Position numbers and translations under genes: made by a program. A stretch of DNA of 64,000 nucleotides from Crassaminicella profunda (GTDB lineage Bacteria; Bacillota; Clostridia; Peptostreptococcales; Thermotaleaceae), in the NCBI RefSeq assembly GCF_019884785.1, contig NZ_CP082326.1, positions 1,233,355-1,297,354 of the forward strand, read 5' to 3'. Below are positions 1-64,000 of the stretch, piece by piece (within the stretch, counting starts at the first letter, position 1; every line of letters starts with the position of its first letter). Under the pieces are notes generated by a model that searched no databases, was not told the DNA's origin, and saw only the letters and a program-made list of their open reading frames with translations.

Positions 1-702
1 GTAGAAGTAGATAATTTTAAATTCTTGTTGCCTTGCTATATAAGTAGCTTGGTATATGCGGTAGGGTTTGTTGCCTATGTTACTGCTCTTGCCACAGGAG
101 AAGTTTCTCTTGTAACTCCAATACATAGTTTGAATGCACTGTTTTTGATGATACTATCTTTTGTATTTTTAGGAGAAGCTATTACCATTACAAAAGTTTT
201 TGGTGTTATAATTATGATCGTTGGATTGTCCATATTAAAAAGAATGGGATCACCTTTAAAATCTATTAAATTCATTTTTAATGATTCATCATGTAGATGG
301 ATGCTTTTATTTGTAGTACTTCAATCTTTAGGAAGAATCGTAGATAAATATTTTTATGTATCCGCGTCCCCTATTCTGTATTCTACAGTTTTATATTTTT
401 TCATTGCACTGAATATATGGATTTTTCTAATGGTAAAAAAGAAACGACAATATATATATGATATATTTAATGGTAAAAAAGTTGTATCCATTATTAGTGG
501 GGCGATTAATGGTTTTGCTTATCTTTTTTTACTTATAGCTTTAAATCATATAGAACTAAGCATAGCAGAGCCATTCACTCAAATTTCAATGATTATCACC
601 ATGATTCTTTCTTATATTTTTTTCAAAGAAAATATTAAAGAAAAGATACCAGGTTCTATTTTAATTCTTATAGGAGGCTGGTTGTTATTATATAATCACT
701 AA
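1..702 (+). CDS. EamA/DMT-family transporter, 5' end cut by window edge
   Basis: The frame is open from base 1, so the gene begins outside the window; about 233 codons are visible against roughly 290-300 for the family. The visible part is a run of hydrophobic helices, and the stretch around GEVSLVTPIHSLNALF, followed by FLGEAIT, is the typical end of an EamA repeat. A second repeat closes the protein (LSIAEPFTQISMI, then FFKENI). The family exports or imports small metabolites across the cytoplasmic membrane; the substrate cannot be read from sequence. A strong terminator follows at once. Confidence 0.85.
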   Translation, partial: VEVDNFKFLLPCYISSLVYAVGFVAYVTALATGEVSLVTPIHSLNALFLMILSFVFLGEAITITKVFGVIIMIVGLSILKRMGSPLKSIKFIFNDSSCRWMLLFVVLQSLGRIVDKYFYVSASPILYSTVLYFFIALNIWIFLMVKKKRQYIYDIFNGKKVVSIISGAINGFAYLFLLIALNHIELSIAEPFTQISMIITMILSYIFFKENIKEKIPGSILILIGGWLLLYNH

Positions 703-725
703 TATGTTTATTATTATTTTCGACT

Positions 726-760
726 AAAAAGGACTTTATTTCAGAATAAAGTCCTTTTTT
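726..760 (+). terminator. Rho-independent terminator after EamA gene
   Basis: A 15-bp stem, AAAAAGGACTTTATT paired with AATAAAGTCCTTTTT, with a TCAG loop and a T-run. Confidence 0.9.
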
Positions 761-1071
761 AGAGTAAACACATACCAAATATTAACAAATAATGAGAGAA
801 CCTTTATATAAAAATTATAACTTCAAATAACTAGTGGAGAGAAGTAATAATAACATTATTCAAAGAACTATGGGAATTGATATATATTTTCAATAAAGAT
901 AAAATGATTTGTATGAGTGAACGGGTTTAATAAGATTGAACAAAAGATATTGAGATGAGTATGTTCTTAATAGGAATCAATTTATATGTATACTCATAGA
1001 AATAGGAGTTTTATAAAAAGATAAAATCATTTAATTTCTAAAAGCATAAGCAGTTAAAATGGGGGAGAATT
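761..1071. other. Intergenic stretch without a supported gene
   Basis: AT-rich, with stops in all frames. One short open stretch near 853-930 reads like decayed coding sequence but has no start codon or ribosome site. The next gene has a purine-rich site (GGGGGAG) just before 1072. Confidence 0.5.
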
Positions 1072-1773
1072 ATGGAGAAAAATCTTTTAAGTATTGATTG
1101 GGATTACTTCATTCCTATCAAGAAGGAATGGTGCGGTTCATATATAGAAAATAAAAGAAATATAAGTAAGATTTGGTACAATCGCTATATAAGCAATAAC
1201 ATGATAGAAAATAATTTAGAAGAATCTATTCATGTTGGTTCAGAATGCAATGATTTTTGGGATAAAATAAAAAAATACTTTAACATTTCAAAATCCGTTA
1301 AAGTATTCATTTCAGATTCCCATAAGTTATCGTATAAAATTGCAAAAGAAAATGCATGTAACAAGGTATTTTCTTTTGATGCTCACTCTGATTTAGGATA
1401 TGGAGGATTAAAATCTCTTGATTTTGAATTGAATTGTGCCAATTGGCTAGGAAAGCTTTTAAAGGACTGCGTGATTAAAAAAGCAAATATTATATATAGT
1501 CCCTATTCCTATGAGAAGAAAGAAGATTTTAACGAAATGAATACAAAATTTAACATTGATTATTGCAATTTAAAAAAATTAAAGGAAAAGGAAGATGTAA
1601 CTGTTATTCATATTTGTAGATCTGGTGCATGGACACCACCTTGGTTAGATTGTAAGTTTAGGAAATTTGTAAAAAATTTAAAATTACCTTATAAAGTAAT
1701 CAATTGTCCTAATAGAGAATGGAACATAGAGAATTTAACATTATCAGAGCAGCTTGATTATATACTATGTTGA
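1072..1773 (+). CDS. Unknown protein with DWD and DAHSDL motifs (UPF0489/ureohydrolase-like)
   Basis: A soluble 233-residue protein starting at ATG after GGGGGAG. Visible motifs are SIDWDYFI at residues 7-14, FDAHSDLGYG near residue 102, and HICRSGAWTPPW near residue 182. The DxHxD pattern is the kind of metal-binding site seen in arginase-fold proteins and the UPF0489 family, so a metal-dependent hydrolase is a reasonable guess. I do not recognise a characterised member. It sits alone, with no operon partner. Confidence 0.5.
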   Translation: MEKNLLSIDWDYFIPIKKEWCGSYIENKRNISKIWYNRYISNNMIENNLEESIHVGSECNDFWDKIKKYFNISKSVKVFISDSHKLSYKIAKENACNKVFSFDAHSDLGYGGLKSLDFELNCANWLGKLLKDCVIKKANIIYSPYSYEKKEDFNEMNTKFNIDYCNLKKLKEKEDVTVIHICRSGAWTPPWLDCKFRKFVKNLKLPYKVINCPNREWNIENLTLSEQLDYILC

Positions 1774-1875
1774 TAAAATATTAATCCATAATGGTATTGA
1801 AAGAAATAGTTCCCCTTTTTAAGTAGAGACATAAAATAAATAATAGACATATTAAAAGGTAAAGGGGGAAGGATT

Positions 1876-2328
1876 TTGAGTAGGCTCAATCCTGATAAAC
1901 TTTCTACAACATTTATTCCGCCAATTACTAAAGAAAATCCTATTATACCTAGAAAATACACACTAACCCATTCAGATATTACTGGTGAACTATTTTTAAC
2001 AATAGGTCCTGAATATGATTATGAGGCAATTGATCCAGTTATGAGAGATGAAGTATTGGCACATTGGAGTAAAATGAATGGACAATATATTTTCAATGCT
2101 TATGTTTATGTAAATGGCCAATTTGGTATGGATTCTGCTGCTAGGAGATATATGATCTTTAAACGGGAATTACCTTTAGCCTTAGAAGCTATTTTTTATG
2201 GGGATAAAGCGCTGTTGAAAAAACATCCATATTTGAATGATGCTCCTATATTTGTGCATTTTCGTTCTATGTATCCTCAGTATAATCGGATAGAATATTT
2301 TGGAACACCTAAAGATTATAAAATATAA
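1876..2328 (+). CDS. Staygreen (SGR) family protein, bacterial type
   Basis: 150 residues from a TTG start preceded by AAAGGGGGAAGG. The signature is very close to plant SGR: YTLTHSDITGELFLTIG at residues 28-44, RDEVLAHW near 57, and a C-terminal core with FKRELPLALEAIFYGD and then HFRSMYPQYNRIEYFGT. Plant SGR removes Mg from chlorophyll a; bacterial homologues in non-photosynthetic lineages can dechelate in vitro, but their natural substrate is not known. No chlorophyll or haem genes lie nearby. It is a single-gene unit with its own terminator. Confidence 0.85.
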   Translation: MSRLNPDKLSTTFIPPITKENPIIPRKYTLTHSDITGELFLTIGPEYDYEAIDPVMRDEVLAHWSKMNGQYIFNAYVYVNGQFGMDSAARRYMIFKRELPLALEAIFYGDKALLKKHPYLNDAPIFVHFRSMYPQYNRIEYFGTPKDYKI

Positions 2329-2341
2329 GGTAGTAAACAAT

Positions 2342-2373
2342 AAAAAGACTTCTTATTGGAAAGAAGTCTTTTT
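2342..2373 (+). terminator. Terminator after staygreen gene
   Basis: A 13-bp stem AAAAAGACTTCTT / AAGAAGTCTTTTT with a short loop. Confidence 0.9.
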
Positions 2374-2415
2374 ATTATTTAGAAGAACTTTTTTATAGAA
2401 TTTCATTTGAAAAAG

Positions 2416-2444
2416 TTGCAAAAGCAAACTAAATAAAATATAAT
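2416..2444 (+). promoter_or_regulatory. Sigma-A-type promoter for the DUF169 gene
   Basis: TTGCAA at 2416-2421 and TATAAT at 2439-2444 with a 17-bp spacer. A palindrome overlaps its downstream end. Confidence 0.75.
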
Positions 2445-2462
2445 AGTTTCATAATGAAACTA
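2444..2462. promoter_or_regulatory. Palindromic operator candidate at the DUF169 transcription start
   Basis: A perfect inverted repeat, TAGTTTCAT-A-ATGAAACTA, covers the last base of the -10 box and the expected start site. A dimeric regulator bound here would block transcription. The MarR gene convergent at 3363-3824 is the obvious candidate regulator, by inference only. Confidence 0.55.
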
Positions 2463-2510
2463 ATTTAATGAAATTTCAAAATGTCTAATTATATAGGGAG
2501 GTTAAGTTTT

Positions 2511-3323
2511 ATGAAAAGTGAAATTGTTAAAGCATTAAACCCTGAATTTGAAGCAGTAGCTCTTTTAAGGAGTAATAAAAAACCAGAAGGAGCCATGCAG
2601 CCATTGCCAGGGAAATATGTATGTATCATGTCATTTTATGCACAGGTTGTTTCTAAAGGGAAAATTGCAGTATTTGATAGAGATACATACGGATGTCCTG
2701 GAGCAAGGGCAGGACTCGGATTTGGTAGTGCCTATGGAGAAGAAATGGGAGGATTTGATACATTTGCAGCATTTTTTTCAAAGGGAATTGAAGATGCAAA
2801 GGATAAAGAAAAGTATCAAGCCATTGCGGATCAAGCCAATCCACATGTAAGAAGAAAGCTTATATTAGGGGAAAGATTTCATACTTCAAGGGAGAAGGCA
2901 TATAAATGGATTACAAAAGAGCTTCCGGTATATGATTTTCCTGAGAAATATGTAATTTTAAAGCCTTTAAAAGATGTAACAGAAGATGAAATACCTCAAT
3001 GTGTAATTTTTAATGTAAATCCTATTCAGCTGACAGCACTTATGAGCATAGCAGGTTCTATAAGAGATGGAATTAATGATACGTTAACACCTCAAGGGGC
3101 AGCTTGTCAGATGATTGGAGCCTATGTTTTTTATGAGGCTGAAGCAGAAGATTCTAGGGCAGTATTAGGAATGATAGATCTTGCAGCAAGAAAAAATGTC
3201 AGGGGAGTTTTACCTGACGAACTATTAACTTATGCTGTTCCATGGAAATTGTTTCTTGAACTTGAGGAAGAGGCAAAGACAGGAATATTCAAATCTCCAC
3301 TGTGGTTAGATCTTTTTGAGTAA
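2511..3323 (+). CDS. DUF169 family protein
   Basis: 270 residues. I place the start at ATG 2511 because GGGAGG lies at 2496-2501; an in-frame ATG at 2481 has no ribosome site and lies in the leader. The protein is soluble. Typical DUF169 features are the glycine-rich GARAGLGFG near residue 65 and a central ILKPLKDVTEDEIPQCVIF strand region followed by MLIDLAAR-like helices. The function of DUF169 is unknown. It is a monocistronic gene with a palindromic operator candidate and faces a MarR gene across a shared terminator. Confidence 0.8.
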   Translation: MKSEIVKALNPEFEAVALLRSNKKPEGAMQPLPGKYVCIMSFYAQVVSKGKIAVFDRDTYGCPGARAGLGFGSAYGEEMGGFDTFAAFFSKGIEDAKDKEKYQAIADQANPHVRRKLILGERFHTSREKAYKWITKELPVYDFPEKYVILKPLKDVTEDEIPQCVIFNVNPIQLTALMSIAGSIRDGINDTLTPQGAACQMIGAYVFYEAEAEDSRAVLGMIDLAARKNVRGVLPDELLTYAVPWKLFLELEEEAKTGIFKSPLWLDLFE

Positions 3324-3332
3324 AAGAGATGA

Positions 3333-3364
3333 AGCTATGAAGGTATGGATATACTTTCATAGCT
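3333..3364. terminator. Shared terminator between convergent DUF169 and marR genes
   Basis: Inverted repeat AGCTATGAA / TTCATAGCT with extra GTAT/ATAC pairing. It has few U residues on the + side, but TTTTT-type runs lie on both flanks. Confidence 0.6.
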
Positions 3365-3824
3365 AACTGTTTTTTAAGGTGTGGGAGGCATGTAGGATAT
3401 TTTCTGCCATTTGTTGCATAACTTTTTTTGTTATTTGTATGTCTTCCTTAGAGATATTTTGAGAAAGTATAGTGCTTGTATCTTCTAGTATGGATATAAT
3501 AGAATCTTTAATGGCAAGACTTTTTTCTGTTAGATAAAGATGATGAATACGTTTATCTTCTGTATCTTTTTCTTTATGTATATAGCCTAAACCTATAAGT
3601 TTTTTTACACTTTTGGCAATGTCGGCTTTGCTCAGTTTTAGTAAAGTAACGAGATCCTCTTGACACAGACCTTCTTGGTGATAAAGTTCTATTAAAATTT
3701 TATAGGAATGCTTTTGTAAATGGTAGGGTTCTACTTGTTTGTTAATATAGTAAAACAAATACCTTGAAATGATATCAACATGTTTTCCGACAGACTGATC
3801 TTTTGTAATAAATTTCATTTCCAT
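3363..3824 (-). CDS. MarR-family transcriptional regulator
   Basis: 153 residues from ATG 3824, placed 8 nt after AAAGGTGG; an upstream in-frame GTG lies inside that ribosome site. A winged helix-turn-helix spans about residues 50-110 (GLCQEDLVTLLKLSKADIAK for the recognition region, then KEKDTEDKRIHHLYLTEKS for the wing with the usual DxR). N- and C-terminal helices form the dimer. It probably controls the DUF169 gene or itself. Confidence 0.85.
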   Translation of the reverse strand: MEMKFITKDQSVGKHVDIISRYLFYYINKQVEPYHLQKHSYKILIELYHQEGLCQEDLVTLLKLSKADIAKSVKKLIGLGYIHKEKDTEDKRIHHLYLTEKSLAIKDSIISILEDTSTILSQNISKEDIQITKKVMQQMAENILHASHTLKNS

Positions 3825-3859
3825 TGAGAATACCACCTTTGTATTATTTGTTCGTGTAT

Positions 3860-3887
3860 ATTATATTACAAATCTATATTTGCGCAA
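3860..3887 (-). promoter_or_regulatory. marR promoter with embedded TTTGCGCAAA palindrome
   Basis: On the minus strand, TTGCGC (3882-3887) and TATAAT (3860-3865) are 16 bp apart. The -35 region sits in the 10-bp palindrome TTTGCGCAAA (3879-3888), a possible autoregulatory site. Confidence 0.5.
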
Positions 3888-3995
3888 AATATAAAAGTGA
3901 AAGAAGTGATTTGCTAAAAAATATGAATTAAAGAATATAAATTTTTATTGTGAACATTGAGTGATTAAAATGATAATCAAGAGAGGAACTTAAAT

Positions 3996-4124
3996 ATGAA
4001 CAAATAATTCTTAGGAAGTAGCACCATAAGGTTTCCTTTTCAATTTTCAGCAGGACTTTGCTTGGTTTTAATGATCATCATTTACTTTGCTATTAAAAAA
4101 GAAAAAGTTGCATCTGTTAATTAA
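3996..4124 (+). pseudogene. Remnant of a small one-helix membrane protein, TAA at codon 4
   Basis: ATG at 3996 follows GAGAGGAAC and reads MNK, then TAA, then stays open for 38 codons: FLGSSTIRFPFQFSAG, then a hydrophobic helix ending in YFAIKKEKVASVN and a stop. A ribosome site, a membrane helix with a positive C-terminal flank and a single early nonsense codon suggest a recently inactivated small gene. It could instead be the tail of a larger lost transporter. I do not recognise the family. Confidence 0.4.
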
Positions 4125-4142
4125 GTAATATTTTTTAGCCAT

Positions 4143-4198
4143 TTCTAAGAAAATTCTAATCTGTTTCTAAGAGAATTCTAATTTTTTAAAACTATAAT
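4143..4198 (+). promoter_or_regulatory. Box A: four 11-bp activator repeats plus -10, upstream of MCP
   Basis: TTCTAAG 4143, TTCTAAT 4154, TTCTAAG 4165 and TTCTAAT 4176 lie at exact 11-bp pitch. TATAAT is at 4193-4198, 17 bp after the start of the last repeat. There is no good -35 box; the last repeat occupies that place. This is the layout of PhoB/OmpR-type activators. The same layout recurs at 6177, 7371 and 12009. Confidence 0.8.
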
Positions 4199-4254
4199 AA
4201 GGGGATGAGGAAAGTAAATTATAAGAGTATTATGAGGTGAAAGGAGAGTTCTTG

Positions 4255-6030
4255 ATGGATTTAAAAGAAAAGAAAGAGAACGTGGTTCAAAGGTCAATTA
4301 AAGTAAAACTCATAGTAATTACGTTTATTTTACTTTTAATACCGATGATGATACTTGGAATAATAAGTTATATTAAAGTAGCAAGTGAACTAGATGCTAA
4401 GGGGGAGACAATCCTTAAAAATGCAGTGAAGTCTTCCTTTCAACTCATTGATTTAGCAGAGCAAGAAGTGGATACTAGAGGAGTAAGTCTTGAAGAAGCT
4501 CAGGAAAAGGTTAAAACAATATTAATAGGTAAAAAGAATGCTGATGGGACGAGAGAGCAAAATAAGCATATAGAACTAGGTGAAAATGGTTTTTACTTAA
4601 TACTTGATAGGGATGGGAATGTTATTGCCCATGATGAAATAGAAGGGAAAAATATATGGAACAATCAGGATGCATCTACAAGTAAAATATTATATGCTCA
4701 AGAACTTATTAAAAAGGGGCTAAATGGTGGTGGGTTTACAGAATATACTTTTGATACAAATGGTGTAACTGATCTAAATATAGTGTATACAGAAGTAGAC
4801 AAAAATTGGGGATGGATTATAGGGGCAGGTACATATGAAGACGATTTTGATAAAAGTGCAGGTTATATATTGAATATGATGTATATGATCATATTCGTAT
4901 CTTTAATTCTTGGAGCTATAGTTATTGTAGCATTTGCTAATCATATAGGAAATCCTATTAAAAAATTAACAATATTAATAGAGAAAACGAAAAATTTAGA
5001 TTTAGCTAGTGATGATGATTATAAGGATTTAGTAAAGAATACAGATGAAGTAGGCATGATGGCAAAATCCGTTATAGAAATGAGAGATTCCTTAAGAAAG
5101 ATCATTAATAATTTTAAAAATGGTGTAGAAGAAACGTTTACACATGCACAAGGATTATCTAACGCCGCCAATGAGACGGCCGTATGTAGTGATGATATTG
5201 CCAATACAATTGATATATTGGTGCAAGGAACATTAAATCAAGCTCAAGAATCTAAAAAAGGAACAAAGGAACTTTTAGTATTAGGAGAAGAAATTCATAA
5301 AACGAGGGTTAGTATAGATGGAGTAAGAGGAAATATTAATAGAACAAGTACTACAAATCAAAAAGGAATGCAACGAATAGAAGATTTATCTTTAAAAGCA
5401 GAAGAAAAACATATTGAAGCTGCTAAGGTTCGTAGAAATGTAAAGGAGTTATCCCAAAAGGCTATGACTATTGGACAGATGATAGAGATTATTACTCAGA
5501 TTTCAACACAAATAAATATTTTGGCTTTAAATGCTTCTATTGAAGCTGCAAGAGCAGGTGAAGCAGGAAAAGGGTTTGGAGTTGTTGCTAATGAAGTAAG
5601 AAAGCTTGCTGAAACTACAGATAAGACAACGGAGGATGTAAAAAAGATTATTCTAGGCATGCAAGTAAGTATACAAACAACAGAAGCAAGCGTGTATAGA
5701 GATAACCAAATGCAAGAGGAGTTAATACAAACTTTAGCTTGTGTAATAGAGAGCTTTAAGGATATAAATGAATCTGTAATAGAAATGGTTGAGGAAGTAG
5801 ATGTATTAACAGATAGTATAGTAAAAATGGATCAAGAGAAGAATATTGTGATAAGAAGTATTGAAAATATGTATACCATATCTAAAGATACAGCACAATT
5901 CACTCAAAAAATAAGTGGAAATATTGAAGAACAAACTGTAATGACACAGGAAGTAACTTCTATGGCAAATAATTTAGATGATATAGCAAAAAAGTTAAGC
6001 ACAGATCTAAAAAAGTTTAATATTAAATAA
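4255..6030 (+). CDS. Methyl-accepting chemotaxis protein with Cache sensor
   Basis: 591 residues from ATG 4255, 8 nt after AAAGGAG; a GTG at 4237 precedes that site and is less likely. Order of parts: short cytoplasmic start, TM1 about residues 18-40, an extracellular Cache domain ([23 protein letters not shown], ending [15 protein letters not shown]; reading as two adjacent motifs), TM2 about 210-230, HAMP, then a long coiled coil with the conserved hairpin [20 protein letters not shown] and [14 protein letters not shown]. It senses an external small molecule and signals to CheA/CheW. Expression is probably driven by the 11-bp repeats of box A. Confidence 0.95.
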
Positions 6031-6097
6031 GTGGTAAAGGAACATATCTAGTTATTGTAAGTAGGTATGTATACAATTTATAAGGATAAGGATAGAT

Positions 6098-6134
6098 AAA
6101 ACAGACATGGAGTACATTCCATGTCTGTTTTGTA
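6098..6134 (+). terminator. Terminator after MCP gene
   Basis: A 14-bp stem AAAACAGACATGGA / TCCATGTCTGTTTT. Confidence 0.9.
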
Positions 6135-6176
6135 TATATAGGGTGAAAATGAAAAACTTAATATATTTTAAGATAT

Positions 6177-6232
6177 TTCTAAGAAAATTCTAATTTTCTT
6201 CTAAGAAGGTTTTAATTTTTTAAAATTATAAT
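6177..6232 (+). promoter_or_regulatory. Box B: four 11-bp activator repeats plus -10
   Basis: TTCTAAG 6177, TTCTAAT 6188, TTCTAAG 6199 and TTTTAAT 6210, with TATAAT at 6227-6232. Pitch and -10 distance are identical to box A. Confidence 0.8.
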
Positions 6233-6295
6233 AAAGGGGTAAGGAAAGATACGTAAAGGATTAAAAAAGAGAGATTAATTGAAAAGGAAAGGAAA

Positions 6296-7366
6296 ATGAC
6301 TATGAATCATATACACATGATCATGCTTTTAAGTAGCGCAGTATTAGGTATTATAAGCTGGATATATATACAATTGTTTTCATTTCAGCCTCCAAAAGAA
6401 AAAAGATTAAAAATAAATATTAAAACAAAGGAGTGTATAAAAAAGCATGAGAGTCTTTCTATACTAACTTGGAATATTGGATATGCTGGATTAGGAAAAG
6501 AAGCTGATTTTTTCATGGATGGAGGAAAAAGTATGTTTCCAAAATCACAGAAGCTAATTCATAATCATTTAGAGAATATAGCAAAATTTATAGAAAATGA
6601 TCCTAGTGATCTTTACTTATTTCAAGAAGTAGCTGTAGATTCAAAAATTACATTTTATGTGAATAACTTAGAAAAGATTCAGACTGCTTTACAAAAGTAT
6701 AATTTTGTTTATTCACCTAGTGTGTATATTGAAAAATTCCCTATCATAGGTAAATTGCTTAGTGGAAATGCAATTTTTTCAAGGTATCTACCAGATGTAT
6801 CTACGAGGATGGCTTTGCCTTTAGAGAAAAAAGGAATCACAGGCATTTTCAATCAAAAATACAATTTTGTTGTTCAACGGTTTCTCATTGAGGATAGTAC
6901 AAAGGAATGGGTTATTGTTAACTTGCACCTAGCAGCTTTTGATAAAGATGGAAAAACTAGATATGAACAATTAAAAGAAATAAAAGCATTTATGTTGAGG
7001 GAGTATGAAAAAGGTAATTATGTAGTTGTTGGGGGAGACTGGAATCATCGATTAATCAAAACTACATTTCCTTATGATACACCTAAAAAGCATTTGTTTT
7101 GGATAAAGGACATCCCACATGATTTTAAGCCAGAAGGGTGGCAATGGGGAGTAGATAGACATCATCCTACTGTACGAACGTTAGAAAAGCCTTATATAAA
7201 GGATAAAAACTATACATGTGTCATTGATGGTTTTTTGGTATCACCGAATGTTGAAATTATGAAAGTGAATGGATTTAATCTTGGTTTTAAGGATACGGAT
7301 CATCATCCTGTTGCTATAAAGGTGAAACGAAAAGCTGTAGAAAATACTATGGATCTTTCTGCATGA
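6296..7366 (+). CDS. Membrane-anchored endonuclease/exonuclease/phosphatase-fold protein
   Basis: 356 residues. An N-terminal hydrophobic helix (about residues 6-26) anchors or exports the enzyme. The EEP fold follows: LTWNIGYAG near residue 58, LFQEV near 103 (metal-binding Glu), NLHLAAFD near 205, VVGGDWNH near 242 and DTDHHPVAIKV near 335 (catalytic His). The family includes sphingomyelinases, lipid phosphatases and nucleases. An exported enzyme under a PhoB-like promoter fits phosphate scavenging from lipids or nucleic acids, but the substrate is inferred. Confidence 0.85.
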   Translation: MTMNHIHMIMLLSSAVLGIISWIYIQLFSFQPPKEKRLKINIKTKECIKKHESLSILTWNIGYAGLGKEADFFMDGGKSMFPKSQKLIHNHLENIAKFIENDPSDLYLFQEVAVDSKITFYVNNLEKIQTALQKYNFVYSPSVYIEKFPIIGKLLSGNAIFSRYLPDVSTRMALPLEKKGITGIFNQKYNFVVQRFLIEDSTKEWVIVNLHLAAFDKDGKTRYEQLKEIKAFMLREYEKGNYVVVGGDWNHRLIKTTFPYDTPKKHLFWIKDIPHDFKPEGWQWGVDRHHPTVRTLEKPYIKDKNYTCVIDGFLVSPNVEIMKVNGFNLGFKDTDHHPVAIKVKRKAVENTMDLSA

Positions 7367-7370
7367 TTAT

Positions 7371-7426
7371 TTCTAATCAAATTCTAATTTTTATTTAATA
7401 AATCCTTAATCTTAATTATTTACAAT
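7371..7426 (+). promoter_or_regulatory. Box C: four 11-bp activator repeats plus -10
   Basis: TTCTAAT 7371, TTCTAAT 7382, ATTTAAT 7393 and CCTTAAT 7404, with TACAAT at 7421-7426, again 17 bp after the start of the last unit. It starts five bases after the preceding stop codon and drives the glycosyltransferase operon. Confidence 0.75.
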
Positions 7427-7467
7427 GAAATAAGAAAAAATATATAGCCATAAGGGGGAAGGGTAAA

Positions 7468-9744
7468 ATGAAAAAGCTATTAATTTTTACTGCCTCTACA
7501 GGAGGAGGGCATAATCAAGCTGCTGGATCCTTAGAAGAATTATTTGAGGCAAATGGATATGATGTTGTGATATTAGATGCTTTAAAAGAGGCTAATAAAG
7601 TAATAAATTGCATAATAACAGATGGGTATGAATTATTGGTGAAAAGATTGCCTAAGGCATATAGAGAACTGTATAGAAAGAGTGATGGAAAAAAAATAAA
7701 CTTAGGAATGGTTCATGTGATAACAAAATTGATGGAAGAAAAAATATACCATCTAATACAAGAAAATCAACCAGATATTATTATTGCTACCCATCCCTTT
7801 GTAGTAAATATCATTGGAGAACTCAAGAGAAAAGGAAAAATATCCATACCTTTTATGTCTATTGTTACGGATTATAAAGCACATCAGACTTACATTCATG
7901 AAAAGGTAGATGCTTACATTACAGGAAGTGATTATACAAAGATAGGCATGATAAAAAAAGGAGTAAAAGAGGAAAGAATTTTTCCGTATGGGATTCCTAT
8001 ACGAAAGGAATTTTTTATATGTTCTATTGATAAAAAAAAGAATAAAGAGGACATATTTACATTGTTACTAATGGGTGGAAGTATGGGACTTAAGGCTATG
8101 GAGAAGGTTTTGAAAAATATAATGAGCAGTAATAATAAAATAAAGATCATTACTGTTTGTGGAAATAATAAAAAGCTAAAAAAGAAAATAGAAAAGAAGT
8201 ACCAAGGGAAATTCAAAAACAAAGAAGTGTTTGTATATGGATTCACTAAAAATATCCCTGAATTAATGGAAATATCAGATGTGATTATTACAAAGCCAGG
8301 GGGATTGACAGTTTCAGAAGCTATCGTTAAAAATATTCCTATGATTATCCCTTATGTGATTCCAGGGCAAGAAGAAGAAAATGCAGATTTTTTAGTACAG
8401 TCGGGAGTAGCTCTTAGAGCGAAAAAGATAAAGCATATAGCAGATACGATAGATGGGTTGATAGAAAAGCCGCAAGAATTAACAAATATGAAAAGAAAAC
8501 TAAAAGATTTATCCAAAATGTATGATAGAGGAAGTATTGTTCAATTAGCTGATGAATTGATACGAAAATATTCAAATAAAATAAATGATAACAAAAAAGA
8601 GCATGTTCTAGTATTAACAGCAAATTTTGGATCAGGGCATGTAACGGTTGCAAAAGCAATAAAAGAACAGTTAGCAGTATATAATAATCGATTAAATATA
8701 AAAGTTATTGACATATTTGAAATCCTTAGTCCTCATTTAAATAATGAGTTATATAAAGGATATGAAGTTTTAATCAAAAAGACTCACAATATTTATAATT
8801 ATTTCTACCGAAAAAAATCTAATAAAGAAATAGGTATGGATAAAATTATTTATAAGATATATTTATCAAAAATAGCAAAATATATTCAAAAATTGAATCC
8901 TAAATTTATTGTGTCTACTTTTCCAGTATGTTCTGGTTTTGTATCTATGTATAAGGGAAAATATAAAAGCACCCTGCCACTCATTACTTGTATGACAGAT
9001 GTAGTGGATCATTGTGAATGGATTTATCCTAATACAGATAAATATTTGGTACCAACGAATAAGATAAAAGAACAGTTCATTTATAAAGGTATTCATAAAG
9101 ATAAGATTTATGTTACAGGGATTCCTGTAAGGAAAGATTTTTTAGATAAATATGAAAATGAGAAGATTAGAAGAACGTTAAACATAAAGGATAGTGAATT
9201 TGTTTTATTAATGATGGGTGGAGGTCTAGGCCTTTTACCTAAAGATAAGGAGTTATATGAGTGGTTAGACAGTCTAGAAAATGTTAAAACCATTATTGTA
9301 ACAGGGACGAATAAGAAGCAATATAGAGATTTGGTTCAGAATTTAAATTTAAAAAATACTATTGTGAAAGGATTTACTAATGAAGTAGCAGGGCTTATGA
9401 AACATGCGGATCTATTAATTACAAAAGCAGGGGGCGTAAGTATTTTTGAAGCTATTCATTCAGAGCTACCGATGATTGTTTATGAACCTATTTTAGCACA
9501 GGAAATAGAAAATGGTAAATTTATTGAAAACAGTGGAATCGGTGAAATTATAAAAAATACGAAGGAATTAAAAGAAAAAGTTAATACGTTTATAAAGAAT
9601 AGAGAAAAAAGAACTCAATTAAAAATGAATATAAAAAGAATAAAACAACAATCTGATAGCAGAGAATTTATAGACTGTATTTCAGAAATTTATGGAGAAG
9701 ATCTAAAAAAAGAAAAAATAATATTAAAAAGGAAGATGATATAA
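7468..9744 (+). CDS. Tandem-duplicated MGDG-synthase-type (GT28) glycosyltransferase
   Basis: 758 residues, about twice the usual 370-390 for UgtP/MGDG-synthase-like enzymes. Module 1 (about 1-370) has STGGGHNQAAGS near residue 9 and TKPGGLTVSEAI near 271. Module 2 (about 375-745) has TANFGSGHVTVAKAI near 380 and TKAGGVSIFEAI near 650. Both modules keep the glycine-rich acceptor loop and the nucleotide-sugar motif, so both may be active. The family transfers glucose or galactose from UDP-sugar to diacylglycerol at the membrane face. It is the first gene of a four-gene operon after box C. Confidence 0.9.
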   Translation: MKKLLIFTASTGGGHNQAAGSLEELFEANGYDVVILDALKEANKVINCIITDGYELLVKRLPKAYRELYRKSDGKKINLGMVHVITKLMEEKIYHLIQENQPDIIIATHPFVVNIIGELKRKGKISIPFMSIVTDYKAHQTYIHEKVDAYITGSDYTKIGMIKKGVKEERIFPYGIPIRKEFFICSIDKKKNKEDIFTLLLMGGSMGLKAMEKVLKNIMSSNNKIKIITVCGNNKKLKKKIEKKYQGKFKNKEVFVYGFTKNIPELMEISDVIITKPGGLTVSEAIVKNIPMIIPYVIPGQEEENADFLVQSGVALRAKKIKHIADTIDGLIEKPQELTNMKRKLKDLSKMYDRGSIVQLADELIRKYSNKINDNKKEHVLVLTANFGSGHVTVAKAIKEQLAVYNNRLNIKVIDIFEILSPHLNNELYKGYEVLIKKTHNIYNYFYRKKSNKEIGMDKIIYKIYLSKIAKYIQKLNPKFIVSTFPVCSGFVSMYKGKYKSTLPLITCMTDVVDHCEWIYPNTDKYLVPTNKIKEQFIYKGIHKDKIYVTGIPVRKDFLDKYENEKIRRTLNIKDSEFVLLMMGGGLGLLPKDKELYEWLDSLENVKTIIVTGTNKKQYRDLVQNLNLKNTIVKGFTNEVAGLMKHADLLITKAGGVSIFEAIHSELPMIVYEPILAQEIENGKFIENSGIGEIIKNTKELKEKVNTFIKNREKRTQLKMNIKRIKQQSDSREFIDCISEIYGEDLKKEKIILKRKMI

Positions 9745-10464
9745 GTGAAAATTATATTGTTTTTAATATTTCTTTTTATGATATATGGAGTGATTCCTAA
9801 TCATTACTATAAATATATATCAAGAAAAGTCATTAGAAAAATGGATGCTAAACAAAAACAAATTGCTTTAACTTTTGATGACGGACCTGACCCTAGATAT
9901 ACTCATGAACTTTTGGATCTATTGAAAGATTATAATATTCAGGCTACTTTTTTTCTAGTAGCTGAAAAATCCTTAAAAAATAGAGATATTCTTGAAAGAA
10001 TCATTCATGAAGGACATAGTATTGGCCTCCATTCTTTATCTCACAAACATGCATGGCTGAGTATGCCTTTTGAGACAAAAAAAGATTTTGAAAAGTCCAT
10101 GAAAATATTCAAAGAACTTAAGGTAAATCTAAAATTTTTCAGACCTCCCTGGGGAACTTTTAATATACTTACCCAATATTTTGCAAAAAAACTGGGGCTA
10201 GAGACCATATTATGGTCTATTAATGGAAGAGATTGGAGTAGTCAGGTTACATCAAAAGAGATAGCTAAAAGAATTATGAATTATATTCAAGATGGCGATA
10301 TCATACTCCTTCATGATAGCGGTGGGGCAGAAGGGGCGCCTAAAAGAACATTAGAAGCGCTAAAGGAAATTATCCCAAAGCTTAAAAATGATGGATACAA
10401 ATTTGTGACTATAGATGAAAAAGTAGGTGATTTAGAACATGAAAAAGCTATTCAAACTTATTGA
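9745..10464 (+). CDS. Polysaccharide deacetylase (NodB/CE4 family)
   Basis: 239 residues, GTG start directly after the glycosyltransferase stop. An N-terminal hydrophobic segment (1-18) anchors or exports it. CE4 motifs in order: LTFDDGPDPRYTHE near residue 43 (catalytic Asp, metal Asp), HSLSHKHAW near 94 (two metal His), RPPWG near 134 (catalytic Arg), and DIILLHDSGG near 183 (catalytic His). It probably removes acetyl groups from a cell-surface glycan or glycolipid. It overlaps the next gene by 26 bp. Confidence 0.92.
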   Translation: MKIILFLIFLFMIYGVIPNHYYKYISRKVIRKMDAKQKQIALTFDDGPDPRYTHELLDLLKDYNIQATFFLVAEKSLKNRDILERIIHEGHSIGLHSLSHKHAWLSMPFETKKDFEKSMKIFKELKVNLKFFRPPWGTFNILTQYFAKKLGLETILWSINGRDWSSQVTSKEIAKRIMNYIQDGDIILLHDSGGAEGAPKRTLEALKEIIPKLKNDGYKFVTIDEKVGDLEHEKAIQTY

Positions 10465-10957
10465 GAGAAGTGTTGTGAAAATCAATAATTGGAAGCATGT
10501 GCCTAATTCAAAAAGAAAACTATTATATATCTGCCCTCATGTATACAAAGGAAGAACAATAGAAATTTTAGATGGGACAATGATTAAAAATGGAGACGTA
10601 GTAGCAGAAATGCATATAGATAATTTGAAAGTTGATCAATTAGAAAATGATTATAGAAAACTCTTTAGAAGATTGAAAGAAGAATTACAAGCTTTAAGCA
10701 ACCTGATAATCAATGAAAAGGAATTTGAAGAGATTAAGGCATATCATGGAACCACTTTATTATATCCTCTTGCAAAGAAGCAGGGGTTTACCATTGTAGA
10801 GATGGATAAAGGACCTAAAAAATACTTTTTAATCTTATGGGAAAACATATTGAGAATTGTATTTAAAAAAGATAAAAAAATAAGAGATAGACTTAGGACG
10901 CCAAAAGAATGCTGGATTTCTAAAGGTCAATTACTACAAAAGTATATAGGAACTTAA
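10439..10957 (+). CDS. YkoP-like protein of glycolipid operon
   Basis: 172 residues, soluble and basic. It resembles the YkoP-like domain that in bacilli is linked or fused to polysaccharide deacetylases beside YkoN-type glycosyltransferases; the same neighbours occur here. Notable segments are LYICPHVYKGRTIEILDGT near residue 28, HIDNLKV near 60 and GTTLLYPLAKKQGF near 105. Biochemical function unknown. It is translationally coupled to the deacetylase gene by overlap. Confidence 0.6.
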   Translation: MKKLFKLIERSVVKINNWKHVPNSKRKLLYICPHVYKGRTIEILDGTMIKNGDVVAEMHIDNLKVDQLENDYRKLFRRLKEELQALSNLIINEKEFEEIKAYHGTTLLYPLAKKQGFTIVEMDKGPKKYFLILWENILRIVFKKDKKIRDRLRTPKECWISKGQLLQKYIGT

Positions 10958-10967
10958 GGAGAAGCAA

Positions 10968-11981
10968 ATGATAAAAAAGAGCATGAATTATGTTGTATTA
11001 TTCTTACTGATTATTCTTACATTTTGGATACTTATAGCAAATAATGATTTTTCAAGATTACCCTATTTATTAACAAAGATCGATAAAGGATATTTTAGCC
11101 TAGCTATAGGATGTATGCTTTTATATTGGATAGTGAACACCATCATATTGATAGATACTTCAAAAATGGTTTATTCTCAATTAACCTTTAAAAAGGCTTT
11201 TAAAATAACTATGATTGGACAATATTATAGTGCCATTACCCCTTTTGCAAGTGGAGGACAGCCAGCACAAATTTATTATATGACAAAGGATAAAATTTGT
11301 ACTGGTAAAGGAACATCTATTTTAATGATCAAGTTTATGATTTATCAAATGGTTGTAACGGTTTATGCTATTATTATGTTTTTATTGAAATGGAATGATC
11401 TTTCTAAGGATATAGCTATTGCATTGCCCTTTATACTTACAGGTATATGCATAAGCTTTATAGGAATTTTTATGATCTTTTTATTATTTTTTAATGAGAA
11501 CATTGTGGGAAAGATTTTTAATATGATTTTAAAACATTTAAAGAAATTTAACAATGTAAATAACCTTGAAAGGAAATTAGAAGAATATTTAGTTGAATAT
11601 ACTGAAAGTATTAAGGAATTAAAAAAACATAGAGGGGTGGCAATAAAGCTTTCGTGTATGACTTTCTTACAATTAACCTGCTATTTTAGTATAACTTATT
11701 TTATCTATATTGCATTTGGTCTAAAAGACGCTTCTATCATTGACATTATTGCTCTTCAATCTTTATTGTATATGGCAGTTTCTTTTATACCTACCCCAGG
11801 AACTGTTGGAGCATCAGAAGGTGGATTTCATATTCTTTTCAGTTTTTTATTCAAAGAGAATTTCCTTATATATGCCATGCTCCTATGGAGAATCATTAGC
11901 TATTATTCATGTATCATAATAGGTGGATTAACAACTCTTTTAATCCATTTTAAAGAATCTAAAAAGAAAGCAACCGTATAA
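10968..11981 (+). CDS. LPG synthase TM-region/flippase-like integral membrane protein
   Basis: 337 residues with about eight membrane helices. Family signatures are TPFASGGQPAQIYYM near residue 84 and IPTPGTVGASEGGF near 269. The PF03706 group covers the N-terminal flippase part of MprF and related lipid flippases; no aminoacyl-transferase domain is attached. As last gene after a glycosyltransferase and deacetylase it may move the glycolipid product across the membrane. Confidence 0.85.
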   Translation: MIKKSMNYVVLFLLIILTFWILIANNDFSRLPYLLTKIDKGYFSLAIGCMLLYWIVNTIILIDTSKMVYSQLTFKKAFKITMIGQYYSAITPFASGGQPAQIYYMTKDKICTGKGTSILMIKFMIYQMVVTVYAIIMFLLKWNDLSKDIAIALPFILTGICISFIGIFMIFLLFFNENIVGKIFNMILKHLKKFNNVNNLERKLEEYLVEYTESIKELKKHRGVAIKLSCMTFLQLTCYFSITYFIYIAFGLKDASIIDIIALQSLLYMAVSFIPTPGTVGASEGGFHILFSFLFKENFLIYAMLLWRIISYYSCIIIGGLTTLLIHFKESKKKATV

Positions 11982-11997
11982 ATGGTTGCTTTTTTTA
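11967..11997 (+). terminator. Terminator of glycolipid operon
   Basis: Stem AAAGCAACC / GGTTGCTTT overlapping the stop codon, followed by seven T. Confidence 0.9.
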
Positions 11998-12008
11998 CTT
12001 TTTAACAC

Positions 12009-12075
12009 TTTTAAATGAATTCTAATGAAATTTTAATGTACATCACATAAAGTGTTAATGTTCATCCATCATAAT
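12009..12075 (+). promoter_or_regulatory. Box D: five 11-bp activator units plus -10, upstream of Fe-S operon
   Basis: TTTTAAA 12009, TTCTAAT 12020, TTTTAAT 12031, a weak ATCACAT 12042 and TGTTAAT 12053, with CATAAT at 12070-12075. The 17-bp distance from last unit to -10 matches boxes A-C. Confidence 0.7.
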
Positions 12076-12141
12076 AAAAACATAGAAATAAGAGATTAAA
12101 AAATAATCCCTATACAATTAAGAATAAAGGAATGATGCCAG

Positions 12142-13386
12142 GTGAATAAAAAATTGAATGAAAGAATTTTAGAGATTTATAAAAATAATGTGTTACAAAC
12201 ATTAAATGATTTAAGAAAGGATCAGACATGTCCTGAAAATAGTGAATATTTTTTTAGATTAGCCCAAGAGTATTTTCTTAAAAATAAAACAGAGAATAAC
12301 CCTCCGAAGATAGGCTTGATTGGTACATGTATTCCTGAGGAAATTATTTATGCATTAGGGGCACAACCCCTATGGATTTTAGGTGGAAGTTTTGGAGCAG
12401 GACTTGCTGCGGATGAATATGTGCCAAGAGATACAGACCCAATAGTAAGATCAACTATAGGAATGATCAAATCTGGTTTAGTTCCTAGTATTTATGATTG
12501 TAAAGCAATCATTACACCCGTAGCTTATGATGGAGAAAGAAAAATGGTGGGGGTTCTTTCAAAGGATATGGAGGTGTGGCCTGTTGAAATTCCACCAATT
12601 AAAGGGAATGCAAGTTCTAATCTTAAGTGGCTACAACAAATTGATAAAATTAGGACTTTGATGGAAAAGAAGATAGGAAAAAAAATAAATGAACAAAATT
12701 TAATGGTTGCAGCAAAACGGGTTCGTTTAGCAAAACTTCAGATAAAAGAATTAATGGAAATAAAGAAAAAAAATCCTCAAAGTATTTCTGGAAGTTTAAT
12801 GCTTTTTATTATGAACACCTATTATTTTAATAATGATCTCAAAAGATGGATTGATGAAATGAAAACATTCAATAAGGAATTAAAAAATAGAATGAAAAAC
12901 CATGAAGGTTATGATACAAAGCCTAAAATACTCATTATGGGTTCTCCTATTTATTTTCCAAATATGAAGATACCAAAATTATTAGAGGAATTAGGAGCAG
13001 AGGTAGCTGCTTTTGAGATGGAAGGACGTTTTCTATATAAAGATGAGATTACTCCTTATGATAGTTCTTTAAAGGGTCTCCTCTATCATATTGCATTAAA
13101 GCATTATTTGTATGATTATTCTCCATATTTTATCTCAAATGAAGATAGAATGAGCTTACTAAAAAACATTGCTAGGACCCGTAAGATTAAAGGTATTCTT
13201 TATCATGTGTTAAAGGGACATTTGTCCTACGATTTTGAATTAGAAGATATTGAAAAAGCCTTTAGCAAAGAGGGAATCCCTGTGTTTCGAATAGAAACAG
13301 ATTATAATTATGAAGATATTGAACAATTAAGAATACGTACAGAAGCGGTAATAGAAATGCTATCAACAAAAGAAATAAATCATTAG
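12142..13386 (+). CDS. 2-hydroxyacyl-CoA dehydratase/double-cubane family protein lacking cluster cysteines
   Basis: 414 residues, GTG start. It is clearly homologous to the second copy at 15331 along its whole length: IPEEIIYALGA near residue 64, PRDTDPIVRS near 95, GSPIYFPNMKIP near 267, SYDFELEDIEKAF near 362 and a YEDIEQLRIR tail. It keeps only Cys30, Cys63 and Cys120. At places where the partner has Cys110, Cys140 and Cys373 this protein has Asp, Tyr and His; the LCGG and CTC motifs are also lost. It therefore probably cannot hold the usual Fe-S cluster and may be a structural or substrate-binding partner. Confidence 0.85.
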   Translation: MNKKLNERILEIYKNNVLQTLNDLRKDQTCPENSEYFFRLAQEYFLKNKTENNPPKIGLIGTCIPEEIIYALGAQPLWILGGSFGAGLAADEYVPRDTDPIVRSTIGMIKSGLVPSIYDCKAIITPVAYDGERKMVGVLSKDMEVWPVEIPPIKGNASSNLKWLQQIDKIRTLMEKKIGKKINEQNLMVAAKRVRLAKLQIKELMEIKKKNPQSISGSLMLFIMNTYYFNNDLKRWIDEMKTFNKELKNRMKNHEGYDTKPKILIMGSPIYFPNMKIPKLLEELGAEVAAFEMEGRFLYKDEITPYDSSLKGLLYHIALKHYLYDYSPYFISNEDRMSLLKNIARTRKIKGILYHVLKGHLSYDFELEDIEKAFSKEGIPVFRIETDYNYEDIEQLRIRTEAVIEMLSTKEINH

Positions 13387-13395
13387 GAGGAATTA

Positions 13396-14397
13396 ATGAT
13401 GGAATTGAATAAAAACATATTCAAAAACAGAAAAATTTGTATAATTGTTGCAATTGTAGCAGTTATGTGTACATGCTTTTCAATACTTGATTACTATAAA
13501 GACGGTTTTTATGATGGTGAGAATATTTATAGAAGTAAAAATATAAAGGTTAAGTATGATGCTCAAGGACAATCAAAAACATTTTATCAATCTTTATGGT
13601 GGAAAAAAGATTTATTTGGGGATATTACCCTTAATAAAAGTGCTAGTTTATCAGATAAGATCGCTGAAGTTTATGTAAAAACAGGATGGAATGAAACAAA
13701 TCGAGTGGAATTATCACAAGAACAAACTACAGATATTAGTTGCTATGGGCCTACCCTATTAGGAGCACGTATAGATGCAGGTATTCAAGATATAGATGGA
13801 GATGGAAAGAAGGAACAAGTATATTATTATGGACAAACAGCTATAAATGGTAGAGGTTTTGATGGAGATGGTGATGGAGACGGTGATGGTGATGAAGATG
13901 GACCTTTTCACAAGGGCTATGATCAAAAAAATAGAAATACAAATTTTCAATATAAGCATTTAACATTTGAAAACATTGAAAAAATGAGCTTAGGAATTAT
14001 TCCAGCAGAAGAAAGTGTTTTTCAAGTATTGTTTAAGGGTGAACCATTAGTAAACAAAGAGATAAAAATCATATCAGAATCAGGACTCAATGAGGTAGTA
14101 AGGACTAATATGGATGGATATTTTTATATAAAAGACTTGAGGGTTGCAACAAATGGGATGAATGTAATCTATAAAGATGATTCATCAGAAAAAGGAGAAA
14201 ATACTTATCATATTCTAAACTATAAGGTGCAGGATTTAGACAATAGAGGATTTTTTTCTACTGGAAAATTAATAGGATTAATAATAATCATGATTTTAGG
14301 CGTCATTGGAGTAAATAAGCTGTTAATAGAAAAAAGAAGAAAGGTAAATAATGAACTTCTTTTCGAAATGAATGATTTAGAAAAGGAGGACCAATAG
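13396..14397 (+). CDS. Bitopic membrane protein with Asp/Gly-rich repeat and Ig-like domain
   Basis: 333 residues after AGGAGG. TM1 at about 13-31, a large extracytoplasmic part, and TM2 at about 291-310 with a short basic cytoplasmic tail. The outer part has a Ca-loop-like DIDGDGKKE near 132, an Asp/Gly run at 155-169, and a beta domain of carboxypeptidase-regulatory or DUF4198 type (LVNKEIKII, then TNMDGYFYIKDL) near 218-250. No enzyme motif seen. Lying between the Fe-S protein genes it is probably an outer-face partner of the complex, perhaps a metal or ion-binding one. Confidence 0.7.
   Translation: MMELNKNIFKNRKICIIVAIVAVMCTCFSILDYYKDGFYDGENIYRSKNIKVKYDAQGQSKTFYQSLWWKKDLFGDITLNKSASLSDKIAEVYVKTGWNETNRVELSQEQTTDISCYGPTLLGARIDAGIQDIDGDGKKEQVYYYGQTAINGRGFDGDGDGDGDGDEDGPFHKGYDQKNRNTNFQYKHLTFENIEKMSLGIIPAEESVFQVLFKGEPLVNKEIKIISESGLNEVVRTNMDGYFYIKDLRVATNGMNVIYKDDSSEKGENTYHILNYKVQDLDNRGFFSTGKLIGLIIIMILGVIGVNKLLIEKRRKVNNELLFEMNDLEKEDQ
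13861..13902 (+). repeat. GATGGN in-frame microsatellite in the membrane protein gene
   Basis: About seven units of GATGGA/GATGGT/GACGGT encoding Gly-Asp pairs. Units are near identical, so copy number may vary between strains without a frame change. Confidence 0.75.
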
Positions 14398-15324
14398 ATG
14401 AGAAGATTAGTACCAAGATTAAGATGGATCATTTTAATATTAAGTTTTATTCTCCTTACTTTTGGTGTTCAAATTGTTGGAACAAGAATCTATAATTTGA
14501 AACTTCCCATACTCCAATGTGTTTATAATAAGGACTATTTAGTAGAAGGAAGCTGTTATACTATTACGGAATTTGGAGAGTGGTTTATGAACAATTTAAC
14601 CCTTGGAAATATGATGAGTGTTTTATTTTTCGTAGGCTCAACCATCCTCTTGATCATTATATTTGGTAGATTATTATGTGGTTTTGTATGTCCTTTTGGG
14701 TTTATACAAGATGTATTGACTTTTATACGTGAAAAACTGCATATACCAGCTGTGAGGTTTTCTGAAAAGACAAGAGAGAAGCTAAAATTAATAAAATGGA
14801 TACTGCTTTTTATATTTCTAGTAGGGTTTGAATTGTGTGAACTGTGTCCTGTACGAGCTATTATTCCTCCATTGACAGGAAGTGGACTCGAAATGGATGG
14901 TTTAAGTGTGGTAGTTGCAATAGTTGTCATTGTTGGTGGATTTTTTAAAGATCGACTGTGGTGTAATTACTGTCCCATGGGATACTTAGTTGGGATTTTC
15001 CATAAATTTTCTTTCATAAAATTAAAAAAAGATTGTACAGCATGTACAGAATGTGGGATTTGTTATGAAGCTTGTCCTATGGATATAAAGAGTATTTATA
15101 CAGAAAGAGAAAAGGAAGATATTACTAAAAATGATTGTATATTCTGTATGAAATGCATAGATCAGTGTCCAGAGGACAAAGCCATAAAGACTACATTTTT
15201 AGGAAAAGAGATATATTCTTCTTCTAGAGATAATTTCCACAAAAACCATAAAATCTATGGAAACCTTGAAAAGAAGAAGGATGTATCGAAATTGTGGGAA
15301 CCATCAGAAAGTAGGAAGGGGTAG
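14398..15324 (+). CDS. NapH/MauN-type membrane polyferredoxin
   Basis: 308 residues with four to five membrane helices and many cysteines. Motifs in order: CGFVCPFGFIQD at 94-105, CELCP at 147-151, CNYCP at 189-193, then two ferredoxin-type 4Fe-4S motifs at the cytoplasmic end, CTACTECGICYEACP at 213-227 and CIFCMKCIDQCP at 247-258. Such proteins pass electrons between the quinone pool or membrane and soluble or outer partners. Here it could supply low-potential electrons to the activator/double-cubane proteins encoded next door. Confidence 0.9.
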   Translation: MRRLVPRLRWIILILSFILLTFGVQIVGTRIYNLKLPILQCVYNKDYLVEGSCYTITEFGEWFMNNLTLGNMMSVLFFVGSTILLIIIFGRLLCGFVCPFGFIQDVLTFIREKLHIPAVRFSEKTREKLKLIKWILLFIFLVGFELCELCPVRAIIPPLTGSGLEMDGLSVVVAIVVIVGGFFKDRLWCNYCPMGYLVGIFHKFSFIKLKKDCTACTECGICYEACPMDIKSIYTEREKEDITKNDCIFCMKCIDQCPEDKAIKTTFLGKEIYSSSRDNFHKNHKIYGNLEKKKDVSKLWEPSESRKG

Positions 15325-15330
15325 ACTGGA

Positions 15331-16614
15331 ATGACACAAAATTTAAATGATATAAGAAAAGAGAAAAGATTTAAAAGGTTTGAAAGGAATATGATCAGAT
15401 TATCTTATAAAGCTATTAAGGATCTTGAAGAAATGAAAGGATGTCCTGAAAATTTCAAATATTTCAGCAATGTATTAAAGAGAACTTTTGTGGATGGTGA
15501 GAGTTTAAAGGATAGAGAAAAGGTAGATACCATAGGCACATATTGCGTAATGATTCCAGAAGAATTGATCTATGCTTCTGGAGCATTACCTGTAAGATTG
15601 TGTGGAGGAAATCATATTGCTACATTGGCAGGAGATGAAAGAGCACCTAGAGATGCATGTCCTCTTGTACGTGCATCCATAGGATTTCAGGCTTATGATC
15701 TTTTACCGATCTATAAGGATTGTAAAGCATTGATGATTCCTACAACATGTGATGGAAAAAGGAAAATGACATCTATTCTCTCAAAGTATAAAAAAGTCAT
15801 TCCTCTTCATGTTCCTACATTAAAAGATGAAGAAGAAGCAAAGGAAAGCTTTTTAAAAGATTTGTATGCTTTAAAGAACACTTTAGAGAAAATGACAGGA
15901 AATGAAATAACCTATGATCGATTAAAGTATGCCACTCAGGCTATAGCTTCTGCTCAATATGAAATTAGACGACTATACAATATAAAAAAGCAAAATCCTT
16001 CTGTCATAAAGGGAACTGCAGCTATGGCAATATTAAATGCATATGCATATGATCGGGTGGATTTGTGGGCGGATGCCTTATCTAAATTAAATGATGAGTT
16101 AGAAAAAAGAATTAGAGAAAAGGAGTGTATAGGCTCTGAAAGATCTCCTAGGATACTTATTACAGGGTCACCAGTTGTTTTTCCAAATATGAAAATTCCT
16201 TATTTGATTGAAGAACAGGGAGGAATTGTTGCAGCAGATGAGACATGCATGGGAGAGAGAGGTCTTTATGATCCTGTGGCAGTAACAGATAATTCTTTTG
16301 ATGGGATGATGAGAGGATTAGCAGCAAGATATACTTTGCCATGTACTTGTCCATCCTTTACCTATAATGATGAAAGAGTATTTAAAATAAAGCAACTTAT
16401 AAAGGATTTTCATATAGATGGTATAGTTTACCATGTTATTAGAGGATGTGTATCTTATGATTTTGAACTAAGAAATATTGAAGAGGAAATGAAGAAACTA
16501 AATATACCTATACTTAGAGTTGAAACAGATTATAATACAGAAGATGTGGAGCAACTAAGGATAAGAATCGAAGCATTTATGGAAATGATTCAAGTAGAAA
16601 AAATAAAAGGATAA
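15331..16614 (+). CDS. 2-hydroxyacyl-CoA dehydratase/double-cubane cluster-type protein, cysteines intact
   Basis: 427 residues. Candidate cluster cysteines are Cys72 (GTYCVMIPEE), Cys91 (RLCGG), Cys110 (PRDACPLVRAS), Cys140 (PTTCDGKRKM), Cys306, Cys338, Cys340 (LPCTCPSF) and Cys373 (RGCVSYDFEL). This fits the HgdB/BcrC/double-cubane family, in which an activator ATPase injects electrons for difficult reductions. No CoA-transferase, acyl-CoA dehydrogenase or Etf gene is nearby, so the fermentative dehydratase role is unlikely. A double-cubane reductase is the better label, but its substrate is unknown. Confidence 0.85.
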   Translation: MTQNLNDIRKEKRFKRFERNMIRLSYKAIKDLEEMKGCPENFKYFSNVLKRTFVDGESLKDREKVDTIGTYCVMIPEELIYASGALPVRLCGGNHIATLAGDERAPRDACPLVRASIGFQAYDLLPIYKDCKALMIPTTCDGKRKMTSILSKYKKVIPLHVPTLKDEEEAKESFLKDLYALKNTLEKMTGNEITYDRLKYATQAIASAQYEIRRLYNIKKQNPSVIKGTAAMAILNAYAYDRVDLWADALSKLNDELEKRIREKECIGSERSPRILITGSPVVFPNMKIPYLIEEQGGIVAADETCMGERGLYDPVAVTDNSFDGMMRGLAARYTLPCTCPSFTYNDERVFKIKQLIKDFHIDGIVYHVIRGCVSYDFELRNIEEEMKKLNIPILRVETDYNTEDVEQLRIRIEAFMEMIQVEKIKG

Positions 16615-16630
16615 AGAGGGGAGAAAAAAT

Positions 16631-17416
16631 ATGAGATATTTTGCAGGAATTGATGCAGGATCTACTTATGTAAAAGCAGCATTAATAGATGAAAAAGGGG
16701 TCGTAGGTGTAAAGGTAGCTAATACGGGGATTGATAATGTGACTACTGCAAAAAGATTATTAGAAGAATTAGCAAAAGATGCGAATATAAAATTTGAAGA
16801 TATTTCCTTTATCATGGCAACGGGATATAGTAGAAGAGGGATTGAAATTGCGAGTGATAATATTTCTGAAATTACAGCTCATGCATATGGAGTAAGGCTT
16901 ACTGCACCAGAGGGAGTAAAACCTAGATTGATTATAGATATTGGAGGACAAGACAGTAAAGTAATTTCTTTAGATGAAAACCTTCAAGTAAATAATTTTG
17001 TTATGAATGATAAATGTGCTGCAGGAACAGGAAAATTTATAGAGGTAATTGCGGGGTTACTAGAAACCACAATTGATCAAGTAGGATACTTATCCCTTGA
17101 AAGTATAGATCCTTGTGATATCAATAGTACATGTGTTGTTTTTGCACAATCAGAAGTGATTTCATTGATGGCTAGAAAAATTGATCGAAAGGATATTTTA
17201 GCAGGAATGCATTTATCCATGGCTAAGAGGGTTTCAAAAATGGCGAGAAAGTTTGATGTGAATGTAGATGTACTTATGACTGGAGGAGGAGCATTAAACA
17301 GTGGACTTCACGGGGCTTTTGAAGATGAATTGATGACAGATATATTTGTAGCAAATTATCCACAATTTAATGGGGCTATTGGTGCGGCATTGATTGGAAG
17401 AGAAAGGGCTGAGTGA
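16631..17416 (+). CDS. ATP-dependent activator (HgdC/BadF-type ATPase)
   Basis: 261 residues, the normal length. ASKHA ATPase motifs: GIDAGSTYVKAALID at 6-20, DIGGQDSKV at 103-111, and TGGGALNSG near 217. Cys129 (NDKCAAGTGKF) and Cys168 (STCVVFAQSE) are the conserved pair whose four copies in the homodimer hold one bridging 4Fe-4S cluster. ATP hydrolysis drives one electron into the partner protein. A ribosome site GAGGGGAG precedes ATG. It lies directly after its likely partner at 15331. Confidence 0.93.
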   Translation: MRYFAGIDAGSTYVKAALIDEKGVVGVKVANTGIDNVTTAKRLLEELAKDANIKFEDISFIMATGYSRRGIEIASDNISEITAHAYGVRLTAPEGVKPRLIIDIGGQDSKVISLDENLQVNNFVMNDKCAAGTGKFIEVIAGLLETTIDQVGYLSLESIDPCDINSTCVVFAQSEVISLMARKIDRKDILAGMHLSMAKRVSKMARKFDVNVDVLMTGGGALNSGLHGAFEDELMTDIFVANYPQFNGAIGAALIGRERAE

Positions 17417-18111
17417 TCTATATGGAAAATATTATTGCTCAGTATGGCTCTCCCTTTATGGCAGCCATATTGATTGGTTTAGGATGTGGTTTTTCTTGTG
17501 GTTCAACAAGTACAGTTTTTTTAACCACTTATATTATGGGAAATGAAAATGATACAAAAAAAGGATTCTTTTCTGTAATACATTTTCTTTTAGGAAAAAT
17601 AATGGTTATGATTTTATTAGGGCTTATTTCATCCTTGATGGGAACTGCAATCATTGGACAAAATACAACTATTGGAGGATTTGATTCGAAAATTATATTA
17701 AATATTGTTGAAATTTTCACAGGGATTATGATTCTTTATAAGTTGTTTAAAAAGAAAAGCTGTTGTGATAAAAAAAGCTGTAGCAAAACTGTTACGAACA
17801 AAGAAAAAAAGGAAAGAATTATTGAGCATGTTCCTTTATGGTTAGCAGGTGTAGCATATGGTATGACGCCATGTTATCCTCTAGCTGTGATGCTTTTATT
17901 TTCAGCAACGCTAACATCATTAAATGCATGTCTTTTAATGTTGGTATTTGGTATTTTTAATTCCATATCACCTGTGATAATTTATGGTACTATGGCTGGA
18001 TATTTTTCAAAGAAAATGTATAAGGAAATTCCTCAATATGTGCATTTAATCCAAGGAATGGCGGCGGTTATATTTATATTTGTTGGTGTATACCCATTCA
18101 TAATAAAATAG
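17413..18111 (+). CDS. CcdA/DsbD-like six-helix membrane protein
   Basis: Two starts are possible: GTG 17413, overlapping the previous stop by 4 bp, or ATG 17422. About six helices. Intramembrane cysteines appear as GLGCGFSCGS near residue 24 and TPCYPL near residue 157; a cytoplasmic loop carries CCDKKSC. This pattern fits the DsbD_2/CcdA group that moves reducing equivalents across the membrane by thiol exchange. As last gene of the Fe-S operon it may deliver electrons outward or help mature an outer-face component. Confidence 0.8.
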   Translation: MIYMENIIAQYGSPFMAAILIGLGCGFSCGSTSTVFLTTYIMGNENDTKKGFFSVIHFLLGKIMVMILLGLISSLMGTAIIGQNTTIGGFDSKIILNIVEIFTGIMILYKLFKKKSCCDKKSCSKTVTNKEKKERIIEHVPLWLAGVAYGMTPCYPLAVMLLFSATLTSLNACLLMLVFGIFNSISPVIIYGTMAGYFSKKMYKEIPQYVHLIQGMAAVIFIFVGVYPFIIK

Positions 18112-18292
18112 AGTGGGGATAAAGGTTTAATGCTTTTTCAAAAAAATACCATCTGAGGTTTTTGATAGTTGTATAATTCATAGAGATTCATAAATTGATT
18201 GAGTATTTGAATTGTTTTACGATTTATTATTGGTAAATTTATTGATATAATATAGGAAATCATTTAAAAACAAAAAGGGAGGCAAAATTATA

Positions 18293-18976
18293 GTGAAAGC
18301 ATATAGAATACTCATTATAGAAGATGAAGAAAAAATCGCTAGGTTTGTTGAACTAGAGCTTAAATATGAGGAGTATGAAGTAGCTATAAAACATGATGGG
18401 AGAGAAGGCCTTAAAGAAATTGAAGAAAGAGACTATGATTTAGTAATATTAGATATTATGCTTCCAGGAATTAATGGTATGGAGGTTTGTAGAAGGGTAA
18501 GACGCTTTTCAGATGTACCCATCATTATGTTGACAGCGAAAGATCAGGTTGAGGATAAGGTTATGGGGCTTGATTTAGGCGCCCATGATTATTTGACAAA
18601 GCCCTTTGCAATAGAAGAATTATTAGCAAGAATTCGAGGGGTTTTGAAAAGAGCACAAGGAGTAAGGAAAAATAGTAATCATATAAAAATAAAAAATTTG
18701 ACCATAAATACAGATATTCATCAAGTAAAAGTAGGAGAAAATCTTATAGATTTGACTAAGAGAGAATATGAGTTATTAGCATATCTTCTTAAAAATAAGC
18801 AAATCGTTTTAACAAGGGAACAGATACTAGAAGCTGTATGGGGATATGATTATCTAGGAGATACTAACGTGGTGGATGTATATATAAGATATTTAAGAAG
18901 TAAAATTGATGATCCATATAAAGAAAAGTATATTCATACAGTAAGAGGAGTAGGGTATGTGATTAAAGATGAATAA
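18293..18976 (+). CDS. OmpR/PhoB-family response regulator
   Basis: 227 residues. Receiver domain 1-120 with the acidic pair IIEDEEK, phospho-acceptor Asp in LVILDIMLPG (about residue 54), Thr in MLTAKD and Lys in LTKPF. A winged-helix DNA-binding domain spans about 132-226 (LTKREYELLAYLLKN, then VDVYIRYLRSKID and TVRGVGYVI). The closest named relatives by eye are ArlR/CzcR-like regulators. OmpR-type regulators bind tandem 11-bp repeats, so this one is a candidate for boxes A-D, although a PhoB encoded elsewhere is equally possible. Overlaps its kinase by 8 bp. Confidence 0.95.
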   Translation: MKAYRILIIEDEEKIARFVELELKYEEYEVAIKHDGREGLKEIEERDYDLVILDIMLPGINGMEVCRRVRRFSDVPIIMLTAKDQVEDKVMGLDLGAHDYLTKPFAIEELLARIRGVLKRAQGVRKNSNHIKIKNLTINTDIHQVKVGENLIDLTKREYELLAYLLKNKQIVLTREQILEAVWGYDYLGDTNVVDVYIRYLRSKIDDPYKEKYIHTVRGVGYVIKDE

Positions 18977-20375
18977 AATAAAATTAAAGAATTTTAAAAA
19001 CAAAAGAATATCCATCTCTTTTAAATTGACAGCAATCTATGCAGTGATTCTTTCTTTGATTCTAATTATTATTAGTATGATGAGTAATTGGCAAGTTAAA
19101 CGTATTTTAGTACAGCAAACAAAGGAAGAACTACAAAAGACCTATCAATTGGTTGAAGCATACATTCAAGAAGGAAAACCTATCAATGAAGATTTATTCA
19201 AAGAAATAAATTTTAATAATATCTATTTGAAAATTTATAATGAAAATGGCGTAATATTAGAAAGTAAATACAAAGCTGTTGATCAAGAAATATACAATCA
19301 AGTAGAGGGTGGTGGAGGAAATTGGGATAACTATGAATGGGAAGATATTGATCAAGTAGATGTATTTTATATGCATAAGGAGCTATCAAAAGATACGAAG
19401 TTATATTCTATGTTGTTAGTAAAAAACATAGAGGAACAAGACCATTTCGTGCAAATATTGGATAATAATTTAATGATGATGAATATAGTAGGGGTCATCA
19501 TAGCAATTTTATCAGGTATTTATTTGAGTAAAAAACTATTATTCCCCATAAAAAAGATTACCAATGCAGCAAAAGAAATCAGTGTTTATGATTTGAATAG
19601 TCGAATAGATATTGGAGGTCCTGATGATGAATTAAAGGAACTTGCATGTACCTTTAATGATATGATTGGGCGATTACAAGAATCTTTTGAAAGACAAAAG
19701 CAGTTTGTTTCGGATGCTTCCCATGAGTTAAGAACTCCTATTGCTGTTATTCAAGGATATATAAATTTACTTGATAGATGGGGAAAGGATGATCGGGAAG
19801 TTTTAGAAGAATCTATTGATGCAATAAAAAGTGAGACAGAAAATATGAAAAGGCTTTTAGAGCAACTTCTATTTTTAGCTAGAGGAGATAATGAATCCTA
19901 TAAGCTAGAGAAACAAGAGTTTAGATTGAGTGAACTAATAGAGGATATTATAAAAGAAACGAAATTAATAGATCAAATCCATGAAATTGAATGTTTTGTA
20001 GATCAAGATACATGGATATATGCTGATTCTAAGCTAATAAAGCAAATGTTGAGAATATTGATGGATAACAGCATTAAATTTACGCCAGTAAATGGGAAAA
20101 TTAGAATTGCTTCAGAAAAATATAATAACCATGTAGTCATTCGTGTAGAGGATTCAGGGATTGGAATTCCTAAAGAAGATATTCCCTATATTTTTGATCG
20201 TTTCTATCGTTCTGATAAATCTAGGACAAAAGCTACTGGTGGTGCTGGACTGGGATTGTCTATTGCAAAATGGATTGTAGAAAGCCATAATGGAAATATA
20301 GAAGTAGAAAGTCAATTGGAAAAAGGCACAAAAATGATTGTAAAATTACCAATCCATAAAAATCACTTATCTTAA
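18969..20375 (+). CDS. Sensor histidine kinase paired with the response regulator
   Basis: 468 residues. TM1 about 17-38, an extracellular sensor loop of about 130 residues with an unusual GGGGNWDNYEWEDIDQ segment, TM2 about 164-184, HAMP, HisKA with FVSDASHELRTPIAVIQGY (phospho-His), and HATPase with MDNSIKFTP (N box), DSGIGIPKEDIPYIFDRFYR and GGAGLGLSIAK. Domain plan is ArlS/CzcS-like. The signal is unknown; the loop is not a recognisable PAS or Cache domain. Confidence 0.95.
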   Translation: MNKIKLKNFKNKRISISFKLTAIYAVILSLILIIISMMSNWQVKRILVQQTKEELQKTYQLVEAYIQEGKPINEDLFKEINFNNIYLKIYNENGVILESKYKAVDQEIYNQVEGGGGNWDNYEWEDIDQVDVFYMHKELSKDTKLYSMLLVKNIEEQDHFVQILDNNLMMMNIVGVIIAILSGIYLSKKLLFPIKKITNAAKEISVYDLNSRIDIGGPDDELKELACTFNDMIGRLQESFERQKQFVSDASHELRTPIAVIQGYINLLDRWGKDDREVLEESIDAIKSETENMKRLLEQLLFLARGDNESYKLEKQEFRLSELIEDIIKETKLIDQIHEIECFVDQDTWIYADSKLIKQMLRILMDNSIKFTPVNGKIRIASEKYNNHVVIRVEDSGIGIPKEDIPYIFDRFYRSDKSRTKATGGAGLGLSIAKWIVESHNGNIEVESQLEKGTKMIVKLPIHKNHLS

Positions 20376-20395
20376 AATTGATGAGTGATTTTTTT
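20358..20395 (+). terminator. Terminator after histidine kinase gene
   Basis: Stem AAAATCACTTATC / GATGAGTGATTTT followed by T residues; it overlaps the stop region. Confidence 0.8.
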
Positions 20396-20463
20396 GACAA
20401 AATTTTGATCGTTTGGACACGGTATTAGAGGGGGAATATATATATAGAAATTCATTTGAGGAA

Positions 20464-20492
20464 TTGAAATTTATCGAAATTTCATTTATAAT
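20464..20492 (+). promoter_or_regulatory. Promoter of LacI-family regulator gene
   Basis: TTGAAA 20464-20469, 17-bp spacer, TATAAT 20487-20492. Confidence 0.75.
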
Positions 20493-20499
20493 AAATATG

Positions 20500-20517
20500 A
20501 AACCGGTAACACGGTTT
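20500..20517. promoter_or_regulatory. Operator candidate for the LacI-family regulator
   Basis: AAACCG-GTAACA-CGGTTT lies at the expected transcription start. It shares CGGTWACAC with the site before deoC, which suggests autoregulation. Confidence 0.5.
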
Positions 20518-20559
20518 GATTTGCTACCTGTTTTATGGGGCATATAGGGAGGAACAAAA

Positions 20560-21582
20560 ATGCCTATTACAATCAATGATATTGCTAAGGAATCAGGAGT
20601 ATCTCGTGCAACTGTATCGAGAGTTTTAAATGATTCAGGATATGTAAAAGATGAAACAAGACAAAAGGTTTTAAAAGCAATAAAAGAATTAAACTATACA
20701 CCTAGTGCTATTGCAAGGAGTTTATCTACAAGAAAAACAAATACAATAGGTGTAATTGTTCCTGAAATCAATGACCCGTTTTTTGGAGAAATTATAAAGG
20801 GAGTCAGTCAAGTAGCAGATGATCACAATTTGAATATTATTTTATTTAATACAGATGATAATGTAGAAAAGGAATTAAAAGCTCTACAGCTTTTAAAAGA
20901 GCAAAGAATTCAAGGTATTCTCATTACACCTACTTTTTCTAAAGAAAAAGAAAACCGTGAATATTTAGGGACACTTGAAAAGTTCGGAATACCTGTTATT
21001 TTAATAGATGGACATGTGAAATATGAAAACTTCAGTGGCGTTTTCATTGACCATATAAAAGGTGCTTATGATGGAACAGAATCACTCATTAAAGAAGGAC
21101 ATAAAAAAATAGCAATCATCAATGGACAGATGGACTCAAGACCTGCCAAAGAAAGATTTATTGGATATAAAAAAGCATTAGCTATGAATAATATTCCTTT
21201 AGAAGAACGATATATTTTTTATGGAGAATATAAGTATGAACATGCTTATGAGATAACAAAGGAAATATTAAAAATGGAAGATCCACCTACTGCTATTTTT
21301 GTAAGTAGTAATATGATGATTTTAGGATGTATCAAAGCATTTTATGAGGAAAAAATTAATGTCCCACAAGATATAGCAATTATCGGATTTGATAAGTTAG
21401 AAGTTCTAAATATCATAGGAATGAATATTAGCTGTATTAATGGGCCTACCTTAGAATTAGGAAGAAAAGGAATGAAAATGCTTATAGATCGTCTAAATGA
21501 TGAAAAAAATAAAGAAATAAGAAGAATGACCCTTTTACCAGAGATTATATTAAATGGGTCAGAAAAATATGTTGAAAAATAG
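20560..21582 (+). CDS. LacI-family transcriptional regulator of deoxynucleoside operon
   Basis: 340 residues. The N-terminal helix-turn-helix reads TINDIAKESGVSRATVSRVL with the hinge helix SAIARSLSTRKTNTIGVIVP near residues 48-67. A periplasmic-binding-protein-like effector domain follows (NDPFFGEIIKG; GHKKIAIINGQ; IGFDKLEV). Upstream of deoC and pyrimidine-nucleoside phosphorylase, it probably acts like CytR or DeoR as a nucleoside-responsive repressor, although sequence alone does not show the effector. Its own promoter carries a matching operator. Confidence 0.92.
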   Translation: MPITINDIAKESGVSRATVSRVLNDSGYVKDETRQKVLKAIKELNYTPSAIARSLSTRKTNTIGVIVPEINDPFFGEIIKGVSQVADDHNLNIILFNTDDNVEKELKALQLLKEQRIQGILITPTFSKEKENREYLGTLEKFGIPVILIDGHVKYENFSGVFIDHIKGAYDGTESLIKEGHKKIAIINGQMDSRPAKERFIGYKKALAMNNIPLEERYIFYGEYKYEHAYEITKEILKMEDPPTAIFVSSNMMILGCIKAFYEEKINVPQDIAIIGFDKLEVLNIIGMNISCINGPTLELGRKGMKMLIDRLNDEKNKEIRRMTLLPEIILNGSEKYVEK

Positions 21583-21608
21583 ATGTGAATGATGAATCAT
21601 TCACATCT
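21581..21608 (+). terminator. Strong hairpin after LacI gene, weak U tail
   Basis: Perfect 12-bp stem AGATGTGAATGA / TCATTCACATCT with a TGAA loop starting inside the stop codon. No T-run follows, so it may be an mRNA end-protecting hairpin rather than a full terminator. Confidence 0.55.
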
Positions 21609-21620
21609 CAAATTACAAAG

Positions 21621-21638
21621 ATGTGTAACCGCTCACAT
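21621..21638. promoter_or_regulatory. Operator candidate upstream of deoC
   Basis: On the minus strand it reads ATGTGAGCGGTTACACAT, with ATGTG/CACAT arms and a CGGTTACAC core like the operator at 20500. Location just before deoC fits repression by the LacI-family protein. Confidence 0.5.
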
Positions 21639-21695
21639 GATTTTGAGAAGGCTTATAAAAATTTAAATATTAAATAATAAAAGGAGAGGATTAAA

Positions 21696-22364
21696 ATGAA
21701 AATGCAAGAATATATTGATCACACCTTATTAAAACCACAATCTACAGAGGAACAAATCAAAAAAGTTTGTGCTGAAGCAAGAGAATATGGATTTGCTTCT
21801 GTATGTGTAAATGCATACTATACTTCCCTCGTAAGAGATGAATTAGAAGGAACAAATGTAAAAACATGTGTCGTTGTAGGCTTTCCACTAGGGGCTACAA
21901 CAAAGGAAGTAAAAGCCTTTGAAACAAAGCAAGCCATTGAAAATGGAGCACAAGAAATTGATATGGTAATCAATGTAGGTGCATTAAAGAGCCAAAAATA
22001 TGATGTAGTAAAAGAAGATATAAAAGCAGTAGTAGATGCAGCAAAAGGTAAAGCTCTTGTAAAAGTAATTATAGAAACTTGTCTTCTAACTGAGGAAGAA
22101 AAAGTAAAGGTGTGTGAAATTTCAAAGGAAGCTGGAGCTGATTTTGTAAAAACTTCAACAGGTTTTTCAACAGGTGGAGCAACTGTAGAAGATGTAGCAT
22201 TGATGAGAAAAACAGTAGGACCTGATTTGGGGGTTAAGGCTTCTGGTGGTGTAAGAACGAGAGAAGATGCAGAATTAGTTATAAAAGCAGGAGCTAGTCG
22301 TATAGGAGCTAGTGCTTCTATTGCTATTGTTGAAGGAAAGAAAGATGAAAGTGCTGGATATTAA
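21696..22364 (+). CDS. deoC: Deoxyribose-phosphate aldolase
   Basis: 222 residues, the normal length. It cleaves 2-deoxyribose-5-phosphate to glyceraldehyde-3-phosphate and acetaldehyde. Class I aldolase motifs: IDHTLLKP near residue 7, [13 protein letters not shown] near 88, [10 protein letters not shown] near 127, the Schiff-base Lys in [15 protein letters not shown] near 151, and VKASGGVR near 178 (second Lys). Strong AAAGGAGAGG site. It forms an operon with the phosphorylase downstream, completing deoxynucleoside salvage. Confidence 0.97.
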
Positions 22365-22416
22365 TATCTAGCATTTAGGGATAAGGAAAACATTTGCAAA
22401 TTATGAGGTGATAATA

Positions 22417-23742
22417 ATGAGAATGTATGATTTGATTATGAAAAAAAGAAATGATGAAGAACTAACAACTAAAGAAATTAACTATTTTATACAAGGGTAT
22501 ACAAAAGGAGAAATTCCTGATTATCAAGTTTCAGCCTTAATGATGGCCATATATTTTCAAAAAATGAATAAACGAGAAACTGCTGATTTAACAAAGGCCA
22601 TGGTAGATAGTGGAGAAATCATTGATTTATCAGCTATTGAAGGGGTGAAAGTTGATAAACATAGTACGGGTGGTGTGGGTGATACGACTACATTAATCTT
22701 GGGTCCTATTGTTGCTGCAGCTGGAGCACCTGTTGCAAAAATGTCAGGTAGAGGTCTTGGGCATACAGGAGGAACTATTGATAAATTAGAGTCTTTTGAA
22801 GGGTTTTCAGTAGATATGTCTGTTGAAAAGTTTATAAAAAATGTAAATGAAAAGAAAATTGCCATAGGGGGACAAACTGCGAATTTAGCACCAGCAGATA
22901 AAAAGTTGTATGCTCTTCGCGATGTTACTGCAACAGTTGATAATATGTCTTTGATTGCAAGTAGTATTATGAGTAAAAAGATTGCATCAGGAGCTGATGC
23001 AATTGTACTTGATGTAAAAACGGGTAGTGGTGCTTTTATGAAAAAAGAAGAGGATGCTTTTTCATTAGCAAAAGAAATGGTAGATATAGGAACACATATT
23101 GGTAGAAATACAATTGGTGTAATAACAGATATGGATCAACCCCTAGGGTTTGCTGTTGGAAATGTGTTAGAGGTAAAAGAGGCCATTGATACATTAAAAG
23201 GAAAAGGTCCAAAAGATCTTACAGAGCTTTGTTTAGTTTTAGGATCACATATGCTTGTTTTAGGAGAAAGAGCGAGTACTGTTGAAGAAGCGAGAAAAAT
23301 ACTTGAGGATATTATTGCATCAGGGGATGGAATCACGAAGCTTAAAGAACTTGTGAAAGCACAAGGTGGAAATCCAGAGGTTGTTGACAATCCATCCTTA
23401 CTACCTACTGCAAGTATTATAGAGCCAGTATTAGCGAATGTAGATGGCTATGTAAAAGGGATAAAGGCTGATGATATAGGAAGAGCAGCTTTAGTACTTG
23501 GTGCAGGCCGTGAAACAAAGATAAGTGAAATAGATTTATCGGTAGGAATTGTTCTTCAAAAGAAGATTGGAGATTTTGTAAAAAAAGGAGAAGCCATTGC
23601 GACTATTCACGCCAATAATAAGGAGAAAGAAAAAATAGCTATGGATATGATTGCAGATGCATATGAAATAGTCAAAGAAAAGATTGAAGTAAAAACATTA
23701 ATTAAAGGAATCGTTTCAAAGAATGGTATAAACAAGTTTTAA
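22417..23742 (+). CDS. pdp: Pyrimidine-nucleoside phosphorylase
   Basis: 441 residues from ATG 22417, placed after GAGGTG; the GTG inside that site at 22408 is less likely. Family signature [17 protein letters not shown] near residue 82 and [17 protein letters not shown] near 109; substrate-binding [12 protein letters not shown] and [20 protein letters not shown] follow. It splits (deoxy)uridine and thymidine to base plus (deoxy)ribose-1-phosphate. The Lys and Ser pattern fits the Pdp/DeoA group; which bases are favoured cannot be told. Confidence 0.95.
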
Positions 23743-23748
23743 AAAGGG

Positions 23749-23787
23749 AAAAATGTGGTAGATGAAGATACGTCTATCACATTTTTT
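23749..23787 (+). terminator. Terminator of deo operon
   Basis: Stem AAATGTGGTAGA / TCTATCACATTT with one G-U pair, followed by T6. Confidence 0.85.
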
Positions 23788-24014
23788 AATTTGTTAAAGA
23801 AAATATTATGTTAAGGAAAGTAAATGTAAATAAATAACAAAAAATAGATATTTTTATATATTGAAAAAATATTTATTTTTAGGGTATTATAGTATATGAT
23901 TAATAAATTTATTTAATAAAAAAATTATCATTTTTTTATAAAAATTATATTGAACATTATGATAATACAATATATAATTTTTCTTAGAATTTAAATAGAA
24001 ATGAGGAATGGTAA

Positions 24015-24833
24015 TTGGCAAAAAATATTACAAACAAGATAAAATTATATGGTTTTAATAATCTAACAAAATCATTAAGTTTTAATATTTATGATATTTG
24101 TTATACAAAAACTGAAGAGGATCAAAAAAGATATATTGAATATATTGATGAACAGTATAATTCTGAAAGATTAACAAAAATATTGACAGATGTTACAGAA
24201 ATCATAGGGGCAAGTGTTTTAAATGTTGCGAAACAAGACTATGATCCCCAAGGAGCAAGTGTAACATTATTGATTTCAGAAGAAGAAGTGCCTTTATATG
24301 TATTAGACCCTTCTTGTAATAGAGGAATATTAACACCAATCCGTGAAAATATTGTTGGACACTTAGATAAAAGTCATGTAACTGTTCATACTTATCCTGA
24401 AAGTCATCCACAAAATGATATAAGTACATTTAGGGTAGATATTGATGTGGCTACTTGTGGGGAAATTTCTCCTCTCAAAGCTTTAAATTATTTAATAGGT
24501 AGTTTTGATTCAGATATTATTACCATAGATTATAGAGTGAGAGGTTTTACGAGAGATATAGATGGTAAAAAGCATTTTATAGATCATGATATTAACTCTA
24601 TACAAAATTTTATTGCCAAAGAAACAATCCAAAGATATAGTTTAATCGATATGAATATTTATCAATCTAATATATTTCATACAAAGATGAAACTAAAGGA
24701 ATTTAAGCTTGATGATTATTTGTTTGAAAAAAATGAAAAAGATTTAAGTGTAGAAGAAAAAGAAGAAATTATTCATAAATTAGATGGAGAAATGACAGAA
24801 ATATTTTATGGAATAAATGTTTCAGAAGCTTAA
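24015..24833 (+). CDS. speD: S-adenosylmethionine decarboxylase proenzyme, E. coli SpeD type
   Basis: 272 residues from a TTG start after GAGGAATGG. The alignment with the enterobacterial SpeD class is evident: [18 protein letters not shown] at 13-30, [10 protein letters not shown] near 77, the self-cleavage site [17 protein letters not shown] with cleavage between Lys119 and Ser120 to make the pyruvoyl group, and [18 protein letters not shown] near 164. It supplies the aminopropyl donor for spermidine. No speE is adjacent. The 270 bases upstream are AT-rich without a visible riboswitch. Confidence 0.97.
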
Positions 24834-24854
24834 GATTTACATGAAAAAAATTTC

Positions 24855-24889
24855 ATGGGTTTAGAGAATTATTCTCTAAGCTCATTTTT
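24855..24889 (+). terminator. Terminator after speD
   Basis: Hairpin with TTAGAGAA / TTCTCTAA core extended by ATG/CAT at the base, followed by T5. Confidence 0.85.
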
Positions 24890-25007
24890 AATAATTAGGG
24901 AATATGTTATACTGTAATCACAGCAATTGCATTTGTTAAGCGTTGATAAGAAAAGCTCCCACTGAATGAAGTAGGATTTTTATAACACAAAGATGGAGAT
25001 GATATAT

Positions 25008-27311
25008 ATGAAGATGTGTTCTGTTTGCAAGAAAAACATAGCTGTAGTATTTACGACACAAGTTGAAAATGGAAAAACTGAGATTAAAGGTTTATGCATA
25101 GAATGTGCAAAAAAGATGGGGATTCCTGTTGTAGATCAATTGATGAAACAAGCGGGGATGAATCCAGAAGATATTGAAAATTTAACGGAGCAAATGAAAG
25201 ACATGTTCCAAGGTATGGATATGGATGGATTAGAAGATGAGAATTTCTTAGAAAATCTTGCTGAAGGAGCATTTCCCTTTATGAAAGATGAGGATCATCA
25301 AGAATCTGAAACAGAAATAAATGAACCCACTTCAAAAACCAAGGAAGAAGTAAAAGATGATAAAAAAAATAAAAAATCTAGAAAAAAGAAGAAATTTTTA
25401 GAACAGTATGGGACGAACTTGACAGAAAAAGCTAAGAATGACGAAGTAGATAAAATTATCGGAAGAAATAGAGAAATTGATCGAGTAGTACAAATATTAA
25501 ATAGAAGAACAAAAAATAATCCTATATTGATTGGAGAACCAGGAGTTGGAAAAACTGCTATTGCAGAGGGATTAGCAGTTCGAATTGTTAATAAACAAGT
25601 TCCATCAAAATTATTCCATCACGAAATATATCTTCTTGATTTAACAGCTGTTGTAGCAGGTACTCAATTTAGAGGACAGTTTGAAGGACGTATGAAATCC
25701 ATCATAAAAGAAGCAACGGAATGCGGAAACGTGATTTTAGTCATTGATGAAGTCCATAATATTATGGGTGCTGGAGAAGTACATGGTGGGGTTATGAATG
25801 CAGCAAATATTCTAAAGCCAGCCCTTGCAAGAGGAGATATACAAGTTGTTGGAGCAACAACTCTTGAAGAATATAGAAAACATATAGAAAAGGATGCAGC
25901 TCTTGAAAGAAGATTCCAACCTGTTTTAGTAGAAGAGCCTACGATTGATGAGACCATAGAAATATTAGAAGGAATAAAAGATTATTATGAAGATTATCAT
26001 AAAGTAAAAATATCCAAAGAAGCTATTGTAGCCGCTGCTAATTTATCTGAAAAATATATTACAGATCGATTTCTTCCAGATAAAGCTATTGACGTAATTG
26101 ATGAAGCTGGTTCACGGGCAAACTTAAAAAATCAAGGACTTATAGAGATAGAGGATTTAAAAGAGGAAATCAATAAAATAAAAGAGGAAAAAGAAAAAGC
26201 AGCCATTGATAATGATTTTGAAAAAGCAGCAGAGTGTAAGATGAAAGAATTTAAAATACAAGAAAAAATCAATAAGATAAAAGACAATTGTCAGTCAGAA
26301 ATTACCATAGAAGATATTGCTTTCGTTATTGAAGCTTGGACAAAAATTCCTGTACAAAGAATTACAGAAGAAGAAGCTAAGAAACTTTTAAATTTAGAAG
26401 AAAGATTACATCAAAGAGTTATAGGGCAGCATGAAGCTGTAACAAGTTTATCAAAAGCCATACGTCGTAATCGCTCAGGATTTAGAAAGAAGAAAAAGCC
26501 TGCTTCATTTATTTTCGTAGGACCTACTGGAGTAGGAAAAACAGAGCTTGTAAAAACACTAGCCTTTGAGCTTTTTGGAAGCGAAGAAGCCATGATTCGT
26601 ATTGATATGTCTGAATACATGGAAAAACATACAGTTTCTAAATTAATCGGAGCGCCTCCAGGATATGTAGGATATGATCAGGGAGGACAGCTTACGGAGA
26701 AGGTAAGAAGAAAACCGTATTCTGTTATTCTTTTAGATGAAATAGAGAAGGCACATACAGATGTATTCAATATGCTTCTTCAAATTCTTGAAGATGGAAG
26801 ATTGACAGACAGTCAAGGAAGAACAGTTTTCTTTGAGAATACGGTTATTGTTATGACCTCTAATGCAGGGACTAATTTTAAATCAAATAGCATTGGTTTT
26901 GCAAAAAGTACTTACAATGCTTTAGAAAATCGTGTAAAGGATGCGTTAAGAGAAACCTTTAGACCAGAATTTTTAAATAGAGTAGATGAGACTATTATAT
27001 TTACGCATCTATCCAAAGATGAACTACGAAAGATTATAGACCTTATGCTAAAAGAAGTAATGGAGGAAGCAAAAGAAAAAGAAATAATGATAGAAGTTTC
27101 AGATGAAGTAAAAGACTTCATTCTAGAAAAGGGATATGATGAAAAATACGGAGCAAGACCTTTAAGAAGAACTATTCAAAAATATATAGAAGATGAAATT
27201 GCTGAAAAATATCTATTAGGAAAAATAAAAGAAGGTTCAAATGTAGAAATAGAACTAAAAGATGAAGCTGTAGCAGTTAAGTCTGTTGTGAAAAATATAC
27301 TAGATAAATAA
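25008..27311 (+). CDS. ClpE-like Clp ATPase with N-terminal zinc finger
   Basis: 767 residues from ATG 25008 (GGAGATG upstream); an ATG at 24993 lacks a site. A zinc finger with Cys4, Cys7, Cys30 and Cys33 replaces the usual Clp-N repeats, as in ClpE. Two AAA+ modules: GEPGVGKT and VIDEVHNIMGAGEV in the first, GPTGVGKT and LLDEIEKAH in the second, with a UVR-like coiled segment (NDFEKAAECKMKEFK) between. SNSIGFA in module 2 fits the ClpP-binding loop. It unfolds proteins for ClpP, often under heat or thiol stress. I see no CtsR box nearby. Confidence 0.9.
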   Translation: MKMCSVCKKNIAVVFTTQVENGKTEIKGLCIECAKKMGIPVVDQLMKQAGMNPEDIENLTEQMKDMFQGMDMDGLEDENFLENLAEGAFPFMKDEDHQESETEINEPTSKTKEEVKDDKKNKKSRKKKKFLEQYGTNLTEKAKNDEVDKIIGRNREIDRVVQILNRRTKNNPILIGEPGVGKTAIAEGLAVRIVNKQVPSKLFHHEIYLLDLTAVVAGTQFRGQFEGRMKSIIKEATECGNVILVIDEVHNIMGAGEVHGGVMNAANILKPALARGDIQVVGATTLEEYRKHIEKDAALERRFQPVLVEEPTIDETIEILEGIKDYYEDYHKVKISKEAIVAAANLSEKYITDRFLPDKAIDVIDEAGSRANLKNQGLIEIEDLKEEINKIKEEKEKAAIDNDFEKAAECKMKEFKIQEKINKIKDNCQSEITIEDIAFVIEAWTKIPVQRITEEEAKKLLNLEERLHQRVIGQHEAVTSLSKAIRRNRSGFRKKKKPASFIFVGPTGVGKTELVKTLAFELFGSEEAMIRIDMSEYMEKHTVSKLIGAPPGYVGYDQGGQLTEKVRRKPYSVILLDEIEKAHTDVFNMLLQILEDGRLTDSQGRTVFFENTVIVMTSNAGTNFKSNSIGFAKSTYNALENRVKDALRETFRPEFLNRVDETIIFTHLSKDELRKIIDLMLKEVMEEAKEKEIMIEVSDEVKDFILEKGYDEKYGARPLRRTIQKYIEDEIAEKYLLGKIKEGSNVEIELKDEAVAVKSVVKNILDK

Positions 27312-27316
27312 AAATA

Positions 27317-27353
27317 AAAACCAGTCTAAGTCATTTTTAGACTGGTTCTTATT
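27317..27353 (+). terminator. Terminator after clpE-like gene
   Basis: Stem AACCAGTCTAA / TTAGACTGGTT, then CTTATTTTG. Confidence 0.85.
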
Positions 27354-27402
27354 TTGTAAAATATGGTAGAATAAAATAGACAATATATAGGGGGATGGAC
27401 AG

Positions 27403-28665
27403 ATGAAAAAGAAAATAAAAAAGATAATGAATATTATTTTTTATATAGTAGTGATACTATTAGCACAGTATGCTTTCCCAGATTATATGGATATGAAACA
27501 TGATATAAATACATCTTTATATAAAAGTTATAGAAACTTTAAATGGTATTTGGGGGCATATAATGAAAATATTGCAGAGCTACTACTTACAAGTGAAAAA
27601 AATTATGAAGAAATTTATAATAAGTTATATTTAGGAAAGTACACTGTTTTTGCATTAGAAGAGGCAAATCGTTATATATTTAATAAAAATAATAAAGATG
27701 TAAAAGATGATTATATAGATTTTTATTTGAAGGATACAAGAGAATATATAAAAAATATTATAGAAGATAATATCATAACAGATGATGAAAAAAAATATTT
27801 AATGATATTATATGATTTTAATAAAAAGGTAATTGCTTTGAATGAAGAAATTGAATATGATGCTACAAAAAAACTTTTTTATAAAGGAAAGAACTATATG
27901 AATTTTTCTGAAAAAGTAGATACTCTATTAAAGAGTGAAAAATATGCATTTTTAAGAAATCCTTTAAAAAAAGAAAAATATGAAAGCATTAGTGTTCATG
28001 AGGCAATAAAATTGACTCAAGAGATTGTAGATAAGGTGTTTCCTTATGATTTTAAAATCGTTTATGATGAGAAAAGTCAATTCGAACCAGATACATATTA
28101 TTTTAATAGTTTTTTTAGAAATGTTGATGAGTTTAGTAATAGATATAGTTTTACTTATAATAAAAAGTACAATATAGTAGATATTGATTTATCGAGTTGG
28201 ATTGTAGATAAAAAGGTAAAAAGTGAAAAAACGATTGATACTATAGCAAAAGATATTTTTGAAAAAATGGATGATGGACACTATATAAATTATAAAAGAG
28301 ATGTAGATTATTGTGATTATAGAATATGTGATATAACTTACTCTTATATAAGAAAAATTGATGATTTATACGATGAGACAAAACAATTTGAGTTAAATAT
28401 TAAGGGAAATGGAGATTTTGGGTCCTTTAGAATGGAAAATATGTTACCTCTAAAGAATATCAAAAAGCCTAAGCTAAAAAAAGAAGAAATCCTTTCAAAA
28501 TTAGATAAGAAACTTAATGTGAAAAAATGTATTTTGATAAGAAATAGAAACTCAAAATTAGAATATGAAGTCCAAATAAATATAAATGATAAAATGTATG
28601 CAATCATATTTGATGCAAATACAGGAAAACAAAAGTATATAACCAGAGACATTAGAGAATATTAA
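27403..28665 (+). CDS. Membrane-anchored protein with YcdB/PepSY-like regions
   Basis: 420 residues, N-terminal membrane helix at about 8-24 after a basic start, the rest probably outside. The first half is helical and charged (LLTSEKNYEEIYNK). The second half resembles YcdB/YcdC or PepSY repeats: SVHEAIKLTQEIVDKVFP near 200 and KKEEILSKLDKKLNVKKC near 360, ending with MYAIIFDANTGKQKYI. Such domains often regulate or inhibit proteases in the envelope. I do not recognise a close named homologue. Single-gene unit. Confidence 0.6.
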   Translation: MKKKIKKIMNIIFYIVVILLAQYAFPDYMDMKHDINTSLYKSYRNFKWYLGAYNENIAELLLTSEKNYEEIYNKLYLGKYTVFALEEANRYIFNKNNKDVKDDYIDFYLKDTREYIKNIIEDNIITDDEKKYLMILYDFNKKVIALNEEIEYDATKKLFYKGKNYMNFSEKVDTLLKSEKYAFLRNPLKKEKYESISVHEAIKLTQEIVDKVFPYDFKIVYDEKSQFEPDTYYFNSFFRNVDEFSNRYSFTYNKKYNIVDIDLSSWIVDKKVKSEKTIDTIAKDIFEKMDDGHYINYKRDVDYCDYRICDITYSYIRKIDDLYDETKQFELNIKGNGDFGSFRMENMLPLKNIKKPKLKKEEILSKLDKKLNVKKCILIRNRNSKLEYEVQININDKMYAIIFDANTGKQKYITRDIREY

Positions 28666-28699
28666 AAATCCTTAATCTTATGATGGAGGATTTTTTATT
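28663..28699 (+). terminator. Weak terminator-like hairpin
   Basis: AAAATCCT / AGGATTTT with a 14-nt loop and T6. Confidence 0.55.
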
Positions 28700-28858
28700 G
28701 TTTATGAACAAAAAATAGATACATAAATAAGAAATGAAGTATATAAGAACCTTTAGAAAGTTATTAAAATCTATTGGATATACACATAATAAGTTTATCA
28801 AGATCAATAAAAGTAAAAAGATGTAAATAAATATATTGTAAAGGGATGGAATGATTTC

Positions 28859-29800
28859 ATGAAAAAACGAATACCTTTTTTTATAATTTTGTGTTTATTG
28901 GTTATGAATGGATGTAGTCAAAAAAATTTTTTGAAAAATTTCATGGCTAATGAACCACAAATAAATGCATATGAGATAACGATGAAGAGAGACTTATTAT
29001 GCTTGATGATGGCTTATCCTGAGAATATTATTGATATAGAAAAGGAAGATAATAAAGTTTATATTGTTATAAAATCAGGGGCGAAAATTATTTATGATGA
29101 TAAAAAGTTAAAGAATTATCAACAAAAACTTGATGATCCAGATTTACAGGATATGATGGAAGAAATATATCCTCTTTTAGATATTCATGGCTTAATGGAT
29201 AAGAATTGTGATCCTGGTCGAATTAGAGTTTATCCTTTATTAAAAGAAGTATATGGGAAATCTAAGCATGAGATTGAATCAAATCTTAAAAATGTAAGAA
29301 TTGGTTATAAAAATTATCCATTTAATACAAATAATAAAGCAGCAAAATCTTTAAAACTGACGATGAAAGAAATTGTAAGTTTAGCAGAAAAGAATCCAAA
29401 GTTATATGCTTTTATAGTTCCTGCTAGCGGGACATTTAATTATCGTTTGATTGCAGGGACCAATCGGCTGAGTCCTCATTCTTTTGGAACAGCTATTGAT
29501 CTTAGAAGGGATAAAAGAGATTATTGGAAGTGGACATCTCGTGAGGAAGGAGAAAAAAGATTAAATGCTTATCCTCGAGAAATTGTAAGACTATTTGAAA
29601 AAAATAATTTTATTTGGGGGGGAAAATGGGCACATTTTGATATTCTTCACTTTGAATATCGACCAGAGTTAATTTTGAAGGCTAGATATTTTTCACGTAA
29701 ACCTAATATTAATAAACCATGGTATAATGGTATATCTCCTATGGATACAAATGTAAAAACATATATTCAATTAATTGATAAAGTATTAAGTGAAGAGTGA
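28859..29800 (+). CDS. M15-family peptidase lipoprotein (VanY/DD-carboxypeptidase-like)
   Basis: 313 residues. Signal peptide with lipobox VMNGC (Cys19), so a lipoprotein on the outer face. Zinc-site motif SPHSFGTAIDL near residue 208 (SxHxxGxAxD) and WGGKWAHFDILHFEY near 258 (last His ligands). The family cuts peptidoglycan stem peptides, as D,D-carboxypeptidase or L-Ala-D-Glu endopeptidase; a role in wall remodelling or sporulation is likely but not specified by sequence. Confidence 0.88.
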   Translation: MKKRIPFFIILCLLVMNGCSQKNFLKNFMANEPQINAYEITMKRDLLCLMMAYPENIIDIEKEDNKVYIVIKSGAKIIYDDKKLKNYQQKLDDPDLQDMMEEIYPLLDIHGLMDKNCDPGRIRVYPLLKEVYGKSKHEIESNLKNVRIGYKNYPFNTNNKAAKSLKLTMKEIVSLAEKNPKLYAFIVPASGTFNYRLIAGTNRLSPHSFGTAIDLRRDKRDYWKWTSREEGEKRLNAYPREIVRLFEKNNFIWGGKWAHFDILHFEYRPELILKARYFSRKPNINKPWYNGISPMDTNVKTYIQLIDKVLSEE

Positions 29801-29836
29801 TTCTGTTAAATCATTTAACTTGATTTTTCATATTGA

Positions 29837-29941
29837 GATAAAAAAGACATTGTAGTAGTTACAAATGGATCTAAATATATTGAGTTACTTATGGAAAAGG
29901 AGATCAATGCTTATATTGTTGAGGCAAAAGTGAAATCATGA
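29837..29941 (+). pseudogene. C-terminal remnant of a DeoR-family (FruR/LacR-like) regulator
   Basis: After a stop at 29834 the frame reads DKKDIVVVTNGSKYIELLM, then EKEINAYIVEAKVKS and stop. The VVVTNG segment followed by a short helix is the sugar-phosphate-binding core of DeoR regulators. These regulators normally lie just upstream of 1-phosphofructokinase genes, which is exactly the place here. The helix-turn-helix part and the final third are gone. Confidence 0.6.
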
Positions 29942-29961
29942 ACAAAGGTTGTGGAAAAATA

Positions 29962-30873
29962 ATGGTCTACACAGTAACATTCAATCCATCTATAGATTAT
30001 GTAGTGCAAGTAGAAGGTTTTCAATTAGGAAAAGTAAATAGAGTTAATAAGGGTTACAAATATCCTGGAGGAAAGGGTATTAATGTATCAAGGGTTTTGA
30101 AAAATATGAATATTAATAGCAAAGCATTAGGGTTTATAGGAGGCTTTACAGGGGAGTATATTAAAAAATATTTAGAAGATGAAGGAATTGAGACGGATTT
30201 TATAACGGTAAAAGAAGATACAAGAATCAATATAAAGCTTAAATCTCATGAAGAAACGGAGATCAATGGAGCAGGTCCTCCTATTACAGAAGAAAATATA
30301 AAGACATTATTAAAAAAAATAAATAAATTAACCAGCAAGGATTATCTTGTACTTGCAGGAAATATTCAAAAAAGCTTATCAAGAGACATTTATTCAAAAC
30401 TACAAGCAAGATGTAAAACTAATAAAGTAAAAGTTGTGATTGATACAGCAGGAGAAGCTCTGATTGCTACGTTAAAGAATAATCCTTTTTTAATAAAACC
30501 AAATAAAGAGGAACTAAAAGAATTATTTGATGCTGAAATAAATACAAAAGAAGAAATAGTTTTTTATGCAAAAAAACTTAGGGAGATGGGTGCAAAAAAT
30601 GTAATCGTTTCAATGGCAGAAGATGGAGCTTTGCTTATATGTAATGAAGGCATATATGATGGGTCTGTGCCAAAAGGGGTTGTGAAAAACTCTGTAGGAG
30701 CAGGAGATTCTTTGATCGCAGGATTTATTGCTAGTTATTTACAAAAGGCAGATATGGAGGAAGCTTTCAAATGGGGAATTGCTTCTGGTAGTGCCACAGC
30801 TTTTTCACTGGATCTATGTAAAAGTGAAGATGTTGAGCGTTTATTAGATCAAGTAAAAATAAATAAAATATAA
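29962..30873 (+). CDS. 1-phosphofructokinase/tagatose-6-phosphate kinase (PfkB family)
   Basis: 303 residues from ATG 29962, giving the family start MVYTVTFNPSIDYVVQV. An in-frame ATG at 29938 overlaps the regulator remnant and adds eight residues. Signatures: KYPGGKGINVSRVLKN near residue 32, GFIGGFTGEYI near 58, and the catalytic SVGAGDSLIAGF near 247 with Asp as base. It phosphorylates fructose-1-phosphate or a related hexose phosphate. No fru PTS gene follows: the operon appears broken, with regulator decayed and transporter absent. Confidence 0.88.
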   Translation: MVYTVTFNPSIDYVVQVEGFQLGKVNRVNKGYKYPGGKGINVSRVLKNMNINSKALGFIGGFTGEYIKKYLEDEGIETDFITVKEDTRINIKLKSHEETEINGAGPPITEENIKTLLKKINKLTSKDYLVLAGNIQKSLSRDIYSKLQARCKTNKVKVVIDTAGEALIATLKNNPFLIKPNKEELKELFDAEINTKEEIVFYAKKLREMGAKNVIVSMAEDGALLICNEGIYDGSVPKGVVKNSVGAGDSLIAGFIASYLQKADMEEAFKWGIASGSATAFSLDLCKSEDVERLLDQVKINKI

Positions 30874-30876
30874 ATT

Positions 30877-30916
30877 AAATGAAGCTTGCCAAGCGTTTGG
30901 CAAGCTTCATTTTTAT
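30877..30916. terminator. Bidirectional terminator between pfkB-family gene and ilvE
   Basis: Perfect 14-bp stem ATGAAGCTTGCCAA / TTGGCAAGCTTCAT with loop GCGT, A-rich before and T-rich after, serving both convergent genes. Confidence 0.95.
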
Positions 30917-31938
30917 TTAACTTCTACAATCCATCCTTCTGGTGCTTCTACATCCCCAAATTGAATGCCATAAAGGGTATCATAAAGTTTTTTTGTAACA
31001 GGACCAACTTCTGTTTCACTATGGAATACATGAAGTTCTCCTTTATATTCTATACCACCAATAGGAGTGATAACAGCTGCAGTTCCGCATGCACCTGTTT
31101 CTTTAAATTCATCTAAGTTATCGATAAGAACATCTCTTTCTTCTACTTCCATTTTTAGATATTCTTTTGCAAGATATAGTAATGAATATTTTGTAATACT
31201 AGGAAGAATAGATGGTGATTTTGGTGTTATAAATTTATTATCCTTAGTAATACCAAAGAAATTAGCTGCTCCAACTTCTTCTATTTTTGTATGAGTCATT
31301 GGATCAAGATAAATACAATCAGCAAAACCTTTTTTAGCAGCTAATTCATGAGGATAAAGGCTTCCTGCATAATTACCACCTACCTTTGCTGCTCCTGTTC
31401 CGTATGGTGCTGCTCTGTCATATTCTGAAACAATAAAGTTTACAGGACTCATGCCGCCCTTAAAATAAGGACCTACAGGAAGGCAAAATACGCAGAATAT
31501 GTACTCAGGAGCTGGTTTTACACCGATATTATCCCCAACACCGATAACAAATGGTCTAAGATAAAGGGTTCCTCCAGTTCCATAGGGTGGAACATAGTGT
31601 TCATTAGCTTTGACAACTTGAATACAAGCATCTATAAATTTTTCTACTGGTATTTCAGGCATTAAAACACGGCTACAGCTATCGTTTAAACGATTTGCAT
31701 TTCGATCTGGTCTGAAAAGTTGAATTTTACCACTTTTTGTACGATAGGCTTTTAATCCTTCAAAACATTGTTGTCCATAATGAAGGGCTGTGGAAGCTTC
31801 ACTGATAGAAAGTTTATTATCTTCAACTAATTCTCCTTCATCCCATTTACCATCTTTCCATCTTGAAACATAACGTAAATCTGTTTTAATATAGCTAAAT
31901 CCTAGGTTGTTCCAATCAATATTTACTGCTTTACTCAT
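30913..31938 (-). CDS. ilvE: Branched-chain amino acid aminotransferase
   Basis: 341 residues from ATG 31938 after GAGGAGGGG. PLP fold-type IV enzyme: [15 protein letters not shown] near residue 52, the PLP Lys in [23 protein letters not shown] region near 187, [11 protein letters not shown] near 216 and [15 protein letters not shown] near 291. It interconverts Leu/Ile/Val with their keto acids. A hairpin (31997-32033) lies in its leader, but no T-box was seen. Monocistronic. Confidence 0.96.
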
Positions 31939-32352
31939 AGTACCCCTCCTCTAAAAAATGAAATTTTTGAAAATTATGATTGAAAATATAATAAATCTAA
32001 GAAAAGTAAGTTGGAGAAAATATACTTTTCTAGGTGAATAAAAAACAATATACATGATTATTATAGCATAATAAATAAAGATATATTACTTAATTCATAA
32101 GATATATAGATATTTTTACAATCATTATATAAGCTTGGATTTCATGTAAAATATTTGAAAATAATTTTTATCATTTATTAAATAAAAAGATTTAGTATTA
32201 AATAGAATAGTACAAAGGTAGAATCACTCATTTATATTTATATGTGAATGGGTGATTTTTTCTTTATCAATTTATATAAGTTTAGTATAGATTTTATGTA
32301 GATTATATGATACTATTGTTTTTCGTGACAATATAAGAATTGGAGGGAATGT
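31939..32352. other. Long intergenic region between divergent ilvE and sulP
   Basis: Holds the ilvE leader with an inverted repeat (CTAAGAAAAGTA / TACTTTTCTAG, 31997-32033), then AT-rich sequence, then an orphan terminator at 32222 on the + strand. No gene-like open frame with a ribosome site was found. Confidence 0.5.
32222..32262 (+). terminator. Orphan terminator upstream of sulP
   Basis: Stem AATCACTCATT / AATGGGTGATT (one G-U) followed by T6. No + strand gene precedes it, so it ends an unrecognised transcript or attenuates sulP. Confidence 0.7.
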
Positions 32353-33885
32353 ATGTTATTTAATCAAGAAAATGTTGAAAAAATGAATGTAAAAAACGAA
32401 ATTTTATCAGGACTTACAGTAGCTTTGGCATTAGTGCCAGAAGCTGTGGCCTTTGCTTTGGTTGCAGGAGTTAAGCCATTGGTAGGATTATATGCAGCTT
32501 TTTTAGTGGGACTCATCACTTCTATTTTGGGGGGAAGACCAGGAATGATTTCTGGAGCTACAGGGGGACTTGCAGTTGTTATGGTAGCACTTGTAGCACA
32601 ACATGGAGTAGAATACTTATTTGCAGCAGTAGTTGTAATGGGGATTATACAAATATTAGTAGGAATATTGAAGTTGGGTAAATTTGTAAGAATTATTCCA
32701 CACCCTGTTATGTTAGGCTTTGTAAATGGATTGGCTATTGTGATTTTTTTAGCTCAATTAAATCAATTTAAAGTAGCTTCTACTGATGGAACACTACATT
32801 GGATGACGGGTTCATCCCTTTGGATCATGGTAGGATTAGTAGCATTGACTATGATGATTACTTACTTTTTGCCTAAATTAACAAAAGCAATACCAGCATC
32901 CTTATTTGCAATTATTGTAGTATCGGTACTTGCAAATACTTTAGATTTAGATACAAGAACTGTTGGAGATATTGCTCGTGTTGGAGGAGGACTTCCTCAG
33001 TTTCATATACCTAATGTACCTATAAATTTAGAAACTCTAAGAATTATATTTCCTTATGCAGTCATTTTTGCTGCAGTAGGATTGATTGAATCTCTTATGA
33101 CCTTAACACTAGTTGATGAAATTACAGATACAAGAGGTAGAAGTAATAAAGAATGTATGGGACAAGGTCTTGCCAATATCATAACAGGTTTTTTTGGTGG
33201 AATGGGTGGCTGTGCTATGATTGGACAGAGTATGATCAATATTAATTCTGGAGGACGTAGAAGGTTATCTGGAATTTCAGCATCACTATTTTTATTAGGG
33301 TTTATACTGTTTGGAGCAAATTTGATAGAAAAAATCCCTTTAGCAGCCCTAACAGGAGTAATGTTTATGGTAGTTATTGCAACATTTGAATGGGCAAGTT
33401 TTAGAATTATGAGAAATATTCCAAAGGCAGATGCTTTTGTTATTGTATTGGTTTCCGTGGTTACTGTATTTGAAGATTTGGCTATTGCAGTAGGCGTAGG
33501 AGTAATTGTATCCTCTTTAGTATTTGCTTGGGAAAAAGGAAAAAGAATTGATGTGAATACGTATATAGAAGAAAATGGTACTAAAGTGTATCAAATAAGA
33601 GGCGCTGTATTTTTTGGGTCTTCCCGTAATTTTGTAGAATCATTTGATATTAAAAATGACCCAGAAGATATTGTGATAGATTTTATGCATGCACGAGTTT
33701 TTGACCATACAGGGATTGAAAGTATCAATACATTAACAGAAAAATATAAAAATTTAGATAAAAAACTTCATCTAAAACATTTAAGCACAGAATGTTATGC
33801 GTTTATTAAAGATGCAAAAGAAATTGTTGAAGTGAATATTATTGAAGATCCAAAGTATCATGTTGCGTTGAATGAATTAGGATAA
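32353..33885 (+). CDS. SulP-family (SLC26) anion transporter with STAS domain
   Basis: 510 residues after GGAGGG. About 12-14 membrane helices: ALALVPEAVAFALVAGVKPLVGLYAAF near residue 18 (in segments), GRPGMISGATGG near 62, and the GMGGCAMIGQSMININSGGR loop near 280. A C-terminal STAS domain spans about 405-500 (VIDFMHARVFDHTGIESI). Family members carry sulfate, bicarbonate or other anions; the substrate is not evident. Confidence 0.92.
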   Translation: MLFNQENVEKMNVKNEILSGLTVALALVPEAVAFALVAGVKPLVGLYAAFLVGLITSILGGRPGMISGATGGLAVVMVALVAQHGVEYLFAAVVVMGIIQILVGILKLGKFVRIIPHPVMLGFVNGLAIVIFLAQLNQFKVASTDGTLHWMTGSSLWIMVGLVALTMMITYFLPKLTKAIPASLFAIIVVSVLANTLDLDTRTVGDIARVGGGLPQFHIPNVPINLETLRIIFPYAVIFAAVGLIESLMTLTLVDEITDTRGRSNKECMGQGLANIITGFFGGMGGCAMIGQSMININSGGRRRLSGISASLFLLGFILFGANLIEKIPLAALTGVMFMVVIATFEWASFRIMRNIPKADAFVIVLVSVVTVFEDLAIAVGVGVIVSSLVFAWEKGKRIDVNTYIEENGTKVYQIRGAVFFGSSRNFVESFDIKNDPEDIVIDFMHARVFDHTGIESINTLTEKYKNLDKKLHLKHLSTECYAFIKDAKEIVEVNIIEDPKYHVALNELG

Positions 33886-33903
33886 TTTTAAATTGATCAT
33901 TAC

Positions 33904-33943
33904 AAAAGCACCCATTTCTATGTATCGGAATGGGTGCTTTTTA
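33904..33943 (+). terminator. Terminator after sulP gene
   Basis: Stem AAAGCACCCATT / AATGGGTGCTTT, T5. Confidence 0.92.
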
Positions 33944-33995
33944 GATATATATGAAAAAGTAAAAGATTTAGTTATAAAATATAATCATGCTGATG

Positions 33996-34928
33996 TTAAG
34001 AACAAGAAAGTGATTGTTTATTTCTTTTTTTAGTTGTTATTTTATCTTTAATCTGAATCAATACTACTGCAAATAAGATGGAAGCCATTCCAATAATCTG
34101 AGGCATTTCTAGAGTTTCTTTGTAAATAAGATATCCTAATATGGCTGCAATGATGGGTTCGATACTACATATAATACTTGCTTTACCAGATTCAACATAT
34201 TGCAATGCTTTTATAAATAATCCATTAGGAATTACTGTTGCTATAAAACCTATTGCGATGATGTAAAAAATAGATGTTAAATTGTTAGTTTGCTCCATTA
34301 ATGATACGGGAGATCTAAAGAACCATAAAAAAATTGAAGCAAATATAAAAGAATATACTAAAAGCGTTTTAGGAGAATATTTTTTTGCACCAAGCTTACC
34401 TAAAATATTTTGAAGTGCAACGGTAAAACCTGATAACACGCCCATTCCTATTCCAAACAAATTGTCAAATTTTAATGATTCAGGATCATATCCTTTGGAA
34501 ATCAAGAAACATCCAACGATTGATAAAATAAGAGCAAGAGTTGTTTGTAATGTAAATTTTTCTTTGAATATAAAGTAGGACATGATCATTACAAAAATCG
34601 GATTTGTAAATAATAAAACAGAAGCAGTTGCAATACTAGTATATTTTACTGCATAGGTAAAAGAAATAAACATACCATCCAGTGCAACAATTCCATAGAA
34701 CATAAAAAATAAGATACTTTTAAAATCAGTCTTAAAGCATTTTGGATCTTTAATTAGATTATAGGTTACATAAAAAAGTATTGCCACTGTTGGTCTAAGG
34801 GCTGATATAGATAGATCATCAAAACCTAATTCGCTTAGTTTTCTTGTAAGTATGGCCATCATTCCCCAACATGCTGCGCAGATGGCAACTAATAAATAGC
34901 CTTCCTTAATTTTTTTTGAATCATTCAT
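33996..34928 (-). CDS. EamA/DMT-family transporter behind a T-box-like leader
   Basis: 310 residues from ATG 34928 after GAGGAGG; the longer open frame extends into the leader and is not coding. Ten helices in two EamA repeats: AACWGMMAILTRKLSELG near residue 18 and LSGFTVALQNILGKLG near 158, with the closing IGMASILFAVVLIQIKDK. A metabolite or amino-acid exporter or importer. The leader predicts control by tRNA charging, which would point to an amino acid-related substrate. Confidence 0.9.
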   Translation of the reverse strand: MNDSKKIKEGYLLVAICAACWGMMAILTRKLSELGFDDLSISALRPTVAILFYVTYNLIKDPKCFKTDFKSILFFMFYGIVALDGMFISFTYAVKYTSIATASVLLFTNPIFVMIMSYFIFKEKFTLQTTLALILSIVGCFLISKGYDPESLKFDNLFGIGMGVLSGFTVALQNILGKLGAKKYSPKTLLVYSFIFASIFLWFFRSPVSLMEQTNNLTSIFYIIAIGFIATVIPNGLFIKALQYVESGKASIICSIEPIIAAILGYLIYKETLEMPQIIGMASILFAVVLIQIKDKITTKKRNKQSLSCS

Positions 34929-34970
34929 TTGTATTACCTCCTCAAATATTTTAAAGATTATAAATAGAAC

Positions 34971-35127
34971 AAAAAAATAAAAACGCCCCTTAGATAAATT
35001 AGAAAATTTATCTAAGGGACGAAATAAGTATCGTGTTATCACCCTGTTCTACGAATGAAAATTCGTATTCACCTTGTAACGGTGGCAAGCCGAAAATCAG
35101 TATAAAAAATATGAATATTGAATGACT
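34971..35127 (-). promoter_or_regulatory. T-box-like leader with antiterminator and terminator
   Basis: On the minus strand AGGGTGATAACACG (35045-35032) matches the T-box core, followed by TTTCGTCCCT, which can pair with AGGG to form the antiterminator. The competing terminator has a 17-bp-type stem (GTCCCTTAGATAAATT with AATTTATCTAAGGGGC) and a T5 tail. A small stem ACGAA/TTCGT precedes the T-box. Only about 80 nt lie between the promoter and the T-box, too short for a standard stem I, so this is an unusual or degenerate T-box, or another riboswitch. Confidence 0.6.
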
Positions 35128-35133
35128 AAAATT

Positions 35134-35162
35134 AGTATAGTGAAAATAAAATTATTTGTCAA
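35134..35162 (-). promoter_or_regulatory. Strong promoter of the EamA leader
   Basis: On the minus strand TTGACA (35162-35157), 17-bp spacer, TATACT (35139-35134). Confidence 0.85.
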
Positions 35163-35175
35163 GAGGAGGTGATGG

Positions 35176-35241
35176 ATGGAAAATTTAAATATTTGGGTAA
35201 AATCATTTATATGTGGAAAAGATATGCTTATGAGGAGGTAA
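35176..35241 (+). CDS. Possible 21-codon leader peptide before gerAB
   Basis: ATG 35176 follows AGGAGGTG with ideal spacing and encodes MENLNIWVKSFICGKDMLMR plus R. Its stop lies next to the gerAB ribosome site, so translation could be coupled. No similarity recognised. Confidence 0.35.
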   Translation: MENLNIWVKSFICGKDMLMRR

Positions 35242-35247
35242 TAAGTA

Positions 35248-36339
35248 TTGAAAGAATACCTTACAAATAGGCAAATTGCATTTATAATTTTTGGTGTAAT
35301 CGTAGGATATGGTATTATGCCTCTTACTAAAAATATTGTAGAAAAAACAGGAACAGGAGGATGGTTTGCTTTATGTATTGCAATAACAATAGCTGTTTTT
35401 TTTACATATATAGTTACATACCTTGGATATGTACATGAAAATAAAACAATAGATGAATATAGTGAGATATTAACTGGAAAATATATAGGGTTCATATTTG
35501 TTAGTATATACATTGTATATTATTTTTTAGCATTTACCATTGTAACAAGAATTGTTAGTGAATTCGTTAAGCTTACTGTATTATTGAAAACACCTGTGTG
35601 GGCATTAAGTTTACTTATTCTTTTTGTTTCATATTATGCAGTAATAAAAGGATTAGGAGTTATTGCTAGGATTTGTGAAATATATGGAGGAATTATTATT
35701 ATAGGATTTTTAATCATCATTTTATCTTTATTCACTGAAGGAAAATTAATCAATTTAAAACCACTCTTTGTTACAGAAGACATCATAACATATTTTAAAG
35801 CAACTTCAGTGACAATAGGACCATTAATGGGGATGGAATTAATTAGTATTATCCCTTTTGATAGAAACATAAATAATAAAAAAATATTTAAATATACCAT
35901 TTTTATGATAATCTTTATAGGAATTCTTTATATACTTGAAGTGGAAGCCTGTATAGCTATTTTAGGAGATTCGGTTATACATTATAAAGGTGCATTATTG
36001 ACAGCAGTGCGAAGTACGGAAATTTCAGCTTTTCAATTTTTAAGGAGATTAGATGGTGTTGTAATAGGCATTTGGTTGATGGCTATATTTTGTACAGTTA
36101 CCATATGGGCATATGGGGCTACTTTTTTGATGCATAAATATTGTAAGAAGATTTCTTTTAACCTTCTTTCATTTATTCTGATCATTTTGTCTTTTTTTGT
36201 ATCAAGAATTCCTAAAACAATTGGTCAAGTAGAGGAATTTTATAAGTATATAGGATATATGGGATTTGTAGCTGCAGGAGTGATTCCAACTATATTATTT
36301 GTAATGACAAAAATAAAGAAATATGATAAGAAAATTTAA
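35248..36339 (+). CDS. GerAB/ArcD/ProY-type spore germination permease
   Basis: 363 residues from TTG 35248, 9 nt after GAGGAGG. Ten hydrophobic helices in the APC-superfamily arrangement of GerAB: EYLTNRQIAFIIFGVIVGYG at the start, EYSEILTGKYIGFIF near 75, and a C-terminal YIGYMGFVAAGVIPTILF near 333. GerAB is the membrane subunit of nutrient germinant receptors with GerAA and GerAC; neither partner is adjacent, so this is an orphan. It supports a spore-forming host. Confidence 0.88.
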   Translation: MKEYLTNRQIAFIIFGVIVGYGIMPLTKNIVEKTGTGGWFALCIAITIAVFFTYIVTYLGYVHENKTIDEYSEILTGKYIGFIFVSIYIVYYFLAFTIVTRIVSEFVKLTVLLKTPVWALSLLILFVSYYAVIKGLGVIARICEIYGGIIIIGFLIIILSLFTEGKLINLKPLFVTEDIITYFKATSVTIGPLMGMELISIIPFDRNINNKKIFKYTIFMIIFIGILYILEVEACIAILGDSVIHYKGALLTAVRSTEISAFQFLRRLDGVVIGIWLMAIFCTVTIWAYGATFLMHKYCKKISFNLLSFILIILSFFVSRIPKTIGQVEEFYKYIGYMGFVAAGVIPTILFVMTKIKKYDKKI

Positions 36340-36391
36340 GAAACCTTCTTGAATAGGTTGCTAAATATTTATTGTAATAAGGATATATAAA

Positions 36392-36422
36392 TCACTCCTA
36401 TGTTTAAAAGGGGTGTTTTTTT
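36392..36422 (+). terminator. Terminator after gerAB
   Basis: CACTCCT / AGGGGTG stem with T7. Confidence 0.75.
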
Positions 36423-36492
36423 ATAATAAAAGTATCTTATGATAAAGGAGGAAAATTGTGAAGGTATATAGAAATTAAAAAAATGGTTTTAT

Positions 36493-36741
36493 ATGGTAAA
36501 GGATAGAGAAGCAGGTAGAGGGATAACTTCTACTTATGATGTGACGGGAATAGAATCTTATAGATTAGTTTTTCATGGAGCACAAGATGGCATGATAATA
36601 AGTACATATGATCTGAAGCATATATCTATTTTAGGGAAGAGAGGATTGAATAAATATTATATATGGTTTGATAAACTTGACCCAACATATATAAGTAAAT
36701 GTATTAGCCTTAATAGTGAGAAAGAGAGGAGATTAAAATGA
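36493..36741 (+). CDS. Unknown small protein, probably frameshifted near its start
   Basis: 82 residues from ATG 36493, but this ATG has no ribosome site. A good site (GGAGG) precedes GTG 36458, which reads VKVYRN and stops. In the frame of the main part, sequence before the ATG encodes KLKKWFY. A single lost base near 36469 would join them as one protein of about 94 residues. Soluble, with ITSTYDVTGIESYRLVFHG near residue 11. Family unknown. It overlaps the nucleosidase gene by four bases (ATGA), so the two were co-translated. Confidence 0.55.
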   Translation: MVKDREAGRGITSTYDVTGIESYRLVFHGAQDGMIISTYDLKHISILGKRGLNKYYIWFDKLDPTYISKCISLNSEKERRLK

Positions 36742-37439
36742 TGGATGGGAGAGTAGTGGTGATCATTTCAGCTAGGACAGAATGGAAAATAATATGTGAA
36801 ATTTTTAAGAATGTTCATCTTCAGGATTCACCCTATGGAAAATGGTTTCAAACAGAAATGGCTATTGGAGAAGATATAGAACCAATCATTTTTTTTCATG
36901 GAGGATGGGGCAAAATATCTGCGGCTGCTTCTACTCAATATGTGATAGATCAGTGGCAACCAGATAGTATTATTAATATGGGAACATGCGGAGGCTTTGA
37001 AGGACTAGTAGAAAGAGGAACTACTGTTTTAGTGGATAGAACGATTGTTTATGATATTATTGAAGAAATGGATGATGCTTTTGAGGCTATTGAGCATTTT
37101 AGTACGGATATAGACTTATCCTGGATGCAGGGAGAGTATCCACAGAAAGTAAAAAGAACATCAATTGCTACTGCGGATAGAGATCTTCAGCCTAATGAAG
37201 TAGAAGACCTTAATAAAAAATTTGGGGTAATTGTAGGTGATTGGGAATCTGGAGCTATTGCTTGGGTAGCTAAAAGAAATAATAAAAGACTTCTTATACT
37301 TCGAGGGGTATCAGATTTAGTAGGAAAATCAGGAGGAGAAGCCTATGAACAAACGGGTGTTTTTGAAGCAAATGCAAGGAAGGTTATGAAAGAATTAGTT
37401 AGTTATTTGCCAGATTGGATTTATATATCTATAGCATAA
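36738..37439 (+). CDS. Purine phosphorylase/MTA-SAH nucleosidase-like protein
   Basis: 233 residues, PNP_UDP_1 fold. Motifs: IFFHGGWGKISAAASTQY near residue 52, INMGTCGGFEG near 79, VGDWESGAIAWVAKRNN near 167 (Glu that contacts ribose) and LILRGVSDLVG near 188 (catalytic Asp). The best fit is the 5'-methylthioadenosine/S-adenosylhomocysteine nucleosidase group, although the sequence is divergent and other nucleosides are possible. Confidence 0.82.
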   Translation: MMDGRVVVIISARTEWKIICEIFKNVHLQDSPYGKWFQTEMAIGEDIEPIIFFHGGWGKISAAASTQYVIDQWQPDSIINMGTCGGFEGLVERGTTVLVDRTIVYDIIEEMDDAFEAIEHFSTDIDLSWMQGEYPQKVKRTSIATADRDLQPNEVEDLNKKFGVIVGDWESGAIAWVAKRNNKRLLILRGVSDLVGKSGGEAYEQTGVFEANARKVMKELVSYLPDWIYISIA

Positions 37440-37442
37440 GAT

Positions 37443-37490
37443 AAATTATAAAAAAGTCTTCTTTAGAAGAAGGCTTTTTTATAATTTGAA
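37443..37490 (+). terminator. Terminator after nucleosidase gene
   Basis: Long stem: AAATTATAAAAAAG with CTTCTT, paired with AAGAAG and CTTTTTTATAATTT. Confidence 0.9.
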
Positions 37491-37640
37491 GAAAACAAAA
37501 AATTGTAGATAAGGATAATTTCATCTATAAAAAGTATTTATATGAAGGATGATGAATGAGAAAGAATGTTAAAATATAAATGATATTACAATAATATACA
37601 GAATATGTTAAAATTATATGAACAGATAAGGAGGGGGATC

Positions 37641-38612
37641 ATGAAAGAATGGTTTAATGAAAAAATAACAGATGCAAAAGTTTTAGATTTATCTATGGAA
37701 GTGTATAAAAAGAAGTTAAAGAGCTTAATAGGATATCAAATCATGTTTGCTATTGCAGTGATGCTGATAGTATTTGCAGGAGGATTGTTATTAATACCTA
37801 TGGTATCTTTTATTACATTGGATGGAACATTTGGATTTATTTGTTTTTGTACAATTATGTTTATAGGAATGGTTACAGTTTCGTGTATGGGTAAAGCAGG
37901 GGCTTTTCATATAACCTATGGATATGTAAATGGAGAAAATGTAGATGCTTTTGAAGCAGTAGGAAGGGCTTTTTCAAGTTTTATGCCATGTATTAGAGTG
38001 ACTACAGCATTGGCTATTTGTTTGTTACCTATTGTGATTATCATGGGGGTTATGGGTGTTACAACTGCGACGATTACAGTTTTTGCTAATCAATTAAAGG
38101 AATTAACTTTTTTTGGAATTATGATGAATATACTCATTTATGCTTTCATTGGGGCTGTTATTGGAAGTTATTTATTCTATTCCCTTCATATTGCTATATT
38201 TGATAAGGAGAAGGGTTTTAAATCCATAAAAAAAAGTATAAAATTTGCAAAAGGAGAAGTCCTAAAAAATACTTTTCGTGTAATGAGCATTGTGATGTTT
38301 GAATGGGGGATTAAAGTATCTATTTATGCAGGAATTGGAGGGATTTGTACCCTATTATATTTTGCACTAGGGAAAATAAATGGAGGAGATTCTCTTATAT
38401 CACAGATTATGATGTATGTACAATTAGCACAACCTTTTATCAATATCATAGTAGGAATATTATTAGGACCTGTTGGACCCATTATGTGGACCCTTTATTA
38501 TGTAAATATGAAGTATAAAAAAGAAGGTTTTAAAATACACAATATGATTGAAACACTTAAGGTAAAAAAAGAGCCAATAAATATGAAACCTATTAATTTA
38601 AGTAAGGAATAA
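37641..38612 (+). CDS. Multi-pass membrane protein, first gene of MoxR/DUF58 cluster
   Basis: 323 residues from ATG 37641 after GGAGGGGG; an upstream in-frame ATG at 37605 has no site. About six helices, with an amphipathic cytoplasmic start (EWFNEKITDAKVLDLSMEVYKKK) resembling DUF975/DUF4013-type membrane proteins. No catalytic motif. It leads the operon DUF4129-DUF4350-MoxR-DUF58. Confidence 0.65.
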   Translation: MKEWFNEKITDAKVLDLSMEVYKKKLKSLIGYQIMFAIAVMLIVFAGGLLLIPMVSFITLDGTFGFICFCTIMFIGMVTVSCMGKAGAFHITYGYVNGENVDAFEAVGRAFSSFMPCIRVTTALAICLLPIVIIMGVMGVTTATITVFANQLKELTFFGIMMNILIYAFIGAVIGSYLFYSLHIAIFDKEKGFKSIKKSIKFAKGEVLKNTFRVMSIVMFEWGIKVSIYAGIGGICTLLYFALGKINGGDSLISQIMMYVQLAQPFINIIVGILLGPVGPIMWTLYYVNMKYKKEGFKIHNMIETLKVKKEPINMKPINLSKE

Positions 38613-38624
38613 AGGAGTAAAAAA

Positions 38625-39257
38625 GTGAGATTGCCAAAGGAAACATTTGAGGAAGCTGTTAATCAAATTATAGACAGTGCTAAATATATGCATCTAAAGG
38701 AAAGAGAAAGTATCTTTAAGAAGTTTTGGGAAAAATTAGGTAAACTTCTAGAAAAGATATTTACAAAAGGGGATACTCATTCAAGTATTAATACAAATAC
38801 AACTCAAAATACTTTTATTATTATAGTGATTCTTCTAATAGGTGTCCTTATTTTTTATTTAGTAAGACAAAATAAGTATATAGCTGAAAATAAGAAAGTT
38901 ATTTATGGAGAAACCATTGATGAAGAAACAACTTATGAAAGCTTATATAAAAAGGCCATCCAATGTGAGCAAGAAAAAAACTATAAAGATGCTACTAGAC
39001 TTCATTTTATTAGTATTCTTGTGAGCATGAATGAAAAATCTTTATGTTTTTTGGATGATTCAAAAACGAATAGAGAAATCATAAAGGTGTTAAAGGATAA
39101 AGAATTTAGTGGGGTTTATCTTTTTAAAAATATAGGAGATTATTTTCAATATATTTGGTATGGGAATAAAGAGATTGAAAAGGAGAAATTTATTTGGTAC
39201 AAAGATCAAATCAATAACCTTTTTATGGAGGTCAAAAATTATCATGAAAAAGCGTAA
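38625..39257 (+). CDS. DUF4129 domain protein
   Basis: 210 residues, GTG start after AAAGGAG. Cytoplasmic helices, one membrane helix at about 64-84 and a C-terminal DUF4129 region (ESLYKKAIQCEQEKNYKDA near residue 106, then ending YFQYIWYGNKEI). DUF4129 proteins almost always travel with MoxR ATPases and DUF58 proteins; role unknown. Overlaps the next gene by 14 bp. Confidence 0.8.
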   Translation: MRLPKETFEEAVNQIIDSAKYMHLKERESIFKKFWEKLGKLLEKIFTKGDTHSSINTNTTQNTFIIIVILLIGVLIFYLVRQNKYIAENKKVIYGETIDEETTYESLYKKAIQCEQEKNYKDATRLHFISILVSMNEKSLCFLDDSKTNREIIKVLKDKEFSGVYLFKNIGDYFQYIWYGNKEIEKEKFIWYKDQINNLFMEVKNYHEKA

Positions 39258-40254
39258 TATTATAGGCATTGTAGTTTTAGTGATTATCATCTACTTAGTA
39301 AATTCTTTTAATATTATTGATCAAACCATAGGAAAGGCAAATAAAAACAATGAATCTTTGGTTTTAAATACATCAAAAGAAGGGGTATCTATTTATTATG
39401 ACACATTAAAAACTTTAGGTTATTCTGTAACTATGGATGCATCTCCCTTTTTAAATCAATCTTCTGAAGGGATTTATATAGTTACTGAAAATAACCAGCC
39501 CTTATCTTTTAAGTTAGAGGAAGCTGAAGATTTTATTAAAAAAGGTGGAAAACTAATCTATTTAACAGATCGACATAAAGAATATAAATATTCTACTCTT
39601 TTAGACCAATATGAGGAAAAAGCATATGTATATGCATTAGGAAAAGGAAAGGTAGTCATTGGAGATATTAAACTCATTACGAATGAAACTTTATTAAAAG
39701 ACAAAGAAGGGGCTTATTTTATTTTAAAATGTATAGATCGTTTTAAAGGGGATATATTTTTTAATGAATATTATCGATTTATAAGAGGAGAGACGCCTTC
39801 TTTATATCGAAATCTTCCTTTTTATGTAAAAGTCATACTTTTTCAATTAATATTTGTGTTAGTAGGGTGTATTGTTTATTTAGGAAAGAGATTTGGAAAA
39901 GCTAAAAGAATTATAACTGAAATCGAAAGAAAGGAAAATGAATATTTATATGCTGCTGCCAACCTTTATGAAAAGGGAGGAAATATGACTACTGTGTATA
40001 ATGCATTTTTTATGGAGTTTCAAAATGAATTGAATAAAACTTTTAAAAGAAGAGTAAAAAAAGAAGAAGTGATCGATTTATGGGAAAAGTATAGTATACC
40101 TTATAAAGAAAAAGCTTTAAGGGTATTTCATGTTCAAACACCAATGAACAATCAAAAACATTTTATAAACATTATAAAAGATTTGGATGAATTGACACAA
40201 ATGCTAGCAAAAAGGAGAGAAGAGGGTTGGAAGAGATTAAAACAAAGGAATTGA
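39244..40254 (+). CDS. DUF4350 domain membrane protein
   Basis: 336 residues from ATG 39244 (GGAGG upstream, overlap with DUF4129 end). TM1 about 7-23, an outer domain of DUF4350 type (SLVLNTSKEGVSIYYDTLKTLGY near 36; reading IIYLTDRH near 115), TM2 about 198-218, and a helical cytoplasmic tail. Typical member of MoxR/DUF58 clusters. Overlaps moxR by 28 bp. Confidence 0.8.
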   Translation: MKKRNIIGIVVLVIIIYLVNSFNIIDQTIGKANKNNESLVLNTSKEGVSIYYDTLKTLGYSVTMDASPFLNQSSEGIYIVTENNQPLSFKLEEAEDFIKKGGKLIYLTDRHKEYKYSTLLDQYEEKAYVYALGKGKVVIGDIKLITNETLLKDKEGAYFILKCIDRFKGDIFFNEYYRFIRGETPSLYRNLPFYVKVILFQLIFVLVGCIVYLGKRFGKAKRIITEIERKENEYLYAAANLYEKGGNMTTVYNAFFMEFQNELNKTFKRRVKKEEVIDLWEKYSIPYKEKALRVFHVQTPMNNQKHFINIIKDLDELTQMLAKRREEGWKRLKQRN

Positions 40255-41180
40255 TTAAGGGCATAAAAAATGAACTGAGTAAGGTTATTGTTGAGCAGGA
40301 AGAAGTTATAGATTTGATTCTTATAGCCTTATTAACAAAGGGGCATGTATTGTTAGAGGGGGTACCGGGCCTTGGCAAAACTCTATTGATTAAATCACTA
40401 GCAAAGACAATGGGAATAGGGTTTAATCGTGTGCAGTTTACACCAGATTTGATGCCGTCAGATATTACAGGCGCTAGAATCTATAACACAAAGGAAAGAG
40501 AGTTTGAGTTTATCAAAGGACCTATTTTTACAAATCTATTATTAGGAGATGAAATTAATAGAACGCCGCCAAAGACTCAAGCAGGTCTCCTTGAGACCAT
40601 GGAAGAAGGAAGGGTGACTATTGATGGAGTGGAATATAAATTAGAGGAACCTTTTATGGTTTTTGCTACACAAAACCCAGTAGAATATGAAGGAACTTAT
40701 CCACTCCCGGAAGCTTTACTAGACAGATTTTTTATGAAGATTTATATCGACTATCCTTCTATACAAGGGGAAATAGAAGTGATCAAAAGGTATCATGAAG
40801 GATTTGATAAAACCCTTGAAAATGTAGCAATCAAAGTAATCGGAAGTAGAGAAGAATTATTGGAATGTCAAAGAGAAGTAGCAGAAATTAGCGTAGAAGA
40901 TTCATTGATTGCGTATATTGCACAAATTATCCATAAAACAAGGGAACTTCCCTTTGTAGAAATAGGTAGTAGTCCAAGAGGGGCTATTGCATTAATGCAA
41001 TCATCTAAAGCAAATGCCCTATTGATGGGAAGAGATTTCGTTATTCCTGAGGATATTAAAAGAATTGCTTATCCGGTATTAAGACATCGTATTATTTTAA
41101 AACCAGAAGCTTATGTAGAAGGAATTAAAACAGATGATGTAATCAATCAAATTTTATCTGATGTGAAAGTTCCCCGTTAA
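40227..41180 (+). CDS. MoxR-family AAA+ ATPase
   Basis: 317 residues from TTG 40227 after AAAAGGAG. Walker A GVPGLGKT near residue 47, Walker B LLGDEINRTPPKTQ near 107, sensor 1 FATQNPVEYEGTYPLPEALLDRF near 145 (two blocks) and a C-terminal lid. MoxR ATPases act as chaperones that insert cofactors or remodel partners, usually the vWA-type DUF58 protein encoded next. Confidence 0.95.
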   Translation: MEEIKTKELIKGIKNELSKVIVEQEEVIDLILIALLTKGHVLLEGVPGLGKTLLIKSLAKTMGIGFNRVQFTPDLMPSDITGARIYNTKEREFEFIKGPIFTNLLLGDEINRTPPKTQAGLLETMEEGRVTIDGVEYKLEEPFMVFATQNPVEYEGTYPLPEALLDRFFMKIYIDYPSIQGEIEVIKRYHEGFDKTLENVAIKVIGSREELLECQREVAEISVEDSLIAYIAQIIHKTRELPFVEIGSSPRGAIALMQSSKANALLMGRDFVIPEDIKRIAYPVLRHRIILKPEAYVEGIKTDDVINQILSDVKVPR

Positions 41181-41193
41181 GGGCGGTGAAAAA

Positions 41194-42504
41194 GTGACTA
41201 TTACAAAAAAGTTTATACTATTGGTGCTAATTGGGACTGTTTTTATAGGAATGAGTATACCTTTTGGCATATATTTTGAAATTTTTATTATATACAATAC
41301 GGTGTTACTCATTTTTACCATAATCGATTATTTTATTACACCCACAAAAAATACTTTTGAAATAGAAAGAATGGGTGAGTATAAATTATCCTTATTGGAA
41401 GAAGAAAATGTAAGTATTCGAATATACAATAAAGGGAAAACACCTGCTACTATAGAAGTTTTGCATGAATTTCCAAATGATTTTTTTTGCAAAAATGATT
41501 CCTTGTTGGAAAGAATTAATCCTTATTCAAGCAGTGTATTTACTTTTAGGATCATTCCTAATAAAAGAGGAGCATTTTTACTTGAGGATATATATATTAG
41601 ACGATTAGGAAGATTAGGTCTTATCAAGAAGGATTTGCTTGTGAAAAATGATAAGGAATATAAAGTATATCCTAGTCTAAAAAATTTAAAAAAGTATCAT
41701 ATGATGATGAAGAAAGATTATTTTATCCATAGTGGCAATAAGCTTATTAAAAGAAAGTCTGATGGTAAAGAGTTTGAAAGTTTAAGAGAATATGTAAGGG
41801 GCGATGATATCAGAAAGATTAACTGGGTGAAAACAGCAAGAGAAAATAAGCTTATGGTCAATCAGTATGAACCGGAAAACAATAAACATATATATATATT
41901 GTTAGATACAGGAAGAACCATGAGCTATCGGGTAAATGAATATAGTAAGCTGGATTTGGCTATTAATGCATCGGTATTCTTATCAGATGTGGTTTGTTAC
42001 AATAAAGATCAATCTGGACTTATGGTATTTAATACAAAGGTAGATACATTTATTAAACCCTCTAAAGGGGATTATCATAGAAACAGCATATTAGAAGCCC
42101 TTTATCATGTAGAAGGAACGAAACTTACATCTAACTACGATGAAGTGTTATTCTATCTTAGTAGTAAAGAAAAAAGAAGAAGTTTAATCTGTATTTTTAC
42201 AGATATGGATACGTTACAAGAAGTGTATTATATAGAAAAGGGATTAGAATATATTACTAAAAAACATGAGGTTGTCATGTTTTTAGTAAAGGATGAAAAA
42301 CTAGATGAAGCTATTAATATTGAAGTTACTCATCAAAAAGATGCCTTTATAAAAGGCATCGGATATAAAATGAAAAATGAAAGAAAGAAAATCATCAAAG
42401 CCCTTAATAGAAAAGGGGTAATCTGTATTGAGTGTGACAAAGAGGATATCATCTATAAAGCTGTGAATGAATATATGAGAATAAAAAACAAAGAATCTAT
42501 ATAG
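41194..42504 (+). CDS. DUF58 domain protein (vWA-like)
   Basis: 436 residues, GTG start. Two helices at the N-terminus (about 7-45), an immunoglobulin-like part, then the DUF58 core GKEFESLREYVRGDDIRKINW near 190 (two blocks) and a vWA-like LLDTGRTMSY near 232 with a partly kept MIDAS pattern. Probable partner of MoxR at the membrane. Converges and overlaps by 8 bp with the next gene. Confidence 0.92.
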   Translation: MTITKKFILLVLIGTVFIGMSIPFGIYFEIFIIYNTVLLIFTIIDYFITPTKNTFEIERMGEYKLSLLEEENVSIRIYNKGKTPATIEVLHEFPNDFFCKNDSLLERINPYSSSVFTFRIIPNKRGAFLLEDIYIRRLGRLGLIKKDLLVKNDKEYKVYPSLKNLKKYHMMMKKDYFIHSGNKLIKRKSDGKEFESLREYVRGDDIRKINWVKTARENKLMVNQYEPENNKHIYILLDTGRTMSYRVNEYSKLDLAINASVFLSDVVCYNKDQSGLMVFNTKVDTFIKPSKGDYHRNSILEALYHVEGTKLTSNYDEVLFYLSSKEKRRSLICIFTDMDTLQEVYYIEKGLEYITKKHEVVMFLVKDEKLDEAINIEVTHQKDAFIKGIGYKMKNERKKIIKALNRKGVICIECDKEDIIYKAVNEYMRIKNKESI

Positions 42505-43438
42505 ATGATTTGAAAAATTTCATATATAGGATAAGTCCTAATAATGTAAAACTTGCAAATAATAGCTTGATTATTGGTGAGATGGCAAGGGGGGTAAAGA
42601 AGCCTTCAATGATGCCTGCAACAACAAGTAATAACATGCATCCTAATAATAAGTGAGCTCCTTCTTTCCCACTTTCGATTAAACAATCTAAGCGCTTAGT
42701 TTTACCAGGAATTAGTAATCCTTTGCCTAATAATAAACCAGCTCCACCAGCGATAAAAATAGCTGTTAACTCAATGATTCCATGGGGAAGAATGAGAGAT
42801 GCATATTTTATTAAATCTCCATTTAAGTATACAAGTCCAGTTAAAGCCCCAAGAAGACATCCATTGACAAAAAGAATATAAATAGTACCAATCCCTAAAA
42901 ATATACCAAAGATAAAAGCTTTAAGACTAACTGTAATGTTGTTAATCATAATTGTACTCGACATAAGGGGATAATCCCACTCTCGATTTTTAAAGCTATA
43001 ATCAATCGTATTAAGAAAGGCTTTAGGTAAAAAATAGTAACTATTTGAAGAATCTTGAATGACCATAATAAAACTAATAATGGCACCTAATAAAAAAACA
43101 AGAAAGCTTGATAATATAAAAAGATGATGATTTCTTAATGAGTTTGGAAAATTTTTTGTTATATAATTTTTAAAGTCAACCCAAGGATTTTTTTGAACTG
43201 TATATAGATGTTGATGGGCATGGCCAACTAAAGTGTTAAGATATTTTTCAAGCTTTGATTGTGGATAATGGGTTCTTACATAAGCTAAATGATGACTAGC
43301 AGAACGAAAAAGATATAAAAATCGTTCGATTTTTTCTGAAGGAATGTTTGTGATATTATGTTTACTAAATAAATGGACATGATTCTCAAGTTCGTCCCAA
43401 TATACTTTGTTTTTTTCTATGAAAATATTTTCTTTCAA
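42497..43438 (-). CDS. SpoIIM/DUF95-type membrane protein
   Basis: 313 residues from TTG 43438, 6 nt after GAGGTG; a GTG inside that site is the alternative. A cytoplasmic helical half (VRTHYPQSKLEKYLNTLVGHA) is followed by about five helices with the stage II sporulation M signature: LPHGIIELTAIFIAGGAGLLLG near 208 (in two blocks). SpoIIM recruits the engulfment machinery in sporulation; this longer form occurs in MoxR/RDD clusters of many bacteria and may act on membrane stress. Confidence 0.85.
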   Translation of the reverse strand: MKENIFIEKNKVYWDELENHVHLFSKHNITNIPSEKIERFLYLFRSASHHLAYVRTHYPQSKLEKYLNTLVGHAHQHLYTVQKNPWVDFKNYITKNFPNSLRNHHLFILSSFLVFLLGAIISFIMVIQDSSNSYYFLPKAFLNTIDYSFKNREWDYPLMSSTIMINNITVSLKAFIFGIFLGIGTIYILFVNGCLLGALTGLVYLNGDLIKYASLILPHGIIELTAIFIAGGAGLLLGKGLLIPGKTKRLDCLIESGKEGAHLLLGCMLLLVVAGIIEGFFTPLAISPIIKLLFASFTLLGLILYMKFFKSSI

Positions 43439-43497
43439 TATACTCACCTCAATACTATTGTAACAAATTTTAAGTAAAGGAAAAAGGAGGAAATATC

Positions 43498-44172
43498 ATG
43501 CAATTTGTTTCAATTACAACACCTGAAAATATAGAAGTAAAGTTTAGATTAGCAGGGGTAGGGAGTCGTGTTGTTGCAGCATTTATAGATTATTTCATTC
43601 AAGGGGCCATATACTTAATGATTATTTTTGCTTTAGCAGGAATGAGTGATCCTGTTCAATATTTTGAATCAAAAAATTCCTATTTCTTAGCAATTGTTTT
43701 ATTGATCATTGCATGTGTTAATTATGGATATTTTATTGTTTCTGAGATGGTGATGGATGGAAAGACTCTAGGGAAAAAGGCATTAGGACTCCGAACCATT
43801 AGAAAAAATGGTCAACCTATGGATATAAAACATTCATTGATTAGAAATCTATTTAGAATATTTGTGGATAATTACCTAGTGGGAATACTGATGATTTTCT
43901 TTAGAGGAGATGATGCAAGACTTGGAGATATACTGGCGTCGACTATGGTGATTGAAGAAGAAAAGGAAGATTTATATCAGTATTTTGAAAATCTATCTGA
44001 GGATACACAAAACAAATTAACAGAAGAGGAAATAAAGCTCCTTATTACTTATATGAATGAAAGAGAGGATGTATTAATCGATAAAGAAGGATTACAACAA
44101 AAGATCTTAGAATATTTTACAGAGAGATATGGTCAGGTAGATGAAGATATTCTTAGAATTATAGAAAAATAA
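43498..44172 (+). CDS. RDD-family membrane protein
   Basis: 224 residues. The start SITTPENIEVKFRLAGVGSRVVAAFIDYF (in blocks) holds the Arg and Asp pair that names the family; MDGKTLGKKALGLRTI near 84 and LRNLFRIFVDNY-like segment near 117 follow. About three helices, then a charged cytoplasmic tail of 60 residues. Divergent from the SpoIIM-like gene with a shared intergenic promoter region of 50-60 bp. Confidence 0.9.
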   Translation: MQFVSITTPENIEVKFRLAGVGSRVVAAFIDYFIQGAIYLMIIFALAGMSDPVQYFESKNSYFLAIVLLIIACVNYGYFIVSEMVMDGKTLGKKALGLRTIRKNGQPMDIKHSLIRNLFRIFVDNYLVGILMIFFRGDDARLGDILASTMVIEEEKEDLYQYFENLSEDTQNKLTEEEIKLLITYMNEREDVLIDKEGLQQKILEYFTERYGQVDEDILRIIEK

Positions 44173-44177
44173 TCAAT

Positions 44178-44216
44178 AAAATCCCTTTGATTTTTATGAA
44201 TCGAAGGGGTTTTAAT
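44178..44216 (+). terminator. Terminator after RDD gene
   Basis: AAAATCCCTTTGATT / AATCGAAGGGGTTTT stem with a short loop. Confidence 0.85.
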
Positions 44217-44373
44217 ATTTTAGAAGTAAAAATAAGAAACTTTTTTGAAGTGAAGGAGATACCAGAAATAAATGGAAGAATTACTATTAATGTTAAAGCG
44301 TAGATATTAATGACCATATTTATAAAATGTGCATATTATATTAATAAGTGAAAGAATTGAAAGGAGATATAAT

Positions 44374-45150
44374 ATGTATTATTATCCTATGTATTTTCAA
44401 AGACAAATGAAGATTAATAATAAACGTACCTATGTATTAGATTTTAAGCAAGGAGATGTAAATGGGGATGGTATTATTGACTATGTGTATTTAGTAGGAG
44501 AGAAACCTCATGGTTCACAAAGTCCTTTTAGGGATAATATAACCCTTAAGATTATTGATGGAAAGACAAATCGTTTGACTACAATTCCCCTTAAAGAAAA
44601 TGCAGGATATGGACCTAGTCTTTTTTTAGGTGATTTTTCAGGCGATAAAGTAGATGATATTTACATCAGCATATTCTCAGGAGGGAGTGGCGGATATACC
44701 TTTTACTATATATACTCATTTTTAAATAATAAGCCTAAGCTAATTTTTGATTTTGAAAAATTTAATGATGCATATCCATATGATGTAAGCTATAAAGATG
44801 ATTATAAAGTAGAGGTTATTAGCCAAAAAATGAATACAAAATATTTATTAGACATTCAATATAAGGGAGAAGAATACTTATCAGAGATTTATAATGAAAA
44901 TGGTAAGTTGAAAGAACCTATAGAGGGATGGGTAAATCCATTAGGAGGGTTATATCCTATTGATTTTCAAGGAGATGGGACTTATGAATTATATGCAGAG
45001 CAGAGAATTGCGGGTAGATATAATGCAGATGGTTTAGGGTATGTGCAGACATCTCTTGAATGGGATAAAAATAAGTTTATACCTTTTTTCCAAACAATAG
45101 GCATTTTTGGTGAAGATATAAGCATGGGAAAAAAGGATAAAAAAAAATAG
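44374..45150 (+). CDS. FG-GAP/VCBS-like protein, N-terminal part before frameshift
   Basis: 258 codons from ATG 44374 after AAAGGAG. The start has a Tyr-rich MYYYPMYFQRQMKINN; no signal peptide. Calcium-loop-like repeats follow: DVNGDGIIDYVYL near 36, DFSGDKVDDIYI near 87, and IDFQGDGTYELYA near 199. The reading frame ends at TAG right after nine A at 45139-45147. One more A would continue the protein smoothly. Similar proteins occur in clostridial spore-formers; function unknown. Confidence 0.75.
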   Translation: MYYYPMYFQRQMKINNKRTYVLDFKQGDVNGDGIIDYVYLVGEKPHGSQSPFRDNITLKIIDGKTNRLTTIPLKENAGYGPSLFLGDFSGDKVDDIYISIFSGGSGGYTFYYIYSFLNNKPKLIFDFEKFNDAYPYDVSYKDDYKVEVISQKMNTKYLLDIQYKGEEYLSEIYNENGKLKEPIEGWVNPLGGLYPIDFQGDGTYELYAEQRIAGRYNADGLGYVQTSLEWDKNKFIPFFQTIGIFGEDISMGKKDKKK

Positions 45151-45638
45151 ATTTTTCAGATGTTGAATATATTTACTCTGAAAAAGAAAAAGATATAAAA
45201 CTAGAAGATGCATTTGCAAAAGTATATGATCTTGAGCGGGGAAAAGATCAGGTAAGATATTATTATAATAAAATTGATCTTGATGGAGATAATATCAAAG
45301 AAACCTTTGTATACCTTGTAGGACCTACTATGTGTGGAACTGGTGGATGTAGTGCTGCTATATTTAAAGAGTTTGATGAGGAATATAAATTACTTTCAAA
45401 TTTTACCCTTGTCAACAATCCAATTATCATTAGTAAAAATAAAACTAACGGATATAATGATTTGATTATGTATGTTTCTGGTGGGGGGATAAAGAGCTTT
45501 TATGCAGAATTAAAATTTGATGGTACAAAATATCCACAAAATCCATCTATGGAGCCTAAGGTAAAACCAGGTACAAAAGTAGAAGGGGTTGAAATTATAG
45601 CAGATGATCTTTCTAAAAGTACCGGAATAGAATTTTAA
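45151..45638 (+). pseudogene. C-terminal part of the FG-GAP-like protein in the shifted frame
   Basis: In the frame starting at GAT 45149 the sequence encodes DFSDVEYIYSEKEKD, then NKIDLDGDNIKETFVYL (the fourth calcium-loop repeat), GPTMCGTGGCSAAIF and a C-terminal stop at 45636-45638. It has no ribosome site of its own; the first ATG is at 45330. It is the natural continuation of the gene at 44374, making a protein of about 420 residues. Confidence 0.75.
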
Positions 45639-45671
45639 TAATCATCAAAAAACATAGTGCTCTATAGAGGG

Positions 45672-45712
45672 TAAAAAAAAAGAATTCTTTTATTTAAGAG
45701 AATTCTTTTTTT
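45672..45712. terminator. Bidirectional terminator
   Basis: AAAAAAAGAATTCT / AGAATTCTTTTTTT; it serves the FG-GAP-like gene and the convergent patatin gene. Confidence 0.9.
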
Positions 45713-45729
45713 GTTTTTACGTTGTAATA

Positions 45730-46755
45730 TTATCTAGAGAAGAATCTTTTTTTTCGGAAATAATTTTTAGCAGCTGTGTAGCCTTGTGTATATAAAAAAT
45801 TATATTTTCCATCATTTGGACTTATATTAAAATCTATAAATGATATATCCTTTGTATCTATTTGAATAGATCTTAATTGATCTTTAGGACTATGATTATA
45901 AACATCCTGCTGAACGCTTGCAAAGGATATCAATAGATTTTCTATATATTCTATGAAGTTTTTTAGTTCATGATATTTTGGGGTGCTTTTAAATCTTGCT
46001 CCTAAAGTTTGAACATTTACACCATTAACCAGGCTATCTCTGAAATAATTAGTATCAAATATTTTTATAGGATAGTTTCTCATAATGCCACCATCACAAA
46101 ATATGTGTGGCATTGATTTTTTAGCTTGTGTATCTTCATTGATTTTTATGGATTCAAAAAAGAGAGGGATAGACATAGAAATCCTTACTGCTTGAGCTAC
46201 TTCCATATGAGGAGTTGTTTCATAGGAGAATACCTTGGAGCTTTTAGTAGATATATCTGTACCAATAATATATAAATCTAAAAAAGGTCTTTTGTTTTTA
46301 TGAATAGAGGAATTCTTAAAATCTTCAAAGGTATAGGGTGGTAGTTTTTTAGAGGGATCAAATTGAGAGGCTATTTGTTCTTTCATCCATTCATAAAAAT
46401 ATTCGCTAGAATACCATCCGTAATCATTCATTAACCTGTACATACAATCAATATTTTCAAATATTTCTTCGAAATCTTTTTTTAAAGGGATTAGTATTTC
46501 ATTTAAATTAGGATGTTCACTTTTTTGTGGTATTTTTCTATAATCTAATGTATCAGCTACTTTTTTCATTTCATTGAAAGACAAAGCAAAGCTTGTGATA
46601 CATGCAGTGATCGCTCCAGCTGATGTTCCTGCTACTCTTTTTACATTTTGTAGTATGCCATGGTTGTATAAAAAGTCTAATACGCCTAAATAGGCTATTC
46701 CTAATACACCGCCACCTTCAAAAACTAAATTATTAATTTTATAATGAAATTTCAT
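45730..46755 (-). CDS. Patatin-like phospholipase
   Basis: 341 residues. Oxyanion loop VFEGGGVLGIAYLGVLDF near residue 12, nucleophile GTSAGAI near 43 (GxSxG) and catalytic Asp in DGGIMRNYP near 218: the full Ser-Asp dyad. Lipid acyl hydrolase, cytoplasmic by prediction (no signal peptide). Ribosome site AAGAGGTG. Confidence 0.92.
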   Translation of the reverse strand: MKFHYKINNLVFEGGGVLGIAYLGVLDFLYNHGILQNVKRVAGTSAGAITACITSFALSFNEMKKVADTLDYRKIPQKSEHPNLNEILIPLKKDFEEIFENIDCMYRLMNDYGWYSSEYFYEWMKEQIASQFDPSKKLPPYTFEDFKNSSIHKNKRPFLDLYIIGTDISTKSSKVFSYETTPHMEVAQAVRISMSIPLFFESIKINEDTQAKKSMPHIFCDGGIMRNYPIKIFDTNYFRDSLVNGVNVQTLGARFKSTPKYHELKNFIEYIENLLISFASVQQDVYNHSPKDQLRSIQIDTKDISFIDFNISPNDGKYNFLYTQGYTAAKNYFRKKRFFSR

Positions 46756-46927
46756 AGGATCACCTCTTAAAATTTGTTTATAGGGGTAAATAGTATAGGA
46801 AAATTATTGAATAAAAAAGCTACGAGTAGATGAATTTCAATGTAGTTCATGATAATGCTATGATATTCAATAATAAGTTTTATGGTGTATTTAAATTTAG
46901 AAAAAATTTTATTTATTCTAGTTAAAA

Positions 46928-46963
46928 GTCTATCGTTGAAAATTTCAAATGGTAGATTTTTTT
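46928..46963 (+). terminator. Orphan terminator between patatin gene and sigma factor gene
   Basis: TCTA and TTGAAA pair with TTTCAA and TAGA around a short loop, then T7. No + strand gene precedes it. Confidence 0.55.
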
Positions 46964-47037
46964 ATGGTAAAAATGTTATATGAAAATGAACTTTTTAAAG
47001 GATATAATACTCTTATATAGGAAAGCGGGGTGATGAG

Positions 47038-47559
47038 GTGGAGTTTATGATGATGGTTAAAAAAGCAAAAGAAGGAGATAAAGACGCATTGGTTCAGCTG
47101 ATTATGGCAAAAAAGCAAGAGTACTACAAACTTGCATATATATATATGAAAAATAAAGAAGATGCATTGGATGCTATGGAAGATATGATTGTGATTATTT
47201 ATGAAAAGATACATCAGCTAAAGAAAGAAGATGCCTTCTATAGTTGGAGTAAAACGATTTTAGTGAATTGTTGTAAAAGGCTTTTACGAAGAAAGAATAA
47301 AATTATTTCATTGGATCTTGTGAAAGAAGAAGTTCATGAGGGTGGTTTTGAGCAAAAGGATCAAGAGATCATCCTTGAAAAATATTTATCTCAATTAAAT
47401 GAAAAGCATCAAGAGGCAATAAGACTCCGCTATTTTTTAGATTTAGACTATCAAACTATTGCGGATATAGTGAAAATTCCTCTTGGAACAGTAAAATCTC
47501 GTATATCCATTGGACTTAAGAAATTAAAAGAAAGTTTGGAGGTGAAGTCTCATGAATGA
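47038..47559 (+). CDS. ECF-type RNA polymerase sigma factor
   Basis: 173 residues; GTG 47038 or ATG 47047 are both possible after GGGGTGATGAGG. Sigma region 2 (KEGDKDALVQLIM; AYIYMKNKEDALDAMEDMIVIIYEK) and region 4 (LNEKHQEAIRLRYFLDLDYQ, then IADIVKIPLGTVKSRI). Its stop overlaps the anti-sigma gene by 8 bp, the usual arrangement of SigV/SigW-like pairs. Target promoters are not identified. Confidence 0.93.
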   Translation: MEFMMMVKKAKEGDKDALVQLIMAKKQEYYKLAYIYMKNKEDALDAMEDMIVIIYEKIHQLKKEDAFYSWSKTILVNCCKRLLRRKNKIISLDLVKEEVHEGGFEQKDQEIILEKYLSQLNEKHQEAIRLRYFLDLDYQTIADIVKIPLGTVKSRISIGLKKLKESLEVKSHE

Positions 47560-48850
47560 AGTTGAAAAAATCCTAAGAAAGAAGAAATTAGAAATAGATG
47601 AAATAGAAGTACCAGAGGAATTAGAAACAAGGTTACGGGCTGCATTAAAAAACAGGCATTCCTCTAAAACTATAAAAGGAAAATGGAAAATAAAAGTAGT
47701 AGCTTTTTTGATTGCCATGATGATGATAGGATACAATGTGGACACATTGGCTTTTTATGGGAAAAAGCTTGTTGGATATGATACACTTATGAGCAGTAAT
47801 TTAAAAAATCTTAATGAATTAGAGAAAGGACAACTTATTGGAAAAAGTTATACCTTTAAGAATGGTGAAAAGATTACCTTAGATGGGATTATGCTAGATG
47901 ATAATCAATTGCTAGCTTTTTATACATTGCAAGGTCTTAGTGAAAACATAGATAATGTAGGTAGTATGTCTATGGAAGGTATAGTAGGGCGTCATTATAT
48001 GATGGGGGGACAAGGAGAAATTGATGAAAAAAAGAAAGAGGTTAAATGGATAATGGCTTTTGAGCCTCCATATTTCTTTGAAAAAGAATTAAGATGGACA
48101 TTTACTTTGACGCAAGGGGATAAAATGGAAGAAGGAGAGATTATTTTTACATTAGATAGAAATAAGGCCATGGGACATATTCTAAAAAAAGAGATTAATA
48201 AAACAATTCAAGTAGATGAGAGTAAAATACGTTTTGAATCCATTTTAGCTTCTCCAACTACTACAGTTATAAAAGGAACTATTCAAAATATAGTAGAACT
48301 GGCTAAGGATCAAATTATTGGTGAAAGATTCAGACCTGATGAAATAGATATAAAATTGATTGCTAATGGAAAAGAACTTTTAGAACAAGGATCAGGAATG
48401 AGTACAGATATGAGTGGAATGAAGTTTGATAAGGAATATGAACCATTGCCAACGGATTTAGATAAGCTTCAAATTCAATTTGTAAGTTTTCAAGCAGATC
48501 ATGATGTTCATGAAAAAATAAAGATAAATAAAGACGAAGTGAATAAATCATTGAAAATTCTCGGTCAAAATATTACAATTAATAAGGTTTATGAAGAGAA
48601 TGGGGAAACTTATGTCACCATTACTACAGAAGAAAGTGTATTACTTTCAAAAGTAGTTTTAATAATAGATGGAAAAAAAATAAATCTTGAAGAGACTGTT
48701 TTAGATGAATATGATAAAAGGGGAGACGGAAGGATAAATCATACTCGAACTCTTCGATTTTTGGGAACAGGAAAGGATTTGCAATTAGACATTCACAGGA
48801 TAAAGTATAATAAAATTTATAATCAATTTATAGATATACCTATGAATTGA
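47552..48850 (+). CDS. Membrane anti-sigma factor with DUF4179 domain
   Basis: 432 residues. A short cytoplasmic sigma-binding part (1-46), one membrane helix at about 50-68, and a large outer part with DUF4179 (SNLKNLNELEKGQLIGKSYT near 87) and a C-terminal DUF5643-like beta domain (EENGETYVTITTEESVLLSK near 348). It keeps the sigma factor at the membrane until a signal, possibly through proteolysis. Confidence 0.85.
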   Translation: MNEVEKILRKKKLEIDEIEVPEELETRLRAALKNRHSSKTIKGKWKIKVVAFLIAMMMIGYNVDTLAFYGKKLVGYDTLMSSNLKNLNELEKGQLIGKSYTFKNGEKITLDGIMLDDNQLLAFYTLQGLSENIDNVGSMSMEGIVGRHYMMGGQGEIDEKKKEVKWIMAFEPPYFFEKELRWTFTLTQGDKMEEGEIIFTLDRNKAMGHILKKEINKTIQVDESKIRFESILASPTTTVIKGTIQNIVELAKDQIIGERFRPDEIDIKLIANGKELLEQGSGMSTDMSGMKFDKEYEPLPTDLDKLQIQFVSFQADHDVHEKIKINKDEVNKSLKILGQNITINKVYEENGETYVTITTEESVLLSKVVLIIDGKKINLEETVLDEYDKRGDGRINHTRTLRFLGTGKDLQLDIHRIKYNKIYNQFIDIPMN

Positions 48851-49173
48851 GTATTTAATTTTTAAAATGTAATATATCATAATTTCTAAGGTTCTATAAT
48901 AAATGGCAGGGGGATTCTCTGTCATTTGTTTTATTTCTACTTTGATCTTATAAGATAAATTATAGTGAATTTTTTATAGAATTATGTATAAAGGGGAACA
49001 TTATTATAGCAAAACAAAAGGGTATAATTTAAAGGAGGAAATTTATGTAATTCTATAGAATTTTATATAGATGTATGTAAATTTTCAATAATGAATAATC
49101 CTACTTATTATCAGATAGAGTAATGAAGTAGTAGCCATAGGCATACATATTACAGCATGAAGAGGTGAGGCAA
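48851..49173. other. Intergenic region with terminator and a start-stop element
   Basis: A terminator (AAATGGCAG / CTGTCATTT, 48901-48927, T-rich tail) ends the sigma operon. Further on TATAAT (49023) and a perfect ribosome site AAAGGAGGAAATTT lead to ATG-TAA at 49045-49050, a start followed at once by a stop. No other open frame. Confidence 0.5.
48900..48935 (+). terminator. Terminator of sigma/anti-sigma operon
   Basis: AAATGGCAG / CTGTCATTT with one mismatch or G-U, followed by a T-rich run. Confidence 0.75.
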
Positions 49174-50061
49174 TTGTTTCTAAAAAATATAGGTCTCGTT
49201 CTTGAGGGCGGAGGAATGAGAGGTGCATATACATCAGGGGTATTAGATGCTTTGATGGATGAAAATATAAAGGTTTCTTATGTTATTGGTGTTTCTGCTG
49301 GAGCAAATAATGGTGCTGATTTTGTTGCTGAGCAAAGAGAAAGAAATAAAAAAGTTTTTGTAGATATAGTTGGAGATAAAAGATACTTAGGGATATCTAA
49401 TCTATTGAAAGAAGGAAGTTATTTTGGTATGAATTTTCTCTTTGATAAAGTACCTAATGAATTAGTTCCCTTTGATTATGAAACTTTTTTTAATTCTCCT
49501 GTAACCTTGAAGGTATGTGCAACAGATTGTGAAATTGGACAGCCTGTTTATTTTGAACACAAAGATTTTCAACCAAAATATTTTGTTGAAAAAATACTAA
49601 AAGCTTCTTGTAGTTTACCAATAATATCATTACCAGTAGAAATAAATGGGAAAAAATATCTTGATGGAGGGATGGTAGATCCCATACCAATAGAGAAATC
49701 TATCGATGATGGAAATCCTTATAATATTATTATATTAACGAGAAATAAAAATTATAGAAAGACTCCTTCTAAGTGGGGCTTTTTGACAAATGTATTTTTA
49801 TATAAGTACCCTAAATTGATTAAAATTCTTAAAACAAGATATAAAAAATATAATAATTGTATTGAAAGAATTAATGATCTTGAAAATAGGGGTCATGTAT
49901 ATGTGTTTCGTCCTGAAAAAGAATTGTCAGTGGATCGATTTGAAAAAGATGTTTCAAAATTGAATGACTTATATGAACAGGGTTATTATGAGACCATGAA
50001 TCAAATGAAGCATTTTAAAAAATGGATAAAAAGTATAGAAGAAGGCAGTACTACAGTGTAG
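49174..50061 (+). CDS. Patatin-like phospholipase (YjjU/RssA-type)
   Basis: 295 residues from TTG 49174 after AGAGGTGAGG. GLVLEGGGMRGAYTSGVLDAL near residue 8 (blocks), nucleophile GVSAGANNGA near 38 and catalytic Asp in YLDGGMVDPIPI near 168. The C-terminal third is helical (DRFEKDVSKLNDLYEQGYYE). Single-domain cytoplasmic lipase-like protein; it differs from the one at 45730 and is not a recent duplicate. Confidence 0.92.
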   Translation: MFLKNIGLVLEGGGMRGAYTSGVLDALMDENIKVSYVIGVSAGANNGADFVAEQRERNKKVFVDIVGDKRYLGISNLLKEGSYFGMNFLFDKVPNELVPFDYETFFNSPVTLKVCATDCEIGQPVYFEHKDFQPKYFVEKILKASCSLPIISLPVEINGKKYLDGGMVDPIPIEKSIDDGNPYNIIILTRNKNYRKTPSKWGFLTNVFLYKYPKLIKILKTRYKKYNNCIERINDLENRGHVYVFRPEKELSVDRFEKDVSKLNDLYEQGYYETMNQMKHFKKWIKSIEEGSTTV

Positions 50062-50066
50062 TACTG
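50046..50066. terminator. Hairpin between convergent patatin and Crp-family genes
   Basis: Perfect arms CAGTACTACA / TGTAGTACTG around one base, covering the stop codon of the + strand gene. Confidence 0.55.
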
Positions 50067-50082
50067 TTTAAAGCTTTGATAG

Positions 50083-50763
50083 TTATCGATATAAATTCTT
50101 TGAAAGCTTCTTTAATTCGTTTTTATTTAAAATATATACTGTTTGTCCATGGTATTTTATAATTCCTTTTGATTGAAGGGTAGTAAAAGTTCTATGAAGA
50201 TGACGATAAGTAGTACCTAAAAACTCAGAAATATCTTTAAAGGATGAATTTAAGATAATATAATCCTTATCTGTAATATGCTCAAGTAAATAACTAGATA
50301 AACGATTAATCAATGGATACAGTAGATTATAAGAACTGTTATTAGAAGTTGATTCAAGTTTGATACTTAAAGAATCAATCATGAATCTTAAGAATTTTAT
50401 ATTGTCATGACATTTTTCTCTTAAGATGTTTGCGGGAATGCCTATTAGATAACTATTTTTAACGGCTTCTACATCGGAACGAATAGAAAGATTTTTGAAT
50501 AATTCAACATCTCCTAATGTATCGAATTCAGTATAAAATTCTAATAGAAGGGATTTTCCATTCTCTAGGAGAGAGAAGATTTTGATTTTACCTTCTACAA
50601 AAAAGTAATAATAAATCAATTCATTTTTAGCCTGTAAAATTTTTTCACCTTTCTCATAATGATGGAGTTCCATAAAGGAGAGCACTTCATCATCAAAAAT
50701 ATCATCAATATGATATTTTTTTTTATAATAATCTAGAAGCTTTGGATTAATAATTTTTTTCAT
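50083..50763 (-). CDS. Crp/Fnr-family transcriptional regulator
   Basis: 226 residues from ATG 50763, five bases after AGGAGG. Cyclic-nucleotide-binding-like beta barrel (about 20-135: KGEKILQAKNELIYYYFFVEGKI in blocks, EFYTEFDTLGDVELF) and a winged helix at about 165-220 (SFKDISEFLGTTYRHLHRTF). No cysteine cluster for an FNR Fe-S centre, and not the CRP cAMP set; closest by eye to YeiL-type members. A palindromic operator candidate lies over its own start region. Confidence 0.88.
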   Translation of the reverse strand: MKKIINPKLLDYYKKKYHIDDIFDDEVLSFMELHHYEKGEKILQAKNELIYYYFFVEGKIKIFSLLENGKSLLLEFYTEFDTLGDVELFKNLSIRSDVEAVKNSYLIGIPANILREKCHDNIKFLRFMIDSLSIKLESTSNNSSYNLLYPLINRLSSYLLEHITDKDYIILNSSFKDISEFLGTTYRHLHRTFTTLQSKGIIKYHGQTVYILNKNELKKLSKNLYR

Positions 50764-50777
50764 AAATCCTCCTATAC

Positions 50778-50791
50778 ATGACATATGTCAT
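50778..50791. promoter_or_regulatory. Perfect palindrome ATGACATATGTCAT in divergent promoter region
   Basis: A 14-bp perfect dyad 15 bp before the Crp-family start codon and 60 bp before the divergent transporter gene. Its size and TGACA half-site suit a Crp/Fnr-type dimer. A second inverted repeat ATAATCT / AGATTAT lies at 50812-50831. Confidence 0.55.
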
Positions 50792-50853
50792 AATTGAATT
50801 TCTAAAAACATGATAATCTATTTACAGATTATTGTAAAGCATGGAGGGAGCAT

Positions 50854-51276
50854 ATGTATAAAAGCTTAGCATTAAAAACAGGAGTATTACTTGCTATAAT
50901 GTTATTTTTCAATGGAATGCTTACAAAGATAACAGGAGCATATTTCAGCAATTTAATTTTTCATTTAATAGGTTTTTTGTTTATATTGGCTATATGTATT
51001 GTCCGAAAGAACCAATGGTTTTATTTTAGAGAAATACCAATCATATTTTTTCTACCTGGAGTGTTAAGTGTTTTAACAATAGTATTAAACAATATTTGTA
51101 TTCCTAAACTAGGGATTACATTGACTATAGGAATCAGTTTATTTGGTCAATTAATCATTTCAAATTTGATTGATCATTTTGGATTGTTTGAAATGAAAGT
51201 GAACAAGTTTAAAAAAGAAAAATTAATTGGGTTTGCCATTATTTTAGTAGGGATATTTGCCATGGTTTGGCTATAG
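50854..51276 (+). CDS. Small DMT-family (YdcZ/DUF606) membrane protein, first of pair
   Basis: 140 residues, about four to five helices, start after GGAGGGAG. KTGVLLAIMLFFNGMLTKITGAYFSNLIF near residue 8 (blocks) and the C-terminal EKLIGFAIILVGIFAMVWL resemble the DUF606 (PF04657) half-size transporters, which usually occur as two adjacent genes forming a heterodimer. Divergent from the Crp-family regulator, its likely controller. Confidence 0.82.
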   Translation: MYKSLALKTGVLLAIMLFFNGMLTKITGAYFSNLIFHLIGFLFILAICIVRKNQWFYFREIPIIFFLPGVLSVLTIVLNNICIPKLGITLTIGISLFGQLIISNLIDHFGLFEMKVNKFKKEKLIGFAIILVGIFAMVWL

Positions 51277-51289
51277 AGAGGTGAATAAA

Positions 51290-51748
51290 ATGTATATAGT
51301 ATTAGCATTTACAACAGGTTTTTCAATAATCTTTGCAACCATACTTAATGGAAAACTTGCTCAAAAAATTGGAGTAGCCAATGGGGTCATGTTGAATTAT
51401 TTAATGGGATTGTTAGCTTCTGTGATCCTTTGTTTTATGGTAAGGGATAATATTCCTTCATTTCAGGTTTTTAGTTCTATTCCATGGTATTATTTTTTAG
51501 GTGGATTTATTGGTGTAGCAGTAGTTTTTTTATTCAACATTACAGTTCCACAGATTCCAGCTGTATATATTGTAATACTGCCCTTTATTGGACAAATTTT
51601 AACAAGTTCAGTGATAGATTATTTTTATTTAGATATTTTCTCAAAAGGAAAAATAATTGGTGGATTATTATTTCTTGTAGGATTAATCTATAATGCTAGC
51701 GTTGATAAAAAATATCAAAATTTAAATTTGGATTTTGAAGACCAGTGA
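51290..51748 (+). CDS. Small DMT-family (YdcZ/DUF606) membrane protein, second of pair
   Basis: 152 residues from ATG 51290 after AGAGAGGTG; the frame is open further upstream but overlaps the first gene. About five helices: FTTGFSIIFATILNGKLAQKIG near residue 6 (blocks) and YFLGGFIGVAVVFLFNITVPQIP near 68. Partner of the preceding gene, 13 bp apart. Substrate unknown. Confidence 0.82.
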   Translation: MYIVLAFTTGFSIIFATILNGKLAQKIGVANGVMLNYLMGLLASVILCFMVRDNIPSFQVFSSIPWYYFLGGFIGVAVVFLFNITVPQIPAVYIVILPFIGQILTSSVIDYFYLDIFSKGKIIGGLLFLVGLIYNASVDKKYQNLNLDFEDQ

Positions 51749-51782
51749 CATTAAGTAAGTGAGCAGGAGGAGAATATTTTTC

Positions 51783-52598
51783 ATGGAAAATAAATTTCTA
51801 ATAGGAGATATGGCAAAAATCCATAATATTTCAACACAGACATTAAGATACTATGATAAGATAGGTCTTTTAAAACCTAAAATAATAGATGAAAATAATG
51901 GATATCGATATTATACCATAGAGCAGTTTGAACAATTGGATACAATAAAATATCTAAAGGTTTTAGGGATGACTTTAAAGGATATAAAGGAACATTTTGA
52001 AAAAAGAGAGATAGGGAATATTGTAAAATTACTTGAAAAGCAGAAACATTTAACTTACAAAAAAATTCAAGAACTAGAATTAATAGGAGATAAAATTGAT
52101 CATAAAATTGACTGTATAAAAGACTGTATGAACATAGAAGAATATGAAAAGGTAAGGATACGAGAAATATTTGAAAGAAATATTGTTCTGGAATATATAA
52201 AGGATTCAGATTCAGCTGTTGAATTTGAACTAGCTTTAAAGAATTTACAAAACCTATTTAAGGATAATTCTTTAATGTTTACTGGAAAAATAGGCATAAT
52301 TGTTCCTTCAAATCATTTAAAAACACATAGATTTGATAGGTATAATGCTGTGTATATTTTAGTAGAGGATAAGTTCAAACATAGTAACATAAAAAAATTA
52401 CCTGCAGGGAAATATGCATGTATTTATCATAAAGGATCATATAGAGAAACGTATAGATCTTATAAAAAATTATTAGATTATTTAAAGGACCATCATTATG
52501 AAATTATAGGAGATGCTATAGAAATTGGCTTAGTAGATGTTTCTGTAACACTAAATGAAGAGGAATATATAACAGAAATTCAAGTTCCAATAAAATAA
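51783..52598 (+). CDS. MerR-family multidrug-responsive activator (BmrR-like)
   Basis: 271 residues from ATG 51783 after GGAGGAG. Winged helix 1-75 (IGDMAKIHNISTQTLRYYDK), a dimerisation coiled coil at about 80-120, and a GyrI-like ligand-binding domain at about 125-271 (AGKYACIYHKGSYRETYRSYKKL in blocks). This is the plan of BmrR-type drug sensors. A perfect MerR-type operator lies just downstream, before the MATE gene. Confidence 0.93.
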   Translation: MENKFLIGDMAKIHNISTQTLRYYDKIGLLKPKIIDENNGYRYYTIEQFEQLDTIKYLKVLGMTLKDIKEHFEKREIGNIVKLLEKQKHLTYKKIQELELIGDKIDHKIDCIKDCMNIEEYEKVRIREIFERNIVLEYIKDSDSAVEFELALKNLQNLFKDNSLMFTGKIGIIVPSNHLKTHRFDRYNAVYILVEDKFKHSNIKKLPAGKYACIYHKGSYRETYRSYKKLLDYLKDHHYEIIGDAIEIGLVDVSVTLNEEEYITEIQVPIK

Positions 52599-52602
52599 TC
52601 TC

Positions 52603-52633
52603 TTGACCTTATAGTAACTATAAGGTATAAAAT
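52603..52633 (+). promoter_or_regulatory. MerR-type promoter/operator of the MATE gene
   Basis: TTGACC at 52603-52608 and TAAAAT at 52628-52633 are 19 bp apart, the long spacer typical of MerR-controlled promoters. Between them is a perfect dyad, ACCTTATAGT-A-ACTATAAGGT (52606-52626). Confidence 0.85.
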
Positions 52634-52667
52634 AACCTCTGTTAAATGAAAGGGAGGTTATTTTGTT

Positions 52668-54020
52668 ATGAAAAAAGCATTAGACTTAAAAAAAGATTCT
52701 GTTTCTAAATTATTTTTTAACTATCTTATTCCCGCAGTTATGGGTATGCTCATCATGTCTTTACATATAGTAATAGATGGTATATTTGTAGGACGGGGGA
52801 TTGGAAGTGATGGATTAGCGGCTGTAAATATTGTAGTACCTTTTTTTTCATTATTTGCAGCTATGGGTATATTAATTGGATTAGGGGGTGCAACGGTAGT
52901 TTCCATTAAATTTGGTGAAGGGAAAGAGGAAGAAGGCAATAGCATTTTCACCCAATCAATAGTAATAGCTATAATAATAAGTATTATTATTACTGTTGTG
53001 AGTGAATTAAACATAGAAAAGCTCTCTTATATATTAGGAGCAAATGATAAAATATTACTCTTTGTAAAAGAGTATATGCGTGTAATAATATTTTTTGCAC
53101 CCATATTTATTTTAGTAGATGTGCTGAACTGTTTTGTGAGAAATGACAGAGCACCTAAATTATCAATGTATGCTATGATTATAGGGGCAATTATTAATTG
53201 TTGTCTAGATTATATTTTTATTTTTAAATTTCATTGGGAACTAAGTGGAGCAGCTTTAGCAACAGGGATTAGCAATATATTATCTATTACTATATTATTG
53301 ATGCATTTTATGTTTAAAAAAGGAGATCTAAAATTTGTTAGAACAAGATTTGTAGTAAATGATATGATAAGAATTTTTAAGAATGGTTTTCCAAATTTTT
53401 TAGCAGAAATGTCTTTGGCCGCAGTTACATTAGTATTTAATTTAGTTTTGATGAAAATGCTTGGAGAAATAGGGGTATCAGCTTATGGAATAATAAATTA
53501 TATTCATGCATTAATGCTGATGGTTTTTATTGGAATATCCCAGGCGGTACAGCCAATAATTAGTTACAATTATGGTGCTAAAGAATATGAAAGAGCAAGA
53601 GAAAGCTTTAAACTAGCAGTGGAGGTATCTGTGGTATTTGGAATATGTTTTTTCATGTCAGGCATACTATTTGGAAAAAACATGGTTAAATTATTCAACA
53701 ATAATAATATAGAGTTAATGGAATTGACGACTAGTGGTATAAAAATTTATTTTATAAATTATTTGTTTATGGGAGTGAATATGGTAACAGCTTCATATTT
53801 TCAAGCTATTGAAAAAACAAAATTTTCAACCATTATTACTTTGAACAGAGGATTAATACTCATTATGGCTGGATTATTTATTCTTCCTAAAATATTTAAA
53901 ATAAATGGAATTTGGATAACCACTCCTGTAGCAGAAGCAGTGACTCTTTTTGTATGTTGGGTTTTATTAAAAACTTATAAAAGAGAAATTGAAAAATTTA
54001 AATTAATAGAGGAACATTAG
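52668..54020 (+). CDS. MATE-family multidrug efflux protein
   Basis: 450 residues with 12 helices in two six-helix bundles: FNYLIPAVMGMLIMSLHIVIDGIFVG near residue 14 (blocks) and GISQAVQPIISYNYGAKEYERA near 285 (blocks) are typical MATE signatures. Pumps cationic compounds out, driven by Na+ or H+. It is controlled by the MerR gene just upstream. A hairpin (ACATTAGAAAA / TTTTCTAATGT, 54014-54044) follows. Confidence 0.94.
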   Translation: MKKALDLKKDSVSKLFFNYLIPAVMGMLIMSLHIVIDGIFVGRGIGSDGLAAVNIVVPFFSLFAAMGILIGLGGATVVSIKFGEGKEEEGNSIFTQSIVIAIIISIIITVVSELNIEKLSYILGANDKILLFVKEYMRVIIFFAPIFILVDVLNCFVRNDRAPKLSMYAMIIGAIINCCLDYIFIFKFHWELSGAALATGISNILSITILLMHFMFKKGDLKFVRTRFVVNDMIRIFKNGFPNFLAEMSLAAVTLVFNLVLMKMLGEIGVSAYGIINYIHALMLMVFIGISQAVQPIISYNYGAKEYERARESFKLAVEVSVVFGICFFMSGILFGKNMVKLFNNNNIELMELTTSGIKIYFINYLFMGVNMVTASYFQAIEKTKFSTIITLNRGLILIMAGLFILPKIFKINGIWITTPVAEAVTLFVCWVLLKTYKREIEKFKLIEEH

Positions 54021-54044
54021 AAAAATCTCCTGATTTTCTAATGT
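54014..54044 (+). terminator. Hairpin after MATE gene
   Basis: 11-bp perfect stem with a 9-nt loop over the stop codon. The U tail is weak. Confidence 0.6.
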
Positions 54045-54098
54045 GAATATTATTAATGTATTATTTTAAAATTACTGTAAGATTTGGAGGTTATTATA

Positions 54099-54755
54099 AT
54101 GAAAGACAAAAAAATAGAATACAAAATATTACGCCCTAGAATACCCAAAGAGTTAGATGAGTTTTATTTTTCTAATGATGATATTCAAAATGAAGATACT
54201 TTTTCTATGAGTGTTGTTTCTAGTTGTTCCATTGAAAATCAAATTGCTCAACAAATAAGTTTTAAACAGATGATCTTTAGAAATGTTACATTTAAAGAAG
54301 TATCTTTTGAAGGCATTGATTTAACAGATGTTATATTTGAAAATTGTGATTTATCAAATGTAGACTTTCGTGGAGCTATTATACACAGGGTAGAAATGAA
54401 AAATTGTAAAATTTTAGGAATAGATTTGAGTGAGGCAACGTTACAAAATGTAGTATTGGAGGATTGTAATGGTAATTATGCTTTTTTTAGATTTACAAAA
54501 TGTAAACAGGTGAATTTTAAAAATTGTGTATTGAATGACACGGATTTTCAAGAAGCTAAATTTACTAAGGTTGGGTTTAATCATTGTAATTTAGCACAAT
54601 CTCAAATGTCAGGAACAAAATTAAAAGGGATGGATTTTAGTAATTGTGAAATAGAAGGAATAGGTGTAAGAATGGAGGATTTATATGGAGTTATTGTTTC
54701 TCCTATGCAAGCTGTTTCTCTTTCAAAACTTCTTGGGATTATTATTAAAATATAA
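54099..54755 (+). CDS. Pentapeptide-repeat protein
   Basis: 218 residues from ATG 54099 after TGGAGG. From about residue 58 to 205 it has repeats with Leu/Phe at every fifth position (FEGIDLTDVIFENCDLSNVD; FKNCVLNDTDFQEAKF; GMDFSNCEIEGIGV), forming a right-handed quadrilateral helix. Some members mimic DNA and protect gyrase from quinolones; this one is cysteine- and asparagine-rich (repeated NC steps). Role unknown. Its position after an efflux pump is suggestive only. Confidence 0.88.
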   Translation: MKDKKIEYKILRPRIPKELDEFYFSNDDIQNEDTFSMSVVSSCSIENQIAQQISFKQMIFRNVTFKEVSFEGIDLTDVIFENCDLSNVDFRGAIIHRVEMKNCKILGIDLSEATLQNVVLEDCNGNYAFFRFTKCKQVNFKNCVLNDTDFQEAKFTKVGFNHCNLAQSQMSGTKLKGMDFSNCEIEGIGVRMEDLYGVIVSPMQAVSLSKLLGIIIKI

Positions 54756-54878
54756 CCATATAAATGCAAAATTAAAATAGTAATGAAATCATCCTTATGA
54801 AATATAATTATATAGAAAGAGAGTGAGTTTTGATTGAGATCTTATGATGGTAGAAAAATATAAAGTATTATTTATATG

Positions 54879-54908
54879 TTGACAAACGTTTTCTTCTTGT
54901 GGTATCAT
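54879..54908 (+). promoter_or_regulatory. Promoter of the antiterminator gene
   Basis: TTGACA 54879-54884 and TATCAT 54903-54908, 18-bp spacer. AAACGTTTTC just after the -35 box is half like a CcpA cre site. Confidence 0.7.
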
Positions 54909-54935
54909 TTATGTAACAATTAAATGATAATTTAG

Positions 54936-55017
54936 GTGTGTTACTGTGATGCAGGCGTAAACCTATGTACAAATACAAGAAGAAGGGTATTTGTGTGTAG
55001 GTTTGCGTCTTTTTGTT
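54936..55017 (+). promoter_or_regulatory. RAT antiterminator 1 with overlapping terminator
   Basis: GTTACTGTGATGCAGGCGTA and following AAACC is a RAT element of the ptsG/GlcT type. Its 3' half overlaps the 5' arm of a long terminator (AGGCGTAAACCTA paired with TAGGTTTGCGTCT, then T5). Binding of the antiterminator protein would prevent the terminator. Confidence 0.88.
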
Positions 55018-55043
55018 TTAAAGCTCATACAGGAGGGATTCTA

Positions 55044-55886
55044 TTGGGGAAATACAATTTTAGGATATTAAAGATTTTAAATAATAATATCGTATTAGCT
55101 TATGACTTTCAAAACAAAGAAGATACTATATTAATTGGAACAGGTATAGGTTTTGGGAAAAAAGAAAATAAAAAGGTTTATATTCCAAGGGAGAAGATAC
55201 AAAAATCCTTTGTCGGTTATGATGAAAAGATGAAAAATAAGTACTTTAGTCTTGTAAAACAAATAGATCCGAAGATTATAGAAATAAGCGAGGAAATTAT
55301 AGAGAAAGCAGAAAACAAATTAGGGGAGTTAAATAAACATATTCACATTTTGCTTACAGACCATATTGGTTTTGCAATTGAACGAGTTCGAACAGGCCTT
55401 GAAATAACAAATCCATTTATTGATGAAATTAAGCTACTATATCCAGATGAATTTACGATTGCCTCCCAAGGAATTAAGAGGATCAAGGAAACATTAAATG
55501 CAGATTTAGGATATGGTGAAATAGGATTTATAGCCACACATCTTCATTCAGCTAGGAAGAATACCCATGTAAAAGAGACGATAAAAAATACTAGACTATT
55601 ATATGAAATCATCGAAATTATAGAAAAAGATTTAAATGTAAAAATATGCAAAACAGATTATGATTACAAAAGATTAATCAATCATTTACAAGGGGCATTA
55701 AATAGAATAAAAAATAATATATATATAGAAAATCCTCTTTTAGAGAACATAAAGGAAAAGTTTAAAGAATCCTATAAAATTATCAAGAAAATAAGAGTTA
55801 AAATTGAAGAAACATATGAGGTAGAGGTTCCGGAACAGGAACTAGGATATATGGCAATTCATATACAAAGATTAAAAACTAAATGA
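55044..55886 (+). CDS. GlcT/LicT-type PRD transcription antiterminator
   Basis: 280 residues from TTG 55044 after AGGAGGGA; the open frame upstream is the RAT leader. CAT RNA-binding domain 1-58 (ILKILNNNIVLAYD; GTGIGFGKK), PRD1 about 65-165 (ILLTDHIGFAIERV; GFIATHLHSA with regulatory His) and PRD2 about 170-280 (KTDYDYKRLINHLQGALNR; LGYMAIHIQR). Phosphorylation by the PTS controls RNA binding. It governs its own gene and nagE through the two RATs. Confidence 0.95.
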   Translation: MGKYNFRILKILNNNIVLAYDFQNKEDTILIGTGIGFGKKENKKVYIPREKIQKSFVGYDEKMKNKYFSLVKQIDPKIIEISEEIIEKAENKLGELNKHIHILLTDHIGFAIERVRTGLEITNPFIDEIKLLYPDEFTIASQGIKRIKETLNADLGYGEIGFIATHLHSARKNTHVKETIKNTRLLYEIIEIIEKDLNVKICKTDYDYKRLINHLQGALNRIKNNIYIENPLLENIKEKFKESYKIIKKIRVKIEETYEVEVPEQELGYMAIHIQRLKTK

Positions 55887-55895
55887 GAAATCAGG

Positions 55896-55968
55896 AACGT
55901 TACTGTTAAATCAGGCGTAAACCTATTAGATGGAAAGAGTTTTCTGTCTTATGGTTTATGCCTTTTTT
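55896..55968 (+). promoter_or_regulatory. RAT antiterminator 2 with terminator, upstream of nagE
   Basis: CGTTACTGTTAAATCAGGCG and following TAAACC repeats RAT 1 with few changes. The terminator pairs AGGCGTAAACC with GGTTTATGCCT, then T6. Confidence 0.88.
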
Positions 55969-56005
55969 ATATATAATAAATCATTTATTAAAAGGAGGAA
56001 TCATT

Positions 56006-57376
56006 ATGAGTAATACGTTTGGAAAACTTCAGAAGCTAGGGAAATCTTTAATGTTGCCTATTGCAGTAATGCCAGTGGTAGCCTTACTTTTAAGATTTGG
56101 AGTGTTACTAAAAATACCTTTTATTACAGCAGCAGGAAGTGCTGTATTTGATCATCTGCCAATATTATTTGCTATTGGTGTAGCTATAGGTATTGCAAAA
56201 GATAATCATGGAGCAGCAGGTCTTGCAGGTGCTATAGGATACTTTACAGCTACAGCTGTTGCACCAACTTTTAACGAAGCAATAGAAGTGAAAAAAATGG
56301 GTGTTTTAGCAGGGATGATTGCAGGGATTGTAGCAGGAAATCTTTATAATAAGTATCATGACATTAAGTTGCCAGATTTTTTAGGATTCTTTGGGGGAAA
56401 GCGTTTTGTTCCAATTGTAACTTCTTTAGTATCTATTCTTATTGGTGTTATTTATGGATTTGTATGGCCATATGTTCAAGAAGCAATTGATGTTATTGCC
56501 AATTGGATTATAGGAGCAGGAGCTCCTGGATACTTTGTATTTGGTACAGTAAATAGATTGTTAATTCCAACAGGACTTCATCATATCTTGAATAGTGTTG
56601 TGTGGTTTGTATTTGGAGAGTTTAATGGAGCTACAGGAGATTTAGGAAGATTCTTTGCAGGAGATCCAAATGCAGGATTATTTATGACTGGATTTTTCCC
56701 TGTAATGATGTTTGGTCTTCCTGCAGCAGCACTTGCTATGTATACTACAGCTAAAAAAGAAAATAAAAAGGCAGTAGGAGGGGCTTTATTATCTGTTGCG
56801 TTTACAGCATTTTTAACAGGAATTACAGAACCAATTGAATTTATGTTTATGTTCCTAGCTCCAGGACTATATGTTATCCATGCCCTATTAACAGGAGTTT
56901 CATTAGCGGTAACAAATGTTTTAGGGATTCATCATGGATTTGGTTTTTCAGCAGGAGCACTAGATTTTGGAATAAATATGAATTTAGCAACGAAAGGATG
57001 GCTTTTAATCCCTATAGGATTGGTATTCTTTGTGGTATATTATGTTATATTTGTTTTTGCAATCAAGAAATTTGATATCAAAACTCCAGGAAGAGAAGAT
57101 TTAGATGAAAATGCAGTAGAGTTTAGCAAAGTAGATGATTTAGATGGATTAGCTAAAGACTATTTAGTAGCTTTAGGAGGAAAAGAAAATATTGTGGAAT
57201 TAGATTCTTGTATTACAAGATTAAGACTTACATTGAAGGACTCAGGAAGGGTTGATGAAAAAGGATTGAAAAATCTTGGCGCATCAGGAGTATTAAAAAT
57301 TAATGATAAAAACGTACAGGTTATTGTAGGAACAAAGGTAGAAATATTATCTACTAGAATGAAGAAGCTGTTATAA
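56006..57376 (+). CDS. nagE: PTS N-acetylglucosamine-type permease, fused IIC-IIB
   Basis: 456 residues from ATG 56006 after GGAGG. IIC with about ten helices (KSLMLPIAVMPVVALLLRFG; GLHHILNSVVWFVFGEFNG with the conserved His, GITEPIEFMFMFLAPGLY near 275). IIB occupies about 385-456 with phospho-Cys in ELDSCITRLRLTLKDSGRVD. No IIA is fused; a separate IIA gene lies at 59389. Neighbouring nagA and nagB make GlcNAc the likely sugar. Controlled by RAT 2. Confidence 0.93.
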   Translation: MSNTFGKLQKLGKSLMLPIAVMPVVALLLRFGVLLKIPFITAAGSAVFDHLPILFAIGVAIGIAKDNHGAAGLAGAIGYFTATAVAPTFNEAIEVKKMGVLAGMIAGIVAGNLYNKYHDIKLPDFLGFFGGKRFVPIVTSLVSILIGVIYGFVWPYVQEAIDVIANWIIGAGAPGYFVFGTVNRLLIPTGLHHILNSVVWFVFGEFNGATGDLGRFFAGDPNAGLFMTGFFPVMMFGLPAAALAMYTTAKKENKKAVGGALLSVAFTAFLTGITEPIEFMFMFLAPGLYVIHALLTGVSLAVTNVLGIHHGFGFSAGALDFGINMNLATKGWLLIPIGLVFFVVYYVIFVFAIKKFDIKTPGREDLDENAVEFSKVDDLDGLAKDYLVALGGKENIVELDSCITRLRLTLKDSGRVDEKGLKNLGASGVLKINDKNVQVIVGTKVEILSTRMKKLL

Positions 57377-57387
57377 CAGCTTCTTCA
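57358..57387 (+). terminator. Perfect hairpin at end of nagE
   Basis: ATGAAGAAGCTGTTA is followed directly by its reverse complement, spanning the stop. No T-run, so probably an mRNA processing or partial termination site within the operon. Confidence 0.55.
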
Positions 57388-57471
57388 TCTACCTGATTTA
57401 TGAATTTAAATAGGTTTATAATATGGATAAATGTATTTAATTTCATAAAGGAAATGTAAGGAGAGGATTTT

Positions 57472-58641
57472 ATGAAAGCTATTATCAATGCTAAAATCAT
57501 TTTAGAAGAGGGTATTTTAAATGATTTTGTACTTTTATATACAAATAAAATAGTAGATCTAGTTAAAAAAAATGATTTTAAACAATTAGATTATGTAGGA
57601 GAAATCATAGATGCAAAAGGCAACTTTGTATCTCCCGGGTTAATTGATCTTCATATACATGGGTCAGCAGGTTTTGATACGATGGATGCTACTATTGATG
57701 CAATAAATAAGATTTCAAAATCTATAGCCAAAACAGGAGTAACTTGTTTTTTACCTGCAACAATGACCTTGTCTAAAGAAGCTATAAAAAAAGCATTAGA
57801 AAATATCAGAGCGTGTATGAATAAAAAATTAGAAGGCGCAAAAGTTTTAGGTGCACATCTAGAAGGGCCTTTTATTAGTAAAAAATATAGAGGGGCTCAA
57901 AATGAAAAATATATTATAAAACCTGATTATGAGTTTGTAAAACCTTATTTAGATCTATTAAAAATTATAACTTTTGCACCAGAGGAAGATGAAAATAGTC
58001 TATTTATAGAAAAGATGAAAAAACATAAAAATATAAAGCTTTCCATGGGCCATACAGGAGCTACTTTTGAACAAGCACTAAAAGCCATAGATGGAGGAGT
58101 TCATTGTGTAACACATACCTTTAATGGGATGACAGGACTTCATCATAGAAATCCAGGGGTCATAGGAGCTGTATTTTCAAGGGATATATTTTGTGAACTC
58201 ATTGCAGATAAGATTCATGTGCATAAAGGTTTTTTTCAGGCTTTTATAGACATTAATAAAAAAAATCGAATTATTTTAATCACAGATTCTATGAGAGCAG
58301 GATGCATGATTTGTGGAGAATATGAATTAGGGGGTAAAAAGGTAATTGTAGATAAAAAATCTGCAAGGCTTGAGGATGGGACTCTAGCAGGAAGCATACT
58401 TAAATTAAATGAAGCTGTAAGGAATATTAGAGATCATACGAATTACAAATTGAATGAAATTATCAATATGGCAAGTATAAATCCCGCAAAAGCCATAGGA
58501 GTAGATAATCAACTAGGGAGTATCCAAAAAGGGAAAATTGCAGATTTTGTTATTTTTGATGAAGATATGAATGTGATTTGTACCATAATAGATGGAAATA
58601 TAGTATATGAGGTGAAAACGAATGAGGATTATTTGCGTTGA
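57472..58641 (+). CDS. nagA: N-acetylglucosamine-6-phosphate deacetylase
   Basis: 389 residues. Amidohydrolase motifs: GLIDLHIHGSAGFDTMDA near residue 57 (metal His-X-His), GAHLEGPFISKKYRGAQN near 126 (metal Glu), MGHTGATFEQAL near 193, VTHTFNGMTGLHHRNPG near 211 and LITDSMRAG near 264 (catalytic Asp). It removes acetate from GlcNAc-6-P. Overlaps nagB by 20 bp. Confidence 0.97.
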   Translation: MKAIINAKIILEEGILNDFVLLYTNKIVDLVKKNDFKQLDYVGEIIDAKGNFVSPGLIDLHIHGSAGFDTMDATIDAINKISKSIAKTGVTCFLPATMTLSKEAIKKALENIRACMNKKLEGAKVLGAHLEGPFISKKYRGAQNEKYIIKPDYEFVKPYLDLLKIITFAPEEDENSLFIEKMKKHKNIKLSMGHTGATFEQALKAIDGGVHCVTHTFNGMTGLHHRNPGVIGAVFSRDIFCELIADKIHVHKGFFQAFIDINKKNRIILITDSMRAGCMICGEYELGGKKVIVDKKSARLEDGTLAGSILKLNEAVRNIRDHTNYKLNEIINMASINPAKAIGVDNQLGSIQKGKIADFVIFDEDMNVICTIIDGNIVYEVKTNEDYLR

Positions 58642-59377
58642 CAATTATGATCAGATGAGTAAAAAAGCTGCGAATATTGTAGCTAGCCAACTGATTTTAA
58701 AGCCTGATAGTGTTCTAGGATTGGCTACAGGTGCTACCCCTTTAGGAATGTATAAACAGCTTATAAAAACCTATGAAGAGGGTCATATTGACTTTGAAGA
58801 AGTGACTACTTTTAATCTTGATGAATATTGCGACCTAAATAAGGAAGATGAGCAAAGCTATTACTATTATATGTATGAAAATTTTTTTAAACATATCAAC
58901 ATAAACATAAAAAATTTAAATATCCCAAATGGTAGGGCAATGGATATTCATAAAGAATCTTTAGAATATGAAAGAAAGATTAGAAAAAGTGGAGGTATAG
59001 ATTTACAAGTTTTGGGAATCGGAAGGAATGGACATATAGGATTTAATGAACCAGATATAAAATTTGAAGCTCTTACCCATATGGTAAAGTTAGACGAGCA
59101 GACTATAGAGGATAACTCAAGATTCTTTGATTCGATAAAAGACGTACCTACAAAAGCCATAAGTATGGGAATAAAAACGATTATGCATGCTAAAAAGATT
59201 ATACTTTTAGCAAGTGGAAAAGAAAAAGCAGAGGTTATTTATGGAGCTATTTATGGTAAAATAACTCCTGAACTTCCTGCATCTGTTTTACAGTTACATC
59301 CAGACGTGGTTTTTGTGATGGATAAGGAAGCTGCATCAAAATTAGATTTAGAAAAATTAAAAGAAGAATACTTGTAG
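58622..59377 (+). CDS. nagB: Glucosamine-6-phosphate deaminase
   Basis: 251 residues, the usual length. LGLATGATPLGMYKQLI near residue 33, TTFNLDEYCDL near 61 (catalytic Asp), LGIGRNGHIGFNEPD near 127 (catalytic His) and TKAISMGIKTIMHAKKI near 177. Converts GlcN-6-P to fructose-6-P and ammonia, the last step to glycolysis. Confidence 0.97.
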   Translation: MRIICVDNYDQMSKKAANIVASQLILKPDSVLGLATGATPLGMYKQLIKTYEEGHIDFEEVTTFNLDEYCDLNKEDEQSYYYYMYENFFKHININIKNLNIPNGRAMDIHKESLEYERKIRKSGGIDLQVLGIGRNGHIGFNEPDIKFEALTHMVKLDEQTIEDNSRFFDSIKDVPTKAISMGIKTIMHAKKIILLASGKEKAEVIYGAIYGKITPELPASVLQLHPDVVFVMDKEAASKLDLEKLKEEYL

Positions 59378-59388
59378 GAGGACGAAAA

Positions 59389-59862
59389 ATGTTACGCTTT
59401 TTTAGTAAAAATAAGGAAATCACACTCAAAGCCCCTTTTAAGGGAGAAATAGTGGATATTAAAGAAGTAGATGATCCTGCTTTTTCAACCAAGATGCTTG
59501 GAGATGGTGTAGCTGTAAGACCAAATAGTAATATTGCAGTTGCTCCTTGTGATGGAAAAATTGCACAAATATTTCCTACGAATCATGCTTTTGGAATAAT
59601 TACAAAAGAAGGATTAGAAATATTAGTACACATTGGGATAGACACAGTAAATTTAAAAGGAGAAGGTTTTAAAAGACTTGTAGAAGTTGGAACAGATGTG
59701 AAAAAGGGAACAGGTATTATTGAAGTAGATTTAAATTATATAAAAAAGTCAGGAAAGGATACTATAACACCTGTTGTGATTACAAATATGGATAAGGTAG
59801 AAAATATGAGTAAGAATTTAAACAACAATGAAGAGATTTTAAAAATAAAGGTTAAAAAGTAG
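59389..59862 (+). CDS. PTS glucose-type IIA component
   Basis: 157 residues after AGGAGG. Crr-like beta barrel: ITLKAPFKGEIVDIKEV near residue 10, GDGVAVRPN near 38, NHAFGIITKEGLEILVHIGIDT near 64 (blocks; the second His is the phosphorylated one) and VTNMD. It supplies the missing IIA for NagE and perhaps other glucose-family permeases. Confidence 0.93.
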   Translation: MLRFFSKNKEITLKAPFKGEIVDIKEVDDPAFSTKMLGDGVAVRPNSNIAVAPCDGKIAQIFPTNHAFGIITKEGLEILVHIGIDTVNLKGEGFKRLVEVGTDVKKGTGIIEVDLNYIKKSGKDTITPVVITNMDKVENMSKNLNNNEEILKIKVKK

Positions 59863-59876
59863 GGATGAATGCAGTA

Positions 59877-59919
59877 TAAAAAATACCCAGTTTGTAGATC
59901 ATAACAGGGTATTTTTTAG
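59877..59919 (+). terminator. Terminator of nag operon
   Basis: AAAAAATACCC / GGGTATTTTTT stem; also usable by the convergent gene. Confidence 0.88.
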
Positions 59920-59943
59920 GTAGGACATGATTTATGAAAAATA

Positions 59944-60621
59944 TTATAGTAGAATATCTACCATAACAGGATAATGATCAGACATTTTTACAGGAATGAC
60001 GCTATAATGAAGTATTTTTATGGGTTTAGAAGTGAATGTATAATCAATGCGTTTTTCAGATGGTATAAATGTAGGTAAAAATGATTTTTCCATTTGTATT
60101 GCAGTATCCATCATAGTAAGAGAGTTGAATTTTGGAGTAGTAGTATTAAAATCTCCCATTAAGATGGAGGGTGAATGGAGTGAATTGAGGTATTTTTCAA
60201 TTATTTTAAATTGTTTATTTCTTTCATCAACGCTTAAACCTAAATGGGTATTTAAAACATTAAGTTTTTTGTTTCCTATTTTTAAGACTGTATGTATTAA
60301 TCCACGTTGTTCTTTTTGGCTGGGCAAAGGAAGATAATGAACTTTCAATATTTTAAAAGAGGTAAAAGTACTCACACCATAGTAGCCATTACCAATTTTT
60401 ACGTTTGGTGCAAAGGCAGAATTCATCTTTAAAGCATTTTCTATTTGACTAACTTGATTACCACGTTGATTATTTTCATTGATTTCTTGAACACCAATAA
60501 CATGAGCATGTTCATTTTTAAAGAATTCAATAATATCATTTAATTGGGGAAGATTTGATAAATTCTTTCCACTATGAATATTATAGGTTATGACTTTTAA
60601 AAAATATCGATCATCTTTCAT
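59944..60621 (-). CDS. Endonuclease/exonuclease/phosphatase-fold protein, soluble
   Basis: 225 residues. VITYNIHSGKN near residue 10, VIGVQEI near 41 (metal Glu), VLNTHLGLSVDER near 118, ILMGDFNTTTP near 153 and MSDHYPVMVDI near 212 (catalytic His). No signal peptide or membrane helix, unlike the protein at 6296. A Mg-dependent phosphodiesterase of unknown substrate. Ribosome site AAGGAGG. Confidence 0.9.
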   Translation of the reverse strand: MKDDRYFLKVITYNIHSGKNLSNLPQLNDIIEFFKNEHAHVIGVQEINENNQRGNQVSQIENALKMNSAFAPNVKIGNGYYGVSTFTSFKILKVHYLPLPSQKEQRGLIHTVLKIGNKKLNVLNTHLGLSVDERNKQFKIIEKYLNSLHSPSILMGDFNTTTPKFNSLTMMDTAIQMEKSFLPTFIPSEKRIDYTFTSKPIKILHYSVIPVKMSDHYPVMVDILL

Positions 60622-60700
60622 GAAAGCCCTCCTTAAAAAATAGATATCTTATTCATAAAAACTTATATAAATATAATATATGATGTTGGAGGAGTAGTAT

Positions 60701-60730
60701 ATGAATAGATCACAGTGGCAATTCTGTTGA
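60701..60730 (+). CDS. Candidate nine-residue mini-gene (MNRSQWQFC)
   Basis: TATAAT at 60672, GGAGGAG at 60688-60694 and ATG 60701 lead to MNRSQWQFC and TGA. A strong terminator follows at 60748. The transcript would be about 110 nt and contain nothing else. It could be a tiny peptide gene, a truncated remnant or an sRNA. Confidence 0.35.
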   Translation: MNRSQWQFC

Positions 60731-60747
60731 ATTAAACAAAAATCATA

Positions 60748-60792
60748 GAAAGACAACTCTTTTATTCATGGAGTAGAGTTGTCTTTTTTTTC
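60748..60792 (+). terminator. Terminator after the mini-gene
   Basis: AAAGACAACTCT / AGAGTTGTCTTT 12-bp perfect stem followed by T8. Confidence 0.92.
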
Positions 60793-60862
60793 TTTGAAAA
60801 ACAATAGAAATAGTATATAATCCTTAGTATAATATGAAGATATTACCAAAGGAGGTTTAAAT

Positions 60863-62251
60863 ATGCTAAAACAATCTATTATAGAAGATGTATTATATAG
60901 TGCTTTATCTACAGGTGGCGATTTTGCTGAAGTATTTGTAGAGGATAAATTCAACACAGCACTTAATATGGTAGGTGGTAAAATTGAAAATGGTATATCA
61001 GGAAGGGACTATGGTGTAGGGATAAGAATATTTTATGGGACAAACAGTATATATGCTTATACAAATGATTCCTCTAAAGAAAATTTAATAAAAGTAGCTA
61101 AAAAAGCAGCTATGGTAGTTGGCGCTATAAAAAAAGATATAACTATAAATTTAATGAAAGATTCTATAAATAATATTCATTTCATTCAACAGTATCCATT
61201 AGATATTCAAAAATCTAAAAAGGTAGAGCTGATGAAAAAAGCTTACTATAGTGCAAAAAACTATGACAACATAATTTCTCAAGTAAGAGTAAGATATATG
61301 GATGAAGATCAAAGGGTGCTTATAGCTAATTCCGAAGGACTATTTGTTCAAGATCGAAGAGTAAGAACTCGAACAGCAATAAATGCAGTTGCATCAAGAA
61401 AAGGTGAAATGCAATCGGGACATTGTGCACCAGGAGCGCATATGGGATTTGAATTTTATGAAAAAATAAACATTGAAGATTATGCCAAAGAAGCTGCACG
61501 AATTGCAAAAACAATGGTGAATGCATCGTATTGTCCTAGTGGTAAAATGCCTGTAGTAATAGATAATGGCTTTGGTGGAGTCATATTTCATGAAGCTTGT
61601 GGACATGGATTAGAAGCAACATCTGTGGCTAAAGGAACATCTGTATTTGCAGGAAAAATAGGTCAAAAGATTGCATCTGATGTAGTAACAGCAATAGATG
61701 ATGGAACTATTTTAAATGCATGGGGTTCTCAAAATATTGATGATGAAGGAACAAAGATGAGAAAAAATGTACTCATTGAAAATGGAATATTAAAGGGATA
61801 TATGATCGATCAACTAAATGGAATAAAAATGGGAATGAAAAGTACAGGTTCAGGGAGAAGACAATCCTATAAGTATGCTCCAACATCAAGAATGACGAAT
61901 ACATATATACAAAATGGAAAATCTACCTTTAAAGAAATAATACAAGGAACAGAATATGGATTATATGCTAAAAAAATGGGTGGAGGTTCTGTAAACCCAG
62001 CTACGGGAGATTTTAATTTTGCAGTAATGGAAGGATATATGATAAGAAATGGAAAGATATGTGAACCTGTAAGAGGAGCAACATTAATAGGGAGCGGATC
62101 TGAAACGTTAAATAAAATAGATATGGTAGGAAATAATTTAGCATATGGTCAAGGAATGTGTGGTTCATCTAGTGGTTCTATACCTGTAAATGTAGGTCAG
62201 CCTGTAATAAGAGTTGAGGCTATGACTGTAGGAGGAAGAAAGGAGGAATAA
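60863..62251 (+). CDS. tldD: TldD-family metalloprotease
   Basis: 462 residues after AAAGGAGG. The zinc motif is in VIFHEACGHGLEATSV near residue 240 (HExxxH) with further ligand Cys in the C-terminal GSGSETLNKIDMVGN region. TldD pairs with TldE (next gene, 2 bp apart) to cut unstructured peptides; known roles include microcin and toxin maturation and antitoxin decay. Here no peptide substrate gene is obvious, unless the mini-gene just upstream is relevant. Confidence 0.95.
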   Translation: MLKQSIIEDVLYSALSTGGDFAEVFVEDKFNTALNMVGGKIENGISGRDYGVGIRIFYGTNSIYAYTNDSSKENLIKVAKKAAMVVGAIKKDITINLMKDSINNIHFIQQYPLDIQKSKKVELMKKAYYSAKNYDNIISQVRVRYMDEDQRVLIANSEGLFVQDRRVRTRTAINAVASRKGEMQSGHCAPGAHMGFEFYEKINIEDYAKEAARIAKTMVNASYCPSGKMPVVIDNGFGGVIFHEACGHGLEATSVAKGTSVFAGKIGQKIASDVVTAIDDGTILNAWGSQNIDDEGTKMRKNVLIENGILKGYMIDQLNGIKMGMKSTGSGRRQSYKYAPTSRMTNTYIQNGKSTFKEIIQGTEYGLYAKKMGGGSVNPATGDFNFAVMEGYMIRNGKICEPVRGATLIGSGSETLNKIDMVGNNLAYGQGMCGSSSGSIPVNVGQPVIRVEAMTVGGRKEE

Positions 62252-62253
62252 CA

Positions 62254-63603
62254 ATGGACTATAGAAAAATAATAGACCTTTTATTTCATAAAGGGCAAGT
62301 TATAGGATTTAAAGATATGGAAGTTTTTATACAAAGAGATAAAAGTCTTAATTTAAAAGTTTTCAAAAAAGAAATAGATAACTTTAGTATATCTGATGAA
62401 GGGGGACTATCCTTTAGAGGGATATATAAGGGTAAGATGGGCTATTCATATACTGAAAAGATAGATATGGATTCAGTAGATCTGCTTATAAATGAAGCTA
62501 TAGAAAATAGTAAAGTAATAGATAGTGAAGATGAAGAGTATATATTTGAAGGTTCAAAGGAATATAAAACAATAAATAACTTCAATGAAGACTTAGAAAA
62601 AATAGAGGTAGAAGATAAAATTGATTTTTTAAAGAACTTAGAAAAGTATGCTTTGGAGTTAGATTCTAGAGTTGATGCTGTGAATTATTGTTCCTATGGG
62701 CAAGAAGAAACATATAGCCTTTTAGTTAACACGAAAGGACTTGATTTAGAAAATAAAAGCAATATTGCATATTCATATATTTCAGTTGTTGTAAAAGAAA
62801 ATGAGGATATAAAAACATCATATAAATATATAGTATCCAATGATTTTTCAGAATTTGACTATAAGAAGTTATCTAAAGAAGCTGTAAACGAAGCTTTATC
62901 TCTTCTTGAGGCAAAAAGTATAAAATCTAATGAGTATCCTGTTGTAATCAGAAATAGTACTTTTGCAAATATACTTAAAGCATTTAGTCCTATATTTAAT
63001 GGAGAAAATGTGGAGAAAGGTTTATCCCTTTTAAAGGATAAAATAAATAAAAAAATAGCAGATATGAAAATAACTATTGTAGATGATCCTTTTTATAAAG
63101 ATGGTATAGCTACATCTTTTGATGGAGAAGGGGTAGCTACAAAATATAAAAAAATCATAGAGAATGGAGTTTTAAAAACCTACCTTCATAATTTAAAAAG
63201 TGCGAAGAAAGCTAAAGTCATGTCAACAGGCAATGCCTATAAAGGATCATATAAAGGGACTGTATCTATAGCCCCTACGAATATGTATATTGAAAATGGT
63301 GATAAAAGTTTAGATGAAATATTAAAAACTATGGATAAAGGTTTAATGATCATAGATGTTCAAGGGCTTCATTCTGGTCTAAATACTGTGTCAGGGGATT
63401 TTTCATTAGCAGCTAAAGCTTATTTAATAGAAAAAGGCAAAATAAAAAGACCTATAAATGGAATAACTATTTCAGGAAACTTTTTCGAGGTACTAAAAAA
63501 TATTGAAGAGATAGGAAATGACTTATCATTTGCTATGCCATCAATGGGGTATGTAGGGTCACCTTCTATAAAAGTTAAAAGACTTTCTATTGCAGGAGAA
63601 TAG
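62254..63603 (+). CDS. tldE: TldE/PmbA-family partner subunit
   Basis: 449 residues, start two bases after the tldD stop region with GGAGGA overlapping it. The same fold as TldD (SFRGIYKGKMGYSYTEK near residue 50; GLMIIDVQGLHSGLNTVSGDFSLAA near 364, in blocks) but without HExxxH, as expected for the non-catalytic subunit. Forms the TldD/E heterodimer. Confidence 0.93.
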   Translation: MDYRKIIDLLFHKGQVIGFKDMEVFIQRDKSLNLKVFKKEIDNFSISDEGGLSFRGIYKGKMGYSYTEKIDMDSVDLLINEAIENSKVIDSEDEEYIFEGSKEYKTINNFNEDLEKIEVEDKIDFLKNLEKYALELDSRVDAVNYCSYGQEETYSLLVNTKGLDLENKSNIAYSYISVVVKENEDIKTSYKYIVSNDFSEFDYKKLSKEAVNEALSLLEAKSIKSNEYPVVIRNSTFANILKAFSPIFNGENVEKGLSLLKDKINKKIADMKITIVDDPFYKDGIATSFDGEGVATKYKKIIENGVLKTYLHNLKSAKKAKVMSTGNAYKGSYKGTVSIAPTNMYIENGDKSLDEILKTMDKGLMIIDVQGLHSGLNTVSGDFSLAAKAYLIEKGKIKRPINGITISGNFFEVLKNIEEIGNDLSFAMPSMGYVGSPSIKVKRLSIAGE

Positions 63604-63688
63604 AAGTCTTTCAAAAAATTATATTTCTATGCAATTTATAAAAGTTTTTTCATGTAAAAATGCAGAGTATTTGTCATAATAATTAGTA

Positions 63689-64000
63689 ATGGATTATAAT
63701 AGAAGGAAATTTCAAGTTAGTAATAGAAAAATACTAAAGGGGATTTTAAATGAATTAGAAATAGATAATCCTAATGAAGTAATGATATTAATAGATAAAT
63801 ACGATAAAATTGGAAAAGTAAAATTTTGTGATGAACTTATGAATTTAATAGGTGAGGATAAGAGCGAATATTTAAATAGTATATTAGATATTAAAGGAAC
63901 AAATGAAGAAATACTAGAAAAGCTCTCAAAGATTAATGTTAAAAATAGGCATTTCATTGAAGGAATTGAGGAATTGAAAAAAGTTAAATTGGCACTAGCG
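63689..64000 (+). pseudogene. Histidyl-tRNA-synthetase-like fragment lacking its N-terminal half, cut by window edge
   Basis: From ATG 63689 (stop just upstream at 63680, no ribosome site) the frame reads MDYNRRKFQVSNRKILKGIL, then VMILIDKYDKIGKVKF and FIEGIEELKKVKLALA at the edge. This is the middle of class II HisRS/HisZ proteins: the NRKIL helix, the DKxDKIG segment and the GIEEL helix. Motifs 1 and 2 should precede it but are absent, so it is a 5'-truncated copy or a stand-alone domain. The 3' end lies outside the window. Confidence 0.55.

Follow-up and report, generated by a model that had tools for sequence, protein, structure and literature searches.

Which regulator, if any, joins four promoters (A to D) that carry tandem TTYTAA(T/G) repeats and stand before the genes of a chemoreceptor, an EEP-fold protein, a glycolipid operon and an Fe-S operon? 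A preliminary description of the 64-kb window (the whole stretch of DNA that was analysed; 27.6-32.0% GC in 4-kb steps) had proposed that the repeats are identical sites for a PhoB/OmpR-type activator that occupies the -35 region, and that the four transcription units form one regulon with a link to phosphate.

Four promoters share a tandem-repeat architecture

Direct reading of the four promoters (Table 1) confirmed a consensus unit of TTYTAA(T/G) at 11-bp pitch, a -10 element that begins 17 bp after the start of the last unit in 4/4 promoters, and the lack of a good -35 element, the best matches at spacers of 15-19 bp being 3/6 in A and 2/6 in B, C and D. Direct repeats about one helical turn apart that overlap the -35 position are the arrangement by which tandem-repeat activator promoters of the OmpR/PhoB family are recognised. 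The word "identical", however, proved too strong for these sites: the architecture is shared by A-D, but A and B are near-perfect, C is mixed and D has one broken unit. Scored with a matrix built from the A-D units themselves, which flatters their absolute scores because it was trained on those same units, all four boxes lie above the highest of 120 shuffles (20.7; shuffle maxima 14.0 +/- 2.2).

Table 1. Boxes, promoter elements, genes and operons discussed in the text, with positions in the window
Feature	Position	Strand	Remarks
Box A	4143..4182	+	four units, 11-bp pitch, read directly: TTCTAAG 4143, TTCTAAT 4154, TTCTAAG 4165, TTCTAAT 4176; score 43.5
Promoter A -10	4193..4198	+	TATAAT; starts 17 bp past last unit start
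Chemoreceptor with sCache_2	4255..6030	+	ORF-list start GTG 4237; ATG 4255 lies 6 bp after AGGAGAG
Box B	6166..6216	+	five units: TTTTAAG 6166, TTCTAAG 6177, TTCTAAT 6188, TTCTAAG 6199, TTTTAAT 6210; score 41.8
Promoter B -10	6227..6232	+	TATAAT
EEP-fold domain protein	6296..7366	+	Pfam match just below cut-off; N-terminal hydrophobic stretch by eye
Box C	7371..7410	+	two strong and two weak units: TTCTAAT 7371, TTCTAAT 7382, ATTTAAT 7393, CCTTAAT 7404; score 31.5
Promoter C -10	7421..7426	+	TACAAT
Fused tandem MGDG-synthase-like glycosyltransferase	7468..9744	+	hexS-like
Polysaccharide deacetylase	9745..10464	+	hexD-like
YkoP-domain protein	10439..10957	+
LPG_synthase_TM flippase-like protein	10968..11981	+	hexF-like
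Terminator-like hairpin	11963-11996		at end of hexF-like gene
Box D	12009..12059	+	five positions: TTTTAAA 12009, TTCTAAT 12020, TTTTAAT 12031, ATCACAT 12042 (degenerate), TGTTAAT 12053; score 23.0
Promoter D -10	12070..12075	+	CATAAT (off consensus)
Operon D	12142..18111	+
OmpR-family response regulator	18293..18976	+	proposed binder of boxes A-D; recognition helix TNVVDVYIRYLR
Cognate sensor histidine kinase	18969..20375	+	HAMP, HisKA, HATPase_c

Operon D encodes an HGD-D protein of the double-cubane type, a 333-aa protein without family, a NapH-like Fe-S membrane protein, a second HGD-D protein, an activase and a DsbD_2 membrane protein.

The boxes are rare in the host genome

A scan of the 4.59-Mb genome for units 1, 2 and 4 plus the -10, with at most one mismatch, returned boxes A-D, a shifted register of box B and one TTTTAAG-type array, so that the regulon appears to be local; equal-scoring sites at random places, which the preliminary description had named as evidence against its own reading, were not found. 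Looser patterns were no commoner than their reversed controls. A three-mismatch scan of the genome gave 97 matches against 115 for the control, and its weak matches are therefore meaningless by themselves; another loose pattern gave 11 against 10, with boxes A-D making up 8 of the 11. A three-unit pattern searched in 16 family genomes with at most one mismatch and no -10 gave 8 against 7 and does not discriminate within the family, its matches being five to boxes A and B, one to a real box in G004 and two (G001, G013) that look like coding sequence. Two weak matches of the three-mismatch scan led to separate TTTTAAG arrays.

These loose counts, the AT-rich window and the degenerate box D are what one would cite for chance repeats in AT-rich DNA, an account whose probability is close to negligible in view of the shuffles, the conservation described below and the absence of any reversed-control match to four-unit patterns in 297 genomes. 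For boxes A-C a chance origin is refuted by shuffles, reversed controls and conservation; box D could be weak on its own.

An OmpR-type regulator as candidate reader

The response regulator encoded at 18293 (the 18293 regulator) carries Response_reg and Trans_reg_C domains, and among 30 OmpR-type regulators of the host that were aligned (34 domain matches in the genome) it alone has the TNVVDVY helix. No NCBIfam model above cut-off was found among the best 25 of 100 matches for this protein, nor among the best 25 of 37 for its G011 orthologue, and a PDB sequence search returned no close characterised regulator, RegX3 being the best match. The usual partner gene of this family in Clostridia, DUF4342, had no mention in the literature searched, and searches for TTCTAATC with "two-component" and for TTCTAAT with "response regulator" gave nothing useful among the matches listed. 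The sequences bound by YrkP of B. subtilis have reportedly been described, and the TTYTAAT-type box may overlap with that motif.

The box accompanies the regulator family in other genomes

The same box architecture recurs beside relatives of the 18293 regulator in other bacteria, often before the regulator's own operon. Among 30 loci of the regulator family identified by protein (the host's own included), 20 scored above 17.8 with a matrix trained on the window only, 17.8 being the highest score in 53 paralogous-regulator loci (a control set that holds at least one locus twice, as L018 and L097). Of these 20, 19 have the box upstream of the regulator and one, L245, has it downstream. When 69 family loci were scored in the regulator's own upstream region, 48 exceeded every reverse-strand null (maximum 17.0, n = 69); the 21 without a clear upstream box include L231, the closest relative (83%), where a box stands further off, at the head of the operon. 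Strong four-unit arrays had a pitch of 11 in 21/28 loci and pitches of 8, 9, 10, 12, 13 or 14 in 0/28, and the best -10 offset was 17 in 16 of the 21 loci with strong pitch-11 arrays. Conservation in other species, a further check named at the outset, was found, mostly before other genes.

Across 297 genomes of the order, the full pattern gave 30 matches in 26 genomes and the reversed control none. The regulator, at E<=1e-70 (a cut chosen after the table was seen), is present in 25 of these 26 genomes versus 94/297 overall (Fisher 5e-13), the exception being G269, which has a box match and no regulator at that cut-off. A strict match is missing from 69/94 regulator-positive genomes, partly because box variants exist. 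Without the -10, the pattern gave 38 matches versus 0 for the reversed control, and at 30 of these loci that were examined TANNNT stood at +17 in 28, whereas no other offset between 8 and 33 had it in more than 8.

Gene order in G235 joins box, targets and regulator. One operon runs from a box through operon D orthologues to a regulator (82%), a kinase and a chemoreceptor; a second runs from a box through glycosyltransferase, deacetylase and flippase genes to a regulator (78%) and a kinase. The C operon does not need an 18293-type regulator, because G002 and G003 have it with neither a regulator orthologue nor a box.

Could the boxes be read by another of the host's OmpR-type regulators, the proximity of the 18293 gene being coincidental? 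This gene has no box immediately upstream, and similar units are possible for other regulators, as in the TTTTAAG arrays of the host genome; set against this, the operon-heading boxes of G235 stand with the 18293 family, boxes lie upstream in 19/30 regulator-family loci and the helix is unique to the 18293 protein, which makes such a coincidence improbable. We instead predict that a single dedicated two-component system, made up of the 18293 regulator and its kinase, has boxes A-D as its operators, with a probability of about 0.85. The box sequences and spacing, their rarity in the genome, their co-occurrence with the regulator family and the gene order in G235 are direct observations.

A phosphate regulon is a poor match

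PHO boxes share this class of geometry: they consist of 11-nt direct repeats, in each of which seven bases are conserved, and OmpR/PhoB-family proteins bind them head-to-tail (PMC4415409). Phosphate saving would, moreover, suit glycolipid synthesis and a phosphatase-fold enzyme. Boxes A-D differ, however, from PHO boxes in the sequence of the unit, the identity of the regulator and the genes targeted. By eye, the units in the host's pstS and pstC promoters read TTTAAC(A), whole-genome box scans had no match within its phoPR-pstSCAB-phoU locus, its pst-linked regulator has a different helix (TRTVDVHIRHLR), and across genomes it is the 18293 family that the box accompanies. The 18293 regulator also scores 212.2 bits versus a PhoB equivalog cut-off of 296.2, a test that is weak alone because the pst-linked regulator misses it too (272.3). 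We therefore rejected PhoB/PhoP as the regulator of A-D, given that the host's own pst promoters differ, and consider it very improbable that the four operons belong to a phosphate-starvation regulon.

Comparison with CiaR and HexRK

CiaR of streptococci is likewise an OmpR-family regulator. In the promoters that it activates (PMC3091779), 5 bp separate one TTTAAG repeat from the next, which gives an 11-bp pitch, and the -10 stands ten bp beyond the final repeat; with TTTAAG placed on bases 2-7 of TTYTAAT, this spacing is identical to that of A-D. The helices are also similar (VVEVYVSKVRKKL and VVDVYIRYLRSKI). By the same published layout, CiaR promoters have two units whereas the boxes here have four, the final G of the CiaR unit is invariable whereas base 7 here is mostly T (G and T alternate in A and B), and the gene content of the CiaR regulon differs from the A-D targets.

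This layout bears on the sign of control. The 18293 regulator might bind the boxes and repress, or the arrays might mix activation and repression, since the geometry by itself leaves the sign unproven and the last unit sits between -35 and -10. But A-D all hold the same position, at which no good -35 is present, the -10 keeps to +17 in other loci too, and the combination of box and -10 is that of activated promoters such as CiaR's, so that we regard repression as unlikely.

In Clostridioides difficile, the two-component system HexRK controls an operon for an MGDG-synthase-like enzyme, a deacetylase and a flippase (HexSDF; PMC10128005). The window holds the same operon type, glycosyltransferase, deacetylase and flippase under a putative two-component control, and G235 has the same order of these genes followed by regulator and kinase; the host, by comparison, has a tandemly fused glycosyltransferase and an additional YkoP gene. 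In two g44 genomes with the hexSDF-hexRK gene order (L276, L277), from which they are probably Clostridioides, the regulator beside hexSDF is 37% identical to the 18293 regulator, a value at which we rejected orthology of the latter to HexR, and the hexSDF operon has no TTYTAAT-type box. The terms "motif" and "direct repeat" are absent from the main text of PMC10128005.

Proposed mechanism

We infer the following sequence of events. An envelope or redox signal would activate the kinase, and the phosphorylated regulator would bind head-to-tail on four 11-bp units, which would span about -62 to -23 given a transcription start 7 bp past the -10. The bound regulator would substitute for the missing -35 contact and allow transcription from the -10 that starts 17 bp past the last unit start, which would switch on the hexSDF-like glycolipid operon, the EEP-fold enzyme, the chemoreceptor and Fe-S operon D. 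Because operon D leads toward the regulator-kinase genes and no terminator-like site was found between them, read-through from box D may give a self-reinforcing loop; the regulator may also have a separate promoter, since a gap of 181 bp follows operon D and no box lies within the +/-1500-bp locus of its gene. Geometry and comparison favour both an OmpR/PhoB-type activator in the -35 region and a single regulon of four transcription units, as originally proposed.

Helix residue and operator base vary together

Where helix residue 2 is Asn, base 7 of unit 2 is T in 35/35 cases; where it is Lys or Arg, the base is C in 13/13. This covariation amounts to one evolutionary change on a tree that includes 16 regulators from outside the order, hand-picked from the loci of a wider scan (12 with Bacteroidota titles, the Saccharibacteria locus L138 and three others), and a sign test cannot reach significance because the tree needs only that one change. 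The wider scan, with the -10-containing pattern, gave at least 119 loci (titles shown for 80 of the 119), 10 of them flagged as simple tandem repeats, 8 of these without a regulator; because the pattern contained the -10, it partly preselected the 17-bp spacing in Bacteroidota.

Implications

Tentatively, and with somewhat less than even odds, a regulator family common to Bacillota and Bacteroidota may keep one promoter grammar (four TTYTAAT units at 11 bp and then, 17 bp beyond the start of the last one, a -10-like element) though the phyla seem to differ in -10 elements; a single Asn-to-Lys/Arg helix change would move base 7 from T to C, and in Clostridia a secondary link to membrane glycolipid and Fe-S operons would replace HexRK-type control. 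The exact spacing makes for an unusually clean target prediction, reversed four-unit patterns having 0 matches in 297 genomes, and the pairing of helix variants with base variants suggests a simple rule for the specificity of OmpR-type regulators. The analysis thereby gives a putative operator and regulon to a regulator family without an NCBIfam assignment among the models shown, and it shows a glycolipid operon like hexSDF next to a regulator other than HexR.

Results

The boxes within the window and the genome

Reading the sequence directly, we could bear out the four boxes of the preliminary description, each composed of TTYTAA(T/G)-like 7-bp units at exactly 11 bp pitch and followed in all four cases by a -10 element whose first base lies 17 bp beyond that of the last unit (+17), as well as the reported lack of a good -35; box B, however, begins earlier than noted, at 6166. 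Boxes A and B come close to perfect, half of C is weak, and one unit of D is broken. In 120 dinucleotide shuffles of the window the best score per shuffle averaged 14.0, with a maximum of 20.7; since the matrix (four units plus -10) was built from the units of boxes A-D themselves, more weight should be given to the conservation tests that follow than to these window scores.

Features of the window and of the genome (gene names at TTTTAAG arrays by eye; -35, best match of 6)
Feature	Position	Strand	-10 start	-35	Matrix score	Context
Box A	4143		4193	3	43.5	chemoreceptor
Box B	6177		6227	2	41.8	EEP-fold protein
Box C	7371		7421	2	31.5	glycolipid operon
Box D	12009		12070	2	23.0	Fe-S operon
Glycosyltransferase	7468-9744
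Operon D	12142-18111
Regulator	18293-18976					directly 3' of operon D
Kinase	18969-20375					next to regulator
TTTTAAG array (L045)	genome, G000:C1:367503					before ABC-transporter operon
TTTTAAG array (L027)	genome, 2397910	minus				before thioredoxin-like lipoprotein gene, divergent from regulator-kinase pair
TTTTAAG array (L046)	genome, 2756609	minus				before membrane-protease-like gene, then NapH-like gene
phoU	genome, 2028965

Across the 4,589,101-bp genome, a single contig in which the window spans 1233355-1297354, a search for three TTCTAA units at 11-bp pitch, allowing two mismatches, gave 11 matches (eight registers of A-D and three scattered), and the reversed control gave 10. The earlier view that such spacing is hard to obtain by chance held in a scan with units 1, 2 and 4 plus the -10, which at up to one mismatch returned A, B, C, D, a shifted B register and the TTTTAAG array at 367503; two mismatches added a shifted A register, two TTTTAAG arrays and three scattered sites, and the reversed control had 9 matches at up to two mismatches. 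Judged by these patterns, the regulon would be confined to 8 kb. This genome also has another class of 11-bp arrays, all outside the window, whose unit is TTTTAAG, as in CiaR sites.

The phosphate regulon (PhoB/PhoP), which the earlier mention of PhoB/OmpR-type activators brings to mind, is a very unlikely home of A-D, since the genome's own pst promoters carry different units. The one phoU above cut-off adjoins pstS, pstC, pstA, pstB, a PnpS-type kinase (above its cut-off) and that kinase's regulator; TTTAAC(A) units were read by eye in the pstS and pstC promoters, box scans of the whole genome found no match inside this phoU-pst locus, and the recognition helix of the pst-linked regulator is TRTVDVHIRHLR, as against TNVVDVYIRYLR in the window regulator.

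A candidate regulator and its relatives

The candidate reader of the boxes is an OmpR-family protein (Response_reg and Trans_reg_C), for which no NCBIfam model scored above its cut-off among the best 25 of 100 hits. Orthologues with 62-67% identity occur in five of the 15 other genomes of the family (G001, G004, G005, G010, G011). Each of the five has its own small protein-regulator-kinase operon headed by a four-unit box with the -10 at +17; Pfam assigns the small protein of G011 to DUF4342, and by eye those of the other four resemble it. Two further genomes, G002 and G003, carry the glycolipid operon and lack both such a regulator and the box. When the matrix was trained only on the window, the highest score among 53 loci of other OmpR-type regulators was 17.8; 20 of 30 regulator-family loci exceeded this value, 19 of them with the box upstream of the regulator. 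In a larger set of 69 regulator-family loci, 48 had an upstream site above all reverse-strand nulls (maximum 17.0, n=69) and 21 had none.

In Clostridia the box-headed regulator operons often open with a gene for a DUF4342 protein whose start looks UBA-like by eye (L104:9554-10027 and similar); a search of open-licence PMC papers found none naming DUF4342.

Strong four-unit arrays at 28 protein-found loci had pitch 11 in 21 and pitches of 8, 9, 10, 12, 13 or 14 in none, with 17 as the best -10 offset in 16 of the 21. In the order (297 genomes) the full pattern gave 30 matches in 26 genomes and the reversed control none; the regulator (E<=1e-70) was present in 25 of the 26, versus 94 of 297 overall (2x2 table 25/69/1/202; Fisher 5e-13, optimistic because the genomes are related). 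Without the -10 there were 38 matches in 32 genomes (control 0), and among the 30 of these 38 whose locus was examined, TANNNT stood at +17 in 28, compared with at most 8 at any other offset from 8 to 33; of the two exceptions, one (L394) is a simple repeat. The single matching genome lacking the regulator at this threshold, G269, has a perfect box (L288) before a probable secreted-protein gene and no close regulator; the same stretch carries a kinase-like gene, 30% identical to the window's kinase.

Beyond the order, at one genome per species, the full pattern occurs at 119 loci or more, in Clostridia, Halanaerobiales and Bacteroidota among others (80 titles). Among the 119 listed, 58 have a regulator with a TN..DVY helix, three have another regulator match (one, L126, reads TNVIDVY but is incomplete), 10 (including two of the 58) carry a flag for simple tandem repeats, and the remaining 50 have no regulator match in the stretch examined. 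Identity to the window regulator is about 38-47% for the regulators from Bacteroidota, whose helices include, for example, TNVIDVYVNYLR; in this phylum the +17 element is often TAnnTTTG (by eye), a spacing partly selected for since TANNNT belonged to the search pattern. In a quick FastTree, with long branches among paralogues, 16 hand-picked regulators from outside the order cluster together with the 71 orthologues and separately from 29 of the organism's own paralogues (support 100).

Recognition helix and unit base 7

Four helix residues were compared, and the second scored, for the 48 clear boxes of the 69 loci. Asn at this residue (TN.. in nearly all) goes with T at base 7 of unit 2 in 35/35 boxes, and Lys or Arg with C in 13/13; in unit 1, T replaces C in one of the 12 Lys boxes. 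This covariation is one change on the tree and so counts as one event. The organism's own phosphate regulator, with Arg and TTTAAC units, agrees with the pairing, and TNVVDVY is found only in the window regulator among 30 own OmpR-type regulators aligned (of 34 domain matches).

Where helix position 3 is Ala (TNAV, TNAI, SNAV; L325, L328, L334, L336, L338 and others), units 1 and 2 are normal and units 3 and 4 often have GAAG or CAAAT in place of TAA, possibly a second specificity rule. The related loci L350 and L352 have TTCTCAT units with an unchanged TNVV helix, and score 15.0, below the null maximum of 17.0.

Operon context

G235, from another family of the order, carries two regulator copies, whose target sets both adjoin the single regulator in the window. 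Copy 1 (82%) lies in the order box, HGD-D, unknown protein, NapH-like, HGD-D, activase, membrane protein, regulator, kinase and chemoreceptor, the genes being 59-95% identical to operon D, the regulator-kinase pair and chemoreceptor A; copy 2 (78%) follows a box, glycosyltransferase, deacetylase and flippase and precedes a kinase. The gap from membrane protein to regulator is 14 bp in G235 versus 181 bp in the window, and a terminator scan of the + strand from 12373 to 18293 listed no site, which together suggest that box D probably feeds the regulator gene too.

Operon D brings together two double-cubane-type HGD-D proteins, an activase, and NapH-like and DsbD_2 membrane proteins; its 333-aa protein has an acidic Gly-Asp repeat and no Pfam or NCBIfam match. 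For the stretch 4143-20375, the nearest operon D and regulator encountered are those of G235 (activase 95% identical), and a regulator orthologue is absent from the three other same-genus genomes searched (G006, G007, G008; best 44-47%), which would fit gain by transfer or loss.

Discussion

Tandem operators of OmpR-type regulators are an already known kind, and binding sites of B. subtilis YrkP have reportedly been described. The open-licence PMC papers, searched mostly at listing level, yielded no earlier description of the unit, its link to this regulator family, the four-unit grammar or the gene set. Both the pitch and the distance to the -10 are shared with CiaR (PMC3091779).

The C operon is alike in content (glycosyltransferase, deacetylase, flippase) to HexSDF of C. 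difficile, which makes an aminohexosyl glycolipid under HexRK control (PMC10128005). The regulator in two genomes with the hexSDF-hexRK gene order (L276, L277) is only 37% identical to the window's, and upstream of hexS in both no such box was found (best score 16.9, elsewhere in L276); the same kind of glycolipid operon therefore seems to stand under different two-component systems. In the window's glycosyltransferase two MGDG-synthase-like enzymes are fused head to tail; in G002 and G003 they are separate genes, and G235 copy 2 has a relative of the second half only.

Further box-headed genes encode an RND transporter (G004) and ABC-transporter and PepSY proteins (G020). Given the box-headed glycolipid and transporter genes, our first guess at what the two-component system may sense is an envelope signal, and our second, in view of operon D, a redox signal.
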